This document shows, one piece after another, positions 1 to 49,917 of a DNA stretch of 49,917 nt. Below the pieces are notes generated by a model, which did not search any database, was not told where the DNA came from, and saw only the letters and a program-made list of their open reading frames with translations. The position numbers and the translations under genes are program-made. Numbering within the stretch: the first letter of the stretch is position 1; the number at the start of each line of letters is the position of its first letter. Source of the stretch: Tranquillimonas alkanivorans (GTDB taxonomy: Bacteria; Pseudomonadota; Alphaproteobacteria; Rhodobacterales; Rhodobacteraceae); the NCBI RefSeq assembly GCF_900115595.1, contig NZ_FOXA01000019.1, positions 1-49,917 of the forward strand, in the 5' to 3' direction.

Positions 1-272
1 ACCGGCAAGAACACTGGCCCAGCATCCCGCGGCAGGAGCCCCTTTTGCTTCAGCTCGGACCGCCACGCATAGATCTGCTGCCGCTTCAGATCATGAAGCC
101 GCGCAACCTGGCTAACCGTCGCGCCGCCAATGCCGACAGACTGCAAAATCGCCAGCTTCTCCTCGTCGCTCCACCGACGCCGCCGCTCAACGCCAAGAAT
201 TTCGCCTCGCACTAATGCCTCCAAAGCAAGAGACGTCCTTAATGACGTCACTATGGACGTCTCGTAGCTCAC
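1..272 (-). CDS. IS66-family TnpA (partial, runs off the left edge)
   Basis: Minus-strand reading frame open from about base 272 to the window edge. The product has the TnpA signature of IS66-type elements: a short N-terminal segment, then GVERRRRWSDEEKLAIL, a helix-turn-helix around GGATVSQVARLHDL, and RQQIYAWRSELKQKGLL. TnpA is the small accessory DNA-binding protein of IS66 elements. No ATG is seen. A GTG at 272 or an internal GTG at 212 could start it, and the 5' end may be lost at the junction with the IS30 fragment. The rest of the element (tnpB, tnpC) would lie outside the window. The family call is firm and the start is not. Confidence 0.75.
   Translation of the reverse strand, partial: MSYETSIVTSLRTSLALEALVRGEILGVERRRRWSDEEKLAILQSVGIGGATVSQVARLHDLKRQQIYAWRSELKQKGLLPRDAGPVFLP
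230..263. repeat. Three GACGTC sites at 12-bp spacing forming a 34-bp dyad
   Basis: GACGTC occurs at 232-237, 244-249 and 256-261, exactly 12 bp apart. The outer arms GAGACGTCC (230-238) and GGACGTCTC (255-263) are perfect inverted repeats centred on the central TGACGTCA (243-250). The dyad falls in the 5' end of the IS66 tnpA frame, where it encodes a TS-x-x-TS-x-x-TS repeat, so protein-level constraint may explain it. Confidence 0.6.
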
Positions 273-313
273 AGAGGCGACCCAAAGCAGGTGGTTCAAA
301 CCGGGCGGTTACG

Positions 314-505
314 TGGCAAAAGGGCTCCGTCGAAAATCTCAACAAGCGCGCTCGCCGCTACCTGCCGCGCGACACGCCGGTGGCGGCGCTCTCAAATCGC
401 TACATGAAGGCGATTTGCGACCGCCTGAATGGCACCCCCAGGAAATGCCTCGGCTGGCGAACGCCGGCCGAAGCCTTCCGAGAAGAAATGATGAAACTGA
501 GATAG
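314..505 (+). pseudogene. IS30-family transposase C-terminal remnant
   Basis: About 63 residues match the extreme C terminus of IS30-family DDE transposases: WQKGSVENLNKRARRYLPR, then an ALSNRYMKAICDRLN segment, PRKCLGWRTPAEAF and a stop at 503-505. In intact IS30 transposases this follows the last catalytic Glu region of a protein of roughly 320-380 residues, so over 80% of the gene is missing. Upstream sequence in the same frame (215-313) does not look like transposase and belongs to the neighbouring IS66 piece. The junction therefore lies near 300-314. No terminal inverted repeat could be identified after the stop. Confidence 0.8.
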
Positions 506-599
506 CGGAACGCGTCGCAACGGCCCTTGAGCCCACAAGCGGTGGTTTTGGACGCTAACCCATTGACACAGATATGTTACTCGTACGTTGTCTTGCACT

Positions 600-1298
600 A
601 TGTCAGTCCGAGTGTCTCAATGTGTTCGAAGTTGTGCCATCGAGCGGTACTTTCGCCGGGTTCAACGATGCCTCCCCTTCACTGGAAAGCGTTTGGCCAC
701 TGTTGCAGCATGCGCGGTGGCTTTGACCGTATCGACTGGAGCAGCTCTTGCGCAGTCCTGCGCTGATGACAGGGTTCTGAGGGTGATCGCGGTCGGCGAG
801 AGGATGATGCGCACCTGCTGGCCGACCTCGTCCGAGGGGACGCACACCAGCTTCATGATAGACGCTCTGCCGTCCGCGATCCCGGGCCTCGAAGTGGAGA
901 CGTCGTCGACGCTACTTCTCTACCACAGGGGCCGCAAGGGAAGGCATGTTCCAGTAGGGCATAACAAAATTGGCGAAACTGATATCGGCGCATATCATTA
1001 CGACGTCTTTGTCTTCCCTGGTTCGACGACAATGGTCACTTGGTCGGCAACAACAGAGCCGCCACACCGGTTCCTGTGGATGTTCGACAAGCCTCAGGAA
1101 GACTTGCTTAATCCCAACTTCGACGACGTGGGAACGGTTGTCATCCAGGTCCAGTGGACCCACGGCATGGTCTCCCATAGTTTCAGTTCTATATGGGCGG
1201 CGGAAGCAGCGGAAAGAGCGAAACAAGGTACGGTCGACGCCTATGTGCGAGATCTCGGTCGAATGATCGAGTGGGCCGACTTGGGGCCTGCGAAGTAG
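600..1298 (+). CDS. Secreted protein of unknown function
   Basis: A 232-residue product if started at ATG 600; in-frame TTG 588 and GTG 612 are alternatives. After a basic N region there is a clear Sec signal (KRLATVAACAVALTV) ending in an AxA-type site, GAALAQ/SC. The mature part has a Cys pair near its start and a Trp-rich C-terminal half (TWSATTEPPHRFLWMF, VQWTHGMVSHSFSSIWA), with no motif I can place. The codons use G/C in the third position, as do those of real genes nearby. TTGACA at 563-568 could be a -35 element, but no convincing -10 follows. It stands alone between IS remnants and parDE. Function not recognised. Confidence 0.5.
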   Translation: MSVRVSQCVRSCAIERYFRRVQRCLPFTGKRLATVAACAVALTVSTGAALAQSCADDRVLRVIAVGERMMRTCWPTSSEGTHTSFMIDALPSAIPGLEVETSSTLLLYHRGRKGRHVPVGHNKIGETDIGAYHYDVFVFPGSTTMVTWSATTEPPHRFLWMFDKPQEDLLNPNFDDVGTVVIQVQWTHGMVSHSFSSIWAAEAAERAKQGTVDAYVRDLGRMIEWADLGPAK

Positions 1299-1623
1299 CG
1301 GCAGGGCTCGACGCGACCCACAGGAGCCTACGGAAGCGATCCAGCCGAAGAGATCAAGTCCTACCCTGATCGGGGGAACGAACGGCAATAGGCAGCCGAA
1401 CGAACTGCACATCGTCGAAACTACCCATTTGCGGAGGTCACGAAAATGCGGAACACCCAGCGGCGCGAGAGTGTGTAAAGCTACCGCTCATGCCGCGCGA
1501 ACCCGGCGAAGATGCCGGTTCGCTATCGTTAATTTTCAATATGGCCCGCGACAACGGCGCAATCACTCTTGCATGAAGACAGAGGCTCCCTCACCCACAG
1601 TTAGCTGTGTCGCAGTTGGCGGA
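1299..1623. other. Intergenic stretch, no gene seen
   Basis: About 325 bp between the secreted-protein gene and the end of parE. I see no ORF with coding character, no clear repeat and no convincing terminator. The short ATG-started frames here lack family similarity and run antisense into parE. Confidence 0.5.
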
Positions 1624-1935
1624 TTACGCGTCGAGATCTTGCAGGATGGCCGCCCAATCCTGCCGCGCGCCGAGAACGCGTACGACGAGGATGCCGTCCC
1701 TCTCGGCCAGATACACGATCAAGTGGCGGCGCGACGGGTGGATCCGCACCGGCGGGTCGAACTCCGTGCGCTCTCTTGCCATCTGCGGCCTCCCAGCCAG
1801 AAGGGTCATCGTGTCGAACAGCCCGTCGATGTAGCCGTCCGCCTGCTCATCCGACCAAGTCTCGGCAGAATAGGACCAGATCTCTGCCAGATCGTCTTCC
1901 GCAAGCGGCGTAAGCCGCACCTGTTCAAGCGCCAC
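1624..1935 (-). CDS. parE: ParE-type toxin of a type II toxin-antitoxin system
   Basis: A 103-residue basic RelE/ParE-superfamily protein. Family marks are the N-terminal LTPLAEDDLAEIWSYSAETW helix pair, the GRPQMARERTEFDPPVRIHPSRRHLIVYL core strands and the ending ILVVRVLGARQDW. ParE toxins poison DNA gyrase; some relatives in the superfamily are mRNA interferases, so the target is inferred. It lies directly downstream of parD with an 11-base overlap (1925-1935), the usual antitoxin-first arrangement with translational coupling. The stop is TAA at 1624-1626. Such pairs are common stability modules on plasmids and islands, which fits the IS debris next door. Confidence 0.88.
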   Translation of the reverse strand: MALEQVRLTPLAEDDLAEIWSYSAETWSDEQADGYIDGLFDTMTLLAGRPQMARERTEFDPPVRIHPSRRHLIVYLAERDGILVVRVLGARQDWAAILQDLDA

Positions 1936-2167
1936 GCCGCCGCCGGAACGCCCGTTTCAGCGCCTCCCGATCCAGTTGCCGCGGATCGCCACTCTCGAGG
2001 CCTTCGGAAATCGCGTTTTGGATCGCGGCACGTGCGGCCTCGCGCTTCTGGTCTCTGCGGATGAGATCGCGGACATAATCCGAGGCATTGGCATACGTCC
2101 CGGTGCCCGAGCGCTCGTCGACCCAGCGCCGCATCTCGTCCGGAAGAGATACGTTCATCGTCGCCAT
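1925..2167 (-). CDS. parD: ParD-type antitoxin
   Basis: An 80-residue protein with an N-terminal ribbon-helix-helix DNA-binding domain (MATMNVSLPDEMRRWVDERSG, then TYANASDYVRDLIRRDQ). A charged C-terminal tail rich in Glu, Arg and Ala would wrap and neutralise the ParE toxin. The start ATG at 2167 is preceded by a good AGGAGAG ribosome-binding site. As for other ParD proteins, the dimer is expected to repress its own promoter in the 150-bp gap at 2168-2317. The gene is complete and of normal length. Confidence 0.88.
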   Translation of the reverse strand: MATMNVSLPDEMRRWVDERSGTGTYANASDYVRDLIRRDQKREAARAAIQNAISEGLESGDPRQLDREALKRAFRRRRGA

Positions 2168-2317
2168 CTTGCTCTCCTCATGAGACCTACGAAGGATGCC
2201 AAAGGTAGAAGAATGGCAAACCTTGTCAAGGCGGACCCCTTGCCACCGCTTCCCCGCCAGGCAAGCACGGCTGTGCCGCCGCAGGCCTTCTGTCTCAAGT
2301 GCGGACTTCTGGCGCAG

Positions 2318-3565
2318 TCATGACGAGGCGGGGCGGCTTGGACCGGCAGGTTGGAGGCGCCGCAGGAACGCGCTCAGCGTTTCCACAGCCCGTCCCAGAT
2401 CGGCCGGATCGACATGCTCTTCCGGGACATGGCTAACGCCGTTCCGGCATCTCACGAAAAGCATTACAACCGGGCAGAGATCAGCCATCGCTGAGGCGTC
2501 GTGTGTTGCGCCGGAGGGCAGGAGGCATCCGGCCCCGCCACCCTCTTGTATGGCCCCGAGCAGCACCTCGGTAAGGGCGGCGTCACACGGTTGCGCCGGC
2601 TGCGCATAGGTCCTTTCGACCGCGACGTCGAGGCCCATGCGCTCGGCCTTCTGCACAGCGAAACGCTGAAGCGTCTGCCCTGCCGCCTCGCGCACCTTGT
2701 CGCGCGGTGACCGGAACTCGGCGGTCATCCGCACATGGCCGGGCACGGCGTTCACGACGTTCGGCGAGACGTCGAGCGCGCCCACCGTCGCCCGCAGGTC
2801 CGATGTCTCCCGCCCAAGCCGGTTCACTTCCGTCACCAAGGCTGCGGCCCCAACCAGAGCGTCGCGCCGCCCCTCCATCGGCAGCGTACCGGCGTGTCCG
2901 GTCGCGCCAGTCAGCGTTACGGCGTGCCGCTCGATGCCGCAGATCGTACTAACGGCTGCCAGGGCCTGCCCCTGCGTCTCGAGTACCGGCCCCTGTTCGA
3001 TGTGGGTCTCGAGGAACCCCAAGGCTCCCGCGCGCGGCCGGGCGAGCATGCCGAGTTCGTCGGGGTCGCACCCGAACGCGCGCAGCGCGTCGCGCAGCGT
3101 CGTGCCCTCCGCGTCGGCCATGTCCAGGACAGCCGTGTCGGCCGTCCCCGCAAGCGCGCGAGACCCCAGGAGCGCCGTCGGAAAACGCACGCCTTCTTCG
3201 TCTGCGAAGGCGAGAACCTCAACAGAGAACGGCAGCGTACCGCCCTCCGCACGCAGCTTTTCCAGCGAAAGGATGGACAGGACGACGCCCATGATCCCGT
3301 CGAATGCGCCGCCATGATGCACCGAGTCCTGGTGAGAGCCGAGATAGAATGTGCCCGCCCCCTCCGGCCCGTCCAGCCGCCCAACAAGCGTTCCCGCCGC
3401 GTCCAGCGTCACTGACAGGCCCGCCTCGAGCATCCAGGACTCGAGCAACTCCAATGCGCGCCGATGCTCTTGCGTATAGGGCAGGCGCGTTACGCCCGGG
3501 CCCGGCTCCGAAATGGCGGCGATCGCCTCCAGCCGAGCGGCGGCCTCCTTTCCCCAGTCAGTCAA
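2318..3565 (-). CDS. M20-family Zn-dependent N-carbamoyl-amino-acid / allantoate amidohydrolase
   Basis: Product of about 415 residues, typical of the AllC/L-carbamoylase/beta-ureidopropionase branch of M20 peptidases. Visible metal-site motifs are GSHQDSVHHGGAFDG (His78, Asp89), ADEEG (Glu123/124), ETHIEQGP, and GATHDA followed by CRNGVSHVPEE near the C terminus. These enzymes hydrolyse the carbamoyl or ureido C-N bond of N-carbamoyl amino acids or allantoate in the cytoplasm; the exact substrate cannot be read here. I chose TTG at 3565 because GGAGAGA lies just upstream and this start overlaps the end of the DUF1028 gene by 8 bp. A longer frame to 3676 would run deep into that gene. It is the second gene of the operon, divergent from the ABC importer. 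Confidence 0.82.
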   Translation of the reverse strand: MTDWGKEAAARLEAIAAISEPGPGVTRLPYTQEHRRALELLESWMLEAGLSVTLDAAGTLVGRLDGPEGAGTFYLGSHQDSVHHGGAFDGIMGVVLSILSLEKLRAEGGTLPFSVEVLAFADEEGVRFPTALLGSRALAGTADTAVLDMADAEGTTLRDALRAFGCDPDELGMLARPRAGALGFLETHIEQGPVLETQGQALAAVSTICGIERHAVTLTGATGHAGTLPMEGRRDALVGAAALVTEVNRLGRETSDLRATVGALDVSPNVVNAVPGHVRMTAEFRSPRDKVREAAGQTLQRFAVQKAERMGLDVAVERTYAQPAQPCDAALTEVLLGAIQEGGGAGCLLPSGATHDASAMADLCPVVMLFVRCRNGVSHVPEEHVDPADLGRAVETLSAFLRRLQPAGPSRPASS

Positions 3566-4223
3566 GCACTCTCTCCGGATCGTTCTGTGTGGGCACCTGC
3601 CGGACCCAGTCTGCGTACGCGCCGCTCGTGGCTCGGACGTGCAGATCCTCGAGCGCGCCGATTGGATCTTCGGCATGATGGTCGATACGCAAGGTCAGCG
3701 GCGCGTGGTCCGGGTGCAGCACCAGAAGCGCCGCCGACAAAAGCCCGCGGCTATCGCTGCCCCCCTGTTCGCCGGCACGCAGAGCGCCGATCAGGCGCGT
3801 GGCAAAATCGCCTGTGCCTGCCTGGTAACCATCGCGGATGGCATCGAGCACATCCTCCCGCGTCAGCATGTTGCCGGCCACGACGCCGCCGTCAAAGGTC
3901 CGGCTGCCCATCTCGGCGGTGTTCTGGTCCCCGGTGAAAGCGGCACCGTTTCCAGTCAGGTCGAGCGCCGACAACTGGCGCCACGCGCTCCCCCCGTCGG
4001 CACGCGTGACGACCTCGACCGCCGCCGCTGCGTCGCGACCGGCCCGCATTTCGGCAAGAACGTCCTCACCCCAGAAGGTCGATGGCGCGGCACCCTGGCT
4101 CGCGGACATCCCCGAGTCGAGCACGCCGCGCAAGACCCATCCGCCGACGCAGAGGCTTCCTGTCGCCGCCGCACCGCCAATGGCGCCCGTTTCAGCATCA
4201 CGCACAAGAATTGAAAACGTCAT
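3558..4223 (-). CDS. DUF1028 family protein (Ntn-hydrolase-like)
   Basis: A 221-residue protein starting MTFSILVRDAETGAIGGAAATG, the hallmark N terminus of DUF1028. After initiator removal the Thr or Ser could be the nucleophile, as in Ntn hydrolases. Further family features are the middle segment GNGAAFTGDQN and GGVVAGNMLTREDVLDAI. The biochemical role of DUF1028 is not established, but members often sit beside peptide/amide ABC importers and amidohydrolases. Here it is the first gene of a two-gene operon with the M20 enzyme and faces the transporter promoter. The function is probably hydrolysis of an amide, peptide or carbamoyl compound, by context only. Confidence 0.8.
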   Translation of the reverse strand: MTFSILVRDAETGAIGGAAATGSLCVGGWVLRGVLDSGMSASQGAAPSTFWGEDVLAEMRAGRDAAAAVEVVTRADGGSAWRQLSALDLTGNGAAFTGDQNTAEMGSRTFDGGVVAGNMLTREDVLDAIRDGYQAGTGDFATRLIGALRAGEQGGSDSRGLLSAALLVLHPDHAPLTLRIDHHAEDPIGALEDLHVRATSGAYADWVRQVPTQNDPERVLD

Positions 4224-4248
4224 TCCGCCCCCGGCTCACTTTCCAGAC

Positions 4249-4297
4249 GAATTTATCATGAAAATTTGACGAAGACAAATTATCATGACAAATTCGG
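4249..4297. promoter_or_regulatory. Twin TCATGA-centred operator candidates in the divergent promoter
   Basis: In the gap between the divergent DUF1028 gene and binding-protein gene, two similar AT-rich sites occur in otherwise GC-rich DNA. One is centred on TCATGA at 4256-4261 (AATTTATCATGAAAATTTG). The other is centred on TCATGA at 4283-4288 (ACAAATTATCATGACAAATT). Centres are 27 bp apart. Each has partial dyad symmetry with AAATT/AATTT arms. The natural candidate regulator is the GntR/FCD protein encoded at the end of the transporter operon. Confidence 0.5.
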
Positions 4298-4327
4298 GGA
4301 CGCACGACGCCAACAGGGAGAACACCG

Positions 4328-5908
4328 ATGCAAATTCTGAAGTGGACCCGTCGCGGCCTCATGGCCGGCGCCGCGGGCGCGGCTCTGGCGGTCGGGGCAG
4401 CGATGTCCCCCGCGGCCGCGCAGACGCCGCCGGGCGTCCTGATCGTCGGCCAGATCGCCGAGCCGAAGTCTCTGGATCCGGCCGCCGTCACCGCGCAGAA
4501 CGACTTCCGCATTCTTGTTAATCTATACGAGGGGCTCGTCCGCTACGCGCCCGGCACGCTCGAGCCCGAGCCGCTGCTTGCGACCGACTGGGAGATCAGC
4601 GAGGACGGCACCGAGTACACGTTCAACCTGCGCGAAGGCGTGACCTTCCACGACGGCACTCCTTTCAACGCCGAGGCGGTGAAGTTCAACTTCGACCGGA
4701 TGCTGGACGAGGATCATCCCTACCACGAAACCGGTCCGTTCCCGCTGGCCTTCTTCTTCAGCGCGGTGGAGAACGTCGAGGTCATCGACGACCTGACGGT
4801 GAAGTTCACCCTGAACGAGCCGTTCGCGCCGTTCCTGTCGAACCTCGCCTATCCCACCGGTCTGCTCGTTTCGCCCGACGCCGTGCGCGCGCAGGGGCAG
4901 GACTTCGGCCGCAACCCGGTCGGCACCGGCCCCTTCCGCTTCGCCGAATGGGCGTCAAACGAGCGCGTCGTGCTCGAGCGCAATGTCGACTACTGGGGCG
5001 AGCCCGCCGGCACCGAGGCAGTCGTCTTCCGCCCGATCACCGACGCCAACACCCGCGTGGCCGAACTTCTCGCCGGCGGTATCGACGTGATGGTGGAGGT
5101 GCCCCCAACCTCGCTGTCGCAGTTCGAGGGCGAACAATTCGAGATCCATGAACAGGCCGGCCCGCATGTCTGGTTCCTGATTCTCAACGCGAAGGAAGGT
5201 CCTTTCGCCGACAAGCTGGTGCGCCAGGCCGCGAACTACGCCGTCGACAAGGAGGCAATCGTCAATGACGTGCTCGAAGGCACGGCCGAGGTTGCCGCAG
5301 GGCCGATCCCGCCGGCCTTCGCCTGGGCCTATAACGAAGAGCTCGATCCCTACCCGCACGACCCCGAGCGCGCGCGCGACCTGCTCGCCGAAGCCGGCGT
5401 AGAGAACCCGGAGGTCACGTTCTATGTCACCGAGGGCGGCTCCGGCATGCTGGACCCCGTGCCGATGGCCACGGCGATCCAGGCCGATCTGGCCGAGGTG
5501 GGCTTCGATGTGAACATCGAGACCTACGAGTGGAACACCTTCCTCGGAGAGGTGAACCCCGGGCTGGAGGGCAAGGCGGACATGGCCGAGATGGCCTGGA
5601 TGACCAACGATCCCGACACCCTGCCCTACCTCACCCTGCGCACGGCGGCCTTCCCGGAGGATGGTGGCTTCAACTCGGGCTACTACTCCAACCCGGAGGT
5701 CGACGACCTGCTGGAGCAGGCCCGCACCGCCACCGATCAGGACGAGCGCGCCCGCCTCTACAAGGAGGTGCAGGCGATCGTGAAGGAAGACGCCCCATGG
5801 GTCTTCGTCGCGAACTGGAAGCAGAACGCGGTGACCAACGACCGCGTCGAGGGTTTCGAACTCGAGCCGTCGTTCCTGCTGCAACTGCAGGACGTCACCA
5901 AGGACTGA
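4328..5908 (+). CDS. ABC importer substrate-binding protein, family 5 (dipeptide/oligopeptide type)
   Basis: A 526-residue periplasmic binding protein of the DppA/OppA/SBP_bac_5 family. It starts with a cleavable signal with a Tat-like pair (WTRRGLMAGAAGAALAV, cut after AAA-Q). Family marks follow: EPKSLDPAAVTAQND, YEGLVRY, EDGTEYTFNLREGVTFHDG, NPVGTGPFRF and the C-terminal APWVFVANW. It captures the solute outside the inner membrane for the permeases encoded downstream. The start ATG is preceded by GGGAG. The family binds peptides, nickel chelates, sugars and opines, so specificity is open; the divergent carbamoylase suggests an amide or ureido compound (inference). Confidence 0.9.
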   Translation: MQILKWTRRGLMAGAAGAALAVGAAMSPAAAQTPPGVLIVGQIAEPKSLDPAAVTAQNDFRILVNLYEGLVRYAPGTLEPEPLLATDWEISEDGTEYTFNLREGVTFHDGTPFNAEAVKFNFDRMLDEDHPYHETGPFPLAFFFSAVENVEVIDDLTVKFTLNEPFAPFLSNLAYPTGLLVSPDAVRAQGQDFGRNPVGTGPFRFAEWASNERVVLERNVDYWGEPAGTEAVVFRPITDANTRVAELLAGGIDVMVEVPPTSLSQFEGEQFEIHEQAGPHVWFLILNAKEGPFADKLVRQAANYAVDKEAIVNDVLEGTAEVAAGPIPPAFAWAYNEELDPYPHDPERARDLLAEAGVENPEVTFYVTEGGSGMLDPVPMATAIQADLAEVGFDVNIETYEWNTFLGEVNPGLEGKADMAEMAWMTNDPDTLPYLTLRTAAFPEDGGFNSGYYSNPEVDDLLEQARTATDQDERARLYKEVQAIVKEDAPWVFVANWKQNAVTNDRVEGFELEPSFLLQLQDVTKD

Positions 5909-5918
5909 TCCGGCGGTT

Positions 5919-5939
5919 CCCGGCCCTCGGCGGGCCGGG
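5919..5939 (+). terminator. GC stem-loop after the binding-protein gene (attenuator-like)
   Basis: CCCGGCCC (5919-5926), a 5-base loop, and GGGCCGGG (5932-5939) form a perfect 8-bp stem 11 bases after the stop. There is no U-tract. It probably stabilises the upstream mRNA or attenuates read-through, so the binding protein is made in excess over the permease. Confidence 0.55.
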
Positions 5940-5989
5940 GTCCACCCTCACGACGAGGTCCGCCGTCGCGGATTGAAAAGGAGCAGCCC

Positions 5990-6937
5990 ATGGGCGGCTA
6001 CATCCTCAAGCGCCTCCTCTCCGCCGTCCCGGTCCTGCTGGGGATCACGGTGATCGTGTTCCTGATCATGTCGCTCATCCCCGGTGATCCGGCGACGGCG
6101 ATCCTGGGGGCCTACGCGACGCCCGAGAACGTCGAGAAGCTGAACCGCGACCTCGGGCTCGACGAGCCGATGATCGAGCGGTACTTTATCTGGCTCTACA
6201 ACATGCTCCAGGGCGATTTCGGCCGCTCCTACTCGCTCAACCGCCCCGTGCTCGACGAGATACTCGAGCGCTTCAGCGCTACGCTAATCCTCGCGGGGAC
6301 CAGCTTCATCCTCTGCTCGATCCTCGGCATTCTGGCCGGTGTGGTGTCTGCCGCCCGCCAGTACGGCATGGCCGACAAGCTGATCACTTTTGTCGTGCTG
6401 ATCGGCATCTCCGTACCGTCCTTCTTCCTGGGCATGATGATGATCCTTCTGTTCGCGGTGAACCTGCGCTGGCTTCCGGTCTCGGGCATGTACGCCATCT
6501 ATGGCGGCGGCGACCTGCCCGACCTGATCCGCCACCTGACCATGCCGGCGCTCGCGCTTTCGGCGGTGGCGACGGGCGTCATCGCGCGGATGGCCCGGTC
6601 GGCGATGCTCGAGGTGCTGCGCCAGGACTTCGTTCGCACCGCACGCGCAAAAGGCGTGCATGAGCGGCGCGTCATCACGCGCCACGCCCTGCGCGCCGCG
6701 ATGGTGGCGATCATCCCCGTGCTCGGCATCCAGGCAGGATTCGTTCTGTCGGGCGCCGTCTATATCGAGATCGTGTTCCAGTGGCCCGGCGTGGGCCGGA
6801 TGCTGGTCGATGCAATCCTTACGCGCGACCTGTTGCTGGTGCAGGGCGGCGTGGTCTTCGTCGCCGCCTGCTACGTCCTATTCAACATCGCCGTGGACGT
6901 AGCGCAGAGCCTGCTCGACCCGAGGATCAAGACATGA
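5990..6937 (+). CDS. ABC importer permease (DppB type)
   Basis: A 315-residue inner-membrane permease. The N-terminal helix is YILKRLLSAVPVLLGITVIVF, followed by LIPGDPA, LNRDLGLDEP and the WLYNMLQGDFGRSY periplasmic segment. The conserved cytoplasmic EAA loop, which docks on the ATPase, is MLEVLRQDFVRTARAKGVHERRV with HALRAAM after it. About six transmembrane helices. An AAAGGAG ribosome-binding site precedes ATG 5990. Its last four bases overlap the next gene (ATGA), so translation is coupled. Confidence 0.92.
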   Translation: MGGYILKRLLSAVPVLLGITVIVFLIMSLIPGDPATAILGAYATPENVEKLNRDLGLDEPMIERYFIWLYNMLQGDFGRSYSLNRPVLDEILERFSATLILAGTSFILCSILGILAGVVSAARQYGMADKLITFVVLIGISVPSFFLGMMMILLFAVNLRWLPVSGMYAIYGGGDLPDLIRHLTMPALALSAVATGVIARMARSAMLEVLRQDFVRTARAKGVHERRVITRHALRAAMVAIIPVLGIQAGFVLSGAVYIEIVFQWPGVGRMLVDAILTRDLLLVQGGVVFVAACYVLFNIAVDVAQSLLDPRIKT

Positions 6938-8810
6938 TCGCCTTTCTCCGCCGCCTTTTCCGCAACCGCCTCGCAGGACTGGGTGCGGTGACCTTCGCCG
7001 CGATCGTGCTTTTCGTTGTCGTCACGCCGCTCCTGCCGCTGCCAGACCCGAACGCGACCGCGACGGCCGACCGCTTCATGCGGCCGTTTTCCGAGGGCCA
7101 CCCTCTGGGCACCGATCACCTGGGACGCGACCTACTTGCCCGGCTCGCGGCGGGAACGCGGCTGTCGCTCGCGGTCGGTGTCGCCGCCGCCCTAATCGCG
7201 GCGACCATCGGCTCGGCTATCGGCATCGTGGCAGGCTACTTCGGCGGGCGCATCGACAACGTCATCATGCGCGGCGTCGATATGCTCATGGCGTTTCCCT
7301 ACATCCTGCTCGCACTCGCCATCGTCGCGGCGCTTGGCCCCGGCCTGATGAACGCGCTGATCGCGGTGGCGGCGGTCAACGTTCCCTTCTTCGCTCGAAA
7401 TATTCGCGGCATCACCGTGGGTCTCGCAGGGCGTGAGTTCGTGGATGCCGCGCGGCTGTCGGGCATGGGCCACACCCGCATCATTCTGTCGGAGCTTCTG
7501 CCGAACGTCCTGCCGGTCATCGTCATCGCAATGTCCACGACCGTGGGCTGGATGATCCTCGAGACGGCGGGGCTGAGCTTCCTCGGCCTCGGGAGCCAGC
7601 CACCGCAGGCCGACCTCGGCTCAATGCTGGGCGAGGCGCGGTCCGCATTGATCACCCACCCGCATACCTCGGTCGTGCCGGGGCTGATGATCTTCTTCAT
7701 CGTCATGTCGATCAACCTGCTGGGCGACGGGGTGCGCGACGCGCTCGATCCCCGCCTGCGCTCCGGCGCGCTCAGCCGGCCGCGCGCGATGACCGAGGTG
7801 AAGCGCGAGGATCCTGTGCCCGCGCCCACCGACGACCTTCTGGCGCTGCAGGACCTGCACACCCAGTTCCATGTCGGCGACCGCGTGCTGCGCGCCGTCG
7901 ACGGAGTGAGCCTGACGGTCGCGCCCGGAGAATGCCTGGGCATCATCGGCGAAAGCGGGTCGGGCAAGTCGGTCACGGCGCTTTCGGTCATGGGCCTCGT
8001 CGCCTCGCCTCCAGGCCTCATTACCGGCGGTGCAGTGCGATTTCGGGGCGAGGACCTGGTCGGCGCACCATATGAGCGGCTGCGGCAGGCCCGGGGCGAT
8101 CGCGTCGCCTATATCTTCCAAGACCCGCTTTCCACGCTGCACCCCCTGTACCGCGTCGGCGACCAGTTAGCCGAGGCGATCCGAGCGCACCACAAGGTGG
8201 CCGCGAAGGAAGCACGCGCGCGCGCCGTCGCGCTTCTGCGCGACGTGCGCATCCCGAACGCCGAGAGCCGCCTCGACGACTACCCGCACGAGATGTCTGG
8301 CGGCATGCGTCAGCGGGTGGGCATCGCCATGGCGCTCGCCAATGAACCCGATGTGATTATTGCGGACGAGCCGACGACCGCGCTCGACGTGACCGTGCAA
8401 GCCCAGATCCTGTCACTGCTCGACGACCTGCGGCGCGACCGCGGCCTCGCCATCGTCTTCATCACCCACGACTTCGGGGTGGTGGCACAGCTCTGCGACC
8501 GGGTCGCCGTCATGTACGCCGGCCGCATCGTCGAGGAGGGGCCAACCGGCGCCGTCCTCAACGCCCCGGCGCACCCCTATACCCGCCGTTTGATCGCCTG
8601 CGTGCCGGAACTCGGCCAAGGCCGGCGGGAACTTGCGGCCATTCCCGGCCTGCCGCCGACGCTGGATGACCTGCCCGCAGGCTGCGCCTTCGCACCGCGC
8701 TGCGAAAAGGCGCGGCCCGCCTGCAGCGCCGCACCCATCCCGCTCGAGGGCTCGGGCCGCCGTGCCGTCCGATGCCTCTATCCCGAAACCCGGCCCGAGG
8801 AGGCCGCCTG

Positions 8811-8811
<1 letters not shown>
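6934..8811 (+). CDS. Fused ABC permease and ATPase (DppC-DppD fusion)
   Basis: A single 625-residue protein. Residues 1 to about 285 form a DppC-type permease: N-terminal helix, [16 protein letters not shown], the EAA loop [20 protein letters not shown] and the ending [13 protein letters not shown]. After a short linker the rest is a DppD-type ATPase with Walker [10 protein letters not shown]-loop [10 protein letters not shown], signature MSGGMRQR, Walker B VIIADEP, H-loop FITHDFG and the C-terminal oligopeptide-transporter domain with CAFAPRC. There is no stop between the parts. An internal ATG at 7789 lacks a clear ribosome-binding site. It starts inside the upstream gene and its TGA overlaps the next ATG by one base. 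Usually these are two genes. Confidence 0.9.
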
Positions 8812-9767
<956 letters not shown>

Positions 9768-10500
9768 ATCCAAGGTCAGCCGCCCGGTCCGGGTCGCCGA
9801 GGCCATCAAGGGCTGGGTCGTCGAGGAAGGCCTGCGCGCCGGCGACCGCCTTCCGGGCGAAGCCGAGCTCATCGAGCAGTTCAGCATGTCGAAGGGCACG
9901 ATCCGCGAGGCGATGCGCATCCTCGAGGCCCAAGGGCTGGTCAAGACACGCACTGGGCCGGGCGGCGGCAGCTTCGTGCATGAGGTCAGCCGCAACCGCG
10001 CGAAGGCGCTGCTCGGCAACTACTTCTACTTCAAGCACCTGACGATCGACGACATCTATCAGCTTCGCATCGCACTCGAGCCCGAACTCGCCGCCTCGCT
10101 CGCCGGACGGCTGAGCGAAGAGACGCTCCAAATGCTCGAGGCCAATATCGCCGAGTACGACAACCCGGCGGAGTCGGTCGAGGAAGAGCGTGCCCAGCAC
10201 GTGGCCTCGCTCCGCTTCCACGCGCTGCTGGCCGAACAATCGGACAACCCGCTCCTCGGCTTCCTTATCGACTTCATGGTAAACCTGCTGTCGGACCTGA
10301 CCGTCTACCGCCGGCTCTATTCTCCGCCGAACGCGGAACTATGGGCGGAGGGTCGGGCGCACCAGAAACGGCTCATCGCGGCCCTCCGCGCGGGCAACGC
10401 CGATGCCGCCCGCGCCACGATGGCCGACCACATGCAGGCCGCCCGAACCCTTATGCGGCACCAGGAGGCCCGAATGCTGCGCCGGTTCATTCCGGAATGA

Positions 10501-10933
10501 AGGGTGGCGCTGTTCAGCGCACCGGGCGGACCCAAGCGTGGCGCCGCGGCGGGGGCGGATACGGCCGGAGGAAAACTCGCTTGAGGCCTCTCGTGTCGCG
10601 AAATCGCGTCCTGCGGAGGATGTTCCGCCCTCGCCCATCGGGCCAATGCCGTGTGTATGCTGGCGCCCGTCAACCAGTCCAAACGCGTCTCGAGCGCGGT
10701 CTCGCTCCGATGGGCGTTTCCCCCCGTCGTTCGGCATGCTGCGATAACCACCGATCACTGCGAAGCGCAGACAGCGAAGTTTGTATGGTCGCCGCTCGTC
10801 GCTCTGTCCACCAGGTGCGACCGACCCTCAGCCGTCATTGGGCCAGCTCGTTCCGCTTTTTCAAAGCGGCCATTGCTGCTTGTCGCAGCAAGACGTGTGC
10901 GACATTGTCCGCGGAACGCATCGGAACAAAGCC
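10501..10933. other. Intergenic stretch between module 1 and the lactate remnant
   Basis: About 430 bp with no believable gene. It contains stretches such as TTTCAAAGCGGCCATTGCTG at 10859-10878 that weakly resemble the module-boundary repeats found near 13.3, 22.9 and 30.2 kb, but too little matches to call it a member. No clear terminator was seen after the GntR gene. Confidence 0.4.
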
Positions 10934-11152
10934 ATGCCCAAGAAGACCCTGAACCAAGCCAACCTAAAAATCTTGGGAGCGGAGAAGCTCGCGGCACTGG
11001 TCATGGACCTGGTTCAGGAGAGCGCCGACCTTCAGCGCCGCGCGCGGATGGAGCTCAGTGCTGCCCAAGGTCTCGGCGAGGTTGCGGCTGATCTTCGCAA
11101 ACGCTTCGCCTCTTTGCGGCGTGGGGCATTTACGCGCTCGACGGGCTGCTGA
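10934..11152 (+). pseudogene. DUF6880-like gene, N-terminal fragment
   Basis: The first 64 or so residues ([45 protein letters not shown]) match what I recall as the start of DUF6880 proteins, of unknown function and usually several hundred residues long. After about base 11125 the similarity stops and the frame runs into D-lactate dehydrogenase sequence read out of frame, ending at TGA 11150-11152. The gene is therefore cut off by a deletion or recombination joint. The assignment to DUF6880 rests on the recalled N-terminal pattern. Confidence 0.6.
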
Positions 11153-11742
11153 GCTTCGATCTCTACGGCAAGAGCGTGGGGATCGTCGGGACCGGGCAGA
11201 TCGGCGAGATCGTGGCGCGCATCCTCTGCGGCTTCGGCTGCGAAGTGCTGGCATTCGATCCGAACGAGAACATCGCTTGCACCGAAATGGGCGTTCTTTA
11301 CGTCGACCTGGACGACCTGCTGCGTCAAAGCGACATCATTACTCTGCAATGCCCTCTCACCCCGCAGACCCGGCACATGATTGATGCCGACGCAATTTCA
11401 CGCATGAAGCCCGGCGTCATGCTGGTCAACACGAGCCGCGGCGCCGTCGTGGACACGTCGGCGTTGATCGCCGGCCTGAAGGATGGGACCATCGGTAGCG
11501 TTGGTCTCGACGTCTACGAGGAAGAAGCTGACCTGTTCTTCGAAGACCTGTCGCGAACCTTCATCCGCGACGACGTCTTCGCGCGGCTTCTGACCTTCCC
11601 GAACGTGCTGATCACCGGCCACCAAGGTTTTTTCACGCACGAGGCCCTCACCGCCATCGCGCGCACGACGCTCGATAACATCTCCGCCTTCGAGCGCAAC
11701 GGTGGGCCCATCCACCCGGTGCCTATGCCATCGAGCGTTTGA
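11125..11742 (+). pseudogene. ldhA: D-lactate dehydrogenase (LdhA type), lacks N-terminal third
   Basis: From about 11128 the frame reads [24 protein letters not shown] and continues through the NAD-binding fold to the end. Catalytic marks of D-2-hydroxyacid dehydrogenases are kept: Arg in [10 protein letters not shown], Glu in [14 protein letters not shown] and His in [13 protein letters not shown]. Against the roughly 330-residue LdhA, about 125 N-terminal residues are missing, including half of the substrate domain. No ATG and no ribosome-binding site precede it; only GTG 11176 could start it, inside the Rossmann fold. Thus it is a broken gene unless the fragment was repurposed. Its stop lies 3 bp before the lactate permease start, so the original operon was ldhA-lldP. 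Confidence 0.82.
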
Positions 11743-11745
11743 TCC

Positions 11746-13221
11746 ATGAGCGCGCTACTGGCGTCCGCGCCTCTCTGGCTCATCCTGATCGGCATGGTGA
11801 TCCTGCGGCGCTCTGCCATTCTTTCGGGCGCGGCGGGTCTTGCGCTGGCGATCGTTCTGGCGTTGACGGCCGTCGAACCGGCGGAGGGCGTTGCCCCTCT
11901 TCTCATCGGGGTCGCTGCCGAGGCGGCCCATTCAACCGCGACCATTGTGTGGATCATTTTCCCTGCGCTGGCGCTGTTCGAGTTCCAGAAGGCGTGCGGC
12001 GCGATCATCCGCATCCGCGACATGCTGGCCTCGGTGACTGGAGATCGCAGACTTCAGGCGATCTTGATCGCGTGGTTTTTCGGGCTCTTCATGGAGGGCG
12101 CCGCCGGCTTCGGGACTCCAGTCGCGCTGGCCGCGCCGCTGCTGGTCGGGTTGGGCTATCCGCCGGTCCGGGCAGTCGTCTTGGCCCTGCTGGGCCACGC
12201 GGCCGGCGTCTCCTTCGGTGCGGTCGGCACGCCGGTCCTGGCGCAGGTGACCATTTCCGGCCTGCCGGCGCAGGATATCGCGACGAGGACCGCGGCGATG
12301 CATGCGGTCTGCGCGCCGGTCCTTCTGCTGGTCATGGTCCGGCTGGCGGACGACGCGCCCCTGTCAGGGCGGATACTGGCCTGGACCGCGTTCGCCGCGG
12401 CGAGTTTCCTTGCGCCCTCACTGCTGTTGGCGGCCCTGATCGGCCCGGAACTGCCCACCCTCGGCGGCGCGCTGATTGGTGCTGCAGTTTTCATCGCCGT
12501 GTTGCGCCGCAGGTCATCCGGCAAAGCGGTGAGGCCGCGCGGGCTTCTCGCGGACCTCGCGCCGTATGTCATTATCCTGCTACTGGTGCTGGTGACGCGA
12601 TTGATCGCGCCGGTGCAGCGGACTTTGGCTGACTTGTCTCTGTCATGGAGTATAGGCGGCGATTACTCGGGCGCGTTCCAGCCGCTCTATCATCCCGGGA
12701 CGCTGTTGTTCTTGGGTCTGTTCCTTGGCGCCCTTGGCACCGGGCGGTTGCGGCTCCTGCCCGGAGCCCTGTCCGCCTCGATACGGCGCCTTGTTCGTGT
12801 CGCCTTCACGTTGCTGGTCATGCTGATGCTTTCGCGGCTTATGGTCCATGCAGGCATGATCGGCACTCTCGCTGCGGCGGCGGCCAGTGTTGGGCCGGCT
12901 TGGCCGCTTCTGTCGCCGTTCGTAGGGGTGCTGGGAACCTTCATCACCGGTTCGGCGACGTCCTCGAATATCCTGTTCACTGAGTTTCAGATTTCGACCG
13001 CGAACCGCCTGGGCCTGCCGGCAACCGATCTGATGGCGGCGCAAGGCTTCGGATCCGCCATCGGGAACATCGTCGCGCCGCACAATATCATAGCGGGAAG
13101 CGCGACGGTCGGGCTGACAGGACGCGAGGGCGAGGTCATGGCGCGCACTGCCAAGCCATGCCTGATATATACCGCCCTCGGTGGCCTCCTGACATTCGGG
13201 TGGCTTCAATTGGCTGCTTGA
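11746..13221 (+). CDS. lldP: L-lactate permease (LctP/LldP family)
   Basis: A 491-residue polytopic inner-membrane protein of the lactate permease family. It is somewhat short against the usual 530-560 but has the conserved cores: LFMEGAAGFGTPVALAAPLLVGLGYPP, GHAAGVSFGAVGTPVLAQ, and near the C terminus GVLGTFITGSATSSNILF and AAQGFGSAIGNIVAPHNIIAGSATVG. It would import lactate, glycolate or related 2-hydroxyacids with protons. It starts 3 bp after the broken D-lactate dehydrogenase. With its partner and probably its native promoter disrupted, expression is uncertain. Confidence 0.9.
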   Translation: MSALLASAPLWLILIGMVILRRSAILSGAAGLALAIVLALTAVEPAEGVAPLLIGVAAEAAHSTATIVWIIFPALALFEFQKACGAIIRIRDMLASVTGDRRLQAILIAWFFGLFMEGAAGFGTPVALAAPLLVGLGYPPVRAVVLALLGHAAGVSFGAVGTPVLAQVTISGLPAQDIATRTAAMHAVCAPVLLLVMVRLADDAPLSGRILAWTAFAAASFLAPSLLLAALIGPELPTLGGALIGAAVFIAVLRRRSSGKAVRPRGLLADLAPYVIILLLVLVTRLIAPVQRTLADLSLSWSIGGDYSGAFQPLYHPGTLLFLGLFLGALGTGRLRLLPGALSASIRRLVRVAFTLLVMLMLSRLMVHAGMIGTLAAAAASVGPAWPLLSPFVGVLGTFITGSATSSNILFTEFQISTANRLGLPATDLMAAQGFGSAIGNIVAPHNIIAGSATVGLTGREGEVMARTAKPCLIYTALGGLLTFGWLQLAA

Positions 13222-13653
13222 TCGTCTCGGCCGAAGGACATCCCTGAGCTCGGACATTCCAATCCGTGCCGTTGATCTCCTAACGGCCCTTTGCTGTCGT
13301 CCATGGCGGCCGGCAGCGCCGCAGCGCGGCTTCACCGTACCGGTCTTTCATGCAGGCCGCAGCATTTTGAACGCTCCCAAGTCGGCAGTGCGGACGAACC
13401 GGACCTACGCTCGCAAGAGTTCGGACGCTGGTCCGCCTCGGTAACGGCGAACCTATTTCTGCCCAGGGCGCAAGAGTCTTTCTTGACGGCGCCGACTTGA
13501 TCGCCGCGCTCGCGAGGCCCTGCCCTTCCCGCTGTTGTTCCCCGCCCCTTGGCGACCGCCCTTTCGGGGTGAATCGACGGCACCATTGACTTGAAGCAGC
13601 CCGACCGCCTACGCTTCCTATTGCGGAACATATGACATTATAAGGGAGGTTCC
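13222..13653. other. Intergenic stretch before module 2, with repeat copy A
   Basis: About 430 bp without a gene. It holds a copy of the non-coding repeat (13316-13405). Just before the next gene, an AT-richer segment (13621-13645) probably includes the module 2 promoter, and GGGAGG serves as the ribosome-binding site. Confidence 0.5.
13316..13405 (+). repeat. Module-boundary repeat, copy A
   Basis: Starts with GCGCCGCAGCGCGGCTTC, identical over 18 bases to copy B at 22941. It continues with diverged but alignable sequence (ACCG, TTC-TGCA, CGCAGCATTTT, GTGCGGAC in the same order). Same strand as copy B. Not coding. Confidence 0.6.
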
Positions 13654-15171
13654 ATGCCCCGCTTCTCCAGTTCCCGAGCTCTGGGTCTCTCCGCTCTCGC
13701 GATTGCCTCGGCTCTGGCGTCGCCGCTGGCGGCTCAGACCACTGTCGACGTCGCAATTGTCGGCGAGCCGGACACGTTCGATCCGATGATGTCGACGAAG
13801 GATGTCGTAAGCATCGTGACGCAGCACTTCGTCGAGACGCTGTACACCTTCGACGACTCCTGGTCGGTCGTTCCGTTGCTCGCGGCAGACATGCCCCAGA
13901 TCAGCGAGGACGGGACCGTCTACACGATCCCGCTGCGCGAGGGCGTCACCTTCCACGATGGCTCGTCGATGGACAGCGCCGACGTGGTTGCTTCGGTCAA
14001 GCGCTGGCTGGACGTCGCTACGCGGGGGCGTTCCGTGGCCGATAAGGTCCAGTCCGTGGAAGCCACCGGCCCCCACGAGGTGACCATCACTCTCAGCGAA
14101 GCCTACTCGCCGCTGATGTCCCTGCTCGCCTTCTCGAACTCTGCGGCGGCCATCTACCCTGAAGAGATACTCGGTGACGAGATCGAACAAGTCGTGGGGA
14201 CGGGACCGTACAAGATCGAGGAGCACGCTCCAGACCAGTATCTTCAACTTGTTCGTTTCGACGACTATTCCCAGCCGGTCGGCGGAGCCGAAGTGCGGGA
14301 GCAATCGCCCGACGAGATCCGCTTCGTGCCGGTGCCCGATCCCAACACGCGCGTCGAAGGTTTGCTGTCGGGCCAGTTCGATTTCGCCGACGGTCTGCCA
14401 GCCGAATCCTACGACCGCATAGCCGAAAGCAGCACCGCGGAGCCGCTCCTTCTCGAGCCGTTCGGCTGGCCCGTTTTCGCGATCAACCACAAGGACGGCC
14501 TGCTGACCGACAAGACGATCCGCCAGGCAGTCCAGGCGGCGCTGCCGATCGACGACATGCTCTTCGCGGCCTTCGGCGACGACAAGTTCTTCCTTGTCGA
14601 CGGGCCGATGTATCCGGAGGGCTGGGCCTGGCGCTCGGAGGCGGGGACCGAGAACTACAACCAGAACGACACCGAGAAGGCCGCCAGCCTTCTTCAGGAG
14701 GCGGGCTACGATGGGACGCCGCTTCGTATCCTGACGTCCCGGCAGTACGAGTTCCACTTCAAGATGGCGGAGGTCGCCAAAATGGCGCTCGAGGCAGCGG
14801 GCTTCAACGTCGATATGATGGTCGTCGATTGGGCCACTCTCGGCCAGCAGCGGGACGATCCGGCAGCGTGGGATATCTACATCACGCACTCGCCGTTCCT
14901 GCCTGAGCCCGCGCTTACCAGCCTCTATTTCGCCGACTCGCGCCTCGGATGGTCGAATGAAGAGAAGGACGCCCTGATGAAGGAGTTCACCACCGAAACC
15001 GACCCGGCGAAGCGCCAGGAACTTTTCTCGGAAATCCAGCGCGTGCTCTTCGACGACGTTGGCTTCATCAAGATCGGCGGGTTCAACGCCCTGCAAGGCA
15101 AGGCTTCGGACCTCGAGGGCGTCACCGCGTCAGCTTGGCCGTCGTTCTGGAATGCCGAGATCCAGCAGTAA
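13654..15171 (+). CDS. ABC importer substrate-binding protein, family 5 (module 2)
   Basis: A 505-residue periplasmic binding protein with a signal peptide (ALGLSALAIASALASPLAAQ, cut after Ala-Gln) and SBP_bac_5 marks: VGEPDTFDPMMSTKD, EDGTVYTIPLREGVTFHDG, VVGTGPYKIEEH, and a C-terminal DVGFIKIGGFNALQGKASD in place of the usual PW-V segment. It would deliver its ligand to the two permeases downstream. A GGGAGG ribosome-binding site precedes the ATG. The operon context (amidohydrolase, RidA, PLP lyase) suggests an amide- or N-acyl-linked amino compound, by inference. Confidence 0.9.
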   Translation: MPRFSSSRALGLSALAIASALASPLAAQTTVDVAIVGEPDTFDPMMSTKDVVSIVTQHFVETLYTFDDSWSVVPLLAADMPQISEDGTVYTIPLREGVTFHDGSSMDSADVVASVKRWLDVATRGRSVADKVQSVEATGPHEVTITLSEAYSPLMSLLAFSNSAAAIYPEEILGDEIEQVVGTGPYKIEEHAPDQYLQLVRFDDYSQPVGGAEVREQSPDEIRFVPVPDPNTRVEGLLSGQFDFADGLPAESYDRIAESSTAEPLLLEPFGWPVFAINHKDGLLTDKTIRQAVQAALPIDDMLFAAFGDDKFFLVDGPMYPEGWAWRSEAGTENYNQNDTEKAASLLQEAGYDGTPLRILTSRQYEFHFKMAEVAKMALEAAGFNVDMMVVDWATLGQQRDDPAAWDIYITHSPFLPEPALTSLYFADSRLGWSNEEKDALMKEFTTETDPAKRQELFSEIQRVLFDDVGFIKIGGFNALQGKASDLEGVTASAWPSFWNAEIQQ

Positions 15172-15177
15172 TAAGCT

Positions 15178-15206
15178 CGGCGTGCGGCGAAAGCCGTCGC
15201 ACGCCG
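15178..15206 (+). terminator. Stem-loop after the module 2 binding-protein gene
   Basis: CGGCGTG (15178-15184) pairs with CACGCCG (15200-15206), enclosing an inner CGGC-GAAA-GCCG hairpin with a 3-base bulge. It begins 6 bases after the stop and has no U-tract. Same position as the stem-loop at 5919 in module 1. Confidence 0.5.
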
Positions 15207-15225
15207 GCCGCTCCGGAGCTATTCC

Positions 15226-16167
15226 ATGCCGCGTTACCTGCTGCGCCGCTTTGTCGGCATGATCGTTGTGATCTTTCTGGTCCTGACGATTGCCTTCGTG
15301 ATCGTGCGCTTGGCGCCTGGTGATCCTGCCGCTCTCATGCTGGGGCCCGACGCGACGCCGCAAGATGTGACGGAGTTGCGCGAGCGTCTCGGACTCGATC
15401 GGCCGATATTCGTGCAGTACGTCGCCTTCGTTGCCGGAGCGGTGCAGGGGAACCTCGGAGAGTCGCTCTTCTTCAATGCGCCCGTCACAGCGGTATTGGC
15501 CGCACGGGCGGAACCAACGATCTTCCTCGCCTTGTTTTCTCTGCTCTTCGCGCTGGTGATTGCGACACCGATCGGGATCTACGCCGCTTATCGCCGAGGA
15601 TCGACGCTCGACCAGACCTCGATCACGTCGGCCATGCTTGCGGCATCCGTCCCGAGCTTCCTGACCGGCCTGATATTCCAGCGGTATCTCGCGACCGAGC
15701 TGGGTTGGTTCCCCGTTTCCGGCTACGGCGGTCCCGATGCCGGATTCTTCGAGCGGATGCGCCACCTGGTTCTTCCGTCGATTGTCCTCGGCATCGTGAA
15801 CTCCGCATTGATCCTGAGATTCACCAGGGCCTCCATGCTCGACATTCTCGGGGAGGACTACGTCCGAACCGCCCGAGCAAAGGGGATGACCGAGCGGCGT
15901 GTGGTGCTGCGCCACGCCTTGAAGAACGCGGGCATCCCGATCATCACCGTCGTCGGGCTGACCTTTGCACTCCTTGTCTCGGGTGCGGTCGTCACCGAAC
16001 GTGTCTTCAACCTGCCCGGCCTCGGAAACCTCGTGGTCAACGCGGTGCTGCGGCGAGACTATCCGGTGATCCAGGGGACGCTGATCGTCGTGGCCGCGCT
16101 CTACGTTCTGGTGAACCTCGCGACAGACCTGCTTTACCTCGCCGTCGACAAGCGCGTGAAAGTCTGA
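15226..16167 (+). CDS. ABC importer permease (DppB type, module 2)
   Basis: A 313-residue permease beginning MPRYLLRRFVGMIVVIFLVLTIAF, with RLAPGDPAALMLGPDATP, a QGNLGESLFF periplasmic segment and the EAA loop MLDILGEDYVRTARAKGMTERRV followed by HALKNAG. Six predicted helices. It pairs with the next gene product to form the membrane channel. The 54-bp gap before it holds the stem-loop. Confidence 0.92.
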   Translation: MPRYLLRRFVGMIVVIFLVLTIAFVIVRLAPGDPAALMLGPDATPQDVTELRERLGLDRPIFVQYVAFVAGAVQGNLGESLFFNAPVTAVLAARAEPTIFLALFSLLFALVIATPIGIYAAYRRGSTLDQTSITSAMLAASVPSFLTGLIFQRYLATELGWFPVSGYGGPDAGFFERMRHLVLPSIVLGIVNSALILRFTRASMLDILGEDYVRTARAKGMTERRVVLRHALKNAGIPIITVVGLTFALLVSGAVVTERVFNLPGLGNLVVNAVLRRDYPVIQGTLIVVAALYVLVNLATDLLYLAVDKRVKV

Positions 16168-16169
16168 CC

Positions 16170-17027
16170 ATGGCACTCTCTTCCACCGCTCCCGAACCGC
16201 GGTTCCTGGAGTCGCTGTTCGCCCGGCGCTCCGTGCTGATTGCCTTGGTCGTCTTCGTCGGCATCGCTGGCCTGAGCTTCCTCGCGCCGCTCGTGGCGCC
16301 GCTGGATCCGGACGCCATGTCGGTGCGGGCGCGCCTGACGCCACCGGGCGCCGACTACCTGCTGGGCGCTGACGCGTTTGGACGCGACGTTTTCTCTCGG
16401 CTTCTCTTTGCCGGTCGGGTCTCCCTGACGATCGGTCTCGGCGTGGCGATCCTGTCGTCGGTCTTCGGCATCGCGATTGGTCTGCTCGCCGGCTTCTTCC
16501 GCCGACTGGACGCGCCTCTCTCACGGCTGGTCGACGCAATGATGGCGTTTCCCGACATTCTGCTGGCACTGTCGCTCGTCGCGATATTCGGCGGCACGAT
16601 GATCAACGTCATCCTCGCGCTGTCGATCGTCTACGCACCGCGCATCGCGCGGATCGTACGCGCCTCCACCCTCGTCATCCGCGAGCTGCCCTACGTCGAA
16701 GCCGCCCGCGCCTTGGGAACACGGACGCCGACCATCATGCTGACCCATGTCCTGCGCAACATCGTTTCTCCGATCCTCGTGCAGGCGACATTCATCTTCG
16801 CGTACGCAATGCTCGCGGAAGCCGGCCTGTCCTTCCTGGGCGTCGGCGTTGACCCGGAAACGCCCACATGGGGCACGATGGTCAACGAGGGGCGGCAGTA
16901 CATCGACCAGGCGATCTTCCTCATTCTCATCCCGGGCTTCGCGATCTCAATCTCGGTCCTTTCGCTGCAACTCGTCGGCGACGGACTGCGCGATGCACTT
17001 GATCCCAAACTCGCCAAGGAGACCTGA
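16170..17027 (+). CDS. ABC importer permease (DppC type, module 2)
   Basis: A 285-residue permease starting at ATG 16170, two bases after the previous stop. DppC marks: LLGADAFGRDVFSRLLF, MMAFPDILLALSLVAIFG, the EAA loop YVEAARALGTRTPTIMLTHVL, EAGLSFLGVGVDPETPTWG and the ending GDGLRDALDPKL. Unlike module 1 it is not fused to an ATPase. A single base separates it from the amidohydrolase start, so the enzyme is made with the transporter. Confidence 0.92.
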   Translation: MALSSTAPEPRFLESLFARRSVLIALVVFVGIAGLSFLAPLVAPLDPDAMSVRARLTPPGADYLLGADAFGRDVFSRLLFAGRVSLTIGLGVAILSSVFGIAIGLLAGFFRRLDAPLSRLVDAMMAFPDILLALSLVAIFGGTMINVILALSIVYAPRIARIVRASTLVIRELPYVEAARALGTRTPTIMLTHVLRNIVSPILVQATFIFAYAMLAEAGLSFLGVGVDPETPTWGTMVNEGRQYIDQAIFLILIPGFAISISVLSLQLVGDGLRDALDPKLAKET

Positions 17028-17028
17028 C

Positions 17029-18144
17029 GTGTCCCTGACCTTGAAAAACTTCCGCGCCGTCGGTTTCCGCGACACCTCCGCCACGGTGCACGTGAACGAC
17101 GAAGGCCGCGTCACGGCCGAAGCGCCCTCGGATGCGGGCGAAGTCGACTGCGGCGGCGGCTGGTTGTCGCCGGGCTGGTGCGATCTTCACGTACACGTCT
17201 GGCACGGTGGTTCCGATATCTCGGTGCGGCCGAGCCAGGCGGGTCGTCCCACCGGCGTTACTGCCATGGCCGATGCCGGATCGGCGGGGGAAGCCACGTT
17301 CCACGGCCTCCGCGAATACGTCATCGAACCGCAGTCAGAAACGATCCGCGCCTTCCTCAATATCGGCTCGATCGGCCTGGTCGCATGCAACCGGGTGCCG
17401 GAACTCATCGATCTGCGCTCGATCGACATAGATCGAACGCTGGAGGTGGTGGAAGCGAACCGGGACGTCATCTGCGGCATCAAGGTGCGGGCCTCGGGCG
17501 TCATCGTCGGCTCCTGGGGCATCACTCCGGCCAAAATCGCCAAGCGCGTGGCCGAGATCACCGATCTGCCCCTGATGGTTCACGTCGGCGAGCCGCCACC
17601 ACTGATCGATGAGGTTTTCGACATCCTCACCGAGGGCGACATCGTCACCCACTGCTTCAATGGCAAGAAAGCCGGATCGATCGCCGATACGGCCGCGCTG
17701 TGGGAGCAGGCAAAGGAGCTTGCCGCGCGAGGCGTGCGGATGGACGTCGGACACGGACAGGCCTCCTTCGATTTCGGAGTCGCCCGCCGCGCAATCGGCG
17801 ATGGCCTCAGGCCTTTCTCCGTCTCCACGGACCTGCACCTGCGCAACATCTCGGGACCAGTGCACGACATGGCGACGACCGTGTCAAAGCTCCTGGCGGT
17901 CGGGCTCCCGTTCGAGGATTGCGTGCGGGCCATTACCCAGGCGCCGCGGTCGGTCCTGGGGCTGGAGGCGGAACTGGGGCTCATGCCTGGAGAGCGCGCC
18001 GACTTCACCGTCTTTGATCTGGTCGACGGCGAAGTCGAGGTGGCTGATAGCCAAGGCAACCGGATGACGCTCGACCGACTTTTCGAGCCGCGCATGACGG
18101 TGCTGGGCAACGACGTGCAGGACGCGGCCCGGAGAGGCGCATGA
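17029..18144 (+). CDS. Amidohydrolase/deacetylase-family metallohydrolase
   Basis: A 371-residue amidohydrolase-superfamily enzyme of the kind grouped with predicted amidohydrolase COG3964 (EF_0837/AHA_3915 type). Metal-site residues visible are His54 and His56 in DLHVHVWHGG, Lys152 in GIKVRAS (candidate carbamylated Lys), His185 in MVHVGEPPP, His208 in THCFNG and Asp268 in STDLH. This is the full binuclear set. It should cleave an amide, cyclic amide or N-acyl bond in the cytoplasm. Start is GTG 17029, one base after the permease stop; the frame upstream of it lies within the permease gene. It overlaps the ATPase gene by four bases (ATGA). Substrate unknown; relatives are found with SelA-like PLP enzymes, as here. 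Confidence 0.8.
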   Translation: MSLTLKNFRAVGFRDTSATVHVNDEGRVTAEAPSDAGEVDCGGGWLSPGWCDLHVHVWHGGSDISVRPSQAGRPTGVTAMADAGSAGEATFHGLREYVIEPQSETIRAFLNIGSIGLVACNRVPELIDLRSIDIDRTLEVVEANRDVICGIKVRASGVIVGSWGITPAKIAKRVAEITDLPLMVHVGEPPPLIDEVFDILTEGDIVTHCFNGKKAGSIADTAALWEQAKELAARGVRMDVGHGQASFDFGVARRAIGDGLRPFSVSTDLHLRNISGPVHDMATTVSKLLAVGLPFEDCVRAITQAPRSVLGLEAELGLMPGERADFTVFDLVDGEVEVADSQGNRMTLDRLFEPRMTVLGNDVQDAARRGA

Positions 18145-19133
18145 GGGATCGGATCCTCGACGTCTCGAACCTGCGCGTGGCGTTCCGAAGCCGCGGCGGC
18201 GAGGTGACGGCTCTGCGGGACGTCAGCTTCACGCTCGAGCGCGGAAGAACGCTCGCTCTCGTCGGCGAAAGCGGGTCGGGAAAGTCTGTCACGTCTCTCG
18301 CTTTGATGGGCCTCTTGCCCCCCAACGGACGGGTTTCCGCAGGCCGCCTTCGGTACCGCGGCCGTGACGGGCGCGAGATGGATCTCTCGGCACTTGACGC
18401 CGCCGGCTATCGAAAGATCCGCGGAGCCGAGATCTCGATGATCTTCCAGGAACCGATGTCGTCTCTGAACCCGCTTTTCACCGTAGGGGATCAGGTGGGA
18501 GAAATGCTGTGGCTGCACCAGGATCTGGACGAGAAAGCCCGCCGAAAGCGCGTTGTCGAGATGCTCGACCTCGTGGAGATTCCCGCCGCCGCGTCCCGGG
18601 CGGATGCCTATCCGCATGAATTGTCCGGTGGCATGCGTCAGCGCGTGATGATCGCGATGGCGATGATCTGCAACCCGGCGCTGCTGATCGCCGACGAGCC
18701 CACCACAGCACTCGACGTGACGATCCAGGCGCAGATTCTCGACCTCATGCGCCGCCTTCAGAACGAGTTGGGGATGTCGATCCTGTTCATCACCCACGAC
18801 ATGGGTGTGGTCGCAGAAATGGCGGACGAGGTCGCGGTCATGTACGCAGGCGCGGTCGTCGAGCAGGCCACAGCCCGCGATCTTTTCGCCGACACGCGTC
18901 ACCCGTACACGGAAGGGCTGCTGCGCTCCATCCCGCAGCCCGGCCGGAGCAAGAGCAACCGCCTGGTCCCAATCCCGGGGACCGTTCCTCCCTTGCACGC
19001 TCTGCCGCAGGGCTGCGCCTTCGCACCACGATGTCCTTACGCAGAGGCCCGCTGCGAGGATCCGGTCGTGCTGACGGAGAAGGCAAGTGAACACTGGTCA
19101 GCCTGCATCCTTGATCGTCCGGTGCCCGCATGA
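18141..19133 (+). CDS. ABC importer ATPase (DppD type, module 2)
   Basis: A 330-residue ATPase with Walker [10 protein letters not shown]-loop [12 protein letters not shown], signature LSGGMRQR, Walker B LLIADEP, H-loop FITHDMG, and the C-terminal family domain with [14 protein letters not shown]. Overlaps both neighbours by four bases. Forms the nucleotide-binding pair with the next product. Confidence 0.92.
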
Positions 19134-20182
19134 CCGAACCTCTCATCAAGATTCAGAATCTGTCCAAGCGCTTCGACACGCCGTCGGGGCCGGTCTTCGC
19201 CCTTGACGACGTGAGCTTCGATATCCCCCGGGGCTCGATCACCGGCCTCGTCGGTGAGAGCGGCTCCGGAAAGACCACCCTCGGCCGGACGCTCCTGCGT
19301 CTCGTCCAACCGACCGCGGGCCAGACCATCTTCAACGGACAGGATCTGAACTCGCTGGATGCGCGCGCGATGCGCCTCATGCGCCGCCGCATGCAGATCA
19401 TCTTCCAAGACCCGGTCGCCTCCCTCAACCCGCGTTTACGCGTCGAAGCGGTGATCTCCGAAGGTCTCGCCGCACATGGCATCGGCTCCAGGTCGGAGCG
19501 GCGCGATCGCGTGGCGTCCCTGCTGGAGGAGGTCGGATTGCAGCCGGACCACATGCGCCGCTTCCCGCACGAGTTTTCCGGGGGCCAGCGCCAGCGGATC
19601 GGCATCGCGCGAGCGCTCGCCCTGGAACCGGAGTTCATCGTCGCGGACGAAAGCGTGTCCGCGCTCGACGTCTCGGTGCAGGCACAGGTTCTCAACCTGC
19701 TTCTCGACCTCCGCGAGCGCCGTAACCTGACCATGCTGTTCATCGCGCACGACCTCTCCGTCGTGGAGTACCTGTGCGACCAGATCGCGGTGATGTATCT
19801 GGGCCGGATCATGGAGGTCGGTCCGACCGAAGCCGTCAGCTCCTCTCCGCGGCACCCCTACACGCGCGCCCTCAACTCGGCGATCCCGCTGCCGCAGCCC
19901 GGTGCCACGGGAAAACGCGAGCTGCTGCAGGGTGACATTCCCAGTCCGCTCGATCCGCCGTCGGGCTGTGTATTCCGCACCCGCTGCCCCATGGCGCGCG
20001 ACCTGTGCGCCACGACTCCTCCCCCGCCCGAAGTGGTCGGGAACGATCACATAAGCTATTGCAAGAGAATAGAGGCCCTGGATGAAAGACAACCGCTCCG
20101 AGAGCAGTCCCGAGGCGCGCCTTCGGGCGCAAGGGATCCATTTGCCGAAGAGCGCGCCCGAGCCGATCGGAGCGTTCCGTAA
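19130..20182 (+). CDS. ABC importer ATPase (DppF type, module 2)
   Basis: A 350-residue ATPase with Walker A GESGSGKTT, Q-loop FQDPVASLNPRLRV, signature FSGGQRQR, Walker B FIVADES (Ser in place of the usual Pro after the catalytic Glu), H-loop FIAHDLS and the C-terminal domain with CVFRTRCPMARDLC. After CKRIEAL, where family members usually end, it carries about 33 extra residues. These are encoded in another frame over the start of the ridA gene, giving a 101-base overlap. Confidence 0.9.
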   Translation: MTEPLIKIQNLSKRFDTPSGPVFALDDVSFDIPRGSITGLVGESGSGKTTLGRTLLRLVQPTAGQTIFNGQDLNSLDARAMRLMRRRMQIIFQDPVASLNPRLRVEAVISEGLAAHGIGSRSERRDRVASLLEEVGLQPDHMRRFPHEFSGGQRQRIGIARALALEPEFIVADESVSALDVSVQAQVLNLLLDLRERRNLTMLFIAHDLSVVEYLCDQIAVMYLGRIMEVGPTEAVSSSPRHPYTRALNSAIPLPQPGATGKRELLQGDIPSPLDPPSGCVFRTRCPMARDLCATTPPPPEVVGNDHISYCKRIEALDERQPLREQSRGAPSGARDPFAEERARADRSVP

Positions 20183-20576
20183 TGTCCGGCGATCGGGCAA
20201 CCTGCTTTTCGTCTCCGGTCAGGGGCCGGTCCAGTCGGACGGGACGCTCCTGCGCGGGAAGGTCGGAGACGACGTCACGGCCGAAGAGGCACGGGAGCAT
20301 TCGGAACTTGTGGCCGTGAACATCCTGACGGCGCTCCGCAGCCACTGCGGCTCTCTCGACGAGGTCGGTGGAGCTGTTAAGCTGCTCGGCCTGGTGAACG
20401 CGACGCCGGATTTCGAGCGTCACCCGTTCGTGATCGACGGCGCATCGGAACTGCTCCGCAAGGTGTTCGGTGAGAACGGCGTGCATTCTCGAAGTGCTTT
20501 TGGTGTGGGCTCTCTACCAAACCGGATCACGGTCGAGATCGAAGCGATCTTCGAGCTCGCCGATCCTGTAGCCTAA
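20082..20576 (+). CDS. ridA: RidA/YjgF-family imine deaminase
   Basis: A 164-residue RidA-superfamily protein with LPKSAPEPIGAFRNVRRSGNLLFVSGQGP, a long middle region and HSRSAFGVGSLPNRITVEIEAIFEL. The Arg in HSRSAFGV aligns with the catalytic Arg105 of RidA, and VEIEA closes the fold. RidA hydrolyses reactive enamine/imine intermediates released by PLP-dependent lyases to 2-keto acids. The start ATG at 20082 lies 101 bases inside the ATPase gene. The N-terminal 20 residues are longer than in classical RidA. Its partner in this operon is plausibly the SelA-like PLP enzyme encoded at 21428. Confidence 0.85.
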   Translation: MKDNRSESSPEARLRAQGIHLPKSAPEPIGAFRNVRRSGNLLFVSGQGPVQSDGTLLRGKVGDDVTAEEAREHSELVAVNILTALRSHCGSLDEVGGAVKLLGLVNATPDFERHPFVIDGASELLRKVFGENGVHSRSAFGVGSLPNRITVEIEAIFELADPVA

Positions 20577-20580
20577 AAAC

Positions 20581-21360
20581 TCAGAGGCCTTTGTGGTGCC
20601 CCATCGCCCGCTCTACCGCTGCCGCCGCGGAACGAACCTGTTCGGCAAGCCAGTCAAATTTGTCGGAGACGCGGTGCTTGGGCATCACGACGGAGAGCGT
20701 CATCATGCAGGCGCCGGCCTCGTCTCGCACCGGGGCGGCGATGCAGGCAACCGACTCCTCGGAACTGTCGATCTGGACGGCCAGCCCGTTCAGGTAGTCC
20801 TCCCTCGACTGCCGGGACAGCGTCTCGGGATCCGTTTCCGCAAGGCCGGTGCGGGACGGGCGAGCACTGGAGCGAAACGCTTCCAGTCGCTCGCTTTCAC
20901 TGAGGTGCCCAAGGAGCAGACGACCCGATGCGGTCCAATTCAGGGGCACCCGGGTGCCGACATCCGACGTCACCCGGAAATGGCCCTCTCCTTCGGCCAT
21001 TCCCATCACCACCATCATGCCCTCGTCGCGCGTGCAGATCTGGATCATCTCGCCAGTTCGACGGCTCAGGGCATGCATCTCGCGCTCCGCCTCGGCGAAC
21101 ATGTCGATGCGGCCTCGGTACGCGAGGCCGTAGCGCATGAGGCGCGGACCCAGCCAGATCCTGCCTTCATCGACGCGCGAAAGCATCGACCGCTCAACGA
21201 GTTCATCTATGAGCCTGTAGATAGTCGAGGCCGGAGCACCCGCCGCCTTCGCCAATTCGTAGGCGCTCATCGGCACTTGCCGCTCGGTGAGGAGGTCCAT
21301 CACCTGCAGGCTGCGGTCGATGCCACTGGTTCGCGTGCGCGTCGGCTTGATCTGGCTCAT
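20581..21360 (-). CDS. IclR-family transcriptional regulator
   Basis: A 259-residue IclR protein. The winged helix covers GIDRSLQVMDLLTERQVPMSAYELAKAAGAPASTIYRLIDEL. The GAF-like ligand domain follows, with VGTRVPLNWTASGRLLL, a final SVACIAAPVRDEAGACMMTLSVV and FDWLAEQVRSAAAAVERAMG. It converges on ridA with only four bases between the stops and is divergent from the PLP-enzyme gene. It probably controls that promoter, and perhaps the whole importer operon, in response to a pathway metabolite. Confidence 0.9.
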   Translation of the reverse strand: MSQIKPTRTRTSGIDRSLQVMDLLTERQVPMSAYELAKAAGAPASTIYRLIDELVERSMLSRVDEGRIWLGPRLMRYGLAYRGRIDMFAEAEREMHALSRRTGEMIQICTRDEGMMVVMGMAEGEGHFRVTSDVGTRVPLNWTASGRLLLGHLSESERLEAFRSSARPSRTGLAETDPETLSRQSREDYLNGLAVQIDSSEESVACIAAPVRDEAGACMMTLSVVMPKHRVSDKFDWLAEQVRSAAAAVERAMGHHKGL

Positions 21361-21427
21361 CTGCCCTCCCCTGCTCCACGGGGATTACCTAATAATGGAA
21401 GTTAGAACAACTCGGAAAGGTAACGGA
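21361..21427. promoter_or_regulatory. Divergent IclR / PLP-enzyme promoter region
   Basis: A 67-bp gap that must hold both promoters. An AT-richer patch contains CTAA (21389-21392) and TTAG (21402-21405) as an inverted pair, nested in TTACC (21385-21389) and GGTAA (21419-21423). GGAAAGG just before ATG 21428 is the ribosome-binding site. The dyads are candidate IclR operators only. Confidence 0.35.
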
Positions 21428-22648
21428 ATGCCAATGACGTCGTCTCCGGATTGGAGCTGGCACGACGAGATGCAGGTTGGTCGCCTGATCAACGTGTCGG
21501 GTACGATGACCGCCCTCGGGGGCTCCATCACGGCTCCGGACGTCGCGGAGGCGACATCATCCGCGATGAGCCGCTTCGTTCGCATCCACGAGCTCCAGGC
21601 GCGCGCAAGTGATGTGATCAGCGAGTTGACGGGAGCTGAAGCGGGATTCATCACCGCCTCGGCAAGCGCCGGAATTACCTTGGCGGTTGCAGCCTGTCTT
21701 ACGGGTCTTGATCCCGCGCGCGCCGAGGCTCTGCCCAGAGAGCCGGGGGCGAAGGACCAGGTGGCGGTCCAGCTCGGGCACCTTTGCGGATACGGCGCTC
21801 CGGTTTCTTTGGCGGTGGAACTCACCGGCGCTTCCGTTCGCCCCGTGGGCCAGTCTACCCTGGCGATGGATCACCAGTTCGCACATGCTCTCGACGAAAG
21901 GGCCGCCGCCGCGCTCTACGTCGTGTCCCATCACGTTGTGCATTACGGTCAGATCCCGTTCGAGCGGTTCGTCGAGATCGCCCACGACAAGGGCGTCCCG
22001 GTCATTGTGGACGCTGCTTCGGAATATGACCTCCAGGGTTTCGTCGAAGCAGGCGCGGACCTGGTCATCTACTCGGCCCACAAGTTCATGGGCGGCCCCA
22101 CCGCCGGAATAGTCGCCGGTCGCCGCGATCTGGTCAGGGCGGCTTACCTTCAGAACATTGGCATCGGGCGCGGCATGAAGGTCGGCAAGGAGAGCATCTG
22201 CGGTGCAATCGCCGCGATGAAACTTTGGATGCAGCGAGACCATGTAGCCGTCCGAGCCCGTGAGAGCGAGGCGCTGGAGATGTGGAAGAAGGCCGTTGGA
22301 ACCTTGCCCGGTGTGCACGCACGCCGTGTACCCGATCCGACCGGAAATCCGCTCGAACGCCTGCAGGTGGAGATCGACGCGGACGTCGCCGGAGCCGATG
22401 CGGCCAGCTTTGCGCGTGCCCTTGGTCGCCGGAACCCGGCGATCATTGTGCGCGATCATGAGGTGGAACTCGGGTACTTCCAGCTTGACCCGTGTAATCT
22501 TGCGCCCGGTCAGGCACCGATGGTGGCCGACGCGCTGGTCGAAGAGCTGAAACGCGGGGCAGAACTTCCAGATGAAGCCGGGTCTGCCGGGGCGGCAGTG
22601 CGTAATGGCGGCGTCCGGGCTTATCTGGATTGGCTAAAGCCTCAATGA
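21428..22648 (+). CDS. SelA/DgaE-like PLP-dependent enzyme (ammonia-lyase or related)
   Basis: A 406-residue fold-type I PLP enzyme of the selenocysteine-synthase-related group (SelA-like; DgaE, D-glucosaminate-6-phosphate ammonia-lyase, is the best-known catabolic relative). Features: LINVSGTMTALGGS near the N terminus, GAEAGFITASASAGI (PLP phosphate cup), VIVDAASEYDL (Asp195 to the pyridine nitrogen) and SAHKFMGGPTAG with Lys219 as the Schiff-base lysine. It is not tRNA-related SelA, which is larger. DgaE-type enzymes eliminate water and release an enamine; RidA next door would hydrolyse such a product. Substrate unknown. Start ATG 21428 has a good upstream GGAAAGG. Confidence 0.78.
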   Translation: MPMTSSPDWSWHDEMQVGRLINVSGTMTALGGSITAPDVAEATSSAMSRFVRIHELQARASDVISELTGAEAGFITASASAGITLAVAACLTGLDPARAEALPREPGAKDQVAVQLGHLCGYGAPVSLAVELTGASVRPVGQSTLAMDHQFAHALDERAAAALYVVSHHVVHYGQIPFERFVEIAHDKGVPVIVDAASEYDLQGFVEAGADLVIYSAHKFMGGPTAGIVAGRRDLVRAAYLQNIGIGRGMKVGKESICGAIAAMKLWMQRDHVAVRARESEALEMWKKAVGTLPGVHARRVPDPTGNPLERLQVEIDADVAGADAASFARALGRRNPAIIVRDHEVELGYFQLDPCNLAPGQAPMVADALVEELKRGAELPDEAGSAGAAVRNGGVRAYLDWLKPQ

Positions 22649-23176
22649 TGAAATTCGCCAGATCCAGCTCCGAGCGCAGTGCGAGGAGTCGCGCAATCTG
22701 TGCAGGCCGACCTCCTCCGCTGAAGTAGTTCCCGCGTCTATGCTGGAGACACAGCCGGTATCTCGCGGCCAGAGCACTGGACGCTCCCGCTGCCGAAGAT
22801 GACGCGAAGGGCGAAAGCGCCCTTTGCCGCACCGCACGGACGGCGGCACGCCAGAGGCGGTCGTGGCAAATTCGCAACCAGCAGGCCGGTCCGGCCGGCG
22901 GTCCCGACCGGCCCACAGCCGACGCTCGACGCAGAGGTCTGCGCCGCAGCGCGGCTTCGCCGAACCGACCATTCGTGCATCGCGCAGCATTTTTGCGGAC
23001 ATGATGGCCAAGGGTGCGGACCTCCCTTCCGTTCGCCGCGTGTGCTCGTTTTCTACCGAGACCGCGACGCGGTCCGGGAGGTGGTGCGGAGAGGCGACCG
23101 TCGCTGCATGAGCAAACCCGGTCTCGCCTTACACCGAAAGCCAACATCCCCGCTCCTGGATGACACGCGAAGCGGG
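22649..23176. other. Intergenic stretch between modules 2 and 3, with repeat copy B
   Basis: About 530 bp, the longest gap in the window. Besides repeat copy B (22941-23020) I see no gene. Long frames on both strands are rich in Arg and Pro and lack family similarity. Confidence 0.5.
22941..23020 (+). repeat. Module-boundary repeat, copy B
   Basis: GCGCCGCAGCGCGGCTTC followed by CGAACCGACCATTCGTGCA and CGCAGCATTTTTGCGGAC. The first 18 bases equal copy A at 13316 and the rest aligns with small gaps. Same orientation as copy A, 9.6 kb apart, bracketing module 2. Confidence 0.6.
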
Positions 23177-23698
23177 TTACGAAGCTCTTGTACCGCCGGC
23201 GGACTCTTCCGCAGACGGGGGTAAATCCGCGATGAGATCGTTTAGCGTCTCGACCAGCACGCGCTTTCTCTCCACGCCGATCACAGCGTCCAGGTGGGCG
23301 ATGTGCTCGCGCGCCTTGATTTCCATGCGGCGGTGCAATTTGGCCCCTTCATGGGTGAGGTAGCTCGCGTAACTGCGGCGGTCGTCCTCCAGACGGACTC
23401 GGCGGATCAGACCCTCATCTTCCATTTGGCGAAGCGCCTTGGTCACGCTCGACTTGTCGCGCCGGGCTTCGCGGCCGATCTCGACCTGCGTGATTCCGGG
23501 GTTCAGGGCGACAAGAGTCAGGACGGTGAAGAAACCGGGCTTCAGCGTGTCGGAGCCGAGGAGGCGGGCGAAGTCCTCGAATGCCTCGTTGTAGGCGGCG
23601 CGCAGGAGCATGCCCACGAAGTTCTCGAGCAGACCGAGTTCGATCTTCCGCCGTTCAGGAACCGCCCGCGTCATGTCCATGGTGTCATCCGGCTGCAT
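23177..23698 (-). CDS. MarR-family transcriptional regulator
   Basis: A 173-residue winged-helix regulator: GFFTVLTLVALNPGITQVEIGREARRDKSSVTKALRQMEDEGLIRRVRLEDDRRSYASYLTHEGAKL is the classic MarR DNA-binding domain with its wing Arg residues. Flanking helices form the dimer. Its ATG at 23698 lies inside the end of the oxidase gene (14-base overlap), so it is the third gene of the minus-strand operon. It probably controls the divergent promoters at 26024-26121; ligands of MarR proteins are often aromatic acids, which fits the enzymes here. Confidence 0.88.
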   Translation of the reverse strand: MQPDDTMDMTRAVPERRKIELGLLENFVGMLLRAAYNEAFEDFARLLGSDTLKPGFFTVLTLVALNPGITQVEIGREARRDKSSVTKALRQMEDEGLIRRVRLEDDRRSYASYLTHEGAKLHRRMEIKAREHIAHLDAVIGVERKRVLVETLNDLIADLPPSAEESAGGTRAS

Positions 23699-24860
23699 GT
23701 AGATCCTGTTCCCTCTGTTCCGCCTTGTGGGTGGAGCGTCGCGGATCGAGGCGTTGACGCCCCGTCTGCGCCATGGCCACTTCGAGTTCGGCGGCGAGCA
23801 AGGTCATGAGGTCCGCGGGGCCGTCCGTGCCGAGTGCGCCGAGAGCGTAGAGGAAGGGACGTCCGAGGAAAACGAAATCGGCGCCTGCGTCGAGCGCCTT
23901 CAGGACGTCCTCGCCGGAACGCACGCCTCCGTCCACCGCCACCGGGAAGCCGGGGGGAACCGCTGCCCGGACCTCGCGCAAGGCGACCAGAGTTGCGGGG
24001 GCCGCATTGAATTGCCGCCCGCCGTGGTTCGAAACCTGCACGGCGTCCACCCCTTGCGCTGCAGCACGCACCGCGTCCTCCGGGTGCATCACGCCCTTCA
24101 AGACGAGCGTACCACGCCATCGCTCCCGGATGCGACCGAGCAGGTCCCAGTCGAGACGGCCGGAGCTTTGTCCGGCCATGAGTTCGGCCAATGAGCGCGC
24201 TCCGGTGCCATCTCCCGCGTATCGCGCGAGGTTCGCGAACCGTGGCGCGCCGTGACGCAGCGTGGCGAGGCTCCAGGCTGGGTGGGTGGCGAGGTCCGAC
24301 AGCAGGCGCGGAGTGAAGCGGAGGGGGAGGGCGAAGCCGTTGCGGAGGTCGCGGAGCCGCTTGCCGGGCCGAGGAACGTCTGCCGTCACGACGAGCGTCT
24401 CATAGCCCGCGGCCTCTGCGCGCGCAATCAGGTCGTCCGTGATCTCGGGTGACTTGCCGACATAGAGCTGGAAAAACGCGCTGTCCGGCGCCGCCGCCTT
24501 CAGGTCTTCGAGCGTGGTGGTGGCGGGAGTGGAGGCCGTGAAGGGCGCACCGGCCCATTGGGCCGCGCGTGCCATTGCCGTGTCAGCGCCGGGCCAGGCG
24601 AGCCCCGGCAGGCCGATAGGGGCGATGCCGAAGGGAACCGACCACTCCCGCCCCAGAAAGGCGCGGCGCGTGTTGGCCGGAGCCGCCGAATTCACCAGGA
24701 CGCGCGGGACGAGGCAGGCGTCGCGAAAGGCATCGCCATTGCGCGCAAGCCCGTCCTCCGTTCCCGCGCCGCCATCCACGAAGTCAAAGGCGAACTTTGG
24801 GATCCGGGCGCGCGCCTGCCGCCGGAGGTCGTCGACCGATATGGCCGCCCGAGGGGACAT
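23685..24860 (-). CDS. FMN-dependent alpha-hydroxyacid oxidase/dehydrogenase
   Basis: A 391-residue member of the glycolate oxidase / L-lactate / (S)-mandelate dehydrogenase family. Conserved FMN-barrel marks: PKFAFDFVDGGAGTE, FGIAPIGLPGLAWPGAD, FQLYVGKSPE, LVVTADVPRPGKRLRDLRNGF, LVLKGVMHPEDA (Lys to FMN), VQVSNHGGRQ (catalytic His-Gly-Gly-Arg) and VAVDGGVRSGEDVLKALDAGADFVFLGRPFLYAL. It oxidises an (S)-2-hydroxyacid to the 2-ketoacid. The start ATG 24860 overlaps the TGA of the racemase-like gene by one base. With a mandelate-racemase-like partner, an aryl- or alkyl-2-hydroxyacid substrate is likely (inference). Confidence 0.9.
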   Translation of the reverse strand: MSPRAAISVDDLRRQARARIPKFAFDFVDGGAGTEDGLARNGDAFRDACLVPRVLVNSAAPANTRRAFLGREWSVPFGIAPIGLPGLAWPGADTAMARAAQWAGAPFTASTPATTTLEDLKAAAPDSAFFQLYVGKSPEITDDLIARAEAAGYETLVVTADVPRPGKRLRDLRNGFALPLRFTPRLLSDLATHPAWSLATLRHGAPRFANLARYAGDGTGARSLAELMAGQSSGRLDWDLLGRIRERWRGTLVLKGVMHPEDAVRAAAQGVDAVQVSNHGGRQFNAAPATLVALREVRAAVPPGFPVAVDGGVRSGEDVLKALDAGADFVFLGRPFLYALGALGTDGPADLMTLLAAELEVAMAQTGRQRLDPRRSTHKAEQREQDLHAAG

Positions 24861-26023
24861 CAGCCCTTGCCCCGGCCATGCGAGGTCGGGCGGGCGGCGA
24901 AGTCGCGCAGAGCGTCGGGATCGGCGTCGAAGCCGAGGCCCGGCGTGTTCGGCAGGCGCAGCGTCTCGCCGTCGCGTTCTGGCAGGTCCTTGAAGAGGGC
25001 GCGGCACATTTCCACCGAGATCAGGTGCCATTCGACCAGACCCCCGTGTGCAAGTCCGGCATGCAGGTGCATGTTGTGGAAGGGGAACGCCCCGCCGTTC
25101 GCCAGTTCGACGTTGCGCGCCTCGGCGAGCGCGGCGGCTTTCATGCCGACCGTGAACCCCCCGCAGATGGTGACATTCGGCTGGATCACGTCCACTGCGC
25201 CTGACCCAGTGAGCTGATCGAAGCGCCAGAGCTGTCCCTCGTTCTGGCCGGCGGCGATTCTGGTCCCCGAGATCTCGCGCATCTCGCGCAGGTGGCGCGG
25301 ATCATTGTCGCGCAGCGGCTCCTCGAAGAAGGCCACCTCGTACGGTCGCAGCCGATCGGCCAACCAGCGGGCAGAGCCGGGATCGAGGCTGCAGTTGGCG
25401 TCGATGAAGATCTGCGCGTCGTCGCCGGCGGCTTCCCTCACCGTCCGGACGCGCTCGACATCCTCGCGCAGGATCGCCCGAACATCCGCGCCGTCCATCC
25501 GCTTGCGAAGCGCGTGGTGCCCGACCACCATCTTCAGGCGAGACACACCCTCGCGTCGCAGGTAGCGGGCGCTCTCGGCCAGTTGGTCGCGATCGAAGGA
25601 GCCGAAGCCGAAGGTGACGTAAAGCGGAACCTCTTCCCGGGCCCCGCCCAGGAGCTTCCAGCAGGGCTGGCCCGTGACCTTGCCGAGGATGTCCCACAAC
25701 GCGAGATCGATGGCCGAGGCGACGTGGCTGGCGTAGCCCGACTGGCCGCGCGGCGTCAGAAGCCAATAGAGCCGTTCCGCGACACCTTCGCGATCGAGCG
25801 CGCTCAAACCCTCCAGATTCGGAGAGGCCAGGTCGCGCACGATTGCGGCGACGGCCTCCTCGTCTGTGATCGCCGTGAAGCCGTATCCGGCAGGCCCGTC
25901 CTTCGTCAGCACCTCAACGACCACGCACGACAGCGATGCCTGCGCCTCGACCGAGCCGAGCGGCAGCGTCGTCGGAATGTAGGCCGGGTATGCTCGAATA
26001 CCCTGTATAGAAAGGTTCATCAT
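24860..26023 (-). CDS. Enolase-superfamily enzyme, mandelate racemase/muconate lactonizing group
   Basis: A 387-residue protein with the MR/MLE capping domain and TIM barrel. Metal ligands appear as Asp208 (FIDANCSLD), Glu234 (FFEEPL) and Glu262 (AAGQNEG). A lysine in SRLKMVVGHH (Lys164) sits where the N-terminal catalytic base belongs, and histidines in NMHLHAGLAHGG lie on the opposite face. The usual K-x-K is K-M-V. It would abstract the alpha-proton of a carboxylate, giving racemisation, dehydration or cycloisomerisation. It is the first gene of the minus-strand operon with the oxidase and MarR regulator. Two ATGs in tandem start it; the first is used here. Confidence 0.85.
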   Translation of the reverse strand: MMNLSIQGIRAYPAYIPTTLPLGSVEAQASLSCVVVEVLTKDGPAGYGFTAITDEEAVAAIVRDLASPNLEGLSALDREGVAERLYWLLTPRGQSGYASHVASAIDLALWDILGKVTGQPCWKLLGGAREEVPLYVTFGFGSFDRDQLAESARYLRREGVSRLKMVVGHHALRKRMDGADVRAILREDVERVRTVREAAGDDAQIFIDANCSLDPGSARWLADRLRPYEVAFFEEPLRDNDPRHLREMREISGTRIAAGQNEGQLWRFDQLTGSGAVDVIQPNVTICGGFTVGMKAAALAEARNVELANGGAFPFHNMHLHAGLAHGGLVEWHLISVEMCRALFKDLPERDGETLRLPNTPGLGFDADPDALRDFAARPTSHGRGKG

Positions 26024-26064
26024 ATGGCTCCTGTCCGCCTCCGAGATAGGCGCGATCGATACGG

Positions 26065-26096
26065 TTGACAGTGAAATGGTTTCTCAACAAACTAAT
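26065..26096 (+). promoter_or_regulatory. Likely tctC promoter with overlapping regulator dyad
   Basis: A perfect -35 element TTGACA (26065-26070) is followed at 17-18 bp by a weak AT-rich -10 (CAAACT/AAACTA at 26088-26094). The spacer contains GTTTCTCAACAAAC (26079-26092), a partial dyad with GTTT/AAAC arms of the size MarR proteins bind. Binding here would block RNA polymerase. It lies 30 bp before ATG 26122. Confidence 0.5.
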
Positions 26097-26121
26097 TTTG
26101 TCCATATTGGGAGGAGAAAAA

Positions 26122-27075
26122 ATGAAGAAAGTCGTAACGGCAGCGCTCGCTATCCCGCTGATGACCGGCGCCGTGCTGGCGCAGGAGTATCCCGAGCGTC
26201 CAATTTCCATGGTCGTGGGCTTTTCGCCCGGAGGCGGCATGGACACGCTGGCGCGGCTCGTGGGGGATAGGGCGTCCCAGGAGTTGGGCCAGCAGATCGC
26301 GGTCGAAAACCGTCCCGGCGCGGGCGGCACGATTGCCGCGGCGCACGTGGCCGAGGCCGAACCCGATGGGTATACGCTGTATCTCGGCGAGACGACGACT
26401 CTCATGGGGCCTGTGGTGTTCGACAACGTCGGCTACGACCCGATCGAGAGCTTTGAGCCAGTCGCGCACCTCGCCAATGCGCCGCTCGCGCTGGTCGCCA
26501 ACCCTGACGTGCCGGTCGAGAACCTCGAAGACTTCCTCAGCCTCGTGTCCGAAAAGCCGGGCGAATACTTCTACGCCACCTCCGGCGTCGCCACGGTGCA
26601 CCACCTCGCGGGCGAGATCCTCGAAGAGATGGCCGGGCTCGACATGGTCGATGTACCGTTCCAGGGCGGTTCGCCGTCGGTCACCGCCGTGGTTTCGGGC
26701 GAGGTTCCGTTCGGCTTCGTCAGCCTCAACGCCGCCACCTCGCAGGCCGAGGGTGGAAACCTGAAGATCCTCGGCGTCACCACTGCGGATCGGGTGCCGG
26801 ATTTCCCGGATATCCCCGCCATCAGCGAGGCCGTCGAAGGGTTCTCGGCGGCGCCGAGCCAGTTTGTTCTCGCTCCGGCCGGGACTCCGGCGGACGTGGT
26901 GCAGACCCTCTCCGAGGCCTTCGGCACCGCGATGAGCGACGAAGAGCTCTTGTCGTCGCTGACGGCACGCGGGTTCCTGCCGGACTATCAAGACGCAGAT
27001 ACTTTTGCGTCCGATGTCCCGGATATGGTCTCGACATGGAGCGACGCCGCCAGTGTCGTAAGCAACGGCAACTGA
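26122..27075 (+). CDS. tctC: Tripartite tricarboxylate transporter binding protein (TctC/Bug family)
   Basis: A 317-residue periplasmic binding protein. The signal peptide is MKKVVTAALAIPLMTGAVLAQ. Bug-family marks: YPERPISMVVGFSPGGGMDTLAR, VENRPGAGGTIAAAHVA and EPDGYTLYLGETTT, the two loops that hold a carboxylate, then FQGGSPSVTAVVSGEV. It captures a carboxylate for the TctAB permease. A strong GGGAGGAGA site precedes ATG 26122. First gene of the plus-strand operon. Confidence 0.92.
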   Translation: MKKVVTAALAIPLMTGAVLAQEYPERPISMVVGFSPGGGMDTLARLVGDRASQELGQQIAVENRPGAGGTIAAAHVAEAEPDGYTLYLGETTTLMGPVVFDNVGYDPIESFEPVAHLANAPLALVANPDVPVENLEDFLSLVSEKPGEYFYATSGVATVHHLAGEILEEMAGLDMVDVPFQGGSPSVTAVVSGEVPFGFVSLNAATSQAEGGNLKILGVTTADRVPDFPDIPAISEAVEGFSAAPSQFVLAPAGTPADVVQTLSEAFGTAMSDEELLSSLTARGFLPDYQDADTFASDVPDMVSTWSDAASVVSNGN

Positions 27076-27094
27076 CCAGAGACAAGTCCGCTTC

Positions 27095-27120
27095 TGTGCG
27101 CTCCTACGAAGGGGCGCACA
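27095..27120 (+). terminator. Stem-loop after tctC
   Basis: TGTGCGCTCC (27095-27104) and GGGGCGCACA (27111-27120) form a 10-bp stem with one G-U pair and a 6-base loop. It starts 20 bases after the tctC stop and 23 bases before the next gene. It occupies the same position as the stem-loops at 5919 and 15178. Confidence 0.6.
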
Positions 27121-27142
27121 GGGTCCCTTATAAGGAGACATC

Positions 27143-27871
27143 ATGCAGCCCGTGATCGGAATGATCGTGCCGCCCGCCGCCGGAAAGGTGCCGCCCGAGG
27201 CGTACGGTCTTTTTCCCGAAGGCATCACCTTCGCCGCCAGGGGGCTCGCGCTTCGCGAGCTTTCGCTCAATGGCTACAGCGAGGTAATTGACAGGGTGGC
27301 CGACCTCGTACGGGATCTGCGCGAGGTGGAAGGCGCCGATGCCGTGTCGCTGATGGGCACCTCGCTCAGCTTTTTCAAAGGCAACGCTTTCAACGACGAA
27401 CTTGTGCAGGTCATGGAGCGGTCAGGAGGCATTCCGGCCACCACCATGAGCAACGCGATCCGCGATGCGCTTCGTACGCTCGGGGCGCATCGCATCGCCG
27501 TCGGGACCGCCTACACCGACGAGGTGAATGAGCGGCTCCGGGTCTACCTCGAGACCGCGGGCTTCGAAATCGTCTCTCTGCAGGGCCTGGGGCTGACGGA
27601 GGTGCCGGATGTCCACGCGGTCACTCAGGAAGAGGTCGTCGAATTGGGGCAGAGGGCGGCGGAAAGCGCCGTGATATCCCCGGACGCTGTGCTGGTCTCC
27701 TGCGGCGGGCTCATTGCAACCGACCTCGCGCCGCAACTCGAAGCGCGTATCGGCCTGCCGGTCGTCGCCAGCGCGACGGCTGGCGTATGGGCGTCGGTGC
27801 GACTGCTTGGCCGGGACGGCGCCAGTCCGAAGCTCGGTATGCTGGCTGAGGCGTCCCGGTCACGAGGCTGA
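27143..27871 (+). CDS. Arylmalonate decarboxylase-like protein (Asp/Glu racemase superfamily)
   Basis: A 242-residue protein very like Bordetella arylmalonate decarboxylase as I recall it. It opens IGMIVPPAAGKVPPEAYGL, has VSLMGTSLSFFKGNAFN (Gly72-Thr73-Ser74, dioxyanion pocket), TAYTDEVNERL (Tyr124) and LVSCGGLIATD (Cys187, the proton donor equivalent to Cys188). Racemases of this superfamily have a second Cys where Gly72 stands, so a one-Cys decarboxylase is the better call; maleate isomerase-like proteins are the alternative. The enzyme needs no cofactor and decarboxylates 2-substituted malonates to chiral acids. Being placed between tctC and tctB, it likely acts on the imported acid. Confidence 0.8.
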   Translation: MQPVIGMIVPPAAGKVPPEAYGLFPEGITFAARGLALRELSLNGYSEVIDRVADLVRDLREVEGADAVSLMGTSLSFFKGNAFNDELVQVMERSGGIPATTMSNAIRDALRTLGAHRIAVGTAYTDEVNERLRVYLETAGFEIVSLQGLGLTEVPDVHAVTQEEVVELGQRAAESAVISPDAVLVSCGGLIATDLAPQLEARIGLPVVASATAGVWASVRLLGRDGASPKLGMLAEASRSRG

Positions 27872-27923
27872 CCTGGACGCTCGACTTTCACGTGACCACG
27901 AACCGCAGCAGGTAACCTGAACC

Positions 27924-28391
27924 ATGCGCACCACCTCCACGCGCCGCAGTGTGAACCTTTCCGATCTTGTGTCGGGACTTTTTGTCGTACTGCTCTCGGG
28001 CGGGTTTGCGCTTGAGGCATTCGGCCACGGCATCGGCACATTCGCCCGCATGGGAGCAGGGTTCTATCCCTTCGCTCTCGGCGCGATCTGTGCCGCCTTG
28101 GGCCTTGGGATCGCCGTGCGCGCCGTCATCGCGCCGACCGCAGACGAGGCCAGCGTCCGGTGGCGCGGGCTCCTCTTCATCTGCGCCGCCTTCGCCACCT
28201 TCGGTCTGCTGATAGAGCCGGCGGGTCTGGTCGCCGCCATCGTGGGGAGCACGGTCATCGGAGCGATGGCCGATCCGGAGTCGCGGCTGTGGGAAAGCCT
28301 GCTGCTCGGGTTTGGTCTCTCGGCCGGCATCTGGCTGATCTTCGTCGTTCTCTTGGGACTTTCGATCCCCGTCCTGCCGTTGGTGCTTTGA
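27924..28391 (+). CDS. tctB: Tripartite tricarboxylate transporter small membrane subunit (TctB)
   Basis: A 155-residue protein with four hydrophobic segments: LVSGLFVVLLSGGFALEAF, GFYPFALGAICAALGLGIAVR, GLLFICAAFATFGLLIEPAG and a final LLLGFGLSAGIWLIFVVLLGL. This is the length and topology of TctB. Its stop overlaps the tctA start by one base (TGATG). Confidence 0.85.
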   Translation: MRTTSTRRSVNLSDLVSGLFVVLLSGGFALEAFGHGIGTFARMGAGFYPFALGAICAALGLGIAVRAVIAPTADEASVRWRGLLFICAAFATFGLLIEPAGLVAAIVGSTVIGAMADPESRLWESLLLGFGLSAGIWLIFVVLLGLSIPVLPLVL

Positions 28392-29896
28392 TGGACATCC
28401 TTACCGCGCTCCTGGGTGGCTTCGCCGAGGCGATCACGCTCACCAACCTTATGTACTGTTTCCTGGGCGTGGCGCTGGGGACGTTCATCGGCGTGCTGCC
28501 CGGGCTCGGCGCGATGATCGGAATCTCGCTGCTGCTGCCGGTGACCTATTACCTCGAGCCGCATTCCGCGATCATCATGCTGGCAGGGATCTACTATGGC
28601 GGGGAGTTCGGCGGCTCCATCGCCTCGATCCTGATCAATGTGCCCGGCACGCCGTCGAGCGCGGTGACATGCATCGACGGCAATCAGATGACGAAAAAGG
28701 GACGCGCGGCCGTCGCCCTATTCGTCACAGCCATCGCGTCCTTCATCGGCGGCTCCATCGGCATCGTGCTGATGACACTGTTCTCTCCGCTGATCGCGGA
28801 CTTCGCGCTTAGCTTCAAATCCGAGGATTACTTCGCCGTCATGCTGTTGGGTCTCGTCGCCTCGGCCTCAGTCGCCCGGGGGTCGGCCCTGAAGGGACTG
28901 GTTGCGGTCCTGCTGGGAGTGCTCGTCGGGACCGTCGGCACCGACGTTAGCACTGGCGTGCAACGGTTCACTCTGGGTTTCCCCGAATTGGTAACTGGCG
29001 TGAACCTCGTGATCCTGGCGATGGGGATCTTCGGTTTGGCCGAGGTGGTTTCCTCGGCGGGCAACACCCTTCCGCCCAGTGGGGACCAGCATGTTCGGAT
29101 GCGCGACATGCTGCCCACGCGGGACGAGGCGCGGCGCTCCACCGGGCCGGTGGCGCGGGGCTCGGCTCTCGGCTCGCTCCTGGGGGCTCTGCCGGGGGCG
29201 GGGCCGACTCTGTCGGCGTTTCTCGCGTATTCGTTCGAAAAGCGGCTGTCCCGCGAGCCGGAGAAGTTCGGCACCGGGATCGTCGAGGGTGTCGCCGCGC
29301 CGGAATCCGCGAACAACTCGGCGGCGCAGACCGCCTTCATTCCGACCCTTACGCTCGGCATTCCTGGGACCGCGACGATGGCTCTGATCCTCGGTGCGCT
29401 GATGATCCACGGCATCCCGCCGGGGCCGAAGCTCATGACAGAGCACGCCGACCTGTTCTGGACACTCGTCGCGAGCTTCTGGATCGGCAATTTGTTCCTG
29501 CTGATCCTGAACATCCCGCTCGTGACGATCTGGGTGCGGCTCCTGAAAATCCCTTACCGGCTGCTCTTCCCCTCGATCATCTGTTTCATCTGCGTGGGGG
29601 TCTACAGCGTCAGCCTCAATCCTTTCGACATCTTCCTCGTCATCGCCATCGGCCTTCTGGGCTACGGCATGCGTGTGGCCGGCTACGAAGCTGCGCCGTT
29701 TCTGATGGGCTTCATCCTTGGCCCGTTGATGGAAGAATACCTTCGCCGGGCCCTCCTCCTCGGTCGCGGCGATGTGACGGTCCTGGTGCAGAGTCCGGTC
29801 GCCGCCGTCTGCCTCGCTATCACTTCGCTGATGCTGCTTTGGCCGCTGGTGGGCGAACATGTACGTCGCCTACGCGTAGGCTTTCCGAGGCCCTGA
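28391..29896 (+). CDS. tctA: Tripartite tricarboxylate transporter large permease (TctA)
   Basis: A 501-residue polytopic permease. TctA marks: LGTFIGVLPGLGAMIGISLLLP (first conserved PGLG motif), IYYGGEFGGSIASILINVPGTPSS, then the second PG motif in LGSLLGALPGAGPTLSAF, EGVAAPESANNSA and FIPTLTLGIPGTATMALILGALMIHG. It works with TctB and TctC as a sodium- or proton-driven carboxylate importer. I chose ATG 28391. Last gene of the operon. Confidence 0.93.
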   Translation: MDILTALLGGFAEAITLTNLMYCFLGVALGTFIGVLPGLGAMIGISLLLPVTYYLEPHSAIIMLAGIYYGGEFGGSIASILINVPGTPSSAVTCIDGNQMTKKGRAAVALFVTAIASFIGGSIGIVLMTLFSPLIADFALSFKSEDYFAVMLLGLVASASVARGSALKGLVAVLLGVLVGTVGTDVSTGVQRFTLGFPELVTGVNLVILAMGIFGLAEVVSSAGNTLPPSGDQHVRMRDMLPTRDEARRSTGPVARGSALGSLLGALPGAGPTLSAFLAYSFEKRLSREPEKFGTGIVEGVAAPESANNSAAQTAFIPTLTLGIPGTATMALILGALMIHGIPPGPKLMTEHADLFWTLVASFWIGNLFLLILNIPLVTIWVRLLKIPYRLLFPSIICFICVGVYSVSLNPFDIFLVIAIGLLGYGMRVAGYEAAPFLMGFILGPLMEEYLRRALLLGRGDVTVLVQSPVAAVCLAITSLMLLWPLVGEHVRRLRVGFPRP

Positions 29897-30324
29897 GGTG
29901 CCGGGTTGGCAAGAAACCGCGTCGGTCCTGGATGCGCACGTGGAAAAACGTGACGCAGGGGGACCGGCCGGACGGGCTGGCGCACGCCACGCCAGTCCTC
30001 AACATGTAATCCACGATCTGGCACACCGGAGATCTCTGGAAGATGACCGGTCTGCGAGCGAGACTGATGCCCTTCCGGGCCGTCGTCGACGGCATGCGCA
30101 GATATTGGGCTCCGAGCGGACCTACTGGAGCGAGATAGCCACAGTTCCCTAAGCGAAGACAGCCTGTCACTCCCGGCCCATACCGGACACTCGCCGGCTG
30201 CTTCCGGGGGGGCGCTGCCGCCCGCCGAAGCAGCCATTCGCAACAGCATGCAGCATTGGTCGGTGCCGGAAGACTTGCTTTCGGAGATCGAACCCACTGG
30301 GCTTCGCCACGTCCGGGATGCAGC
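29897..30324. other. Intergenic stretch after module 3
   Basis: About 430 bp with no convincing gene; frames on both strands lack coding character until about 30325. It contains possible repeat copy C (30211-30260). No clear terminator was found after tctA. Confidence 0.45.
30211..30260 (+). repeat. Possible module-boundary repeat, copy C (diverged)
   Basis: GCCGCCCGCCGAAGCAGCCATTCG followed by GCATGCAGCATTGG resembles the middle of copy B (CGCCGAACCGACCATTCG, CGCGCAGCATTTT) in the same order and strand. It lacks the perfect 18-base start shared by A and B, so membership is tentative. Confidence 0.35.
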
Positions 30325-30741
30325 GTGATCGACGCGACGAAAGCGAATGACCTCGAGAAGGCCCGCGACATGACGCTGCGCGCCACACAATGGCTCAACG
30401 TCAACCAGCTCCGGGTTCGCCCCAGCGGGCCTCCGTTCTCATGGAGGATCACGACCTACATGGCCACGGTCGACCCGGCAGCGACAGACGAAGAACGCCT
30501 CGTCGCGTCCCGCCGCATGCTGAAGGCGCTCGAGGTACACGCCCGGCAGGAGCGCTGGGAGTACGACAGCGCGCAAGGCTCATACCGTGACCGCGATCCC
30601 CTCGTCAGGGAGTGGGAGACGACCGAGCGGGATGCGGTCCTCGAGACTTTGGACAAGCTTCTGCGCGCCTCGACCAAATCTCTCGAAACAGAGTGCCGCA
30701 AAAAATTCATCGGCAAAGCAGTAGCCGTGCGTCACCTCTGA
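30325..30741 (+). CDS. Hypothetical protein, no recognised family
   Basis: About 138 residues from GTG 30325; ATG 30370 is the alternative start. Codon third positions are strongly G/C from about 30325 on, as in real genes here. The product is charged and probably cytosolic, with a Trp-Arg core (FSWRITTYMATVDP), a helix-rich Ala/Glu/Arg middle (EERLVASRRMLKALEVHARQE), then REWETTERDAVLETLDKLL. No signal peptide or membrane segment. It stands alone between two non-coding gaps. Function not recognised. Confidence 0.45.
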   Translation: MIDATKANDLEKARDMTLRATQWLNVNQLRVRPSGPPFSWRITTYMATVDPAATDEERLVASRRMLKALEVHARQERWEYDSAQGSYRDRDPLVREWETTERDAVLETLDKLLRASTKSLETECRKKFIGKAVAVRHL

Positions 30742-31160
30742 TAGGTGGCGCGTGGCATTGGATGTCTCGACCGGCCCTGCACCGCATCGCTGCGGATCGA
30801 ATTCGACCCGGAGCGGGCCGACGGTATGCGTGCTTTCGCGGTCCCACGATCGGGCGCAGGCAAGAAAGACGGCGGAGCGACAGCGCAAAAGACGAGCTTC
30901 GATGTGATCCTGCGGCCTCTGCGCCCGGTCCCACGATAGAGCCGACTTACGCTAAGTCATTCACGCTGAACAGTATTCAAGCATCTCGATGTTGACATGG
31001 ATCAACGCAACCCTCCGCCCTTCGCGTAGACCAGAGCCATGTTCCGGGCCTGAAGGCACTGCCGGTTAACCTGCCGGCAGAGGGAGGAGGCGGGCCGTCG
31101 GAACGACGAACGGTGACCGGGCGCGACACCCGGCCCGTGCTCTGACCGAAGGATAAAAAA
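30742..31160. other. Intergenic stretch upstream of doxDA
   Basis: About 420 bp. Its only clear element is the FNR-type box at 30992-31005. Short frames near 30745-30939 lack support. An inverted pair ACTGCCGGTTAA/TTAACCTGCCGGCAG near 31058-31080 could form a small hairpin in the 5' leader. Confidence 0.4.
30992..31005. promoter_or_regulatory. FNR/FnrL-type box upstream of doxDA
   Basis: TTGACATGGATCAA has perfect TTGA-N6-TCAA arms, one base off the full FNR consensus TTGAT-N4-ATCAA. It lies 155 bp before ATG 31161. Twelve of fourteen bases match the site at 49021-49034 read on the minus strand. Confidence 0.65.
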
Positions 31161-32090
31161 ATGCGATCCGACCTCCCATCCTCCACCCGGTCCGGCCGCG
31201 GCCTCGCCCTGCGGGCGGCCGCAATCTCGATGGGCTTCGTCTTTCTCATGGGCGGCTGGCGGCGCTTTTACAACATGCCCGCCAAGCACGACATCGACAG
31301 CCCGGCGTCGCTCGCCAACAAGCTCGTCGAGGCCGCTCCGGGGTCGCCCATTGAACCCGCAATCCATTGGGTACTGAACCATCCCTTCGCGGCGGAATGG
31401 TCGATCTACATGATGTCCACCGCCGAGGTGGTGGTGGGGCTCGGGCTCATATTCGGGTTCCTGACGCGGCTTTCTGGCCTCGGATCGGCGCTGCTCAACC
31501 TGGCGATGATGCTGATCTTCGGCTGGATGGGGTACGAGTGTCTCGATGAATGGACCATGGCGGCGCTCGGTTTCGCAATCTCCGTCGGCGTTATGATCCA
31601 GGGCACAGGGCTCTACTCACTCGACAACCTGCTCAATCGTGACGACTTCGCCAGCCTCTTTCCGCGCAGCGTGAGCGTGGGACTGACGGTGCTTTCCGTG
31701 ATCTTCACGGTCGGCTTCTACAGCTATTACTTCGGCATCTTCGACTTCCAGAAGCGGACGAGCGCCAACAGCTACCACATTTCGGCGCTCGAGGTGCCGG
31801 GCGAGGCCGACCAGGCGCGTCTTTACGTCGATGCCGGGCCCTCCGCCGCGGCCGCCTACGTGACGAAAATCACCTACCAGATGAGCGATGGCAGTCAGCA
31901 GGTGCAGCAACCTGAGGAGATCGAGGTCATCAAGAGCCACTTTGAGCCTTGGGCCCACAAGTCGGGCAGCCTCGTGGACGGCGTGATGAAGCTGCGCCTC
32001 GGCTCGATGGTCGACATCCGGCTGCCCGAAGGTGCGGTCTCGGCCGAAGTCAACCTGATCGGCAACAAGAACCCGGTCATCGGCTTCTGA
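31161..32090 (+). CDS. doxD: Thiosulfate:quinone oxidoreductase DoxD/DoxA-type fusion
   Basis: A 309-residue membrane protein. The N-terminal 190 residues are a DoxD-like four-helix domain (ISMGFVFLMGGWRRFYNMPAKHD, YMMSTAEVVVGLGLIFGFLTRLSGLGSALLNLAMMLIFGWMG). After another helix (SVGLTVLSVIFTVGFYSYYFG) comes a periplasmic or extracytoplasmic C-terminal DoxA-like beta domain. In Acidianus DoxD and DoxA are separate subunits that oxidise thiosulfate to tetrathionate with quinone; fused forms occur in bacteria. An FNR-type box lies upstream, and sulfur genes lie downstream. A DoxX-type role other than thiosulfate oxidation is possible. Confidence 0.75.
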   Translation: MRSDLPSSTRSGRGLALRAAAISMGFVFLMGGWRRFYNMPAKHDIDSPASLANKLVEAAPGSPIEPAIHWVLNHPFAAEWSIYMMSTAEVVVGLGLIFGFLTRLSGLGSALLNLAMMLIFGWMGYECLDEWTMAALGFAISVGVMIQGTGLYSLDNLLNRDDFASLFPRSVSVGLTVLSVIFTVGFYSYYFGIFDFQKRTSANSYHISALEVPGEADQARLYVDAGPSAAAAYVTKITYQMSDGSQQVQQPEEIEVIKSHFEPWAHKSGSLVDGVMKLRLGSMVDIRLPEGAVSAEVNLIGNKNPVIGF

Positions 32091-32115
32091 TCGGCCTCGT
32101 GCCACTCATTGCATT

Positions 32116-32143
32116 CGCCCCCGCAGGCTTTCCTGCGGGGGCG
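32116..32143. terminator. Strong stem-loop between convergent doxDA and the kinase gene
   Basis: CGCCCCCGCAGG (32116-32127), loop CTTT, and CCTGCGGGGGCG (32132-32143) make a perfect 12-bp stem 26 bases after the doxDA stop. It can work on both strands. No U-tract follows. Confidence 0.7.
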
Positions 32144-32197
32144 ACCGATATGCAACCCGGGCGTGTCTCGCGTCCTGTACCGGGTACTCTTTCGCCC

Positions 32198-33547
32198 TCA
32201 GGCCCTCCGGGACTGGAACCGCAGCGAAACGATCTCGCCGCCTCCTGGCCGCGGCGCGAAGCCGAGGTCTCCGCCGAGCCGCGCCATGGCCGACAAGGCG
32301 ATAGATAGGCCAAGGCCGCTTCCCCCTTCAGGCGCATCCCGACCGCGGAAGAAACGCTCGGTGATGCGATCGCGATCGGCCTCTCCGATACCCGCCCCCC
32401 GGTCGAGAACCCGTACGACCAGCGCTCCGTCCAGAACCTCGCCCGTCACGTGCACCTGTCCGCCAGCGGGACTCGCGAGGATCGCGTTTTCCACCACGTT
32501 GCGCAGCGCCACGGTCGCCAGGACAAGATCGCCCGCGACCGGCGGAAGATCCGGCAAGCAGGTCTCGACCCTGACGCCCCTTGTCGCCGCAAGTCTGTCT
32601 ACGGCGAGCACGACATCATCTGCGATGACGGAGAGGTCGAGCCCTGATGCGCCACCTTCCGACGCGCTGTCGACCATCGCCAGTTCAAGAAGCTGCCGGA
32701 CCATGCGGTCCGTGCGCGCCACGCCGCGCTCGATCTGCGCCAGCGCCCGGCCCCGCGTCTCCGCGTCCGGGGCCATCCCCGCGATCTGGGCCTGCGTCTT
32801 GATCCCCGACAGCGGCGTCTTCAGTTCATGCGCCGCGAAGGCGGTGAAACTCCTCTCCCGTTCTCGCGAGGCCGCGACGCGCGCAAAGAGATCGTCGAGC
32901 GCCTCACCCATGGGTCGGATCTCGGCTGGCAAAGGTCCCGCCGCCACCGGGTCCAGGTTGTCGGCGGAGCGCGCACCGAGCGCCCGCGCCATACGGTCCA
33001 GCGGTGCAAGCCCGCGTGCGACGCTGAGCCAGATGAGTCCGGCCAGCACCGGCAGGATCGTCAGCGCCGGGATGAGCAGCCCGCGCACGACGTCCGCGAC
33101 CAGCCGCTCGCGCACCGCCAGCCTGTCGCCGACCATCACCCTCAGGCCCAGCTCTTCGTTCACCTCGGTATAGACCCGCCACGGCTCGCCATCGACGAGG
33201 TTCTCGGAGTAGCCGCTGCGCTCTTCCGCCAGCCGGCCGGCGGGGGCGCTGGCGGAGGAGCCCACGAGCACGCCCTCGAGCGACCAGATCTGGCAGGAGA
33301 GCTGGCGGGCGTACTCGGGACTCGCATTGTCCCTTCCGTTCGTCGCCGCATCGGCGGCAGAGGCAAGATCGATGCGTCGGCCGGAAAGTAGCGAAGAAAC
33401 CATCTGCGCCGCTTCCGCGAGCCGGGCGTCGAGCACCTGCTCGACCTCTGACCGCGTCGAATGCTGAATCCACCAGACCGCCGAAAGCCATACGGCGCCG
33501 GTGGCGGCAAGCAGGATCAGGAAGAGCCTCGCACGGATCGAGATCAT
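32198..33547 (-). CDS. Sensor histidine kinase (QseC-like)
   Basis: A 449-residue inner-membrane kinase. Helix 1 is near residues 5-28. A periplasmic sensor region of about 130 residues is followed by helix 2 (VRGLLIPALTILPVLAGLIWL), HAMP-like RALGARSADNLDPV, the H-box FAAHELKTPLSGIKTQ with the phosphoacceptor His, N-box NVVENAILAS, and G-boxes DRGAGIG and GGSGLGLSIA. It overlaps the regulator gene by four bases. The signal is unknown; neighbours suggest periplasmic thiol or metal stress. Confidence 0.9.
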   Translation of the reverse strand: MISIRARLFLILLAATGAVWLSAVWWIQHSTRSEVEQVLDARLAEAAQMVSSLLSGRRIDLASAADAATNGRDNASPEYARQLSCQIWSLEGVLVGSSASAPAGRLAEERSGYSENLVDGEPWRVYTEVNEELGLRVMVGDRLAVRERLVADVVRGLLIPALTILPVLAGLIWLSVARGLAPLDRMARALGARSADNLDPVAAGPLPAEIRPMGEALDDLFARVAASRERERSFTAFAAHELKTPLSGIKTQAQIAGMAPDAETRGRALAQIERGVARTDRMVRQLLELAMVDSASEGGASGLDLSVIADDVVLAVDRLAATRGVRVETCLPDLPPVAGDLVLATVALRNVVENAILASPAGGQVHVTGEVLDGALVVRVLDRGAGIGEADRDRITERFFRGRDAPEGGSGLGLSIALSAMARLGGDLGFAPRPGGGEIVSLRFQSRRA

Positions 33548-34209
33548 TGCCGGCCCTCGGCGAGCCTGTAACCTACGCCTCGGATCGTCTCGATGAAGGC
33601 TGTCCCCAGCTTGGCACGGAGCTTATGGACGTGCACCTCCAGCGCGTTGCTCTCCACGCCCTCCTGCCAGCCGTACAGGCGCTCCTCCAAGCGATCCTTC
33701 TCGACGATGACGCCCGGGCGCTCGAAAAGTGCCTGCAGCAGCGCAAACTCCCGGCGCGAAAAGGTTACCTCGCGCCCGTCGATCGTCCCGCGCATCCGCG
33801 CGGGGTCGAACTCCAGCCCGTTCCAGGAAACCATTCCGCGCGCCTCGCCCTGGGCCCGGCGGGTGATGGCGCGCAGCCGCGCGGTGACCTCCTCGAGGTC
33901 GAAGGGCTTGCCCAGGTAGTCGTCCGCACCGGCATCGAGGCCGGCGACCCGGTGGCTCACCTGGTCGAGCGCGGTGAGCATCAGCACCGGGAGCCGGTCG
34001 CCACGCGACCGCATCCGGGCCAGCAGGTCGGAGCCAGAGCCGTCTGGCAGCATCACGTCCAGAATCACCGCCGAGAAGCCGTCCTGCTTCCACGCCTCGG
34101 CGGCGTCGGCGCAGGTCCCCACCAGTTCCGGGGTGAAACCCTGTAGCCGGAGGCCCACGCAAAGGCCATCGGCCAGTGAAGCATCGTCTTCCACGACCAG
34201 AATGCGCAT
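33544..34209 (-). CDS. OmpR-family response regulator (QseB/PmrA-like)
   Basis: A 221-residue regulator. The receiver domain opens MRILVVEDDASLADGL, has the phosphoacceptor Asp51 in VILDVMLPDGSG and the switch Lys in LGKPFDLEE. The winged helix carries REFALLQALFERPGVIVEKDRLEERLYG and NALEVHVHKLRAKLG, FIETIRGVGYRL, which is the QseB/PmrA/TctD type. It is the first gene of the two-component operon and is divergent from dsbD. A PmrA/QseB-type direct repeat lies in the shared promoter. Confidence 0.92.
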   Translation of the reverse strand: MRILVVEDDASLADGLCVGLRLQGFTPELVGTCADAAEAWKQDGFSAVILDVMLPDGSGSDLLARMRSRGDRLPVLMLTALDQVSHRVAGLDAGADDYLGKPFDLEEVTARLRAITRRAQGEARGMVSWNGLEFDPARMRGTIDGREVTFSRREFALLQALFERPGVIVEKDRLEERLYGWQEGVESNALEVHVHKLRAKLGTAFIETIRGVGYRLAEGRQ

Positions 34210-34254
34210 CGCTCTTTCTCTTCCTTTACGTCACGCCCCCAGTCGCTCCCGATT

Positions 34255-34271
34255 ATTAAGGGAACGTTAAG
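34255..34271. promoter_or_regulatory. QseB/PmrA-type direct-repeat box between the regulator and dsbD
   Basis: ATTAAG-GGAAC-GTTAAG on the plus strand, that is CTTAAC-GTTCC-CTTAAT on the minus strand. This matches the CTTAA-N6-CTTAA pattern of PmrA/QseB-type regulators. It lies 46 bp before the regulator start and 23 bp before dsbD ATG 34294, so it could control both directions. Confidence 0.6.
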
Positions 34272-34293
34272 GTTGGGACTTGATCGCGGCGTC

Positions 34294-36174
34294 ATGAAAC
34301 GACGCGCACCCTATTCCAGCCTCTACAGGCATGCCATCGGCGAAGCCTTCCGCACCCTTGCCATGCTCCTGCTCCTCACAGGCGTGGCCGCCGCGCAGGA
34401 GACGGTGTTCGCGCAGGGCGAGCCCATGGACCCGCGCGAAGCTTTCGAGCTCACAGTCACAGCGCCCCCCGAGGGCGGTCGTCTCCTGCGCTGGAAGATC
34501 GCGGAGGGCTACTACCTCTACCGCGACTACCTCTCCGCGAAGACCGCCGACGGCGCCTCCCTGCCCCTCGAAACCGACCAGGGGGTTGCGAAGGAAGACC
34601 CCACCTTCGGGACCGTCGAGGTCTACTACGACAGCGCCGAGGCCCGGATGCCCGCGGCCGCGGGCCCGGTGCAGGTGACCTACCAGGGATGCCAGGAAGA
34701 CGGCATCTGCTATCCGCCGGTGACCGAGGAATTGCCGGCCCTGTCACAGGCCTCGTCGTGGTCCGCCACGAATGCCCCGGCTGGGGAGCCCCCGGTCGGC
34801 GGCGATGCTTCGGCGCCGCCGGCGGAGCCCGGCGAGGCCGACGCCGAGACAGTCAAGGCCGGCACGTTCACCCTGGCCGACGACGCCGGGATGCTCGGTG
34901 GACTCCGGGACCGGGGTGGAGCCACCCGCGTCCTGCTCGGCTTCTTCGGCTTCGGGCTTCTGCTGGCGTTCACGCCCTGCGTCCTGCCGATGTTCCCGAT
35001 CCTCGCCGGCCTGCTCGCGGGCCAGGGCGAGGGCATGGGCGCCCGGCGCGGCTTTGCCCTGAGCGCGGTCTACGTCGTGGCGATGGCCTCGGCCCTGAGC
35101 CTGCTCGGGATCGTAGCGGCCTGGTCCGGGCAGAACCTGCAGATCGTGCTGCAGTCGCCGTGGGCCGTCGGAGCCGTCGCGGTGATCTTCGTCGCGCTCG
35201 CCCTGTCGATGTTCGGGCTCTACGACCTGCGTCTTCCCGAGGCCTGGAACGCGAGCTTGTCGGGCGCGGGATCGGGCCGCCGGGGCACGTTCGGCGGCGC
35301 CGCGGTTCTCGGCTTTACCTCGGCCCTCATCATGGGCCCCTGCGTCACCGCGCCTTTGGCCGGCGCGCTTCTCTACATTGCCCAGACCGGTGACGTGGCG
35401 CTCGGCGCCGGAGCGCTCTTCGCTCTCGGCCTGGGGCAAGGCGTCCCGTTGCTCGCCATGGGGGCCTTCGGTGCCCGGGTCCTGCCCCGCGCGGGGGCCT
35501 GGATGGACAGGGTGAAGCTCGTCTTCGGCTTCGCCTTCCTCGCCATGGCGGCATGGCTCGCGGGGCGCATCGTTCCGCCGGCGGCCGGGCTCGCCCTCTG
35601 GGCCGCCCTGCTGGTGCTCGCCGGGGTCTTCGCGGGCGGCCTCGACCGGCTGGACGCGGCATCGGGCGCCGGGGCGCGCATGCGCAAGGCCGCGGGCCTC
35701 GTCGCCTTGCTCTCCGCCGCCCTCCTCGGCCTCGGCGCGGCGAGCGGCGGAGACGATCCTCTGCGCCCGCTCGCAGGACTGCGCGTGCCCGCCGGCGGCA
35801 GCGCCGAGGCGGGGCAGACGGAGCTGGTCTTCACCACCGTCACCACGGTGCCCGAGCTCGAGGCCGTGCTCGGCGGCTCCGACGCACCCACCATGATCTA
35901 CTTCACCGCCGACTGGTGCGTCACCTGCCGGGTGATCGAGCGCCGCGTCTGGTCGGATCGCGGTGTGCAGGAGGCGCTGTCGGGCATGACGGTCATCGCC
36001 GCGGACCTGTCCGACTTCGATGCCGGCAGCCAGAACCTGCTCGACCAGCTCAACTCCGTCGGCCCGCCCACGATGATCTTCCTCGATGCGCGGGGTCGTG
36101 AGGCTGCCGGAACCCGGCTTGTGGGCGAACCGGGCCCGGAGGACGTCATCGCATCCGTGAGGGCGGTGCGTTGA
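34294..36174 (+). CDS. dsbD: Thiol:disulfide interchange protein DsbD
   Basis: A 626-residue inner-membrane electron carrier moving reducing power from cytoplasmic thioredoxin to the periplasm. All three redox pairs are present: the N-terminal periplasmic domain with QGCQEDGICYPP, the transmembrane pair in FTPCVLPMFP and IMGPCVTAPLAG, and the C-terminal thioredoxin domain with TADWCVTCRVIE. Eight helices are expected. A signal peptide (TLAMLLLLTGVAAAQ) precedes the first domain. ATG 34294 is chosen; TTG 34273 lies upstream. It overlaps tlpA by four bases, starting a tightly coupled block. Confidence 0.93.
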   Translation: MKRRAPYSSLYRHAIGEAFRTLAMLLLLTGVAAAQETVFAQGEPMDPREAFELTVTAPPEGGRLLRWKIAEGYYLYRDYLSAKTADGASLPLETDQGVAKEDPTFGTVEVYYDSAEARMPAAAGPVQVTYQGCQEDGICYPPVTEELPALSQASSWSATNAPAGEPPVGGDASAPPAEPGEADAETVKAGTFTLADDAGMLGGLRDRGGATRVLLGFFGFGLLLAFTPCVLPMFPILAGLLAGQGEGMGARRGFALSAVYVVAMASALSLLGIVAAWSGQNLQIVLQSPWAVGAVAVIFVALALSMFGLYDLRLPEAWNASLSGAGSGRRGTFGGAAVLGFTSALIMGPCVTAPLAGALLYIAQTGDVALGAGALFALGLGQGVPLLAMGAFGARVLPRAGAWMDRVKLVFGFAFLAMAAWLAGRIVPPAAGLALWAALLVLAGVFAGGLDRLDAASGAGARMRKAAGLVALLSAALLGLGAASGGDDPLRPLAGLRVPAGGSAEAGQTELVFTTVTTVPELEAVLGGSDAPTMIYFTADWCVTCRVIERRVWSDRGVQEALSGMTVIAADLSDFDAGSQNLLDQLNSVGPPTMIFLDARGREAAGTRLVGEPGPEDVIASVRAVR

Positions 36175-36989
36175 ACGCGGTTGCGATCGGCCCGCTCGTC
36201 TTTTCGAACGCGCGGTTCCAGGCGGTGCTGGCGATCTTCGTCTTCCTGGCGGTCGTGGAACTGATCGCGTGGCGGTGGCCCCGCCATGCCCAGGACGCGC
36301 GGCCCTGGTCGATCCTCGCGCTCCTCTCCTGGATCGGCGCAGCGCGGCTTGGCTTCGTGGGTGCGGAATGGGACAGCTTCGCCGCGGCGCCGCTCGACGT
36401 GCTGGCCCTCTGGCAAGGCGGCTTCGATCCGCTGGCCGGGCTGGCGGGTTTTGGAGTTGTAACGCTCTTGGGGACCCTGCGTCGTCCCTCGGTCGCGGCT
36501 CCCCTTCTGGCCGCCGCTGCCTGCGCCGGCATTGCCGTTGCCGGGGCCCGCCTCGCCTTGCCGGACGAGGCCTCCGGACGACTGCCCGAGATCGCCCTGC
36601 CCGACCTTTCTGGCCGCCCGGTGCCGCTTACCGACGCCGAAGGGCGACCGGTCGTGATCAACCTCTGGGCAAGCTGGTGCCCGCCCTGCCGGCGGGAGAT
36701 GCCGATGATGATGGAGGTCGCGACCGCACGCGACGACGCCGCCGTGCGCTTCGCCAACCAGCGAGAACGCGCCGCGACGATCTCGGACTTCCTCCGCCGG
36801 CAGGGACTCGCCTCGGACGCCGTCCTGCGGGATCCGGACGGCCGACTGATGGAGCGGTTCGACCTGCTCGGCCTGCCCTCCACGCTGTTCTTCGACGCCG
36901 AAGGCCGCCTCGAGGCCGTCCACACCGGTGAAATATCCCGCGCGCAACTCAACGCGCGCATCGATGACCTGACACGGGAGACCCCATGA
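36171..36989 (+). CDS. TlpA-like membrane-anchored thioredoxin
   Basis: A 272-residue protein starting at TTG 36171, inside the dsbD stop. About four hydrophobic segments in residues 15-130 (AVLAIFVFLAVVELIAW, then others) precede a periplasmic TlpA/ResA-type thioredoxin domain with VVINLWASWCPPCRREMP (Cys170, Cys173) and the cis-Pro loop LGLPSTLFF. Typical TlpA has one helix; the longer membrane part recalls Lgt-like N-terminal fusions. It likely receives electrons from DsbD and reduces a periplasmic target, plausibly the L,D-transpeptidase encoded next or cytochrome-related thiols. Confidence 0.85.
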   Translation: MNAVAIGPLVFSNARFQAVLAIFVFLAVVELIAWRWPRHAQDARPWSILALLSWIGAARLGFVGAEWDSFAAAPLDVLALWQGGFDPLAGLAGFGVVTLLGTLRRPSVAAPLLAAAACAGIAVAGARLALPDEASGRLPEIALPDLSGRPVPLTDAEGRPVVINLWASWCPPCRREMPMMMEVATARDDAAVRFANQRERAATISDFLRRQGLASDAVLRDPDGRLMERFDLLGLPSTLFFDAEGRLEAVHTGEISRAQLNARIDDLTRETP

Positions 36990-37813
36990 GACCACTTCCC
37001 GAGCGTGCGCGGCTCCTGTCCGCCTGCGCCTGCCTGTCGTTCCTGGCGGCCTGTACCACGACGACCTCTTCGCAAAGTCCGTCGGCGCGACCCGATGCGT
37101 CCCCGACGCCGGCCACAGCAGAGCCTCCCGCGAGTTCTGCCGAGGCGTCCGTAATGCAGGCCCCGTCGCTGCCCGCCGACGTCCGGGCGATGTACGACCG
37201 GATCGAGGACAAGGGCGAGATCATCCCGGCGGTGCCCGAAGACGTGCTGAGCGAGCGCAATCGCCGCCAGGAGGTCGATTACTGGACCGACGAAGAACCC
37301 GGAACCATCGTCGTCGATCCCCATGCGCGCTTTCTCTACCTCGTCCTCGAAGGCGACCGGGCGATGCGCTACGGCGTGGCCGTCGGCGACGACGGGCGCG
37401 GCTTTGCGGGCACCGGCAACATCCCCTTCACGCGCGAGTGGCCGCGCTGGACCCCGACGCAGAACATGCTGGAGCGCGATCCGGAGAAGTACGGGCCCTA
37501 CCGCGACGGCATGGAGGGCGGGATCGAGAACCCGCTCGGCGCGCGGGCGCTTTACCTCTTCAAGGACGGGCGCGACACGCTCTACCGCATTCACGGCACC
37601 AACGACCCCTTCTCGATCGGCAAGGCGACCTCGGCCGGCTGCATCCGCCTGTTCAACCAGGACATCCTGGACCTGCACGAGCGGGTCCGGGCAGGCGCCA
37701 AGGTGGTCGTCCTGAGCGAGACGGAGAGTGGCAAAGGCACCAATCCGCCCTCTGCCGATCGGTCCATTTCGATCTCATCCACCACCCTCACGGACACAGG
37801 AGCAACCCGATGA
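36986..37813 (+). CDS. L,D-transpeptidase (YkuD), lipoprotein
   Basis: A 275-residue protein with a lipoprotein signal (CLSFLAAC lipobox; Cys28 or nearby as the lipidated residue). A Ser/Pro/Ala-rich linker is followed by a YkuD domain: GTIVVDPHARFLYLVLEGDRAMRYGVAVG, NPLGARALYLF, and the active-site stretch IHGTNDPFSIGKATSAGCIRLFNQDI with the catalytic His and Cys. It would form 3-3 cross-links in peptidoglycan or attach proteins to it. Four-base overlaps on both sides (tlpA before, dsbA-like after) couple it to redox proteins, which makes sense because the catalytic Cys must be kept reduced. Confidence 0.88.
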   Translation: MRPLPERARLLSACACLSFLAACTTTTSSQSPSARPDASPTPATAEPPASSAEASVMQAPSLPADVRAMYDRIEDKGEIIPAVPEDVLSERNRRQEVDYWTDEEPGTIVVDPHARFLYLVLEGDRAMRYGVAVGDDGRGFAGTGNIPFTREWPRWTPTQNMLERDPEKYGPYRDGMEGGIENPLGARALYLFKDGRDTLYRIHGTNDPFSIGKATSAGCIRLFNQDILDLHERVRAGAKVVVLSETESGKGTNPPSADRSISISSTTLTDTGATR

Positions 37814-38436
37814 CCCGACTGAACCGCAGGCACCTTCTTCTCGGCGGCCTGGCCACTGCCGGCAGCGCTGCAGGCCTGCTGCTATTCTCTCGCAATGGCG
37901 CCACCGCACAGGACCTCACTCGCGAGGACGTGCTCTTCGATCCCGACAACCCGGAGCTCGGCAACCCCGAGGGCGACGTGACCCTCGTCGAGTTCTTCGA
38001 TTACCAGTGCCCCTACTGCAAGGCGAACCACCCGATCCTGACCGACGTCGTCGCCGCAGACGGCAACATTCGCCTGGTGATGAAGGACTGGCCAATCTTC
38101 GGCGCACCCTCTGTGCGGGCCGCGCAGCTCGCTCTCGGCGCCGCATCCCTGGACGCCTACGAAACGGCGAATGCCACGCTGATGGCGACGGAAGGCCGCC
38201 TCGACGACGCGCTGATCGACGAGGCGCTCGAGGATGCGGGGCTCGATGTGGCGGACCTGCAGGCTGCGTATCAGAACGACCGCAACAAGTGGGACGGGCT
38301 TATCGCGCGCAACGGCAGGCAGGCGTCGATCCTCGGCCTCAGGGGCACGCCTGCCTTCATCGTCGGCACCGCCCTCTATCCTGGCGCCATGGATGGCGAA
38401 GCGCTCCGCGAGGCGATCGAGATGGCGCGGTCCTGA
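37810..38436 (+). CDS. DsbA-family thioredoxin-fold oxidoreductase
   Basis: A 208-residue exported protein. The N terminus TRLNRRHLLLGGLATAGSA has a Tat-like twin Arg followed by a hydrophobic stretch. The thioredoxin fold begins at VTLVEFFDYQCPYCKANHP with Cys67-Pro-Tyr-Cys70, has an inserted helical domain, and ends with GLRGTPAFIVG (cis-Pro loop). It belongs to the DsbA/Com1/DsbG-like group; whether it oxidises or isomerises is not decided by sequence. As it lies downstream of dsbD and tlpA, a reduced disulfide isomerase/reductase role is plausible. Confidence 0.88.
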   Translation: MTRLNRRHLLLGGLATAGSAAGLLLFSRNGATAQDLTREDVLFDPDNPELGNPEGDVTLVEFFDYQCPYCKANHPILTDVVAADGNIRLVMKDWPIFGAPSVRAAQLALGAASLDAYETANATLMATEGRLDDALIDEALEDAGLDVADLQAAYQNDRNKWDGLIARNGRQASILGLRGTPAFIVGTALYPGAMDGEALREAIEMARS

Positions 38437-38474
38437 CGGAGGCCGCAGAGCTTCAACAGCAGAGGAGAACGCAG

Positions 38475-39026
38475 ATGAGCCAGACCTTCACCCGCCGCGC
38501 TGCCATCCTGGGCGGCCTCGCAGGGCTTGCCGCCCCGAGCCTGCTCAACGCACAGGAGGCACCGGTCCGGCGCAATGCCTCGAGCTTCTCGGCGCAGCGC
38601 TGGCAGGACCATTTCGACAGCCTCGGCGTCGTCACCATCGTCGCCGATACCACCTCGCGCGCCCTCCACTACTGGAACGAGGATGGCTCGGACTATCGCA
38701 TGTATCCCACCTCGGTGCCGGCCTCGGAGGAGCTGACGAAGCGCGGCTACACGCAAGTGGTGCGCAAGAAGGTCGGCCCCGACTGGACGCCGACCCCGTC
38801 GATGATCGAGCGCAACCCCGACCTGCACTACATGCCGCCGGGGCCGGACAACCCGCTCGGCACCCACGCGATGTACCTTTCCTGGCCCGCCTACCTGATC
38901 CACGGCACCCACGACACGCGCAAGATCGGGCGGCGCTCGTCGGACGGCTGTATCGGGCTCTACAACGAGATGATCGCGGAGCTGTTCGCGATTACACCGG
39001 TGGGGGCGCAGGTGCGCATCATCTGA
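38475..39026 (+). CDS. L,D-transpeptidase (YkuD), Tat-type signal, variant active site
   Basis: A 183-residue protein with a Tat-like signal (FTRRAAILGGLAGLAAPSLLNA). The YkuD domain includes VTIVADTTSRALHYWNEDG, NPLGTHAMYL and YLIHGTHDTRKIGRRSSDGCIGLYNEMI. His and Cys are present, but the usual Arg after GCI (GCIRL/GCIRM) is Gly here. That Arg normally helps position the donor peptide, so specificity may differ. It lies 38 bp after the DsbA-like gene with a GAGGAG site before ATG 38475. Last gene of the block; a stem-loop follows. Confidence 0.87.
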   Translation: MSQTFTRRAAILGGLAGLAAPSLLNAQEAPVRRNASSFSAQRWQDHFDSLGVVTIVADTTSRALHYWNEDGSDYRMYPTSVPASEELTKRGYTQVVRKKVGPDWTPTPSMIERNPDLHYMPPGPDNPLGTHAMYLSWPAYLIHGTHDTRKIGRRSSDGCIGLYNEMIAELFAITPVGAQVRII

Positions 39027-39039
39027 CTGGCCAGTGGTC

Positions 39040-39069
39040 GGGGGGCGGCGGGCGCCTTCGTCGCCCCCC
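39040..39069 (+). terminator. GC stem-loop after the second L,D-transpeptidase gene
   Basis: GGGGGGCG (39040-39047) and CGCCCCCC (39062-39069) form an 8-bp stem with a 14-base loop, starting 13 bases after the stop. It likely ends the dsbD operon. No U-tract. Confidence 0.5.
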
Positions 39070-39193
39070 CGGGCATGGGCCGACGCGGTGGCCGCGCATT
39101 GCCCGGAGCGCCGGCCGCGGTCATCCTTCGCAGCGGTCGCCTGCGCTCCGCCGCTTCGCCGCACGCGCCGGGCACCACGAGAAAGGACATGCG

Positions 39194-39688
39194 ATGGAGA
39201 CGTTCCATTACCTGATCGGCCAGGACACGCCGCACATCGCCTGGTGGCAGATGTGCCTGCGTGCCGTGATCATCTTCGTCTATGCCGTGGCGCTCTACCG
39301 TCTCGCGCCGCGGCGGTCCTTCGCCGGACTCTCGGCCTTCGACATCGTCCTGACCGTCATCATGGGGTCGAGCCTCAGCCGCGCCCTGACCGGCAATGCG
39401 CCGCTTCTGCCGGCCCTGGCCGCCACGGGGCTGCTCGTCCTGATGCATGCCGCCCTCTCCGCGCTCGCACCGCGCTCCGAGCTGGTGTCGCGCCTCTTCA
39501 AGGGGCGGCCGATCCAGTTGATCAGGAACGGGAAAATCGACTGGGGGGCGATGCGCCGGAGCCGGCTCGGCGAGCGAGACCTCGCCGAGCAGCTTCGCCT
39601 GAAGGGGCTTCGCGGCGCAGAGGATGTCGAGGAGGCCTACCTCGAGCGCAACGGCGCGATCAGCGTGGTGAAGTCGAGTGGCGGCTGA
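39194..39688 (+). CDS. DUF421 family membrane protein (YetF-like)
   Basis: A 164-residue protein. Three N-terminal helices (AVIIFVYAVALYRLA, SAFDIVLTVIMGSSLSRALTG, LLPALAATGLLVLMHAALSAL) are followed by the DUF421 cytosolic domain with LFKGRPIQLIRNGKIDWGAMRRSRLGERDLAEQLRLKG and VEEAYLERNGAISVVK. This is the YetF/DUF421 pattern; the molecular role is not known. GAAAGGAC precedes ATG 39194. It converges on the DUF442 gene. Confidence 0.85.
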   Translation: METFHYLIGQDTPHIAWWQMCLRAVIIFVYAVALYRLAPRRSFAGLSAFDIVLTVIMGSSLSRALTGNAPLLPALAATGLLVLMHAALSALAPRSELVSRLFKGRPIQLIRNGKIDWGAMRRSRLGERDLAEQLRLKGLRGAEDVEEAYLERNGAISVVKSSGG

Positions 39689-39726
39689 GGCGACCGCATC
39701 GACGAGGCGGGCCGGCCGGCGGCTCC

Positions 39727-40176
39727 TCAACCGCCGTGGCGGTCCACGTAGCTCTTCACGAACGCCTCGAGTTCGGGCGTGTCGCATTCGAACCCCATCT
39801 CCTCGGCCTTCGAAATCACCTCGTCGCCCGACATGTCCTGCTCGCTGGCAACATGCATCATCGTCATCGCCCCGGCCCGTTTGCCCGAACTGCAATGCAG
39901 GAGTACGGGTTTGGGCAGGTTCTCGAGCCGGTCTCGGAAACGGTCCACCTCCTCGTCGGACAGATCCTGTTTCGAGACGCCCTGGTGGTAGAAGGCCAAG
40001 CCGGCCTCCTCGGCCAACCGGCGCTCCTCCTCGGGCGGGACCTTCTGCTCCTCGTCGCCGACCTGCAAGCTGACGATGGACCGAAAGCCGTCTTCGGCGA
40101 CCCTGGCGAACTCCTCCTTCCCGGGCTCGAATTTCGCGACCGTGAAGGCGTCGGTGATTGCGACGGTGTTTTCCAT
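39727..40176 (-). CDS. DUF442/TIGR01244-type sulfur transferase or phosphatase-like protein
   Basis: A 149-residue protein of the Blh-type domain family: ITDAFTVAKFEPGKEEFARVAEDGFRSIVSLQ, FYHQGVSKQDLSDEEVDRF and the loop LLHCSSGKRAGAM. Cys95 and Arg100 form a C-x4-R loop, as in rhodanese-like enzymes rather than the C-x5-R of tyrosine phosphatases. It lies 18 bp after the CstB-like gene on the same strand. In Blh-type proteins this domain is found with a persulfide dioxygenase, so handling of persulfide or thiosulfate sulfur is the likely role. Confidence 0.8.
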   Translation of the reverse strand: MENTVAITDAFTVAKFEPGKEEFARVAEDGFRSIVSLQVGDEEQKVPPEEERRLAEEAGLAFYHQGVSKQDLSDEEVDRFRDRLENLPKPVLLHCSSGKRAGAMTMMHVASEQDMSGDEVISKAEEMGFECDTPELEAFVKSYVDRHGG

Positions 40177-40194
40177 GAGACGTTCCTTTCGATC

Positions 40195-41589
40195 TCAGTC
40201 GGTGGAGGTGGGGTAGCCGGCGGCAGTCCAGGCTTTCCAACTGCCCGGCACGTTGCGGACGTCCTCGAACCCGTGCGCCTTGAGCAGGCTCGCTGCCGCG
40301 CTGGCGCGAAAGCCGCTGGCGCAGTAGGTGGCATAGGTCCGCTGGCGGTCGAGCTCGTCCAGCCGCCCGGGCAGTTCGCCGAGAAAGACGTGCCGTGCGC
40401 CGGGGATACGGCCCGCGTCCCATTCCTCCTGCTTGCGGACGTCGAGCCGCTGGACCTCGGCCGGCGCATCCTTCAGCTCGTGGACCGGCACCTGCGGGAT
40501 CTGCGCCAGCGGGCGGCCTTCCTCCTGCCACAGGTCCATGCCGCCGGCGAGGTAGCCGCCGAAGTTCACAAAGCCGGTGCGCCACAGCAGCCGCAGGATG
40601 CGGGGCAGATCGCTCTCGCTCTTCAGCACGAGGTGGATCGGCCTCTCGGGGTCGAGCAGCCAGCCGGCCCAGACCGACAGGTCCGGGCGGCCGCCGATGT
40701 TCAGCGCCCCGGCGATGTGCCCTGCGCCGAAGGCCAGCATGTCGCGGGTGTCGAGAAGCTGCGCGCCCGGCGTCTCGACGGCCTGCGCGAAGGCGGCCGG
40801 GGTCAGTCCCGGCACCTTCGGCAGGTTGCCCAGCACCGGCGGACCCGCCGCGTTCACCTTCTTGAGGTGCGGATAATGCATCGGCACCGGCGGCGCGTTC
40901 TCCTGCATCGCTGTCTTGAAGTCCTCCAGCCGCTCGATCCGGCAGTAGGGATTGAACCGGCGCTCGAAGCCGATCGTGCTCGACATCCGGTCGCCGATGT
41001 CGGGTCCGCATTCCGACCCGGCGCCGTGGCAGGGATAGATGATCACGCCGTCGTCCAGCCGCATGTAGAAGTCGTGGACTGTGTGAAACAGCGCCTCGGT
41101 CAGCTCCTCGGTCTGCTCGTCGCCCATCAGGTCCGGCCGCCCCACGGAGTCCACGAAGAAGCTGTCGCCGGTCAGGACGCCCCAGGGGCTGTCCTTGCCG
41201 CTTTCGTAAAGCAGGAAGGCCAGGTGTTCGGGCGTGTGGCCGGGCGTGTGCTTCGCCTCCAGCCGGGCAGAGCCGAAGTCGAAGGTGTCGCCGTCGCGCA
41301 GGGGGTCGTGGTCGAAGCCGTACTCCGCCCCGCCCTCGACGCTGAGGCAGAGCTTCGCCCGGCCCTGAAGCCGGTCCACGAGTTCGCGCGCGCCGCTCAT
41401 GAAGTCGGCATGGATGTGCGTCTCGAAGACATGGGTGATCGCAAGGCCATAGCGCCGGGCGGTCTCCAGGTACACGCCGACATCGGGCCGCGGGTCGATG
41501 ACGGCTGCCACGCCGGCGGCGTCGTCGCCGACAAGGTAGGAGGTCTGGGCCACGCCGTCGGCCAGGATCTGCTCGAATCGAAGAGTCAT
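40195..41589 (-). CDS. cstB: CstB-like persulfide dioxygenase with two rhodanese domains
   Basis: A 464-residue protein. Residues 1 to about 245 are a metallo-beta-lactamase fold of the ETHE1 type: THIHADF (His58, His60, Asp62), AKHTPGHTPEH, LTGDSFFVDSVGRPDL and the nonheme iron site. Next comes a rhodanese domain without a catalytic Cys (LVLKSESDL where the loop should be), then a second rhodanese with YCASGFRAS (Cys423). This three-part layout is that of staphylococcal CstB, which turns low-molecular persulfides to thiosulfate. It is the first gene of a two-gene operon with DUF442. It should detoxify sulfide-derived persulfide in the cytoplasm. Confidence 0.85.
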   Translation of the reverse strand: MTLRFEQILADGVAQTSYLVGDDAAGVAAVIDPRPDVGVYLETARRYGLAITHVFETHIHADFMSGARELVDRLQGRAKLCLSVEGGAEYGFDHDPLRDGDTFDFGSARLEAKHTPGHTPEHLAFLLYESGKDSPWGVLTGDSFFVDSVGRPDLMGDEQTEELTEALFHTVHDFYMRLDDGVIIYPCHGAGSECGPDIGDRMSSTIGFERRFNPYCRIERLEDFKTAMQENAPPVPMHYPHLKKVNAAGPPVLGNLPKVPGLTPAAFAQAVETPGAQLLDTRDMLAFGAGHIAGALNIGGRPDLSVWAGWLLDPERPIHLVLKSESDLPRILRLLWRTGFVNFGGYLAGGMDLWQEEGRPLAQIPQVPVHELKDAPAEVQRLDVRKQEEWDAGRIPGARHVFLGELPGRLDELDRQRTYATYCASGFRASAAASLLKAHGFEDVRNVPGSWKAWTAAGYPTSTD

Positions 41590-41635
41590 GTCTGGAGGTC
41601 CCCCATCCGTGGGTCAGACCGGAAAACTCTCTGCA

Positions 41636-41657
41636 TACATCGCGGTTCCAGAATGTA
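41636..41657. promoter_or_regulatory. TACAT-N12-ATGTA dyad between divergent cstB-like and EF-hand genes
   Basis: TACAT (41636-41640) and ATGTA (41653-41657) are perfect 5-base inverted arms, 46 bp before the CstB-like start. This is the place for a persulfide-sensing repressor site (CstR, SqrR/BigR type), but the sequence is not a known consensus. Confidence 0.3.
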
Positions 41658-41720
41658 CCGGGGAACCACGAGCCTTCCCGCTCGTCTTGCGGATATCCGC
41701 TCATGAGAGGAGACCGCCCG

Positions 41721-42104
41721 ATGAAGCTCACGAAACGACTGGCGATCGGCGCCATCGCAGGGGGAATCGCAGCGGCACCTGCCGTCGCGCAAGAGGCGGA
41801 GGCCGCGTTCGACCGCCTCGATGCCGACGGAAACGGGCACATCTCCTGGGCGGAGGCTTACGACGTCCGCACCAGCGAGTTCACGGAGATGGATGCGGAC
41901 ATGAACGGCATCCTTGCAGAGGAGGAATTCCAAGGCCCGGCCCGCCCCCTCTCTGCATTCGATACCGATGGAGACATGACCCTGTCGCTGGCCGAGTTCC
42001 TCCAGGGGCACCGCAGCATGTTCGACAGATTCGACGAAGATGCCGACGGCGCGCTGGTCCTGGACGAATTCGAAGCAGCGCGGAGTGCAGCTCGGAGCGA
42101 TTAA
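41721..42104 (+). CDS. Exported EF-hand calcium-binding protein
   Basis: A 127-residue acidic protein. The signal is MKLTKRLAIGAIAGGIAAAPAVAQ. Four EF-hand loops follow: DADGNGHISWAE, DADMNGILAEEE, DTDGDMTLSLAE and DEDADGALVLDE. All have the Asp-x-Asp start and a Glu at position 12. Loops 2 and 3 have hydrophobic substitutions at usual ligand positions and may bind weakly. ATG 41721 has GAGAGGAG eight bases upstream, so the in-frame ATG 41703 is not needed. Divergent from the CstB-like gene. Likely a periplasmic Ca2+ or metal buffer. Confidence 0.85.
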   Translation: MKLTKRLAIGAIAGGIAAAPAVAQEAEAAFDRLDADGNGHISWAEAYDVRTSEFTEMDADMNGILAEEEFQGPARPLSAFDTDGDMTLSLAEFLQGHRSMFDRFDEDADGALVLDEFEAARSAARSD

Positions 42105-42231
42105 CCCCGCTGTCGTCCGCATCCGCTACCGCGGGCGTCATCCTCCCGCCGTACATGGTGCCGCCTCTACAGTTCTTTCGCACCCGTCACAGGCCATAGG
42201 CCTTCCAGCGGCGTCGACGACGTCTTGAGCA

Positions 42232-42248
42232 CTTGATCTGGCGTCAAG
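42232..42248. promoter_or_regulatory. CTTGA-N7-TCAAG dyad upstream of the RND genes
   Basis: Perfect 5-base arms at 42232-42236 and 42244-42248. Arms resemble those of the Crp/FNR family (TTGA/TCAA), but the spacing is 7 rather than 6. It lies 18 bp before the better FNR-type site. Confidence 0.35.
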
Positions 42249-42265
42249 AAACACATTCAGTTTTC

Positions 42266-42279
42266 TTGATTTAGATCAT
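42266..42279. promoter_or_regulatory. FNR-type box upstream of the RND efflux genes
   Basis: TTGATTTAGATCAT matches TTGAT-N4-ATCAA in nine of ten fixed positions. It lies 74 bp before the GTG start at 42353, a suitable distance for an activator site. Confidence 0.6.
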
Positions 42280-42352
42280 TGTGATCCAGGCCGAGACTGT
42301 GCCTTCTCACTGGCATCCGGAAGAACGACGTGGATTTGGGTGAGGTGGGACA

Positions 42353-43328
42353 GTGCGGTTGATAGGGGCGTTTTGCCTGGCGCTGGCGGCGACTTCCGCG
42401 GGGGCGGAGACTTTCGAAGTTTTGCCCACGGAAATTGTCGAATGGAAGTCGGTCTACGGCGAGGTGGCGACGCGCGATCTCGTACCGGCCCGTGCGCGGC
42501 TCGGCGGCACTGTTGCCGAGCTCGACGTGAGCGAGGGGCAGCGCGTGACGGCGGGCGAGCAGATCGCGCTGGTCGAGGACGACAAGCTCCAGTTCCGGCT
42601 GTCGGCTCTCGACGCCCGCCGCGAGGCGTTGTCGGCGCAACTCGAAACGGCGCAGTCCGAGCTTGAGCGCGGGCAGACCCTCTTCGACCGCGGCGTGATC
42701 ACGACCCAGCGGCTCGACGAATTGCGCACCGCGGTGGACGTCATCGAAGGCGAACTCCGGAGCCTCGACTCCGAACGGCTGATCATCGAGCAACAGGTCG
42801 ACGAGGGCGGCGTCCTGGCTCCGGAGGCGGGGGTGGTGCTGTCGGTCCCCGTTTCCCGCGGATCGGTCGTCACGCCCGGCGAGACCATTGCCGTGATAGG
42901 GGGTGGCGGCGTCTATCTGAGGCTGTCTGTCCCTGAACGTCATGCCCAGGACCTCGCCGAGGGTGACGAGATCCGGCTGGGCGCCGGACCGGACGGCCGA
43001 GAGGCGGCCCGCACGGGGACACTGGTCAAGCTCTACCCGCAGATCGAAGGTGGACGCGTGCAGGCGGATGTCGAGGTCGAAGGCCTCGACGGGCGCTTTG
43101 TCGGCCGCCGACTTCCGGTGCGTCTGCCGGTCGGTGAGCGCGAGGCGCTTCTCGTGCCGCAGGCCGCGCTGCACCAGGTCGGAGGCCTGGATTACGTCTG
43201 GACCGAACCGGAGAACGCGGACCGCCTGCGCCGCACCGTCGTGCCGGGGCGGGAAGTTTCCATTGACGGTGAACCCTGGCGTGAAATCCTCAGCGGCCTG
43301 ACCACTGGCGACCGCGTGGTGCTGGGCG

Positions 43329-43336
<8 letters not shown>
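42353..43336 (+). CDS. RND efflux periplasmic adaptor subunit
   Basis: A 327-residue HlyD/AcrA-type adaptor. It starts at GTG 42353 after GAGGTGGGA. Signal MRLIGAFCLALAATSAGAE, lipoyl-like half (ARARLGGTVAELDVSEGQRVTAGEQIALVED), alpha-helical hairpin from about residue 75 to 140, second lipoyl half (GVVLSVPVSRGSVVTPGETIAVIG), beta-barrel, and VPQAALHQVGGLDYVW. It links the inner-membrane pump to an outer-membrane channel, which is not encoded nearby. The stop overlaps the pump start by 8 bases. Confidence 0.88.
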
Positions 43337-46550
<3,214 letters not shown>

Positions 46551-46685
46551 TCTTTGGCGTGCGGGCTCGCCATAGCGCGGAGCGTTGCGGCTTCTGACCA
46601 AGCACCGTCATGACGCGACGAGCTTGTCCGGAAAGGTGATGCGATACATGCGTGCCACACCAGTAGTCATCGCGGAGGTTGCCTG

Positions 46686-46927
46686 ATGGCCGGACCTCAC
46701 CCCGTCACCCGTATCGTCTTCTTGGACCGGGCCACGCTGTCGCCGGAGACCGTTGGCTGCTGATCGTGCCCGGTGTCTGGGCCGCCATCGGAGGTAGCGC
46801 AGCCATCTTCCTCGGTGTGCCTCAGGACACCACGCTGCTCATCGCGCTGGCGCTTCTGATCCTGGTCACCATCGGCCGGATGACCGGATTGAGCTACGCC
46901 CGCCACGCCGCCGCGGATGCAGCTTAG
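46686..46927 (+). pseudogene. Chimeric remnant: 2-hydroxyacid dehydrogenase start joined to a membrane-protein end
   Basis: After GGAGG, ATG 46686 opens a 25-residue frame, MAGPHPVTRIVFLDRATLSPE, ending at TGA 46763. This looks like the first strand of a D-2-hydroxyacid (glycerate-type) dehydrogenase. From about 46757 a different frame encodes WLLIVPGVWAAIGGSAAIFLGVPQD and a further hydrophobic helix, ending at 46927, like the C-terminal end of a multi-helix membrane protein. Neither part is complete. A real 82-residue membrane protein from TTG 46679 is the alternative, but its first 25 residues would be an off-frame reading. Confidence 0.4.
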
Positions 46928-46943
46928 GCGAAACGGCCTGTAG

Positions 46944-48263
46944 TCATAGGTGCAGCGCCCACCGGGGGTGATCAGAGTCGACGACGAAGGCGTGACTGTG
47001 GCGACGGTGCCCCTTCAGGTGCGGGTGGTCCAGCGGCAGGTTATCGTGCCGATGCTCCAGAACCCTCGGGTCCCCGGCGGGCCACAGGCGAAGTGCAGCG
47101 ACGACACCGGACGCGGCCAACATGCTCAGGCCCAGCAGTGCGACCGGGGCACCGGCTACGGTCATCAGGACCCCGGCGAGCGGATAGGTGACGAGCCAGC
47201 AGGCGTGCGAGAGCGCGAACTGCGCAGCGAAGACCGCGGGCCAATCTTCCGGATGCGCGGAGCGACGCAGGAGCCGCCCTGAAGGGGTGAGCATCGCCGA
47301 GTAGCCGATGCCGGAGATTAGCCAGGCCCCGAGAAGGAGTGGCCAGGACAGGCCGGTCCCGTGGATGATCGTCGCCAGCCCCACCAGCGTCGCCGTCAGT
47401 AGGCCCGCCCCGGCGAGCATGACCGGCCTGTCCGACACCCGGCCGAGAACGCGCGGCAAGCCGAGCGCGGCGAGCATCGAGCCCGCGCCGAAGGCACCCA
47501 TGGTCCAGGCGACGGCGCTCTCGGAGAGACCGAGTTCGCCACGCACCAGAACGACGGTGTTCACGAGCACCATCGCTCCCCCTGATGCCGCGGCAAGGTT
47601 CAGCGCCAGCAGCCCCCTCAGCCGCGGCGTGGCGAGGTAGATGCGGATGCCACGGGTGGAGCGGTTGTAGATGCCGCGGGGTTCCGACGGCTTCGGGCTG
47701 GGCAAGAGGACGGAGACGACCAGGAAGGCCGATGCTGCGAAGCCCGCCACGGTGCCAAGGAACAACGAATTGTACGACATTACCGCGAGCAGGAGGCCCG
47801 CGAGCGTGGGGCTGACAATGTTCTCCAGGTCGTAGGCCAGCCGCGAGAGCGACAGTGCGCGGGTATAGCGGTCCTCCTCGGGCAGGACGTCCGGAATCGT
47901 CGCCTGGAAGGTCGGGGTGAAGGCGCCCGAGGCGGACTGGAGGAGGAAGATCAGGACGTAAATCTGCCAGATCTCGGTGACGAAGAGCAGCGCCAGCGCC
48001 GCGCCCGCGCGCACGAGGTCGAGCGCCACGAGCATGGCCCGGCGCGGCATCCAGTCGGCGAAGGCCCCGGCGATCGGCGCGATACCGACATAGGCGACCA
48101 TCTTAATTGTGAAGACGGTGCCGAGGACAAGCCCGGCGCGCTCGCCTGCGAGGTCGAAGGCCAGTAGGCCGAGTGCCACCGTGGCGAGGCCCGTGCCGAG
48201 CAGCGCCACGACCTGCGCCAGGAAGAGGTGCCGGTAGGTGCGGTCGGCGAGGATGGTCAGCAT
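46944..48263 (-). CDS. MFS transporter with a His-rich C-terminal tail
   Basis: A 439-residue, roughly 12-helix major facilitator: RHLFLAQVVALLGTGLATVALGLLAF, the loop GAFADWMPRRAML (motif A variant), SASGAFTPTFQATIPDVLPEEDRYTRALS and SMLAALGLPRVLGRVSDRPVM. After the last helix a 45-residue cytosolic tail carries about nine His (EHRHDNLP, DHPHLKGHRRHSH, SDHPRW), suggesting metal binding. Nickel exporters of the NreB type also have His-rich tails, so metal efflux or metal-sensing transport is possible; EntS/drug-type export is the alternative. Confidence 0.85.
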   Translation of the reverse strand: MLTILADRTYRHLFLAQVVALLGTGLATVALGLLAFDLAGERAGLVLGTVFTIKMVAYVGIAPIAGAFADWMPRRAMLVALDLVRAGAALALLFVTEIWQIYVLIFLLQSASGAFTPTFQATIPDVLPEEDRYTRALSLSRLAYDLENIVSPTLAGLLLAVMSYNSLFLGTVAGFAASAFLVVSVLLPSPKPSEPRGIYNRSTRGIRIYLATPRLRGLLALNLAAASGGAMVLVNTVVLVRGELGLSESAVAWTMGAFGAGSMLAALGLPRVLGRVSDRPVMLAGAGLLTATLVGLATIIHGTGLSWPLLLGAWLISGIGYSAMLTPSGRLLRRSAHPEDWPAVFAAQFALSHACWLVTYPLAGVLMTVAGAPVALLGLSMLAASGVVAALRLWPAGDPRVLEHRHDNLPLDHPHLKGHRRHSHAFVVDSDHPRWALHL

Positions 48264-48393
48264 GATGCCCTTAGAGGTAGCGCGCGATTGCCTTGAGGTG
48301 GGCGCGACCAGTGTCTGAGAATAGCAGCCGGCCTCCAGAAACGAACGGCTAAAGGCGCTGCTAATGTTTCACATCGCCTTCAGCCGTCATTCC

Positions 48394-48948
48394 TCAGTAC
48401 TCTGGAGCCCAACGCCCCGTATTCGGATTGACGCGGAATCGGTTCACGAGCGATCCATCCTGCGTGACGACCTCCGCTGTGATTTCGCCGTCTTGCTCCG
48501 CGACGTTCCCGACCTTTAGGTTCGGGTTGCTCCCCACCATCTGCTCAAGCACATCTCGGACATCTTCAACCGAAATTTGGCCGCCCGGGGATTGCGGCGT
48601 TCCGTACATCATACCGGGGCTCATGCCGTAGCCGGGGCGCATCATGCCGGGACCCGGCATTCCCGCTCCCGTGCCGTAGCCGGGGCTCATCATTCCCGGT
48701 CCCATTCCGTATCCGGGGCCCATCATCCCCGGTCCCATTCCGTAGCCGGGGCCACCACCCTGCTGCTGCATCCAAGCATGCATCTGATCATGCCAGTTCG
48801 AACCGCCCCAACCGGAACCATAGCCGCCGCCTGGGCTATGCGCCTTGATGAAGCCGGTATCGTCAGCGAATTGCGTCTGAGCGAGCGCGGTGCCGGCGGG
48901 AATCAGCATAACAGTCGCGAGAATTACTGACTTCGATGCACGTCTCAT
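48394..48948 (-). CDS. Exported Gly/Met-repeat protein of unknown function
   Basis: A 184-residue protein. The signal is MRRASKSVILATVMLIPAGTALAQ. A His/Trp-containing segment (NWHDQMHAWMQQQ) is followed by at least four tandem repeats of the type GPGYGMGPGMM over about 50 residues, with roughly a dozen Met. A compact C-terminal domain follows (ISVEDVRDVLEQMVGSNPNLKVGNV, then ITAEVVTQDGSLVNRFRVN). ATG 48948 is chosen because GGAGGCAAGT stands just before it; in-frame ATG 48960 is the alternative. Met/His-rich periplasmic proteins often bind Cu(I). An FNR-type box lies 73 bp upstream and the DUF305 gene precedes it. Confidence 0.75.
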   Translation of the reverse strand: MRRASKSVILATVMLIPAGTALAQTQFADDTGFIKAHSPGGGYGSGWGGSNWHDQMHAWMQQQGGGPGYGMGPGMMGPGYGMGPGMMSPGYGTGAGMPGPGMMRPGYGMSPGMMYGTPQSPGGQISVEDVRDVLEQMVGSNPNLKVGNVAEQDGEITAEVVTQDGSLVNRFRVNPNTGRWAPEY

Positions 48949-49020
48949 ACTTGCCTCCATTTTGCGCAGGCTCGGTCGTCCAAGCCTCGCAAAACTAAGT
49001 CCCGCAAGCTCTCCTTCACT

Positions 49021-49034
49021 ATGATCCACGTCAA
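49021..49034 (-). promoter_or_regulatory. FNR-type box upstream of the Gly/Met-repeat gene
   Basis: On the minus strand the sequence is TTGACGTGGATCAT, with TTGA-N6-TCAT arms. It differs from the doxDA site (TTGACATGGATCAA) at two positions only. It lies 73 bp before ATG 48948. Confidence 0.6.
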
Positions 49035-49239
49035 CGATCGACCCGATTGAGCGCCTCGTCACTGCGCCAGAGCGCGAAGCATCTCAAGATGTTCGCCTTT
49101 CATGAACTCAACGAGCGGCTCGCCCAATGTGCGGACCTTCCTGCCCACCGCTGCATGCGCATCAGGAGCCGTCGAGAGCGGGGCGAATCACGCTTCGGTT
49201 GATCTCATCGCTTGAGGTTACAACCGTTGTAGCGGTTAA

Positions 49240-49271
49240 GCCGATCTCCGATCGGTTTGCGGGAGATCGGC
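49240..49271 (-). terminator. Stem-loop downstream of the DUF305 gene
   Basis: GCCGATCTCC (49240-49249) and GGAGATCGGC (49262-49271) form a perfect 10-bp stem with a 12-base loop, 38 bases after the DUF305 stop. On the minus strand TTAACC follows, only weakly T-rich. Confidence 0.5.
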
Positions 49272-49309
49272 ATCACCTGAGGCTATTGCTGTTGTGTGGC
49301 GAGCCAATC

Positions 49310-49897
49310 CTACAGGAATTGGACTTCGCTCTCCTGAGCTTCGATCACATCCTGTGCCAACTGCCTAAGTTCGGGATCGTCGCCGTATTCCAACACCACT
49401 CTCGCCATGTCGATCGCGCCCTGATGGTGTCCGATCATCCCTCTCGCGAAGTCCACGTCGGGATCATCCGAAAAGGCGATGTCCATCTCGGAGTGCATGC
49501 GTTCGTTGGCCGCCCGGTACGCCTCGACCCACGCAGGTACCTGTACCGCCGGCGCGGAAGCGGCTTTCTTATCTTCGCTGGCTGCCTCGTAAGCCTGCGC
49601 CATTGCCATCTGCATCGCGGCGCAATGCCTTAGCGCGTCGGCCGTGGAGGTTGCGTCCATGCCCGCAGCGGACATCGTGGCCATCATCCGCATCATCGCG
49701 GAACTCATCGCTTCCGTCGTCTCAGACGCGGTGAGGTCGGGATGCTGCTCGGATACCGCGGGCGACCCGCCGTTGTCTGAGGCGGAGTGCCCGGAATGGG
49801 TAGCATGTGCGGCTGCATCGTTTTGTGCGACCGCCGGAGACACCGCTCCGAGGAAAACCATCAGAGCCGTGGTGCCGAAGAGATATGTGGATGCCAT
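49310..49897 (-). CDS. DUF305 family exported protein (CopM-like)
   Basis: A 195-residue protein. The signal ends at SPAVAQ; a His/Ser-rich region ([11 protein letters not shown]) and a Met-rich middle ([17 protein letters not shown]) follow. The DUF305 core has [38 protein letters not shown] and [19 protein letters not shown]. The HH pair and Met residues are candidate copper ligands, as in CopM. The gene stops at VQFL, about ten residues short of the usual end (a WL-containing helix end), so the C terminus is slightly trimmed. Start ATG 49897 lies 20 bp from the window edge. Confidence 0.85.
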
Positions 49898-49917
49898 GGA
49901 GGTATGCCTTGAAGATG

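What the first reader, a model, noticed from the sequence alone, without database searches (positions are those of the whole stretch)
23177..29896. Candidate new pathway: TTT importer + arylmalonate decarboxylase + racemase-like enzyme + alpha-hydroxyacid oxidase
Seen: a minus-strand operon (MR/MLE enzyme, FMN alpha-hydroxyacid oxidase, MarR) divergent from tctC, an AMDase-like gene, tctB and tctA. The AMDase-like protein keeps the single catalytic Cys187 and Gly72-Thr-Ser pocket of true decarboxylases. Known: AMDase turns 2-substituted malonates into chiral acids but its natural substrate is unclear. Inferred: a 2-hydroxy- or aryl-malonate is imported and decarboxylated, the product is racemised and its S form oxidised to a 2-ketoacid. 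This context could reveal the natural role of AMDase.
Basis: partly seen in the sequence, partly recalled or inferred. Interest (0 to 1): 0.78.

Follow-up and report, generated by a model that had tools for sequence, protein, structure and literature searches.

The report
Decarboxylase operon resembling the mandelate pathway
A bacterium carries a small set of genes that probably imports an unknown two-acid compound, removes one carbon with an enzyme whose natural job is a puzzle, and burns the product; relatives carry likely next enzymes too, which makes the puzzle testable.

Summary
In detail: all seven genes are present, in two tight divergent operons, and the AMDase is a true family member with one cysteine. 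AMDase + TTT transporter + MR/MLE enzyme is not new; it was published in 2016. What I did not find in print is the oxidase branch. In Ponticoccus alexandrii the same set continues with an aldehyde dehydrogenase and a thiamine-diphosphate enzyme whose best solved relatives are benzoylformate decarboxylases; the window's own genome holds orthologues of that pair elsewhere. The set then resembles the mandelate pathway, fed by AMDase. A GTTGAC box lies in 14 of 14 compared divergent spacers. The oxidase lies within 5 kb of AMDase in 14 of 74 scored loci, with four changes on the AMDase tree. AMDase-free versions of the cluster exist, so AMDase looks like a variable input to a wider module. The natural substrate stays unknown; 2-hydroxy-2-aryl- or alkenylmalonates fit best. 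New variant of a known kind.

The parts
23177..23698 (-). MarR-family regulator
   Evidence: Pfam MarR 9.2e-13; overlaps the oxidase stop; recurs in 12 of 87 AMDase loci
23685..24860 (-). FMN-dependent alpha-hydroxyacid oxidase/dehydrogenase family (HAO); raw ORF opens at 25031, likely ATG at 24860
   Evidence: FMN_dh 7.3e-118; PDB: fused L-lactate oxidase 7f22 in four pieces (1.2e-78) and, in one full-length piece, (S)-mandelate dehydrogenase 6bfg (4e-75); NCBIfam best L-lactate dehydrogenase PRK11197, 273.5 bits, below its cut-off 376; NHGGRQ, LKG and QLY blocks present; start overlaps the MR/MLE stop
24860..26023 (-). MR/MLE-fold enzyme of an AMDase- and TTT-linked family with an atypical active site
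   Evidence: MR_MLE_N/C; model pLDDT 91.2; Foldseek top match 5xd9 (3,6-anhydro-L-galactonate cycloisomerase), mandelate racemase 4hnc at rank 43 with TM 0.83; residues
26064..26093 (.). putative promoter/operator between the two operons: GTTGAC 26064-26069, weak palindrome 26078-26093
   Evidence: GTTGAC in 14 of 14 compared divergent spacers, 0.52 of 14 expected on mononucleotide shuffling; the palindrome pairs 5 of 8 positions here and was not tested against chance; the repeat finder found no inverted repeat of 7 or more in 26000-26140; MarR binding is inferred
26122..27075 (+). tctC, solute-binding protein of the TTT transporter (raw ORF opens at 26065)
   Evidence: Pfam TctC 6.2e-59; start
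27143..27871 (+). arylmalonate decarboxylase (AMDase)
   Evidence: NF052327 296 bits, cut-off 225; PF17645; PDB 3dg9 7.8e-54; single Cys187
27924..28391 (+). tctB, small membrane subunit
   Evidence: Pfam TctB 2.4e-17
28391..29896 (+). tctA, large membrane subunit (raw ORF opens at 28160)
   Evidence: Pfam TctA 5e-157; start overlaps the tctB stop

Best explanation
A catabolic unit of two divergent operons, probably MarR-controlled. Step 1 (family shown, substrate inferred): TctCBA imports a 2-substituted malonate. Step 2 (family shown): AMDase removes one carboxylate and protonates the enediolate from the Cys187 side, giving the R acid. Step 3 (inferred): the product is a 2-hydroxy acid, so the substrate is a 2-hydroxy-2-aryl- or 2-hydroxy-2-alkenylmalonate. 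The MR/MLE-fold enzyme makes it, or its mirror form, available to the oxidase; its reaction is open, because the proton-transfer residues of mandelate racemase are absent. Step 4 (family shown, substrate inferred): the FMN enzyme oxidises the S-2-hydroxy acid to a 2-oxo acid. Step 5 (inferred from Ponticoccus and from a gene pair elsewhere in this genome): a ThDP 2-oxoacid decarboxylase and an aldehyde dehydrogenase finish the route, as in the mandelate pathway. That the genes form one catabolic unit I hold at about 0.85; the full 2-hydroxymalonate route at the confidence given (lowered from 0.42 when rechecking showed that the oxidase is not clearly nearer to mandelate than to lactate enzymes).
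For: Same gene set with AMDase followed by aldehyde dehydrogenase and ThDP enzyme in P. alexandrii and in G002, a near-identical copy (L042). The ThDP enzyme's three best PDB matches are benzoylformate decarboxylases, at only 2.5e-25 and up. The own genome has a 72% identical ThDP orthologue at C54:85035-86720 beside the aldehyde dehydrogenase orthologue (791 bits). The ThDP family (E at most 1e-200) is in 24 of 290 family genomes and in 3 of the 4 of them that hold the HAO-bearing cluster (p 0.002; 0.017 without G002). HAO lies within 5 kb of AMDase in 14 of 74 scored loci, four changes on the AMDase tree; FMN_dh density is 123 matches in 61 genomes of the window's family (my sum), so about 0.4 of 74 would be expected (betaproteobacterial density not measured). 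Characterised AMDases accept alpha-hydroxymalonates. GTTGAC box in 14 of 14 spacers.
Against: MR/MLE lacks the mandelate racemase bases. HAO is absent within 10 kb in 39 of the 54 loci with MR/MLE, including close relatives of the window cluster (L050, L051, L053-L055). The oxidase's top PDB score is a fused L-lactate oxidase and its best NCBIfam model an L-lactate dehydrogenase below cut-off. The ThDP enzyme's only NCBIfam model over its cut-off is an unspecific one; benzoylformate decarboxylase reaches 146 of 493 bits. G199 has the HAO cluster but no ThDP hit at 1e-200. Module L136 lacks AMDase, and in L062 the HAO/MR-MLE/TTT set stands beside, not inside, an AMDase cluster. Eleven other AMDase loci pair it with an IlvD-type dehydratase instead, which the hydroxyacid route does not explain. 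Known isolates were enriched on phenylmalonate, which yields no hydroxy acid, and phenylmalonate is reported as a better substrate than its 2-hydroxy form.
Confidence: 0.4

Rival explanations
1. The MR/MLE enzyme is a dehydratase of a hydroxylated acid, as many of its kin are, and AMDase acts before or after it; the oxidase serves a side branch. The substrate would be a polyhydroxy or alkenyl malonate rather than an aryl-hydroxymalonate.
For: The five best NCBIfam models are acid-sugar dehydratases, all far below cut-off. In AMDase loci MR/MLE (54) and an IlvD/EDD dehydratase (11) never meet, 0 of 87 (hypergeometric 7e-6, not corrected for kinship), as if one replaces the other. AMDase-free TTT + atypical MR/MLE also in a haloarchaeon.
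Against: I identified no residue set of a known dehydratase; 10 of the 11 IlvD loci also carry a TRAP DctM gene and a HIBADH-like gene, so the swap may reflect another pathway.
Confidence: 0.28
2. One reading: classical mandelate-racemase-type 1,1-proton transfer between R and S 2-hydroxy acids by the MR/MLE enzyme.
For: Would link an R-selective AMDase to an S-selective oxidase; K164, N197 and E317 are conserved.
Against: K166, D270, H297 and E247 replaced in 55 of 55 scored; canonical outgroups keep KxK.
Confidence: 0.13
3. AMDase is a passenger that widens the substrate range of an older TTT + MR/MLE + oxidase module and has no fixed natural substrate.
For: Module without AMDase in L136; different position of AMDase in the tct operon (tctC-amd-tctB-tctA versus tctCBA-amd); rare, patchy gene: over cut-off in 9 of 295 family genomes, 2 of 385 class genomes, 1 of 3 in the genus, own genome included each time.
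Against: 87 of 87 AMDases keep Gly74 and Cys188, which argues for a maintained function; but 80 of them were fetched with patterns that contain these motifs, so this is partly circular.
Confidence: 0.14

Closest known systems
AMDase clusters TTT-IV/TTT-V of Alphaproteobacteria (Maimanakos et al. 2016, PMC4996985; abstract, sections 12, 13, 16 and searched passages read)
   Same: AMDase beside complete TTT genes; an MR/MLE gene in 61% of their sequences; Gly74/Cys188 motif
   Different: The main text has no occurrence of oxidase, MarR, benzoylformate, mandelate dehydrogenase or lactate dehydrogenase; no residue analysis of the MR/MLE enzyme in the sections read; figures and supplement were not available to me
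Mandelate pathway of Pseudomonas (racemase, (S)-mandelate dehydrogenase, benzoylformate decarboxylase, benzaldehyde dehydrogenase; recalled)
   Same: Same four enzyme superfamilies in the Ponticoccus cluster
   Different: Fed by AMDase and TTT; MR/MLE lacks the racemase bases; last two genes in trans in the window's genome
Bordetella bronchiseptica AMDase (PDB 3dg9)
   Same: Full-length homologue, single-Cys active site, oxyanion residues
   Different: Val instead of Met159; M159V was selected as an improved engineered variant of the Bordetella enzyme; natural substrate of both unknown

Membership tests
Arylmalonate decarboxylase (EC 4.1.1.76) | Curated family model | tested here: met
   NF052327 296 bits over 225; PF17645 292 over 25.9
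Arylmalonate decarboxylase (EC 4.1.1.76) | Gly74 and Cys188, one catalytic Cys only | tested here: met
   G72 and C187, the only Cys in the protein
Arylmalonate decarboxylase (EC 4.1.1.76) | Oxyanion hole and pocket residues and motifs of PMC4996985 Table 4 | tested here: met
   P14, P15, T75, S76, Y126, G189, L40, Y48, V156 identical; V43 is Leu, M159 is Val; LMGTSLSF identical, ILLSCGGL reads VLVSCGGL
Arylmalonate decarboxylase (EC 4.1.1.76) | R-selective decarboxylation of arylmalonates | not testable with these tools
   needs assay
Mandelate racemase (EC 5.1.2.2) | MR/MLE fold | tested here: met
   Pfam; model TM 0.83 to 4hnc
Mandelate racemase (EC 5.1.2.2) | Bases K166 and H297-D270 (roles recalled) | tested here: not met
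   Val or Thr; no His; Asn in 55 of 55
Mandelate racemase (EC 5.1.2.2) | Metal ligands D195, E221, E247 (recalled) | tested here: not met
   D and E kept; E247 is Gln. Gln is also seen in 3msy/3no1/4h83, which keep KxK, so Gln alone is not decisive
FMN alpha-hydroxyacid oxidase family | FMN_dh domain with Tyr129, Arg164, Lys230, His254, Arg257 (glycolate oxidase numbering, recalled) | tested here: met
   Pfam; residues read by eye from the alignment. The tyrosine recalled as Tyr24 is Phe
FMN alpha-hydroxyacid oxidase family | S-enantiomer and substrate specificity | not testable with these tools
   needs assay; lactate and mandelate enzymes score alike
Tripartite tricarboxylate transporter | TctA, TctB and TctC together | tested here: met
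Mandelate pathway | 2-oxoacid decarboxylase and aldehyde dehydrogenase present | tested here: inconclusive
   Not in the cluster; orthologues of the Ponticoccus pair in trans; function untested

The most novel reading that the evidence does not exclude
The MR/MLE-fold protein belongs to a TTT-linked enolase-superfamily family that has lost the proton-abstracting bases and kept only the metal- and carboxylate-holding residues. It forms an enolate without taking a proton, for instance by losing CO2 from a malonate or by another C-C cleavage. AMDase itself is a racemase fold that kept one of two Cys, so two unrelated racemase folds would have turned to base-free enolate chemistry in one pathway, whose natural substrate class is 2-hydroxymalonates.
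Probability: 0.09. Interest if true: 0.85.

Novelty: new variant of a known kind. Interest (0 to 1): 0.6.

Why it matters
AMDase is a well-studied biocatalyst, yet its natural function is stated to be unknown (PMC4996985 section 16; PMC4424294 whole text; PMC4517146 passage), and its strict R-selectivity is called puzzling (PMC4996985 section 16). A cluster that adds a hydroxyacid-oxidase-family enzyme, a benzoylformate-decarboxylase-like enzyme and an aldehyde dehydrogenase gives a specific, testable substrate class. It also shows that the neighbour called a racemase is probably not one in the textbook sense.

Tried and rejected
A single-sequence scan of genome contigs found no relatives; a second scan with alignment A1 gave 190, of which the best 80 were kept, so the sample leans to window-like loci, and its search patterns include the SCGGL and MGTSLSF motifs. 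VIA-align was not available. The repeat finder found no inverted repeat in the divergent spacer; the GTTGAC box was seen only by comparing relatives, and the palindrome after it (4 to 7 of 8 pairs) was not tested against chance. Two single-linkage gene clusters merged unrelated ORFs, so I replaced them by per-family searches. L096 (oxidase 8.1 kb away, beside another tctC) and L062 (8.6 kb) were not counted among the 14 HAO loci; 13 of 87 loci were not scored there because their flanks were too short. L111 and L126 hold only fragments of the MR/MLE gene under my score limit of 300 and are not among the 55 proteins (54 loci); the fragments show the same residues where they can be read. L042 and L048 are near-identical and count twice in the 87. 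L045 lies below the AMDase cut-off (206.6 bits) but was kept among the 87. The AMDase tree is a 'quick' tree, and it warns of long branches joined in the Thalassospira/Ponticoccus group. Considered and rejected: a two-Cys racemase for the AMDase gene (one Cys only); an assembly artefact (the arrangement recurs in named genomes).
Full report
OBSERVATION. MR/MLE, oxidase and MarR form a minus-strand operon with overlapping ends; tctC, AMDase, tctB and tctA run the other way, with tctB and tctA overlapping by one base. The AMDase passes NCBI's equivalog cut-off (296 over 225 bits), aligns nearly full length with the Bordetella enzyme of known structure, and has one Cys. By the criteria of Maimanakos et al. 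(PMC4996985, section 12) it has identical or similar residues; Leu replaces V43 and Val replaces M159.

RECURRENCE (own genome included in each count). The window's genome has one AMDase. Over the cut-off are 9 of 295 genomes of the family, 2 of 385 of the class and 1 of 3 of the genus. The window's MR/MLE family (profile A3, E at most 1e-100) is in 7 of 290 family genomes; the six strong ones (628 bits or more) all also have an AMDase over the cut-off, and the seventh, G074 at 377 bits, has none. I then examined 87 AMDase loci: the window, the best 80 of 190 from genome contigs and six that I added (L037, L041, L042, L045, L047, L048). Within 10 kb they hold TctC in 57, MR/MLE in 54, oxidase in 16, TctA in 15, MarR in 12, IlvD-type dehydratase in 11, and the ThDP enzyme in 2 (many flanks are shorter than 10 kb). 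MR/MLE and IlvD never occur together (0 of 87); 10 of the 11 IlvD loci also carry a TRAP DctM gene and a 3-hydroxyisobutyrate-dehydrogenase-like gene, but DctM also occurs in 7 MR/MLE loci.

THE OXIDASE BRANCH. In Ponticoccus alexandrii plasmid p-SCP4 the order is MarR-oxidase-MR/MLE, divergent from tctC-tctB-tctA-AMDase-aldehyde dehydrogenase-ThDP enzyme. The ThDP enzyme's three best PDB matches are benzoylformate decarboxylases (2.5e-25); the only NCBIfam model over its cut-off is an unspecific 'thiamine pyrophosphate-requiring protein'. The window oxidase's best PDB score is a fused L-lactate oxidase matched in four pieces; the next, in one piece, is (S)-mandelate dehydrogenase; its best NCBIfam model is an L-lactate dehydrogenase, below cut-off. 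Together this resembles the enzyme set of the mandelate pathway (recalled). In the window's genome the last pair is not in the cluster, but a 72% identical ThDP enzyme lies at C54:85035-86720 beside the orthologous aldehyde dehydrogenase. Such ThDP genes are in 24 of 290 family genomes, and in 3 of the 4 of these genomes with the oxidase-bearing cluster (G000, G002, G263; not G199). Of ten stretches around ThDP genes in other genomes, 5 hold an aldehyde dehydrogenase (550 bits or more to that of Ponticoccus) and 6 a DctM gene, so the pair has wider use. On an AMDase tree of 87 rows the oxidase needs four changes (14 with, 60 without, 13 not scored), which suggests repeated recruitment, though the count cannot tell gain from loss.

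AGAINST A SIMPLE STORY. G263 has the complete module MarR-oxidase-MR/MLE / tctC-tctB-tctA-aldehyde dehydrogenase-ThDP without an AMDase (L136); its AMDase is on another contig in a TRAP/IlvD locus (L041). In Nitratireductor pacificus (L062) an oxidase (cut by the locus edge)-MR/MLE/tctC-tctA set lies next to a separate AMDase locus with its own MR/MLE gene. The close relatives L050, L051 and L053-L055 lack the oxidase. So AMDase looks like a variable input, and the oxidase a variable output, of a core of TTT plus MR/MLE.

THE 'RACEMASE'. They replace K166 by Val or Thr, E247 by Gln and D270 by Asn, and have no His at 297. Canonical members picked up on the way keep KxK (L137 second gene, L155, L102), so the pattern is not an alignment artefact. 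The atypical set also occurs in three members without AMDase in the stretch held: G074, Burkholderia arboris and the archaeon Halostagnicola larsenii, the last beside tctCBA. The predicted structure is confident (pLDDT 91.2) and is an ordinary enolase-superfamily fold; its top Foldseek match is 3,6-anhydro-L-galactonate cycloisomerase. Thus R/S interconversion by the mandelate racemase mechanism is not supported, and the reaction of this enzyme is the main unknown.

REGULATION. In the 14 divergent MR/MLE-tctC spacers that I compared (L042/L048 and L110/L117 are near-copies), GTTGAC occurs in 14, against 0.52 of 14 expected on shuffling. A weak palindrome follows it in some, best in L062 and L101 (7 of 8 pairs), 5 of 8 in the window; it was not tested against chance. 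A MarR site in the tct promoter is the natural reading; binding is inferred.

CHEMISTRY. Characterised AMDases decarboxylate alpha-hydroxy-alpha-phenyl-, alkenyl- and several heteroarylmalonates to alpha-hydroxy acids with high enantiomeric excess (PMC4517146, passages); phenylmalonate without the hydroxy group is called the better substrate there. Isolates were enriched on phenylmalonate (PMC4424294, whole text; PMC4996985 section 12), so the hydroxymalonate reading rests on gene context, not on growth data.

PRIOR ART. AMDase + TTT + MR/MLE is published (PMC4996985 sections 13 and 16) and reviewed (PMC5812351, passages). In the main text of PMC4996985 the words oxidase, MarR, benzoylformate, mandelate dehydrogenase and lactate dehydrogenase do not occur. 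A library search for 'arylmalonate decarboxylase' with 'mandelate racemase' and 'gene cluster' gave 0 papers; with 'hydroxy acid' 0 (PMC4517146 writes the enzyme's name otherwise, so this search misses papers); 27 papers hold the name (listing only). The library holds open-licence papers only, so the oxidase link may be in print elsewhere.

VERDICT. Real and recurrent; partly known; the oxidase/ThDP extension, the shared GTTGAC box and the atypical MR/MLE active site are what this work adds.

Noticed in passing
L119, L122 (Bryobacterales/Bryobacteraceae MAGs): AMDases with Gly74/Cys188 in MAGs titled as Acidobacteria-type organisms, while the 2016 survey found them only in Alpha-, Beta- and Gammaproteobacteria. 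L125, titled Bordetella parapertussis MAG, pairs with L122 on the tree and may be mislabelled.
   Followed up: partly
L137 (G074:C1) 9252-11784: Tandem pair of MR/MLE genes, one with the atypical active site and one with KxK, in a stretch with tctC and tctA but no AMDase hit.
   Followed up: partly
L162 (Halostagnicola larsenii plasmid) 2793-7095: A haloarchaeon carries tctC-tctB-tctA followed by an atypical MR/MLE gene, without an AMDase hit in the stretch held.
   Followed up: partly
L149 (own genome, C54) 3485-12417: The ThDP/aldehyde dehydrogenase pair lies divergently next to an IlvD-type dehydratase and a sugar-ABC-like ATPase and permease.
   Followed up: partly
window 5990-22648: ABC-transporter-like genes (near 6-10 and 15-20 kb), a weak Rid-family match, an IclR regulator and a DgaE-like PLP enzyme below its cut-off lie left of the finding; probably separate units.
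   Followed up: no
window 27611-27613 (codon 157): Natural Val at the position of Bordetella Met159, where the engineered M159V variant was reported as improved.
   Followed up: no
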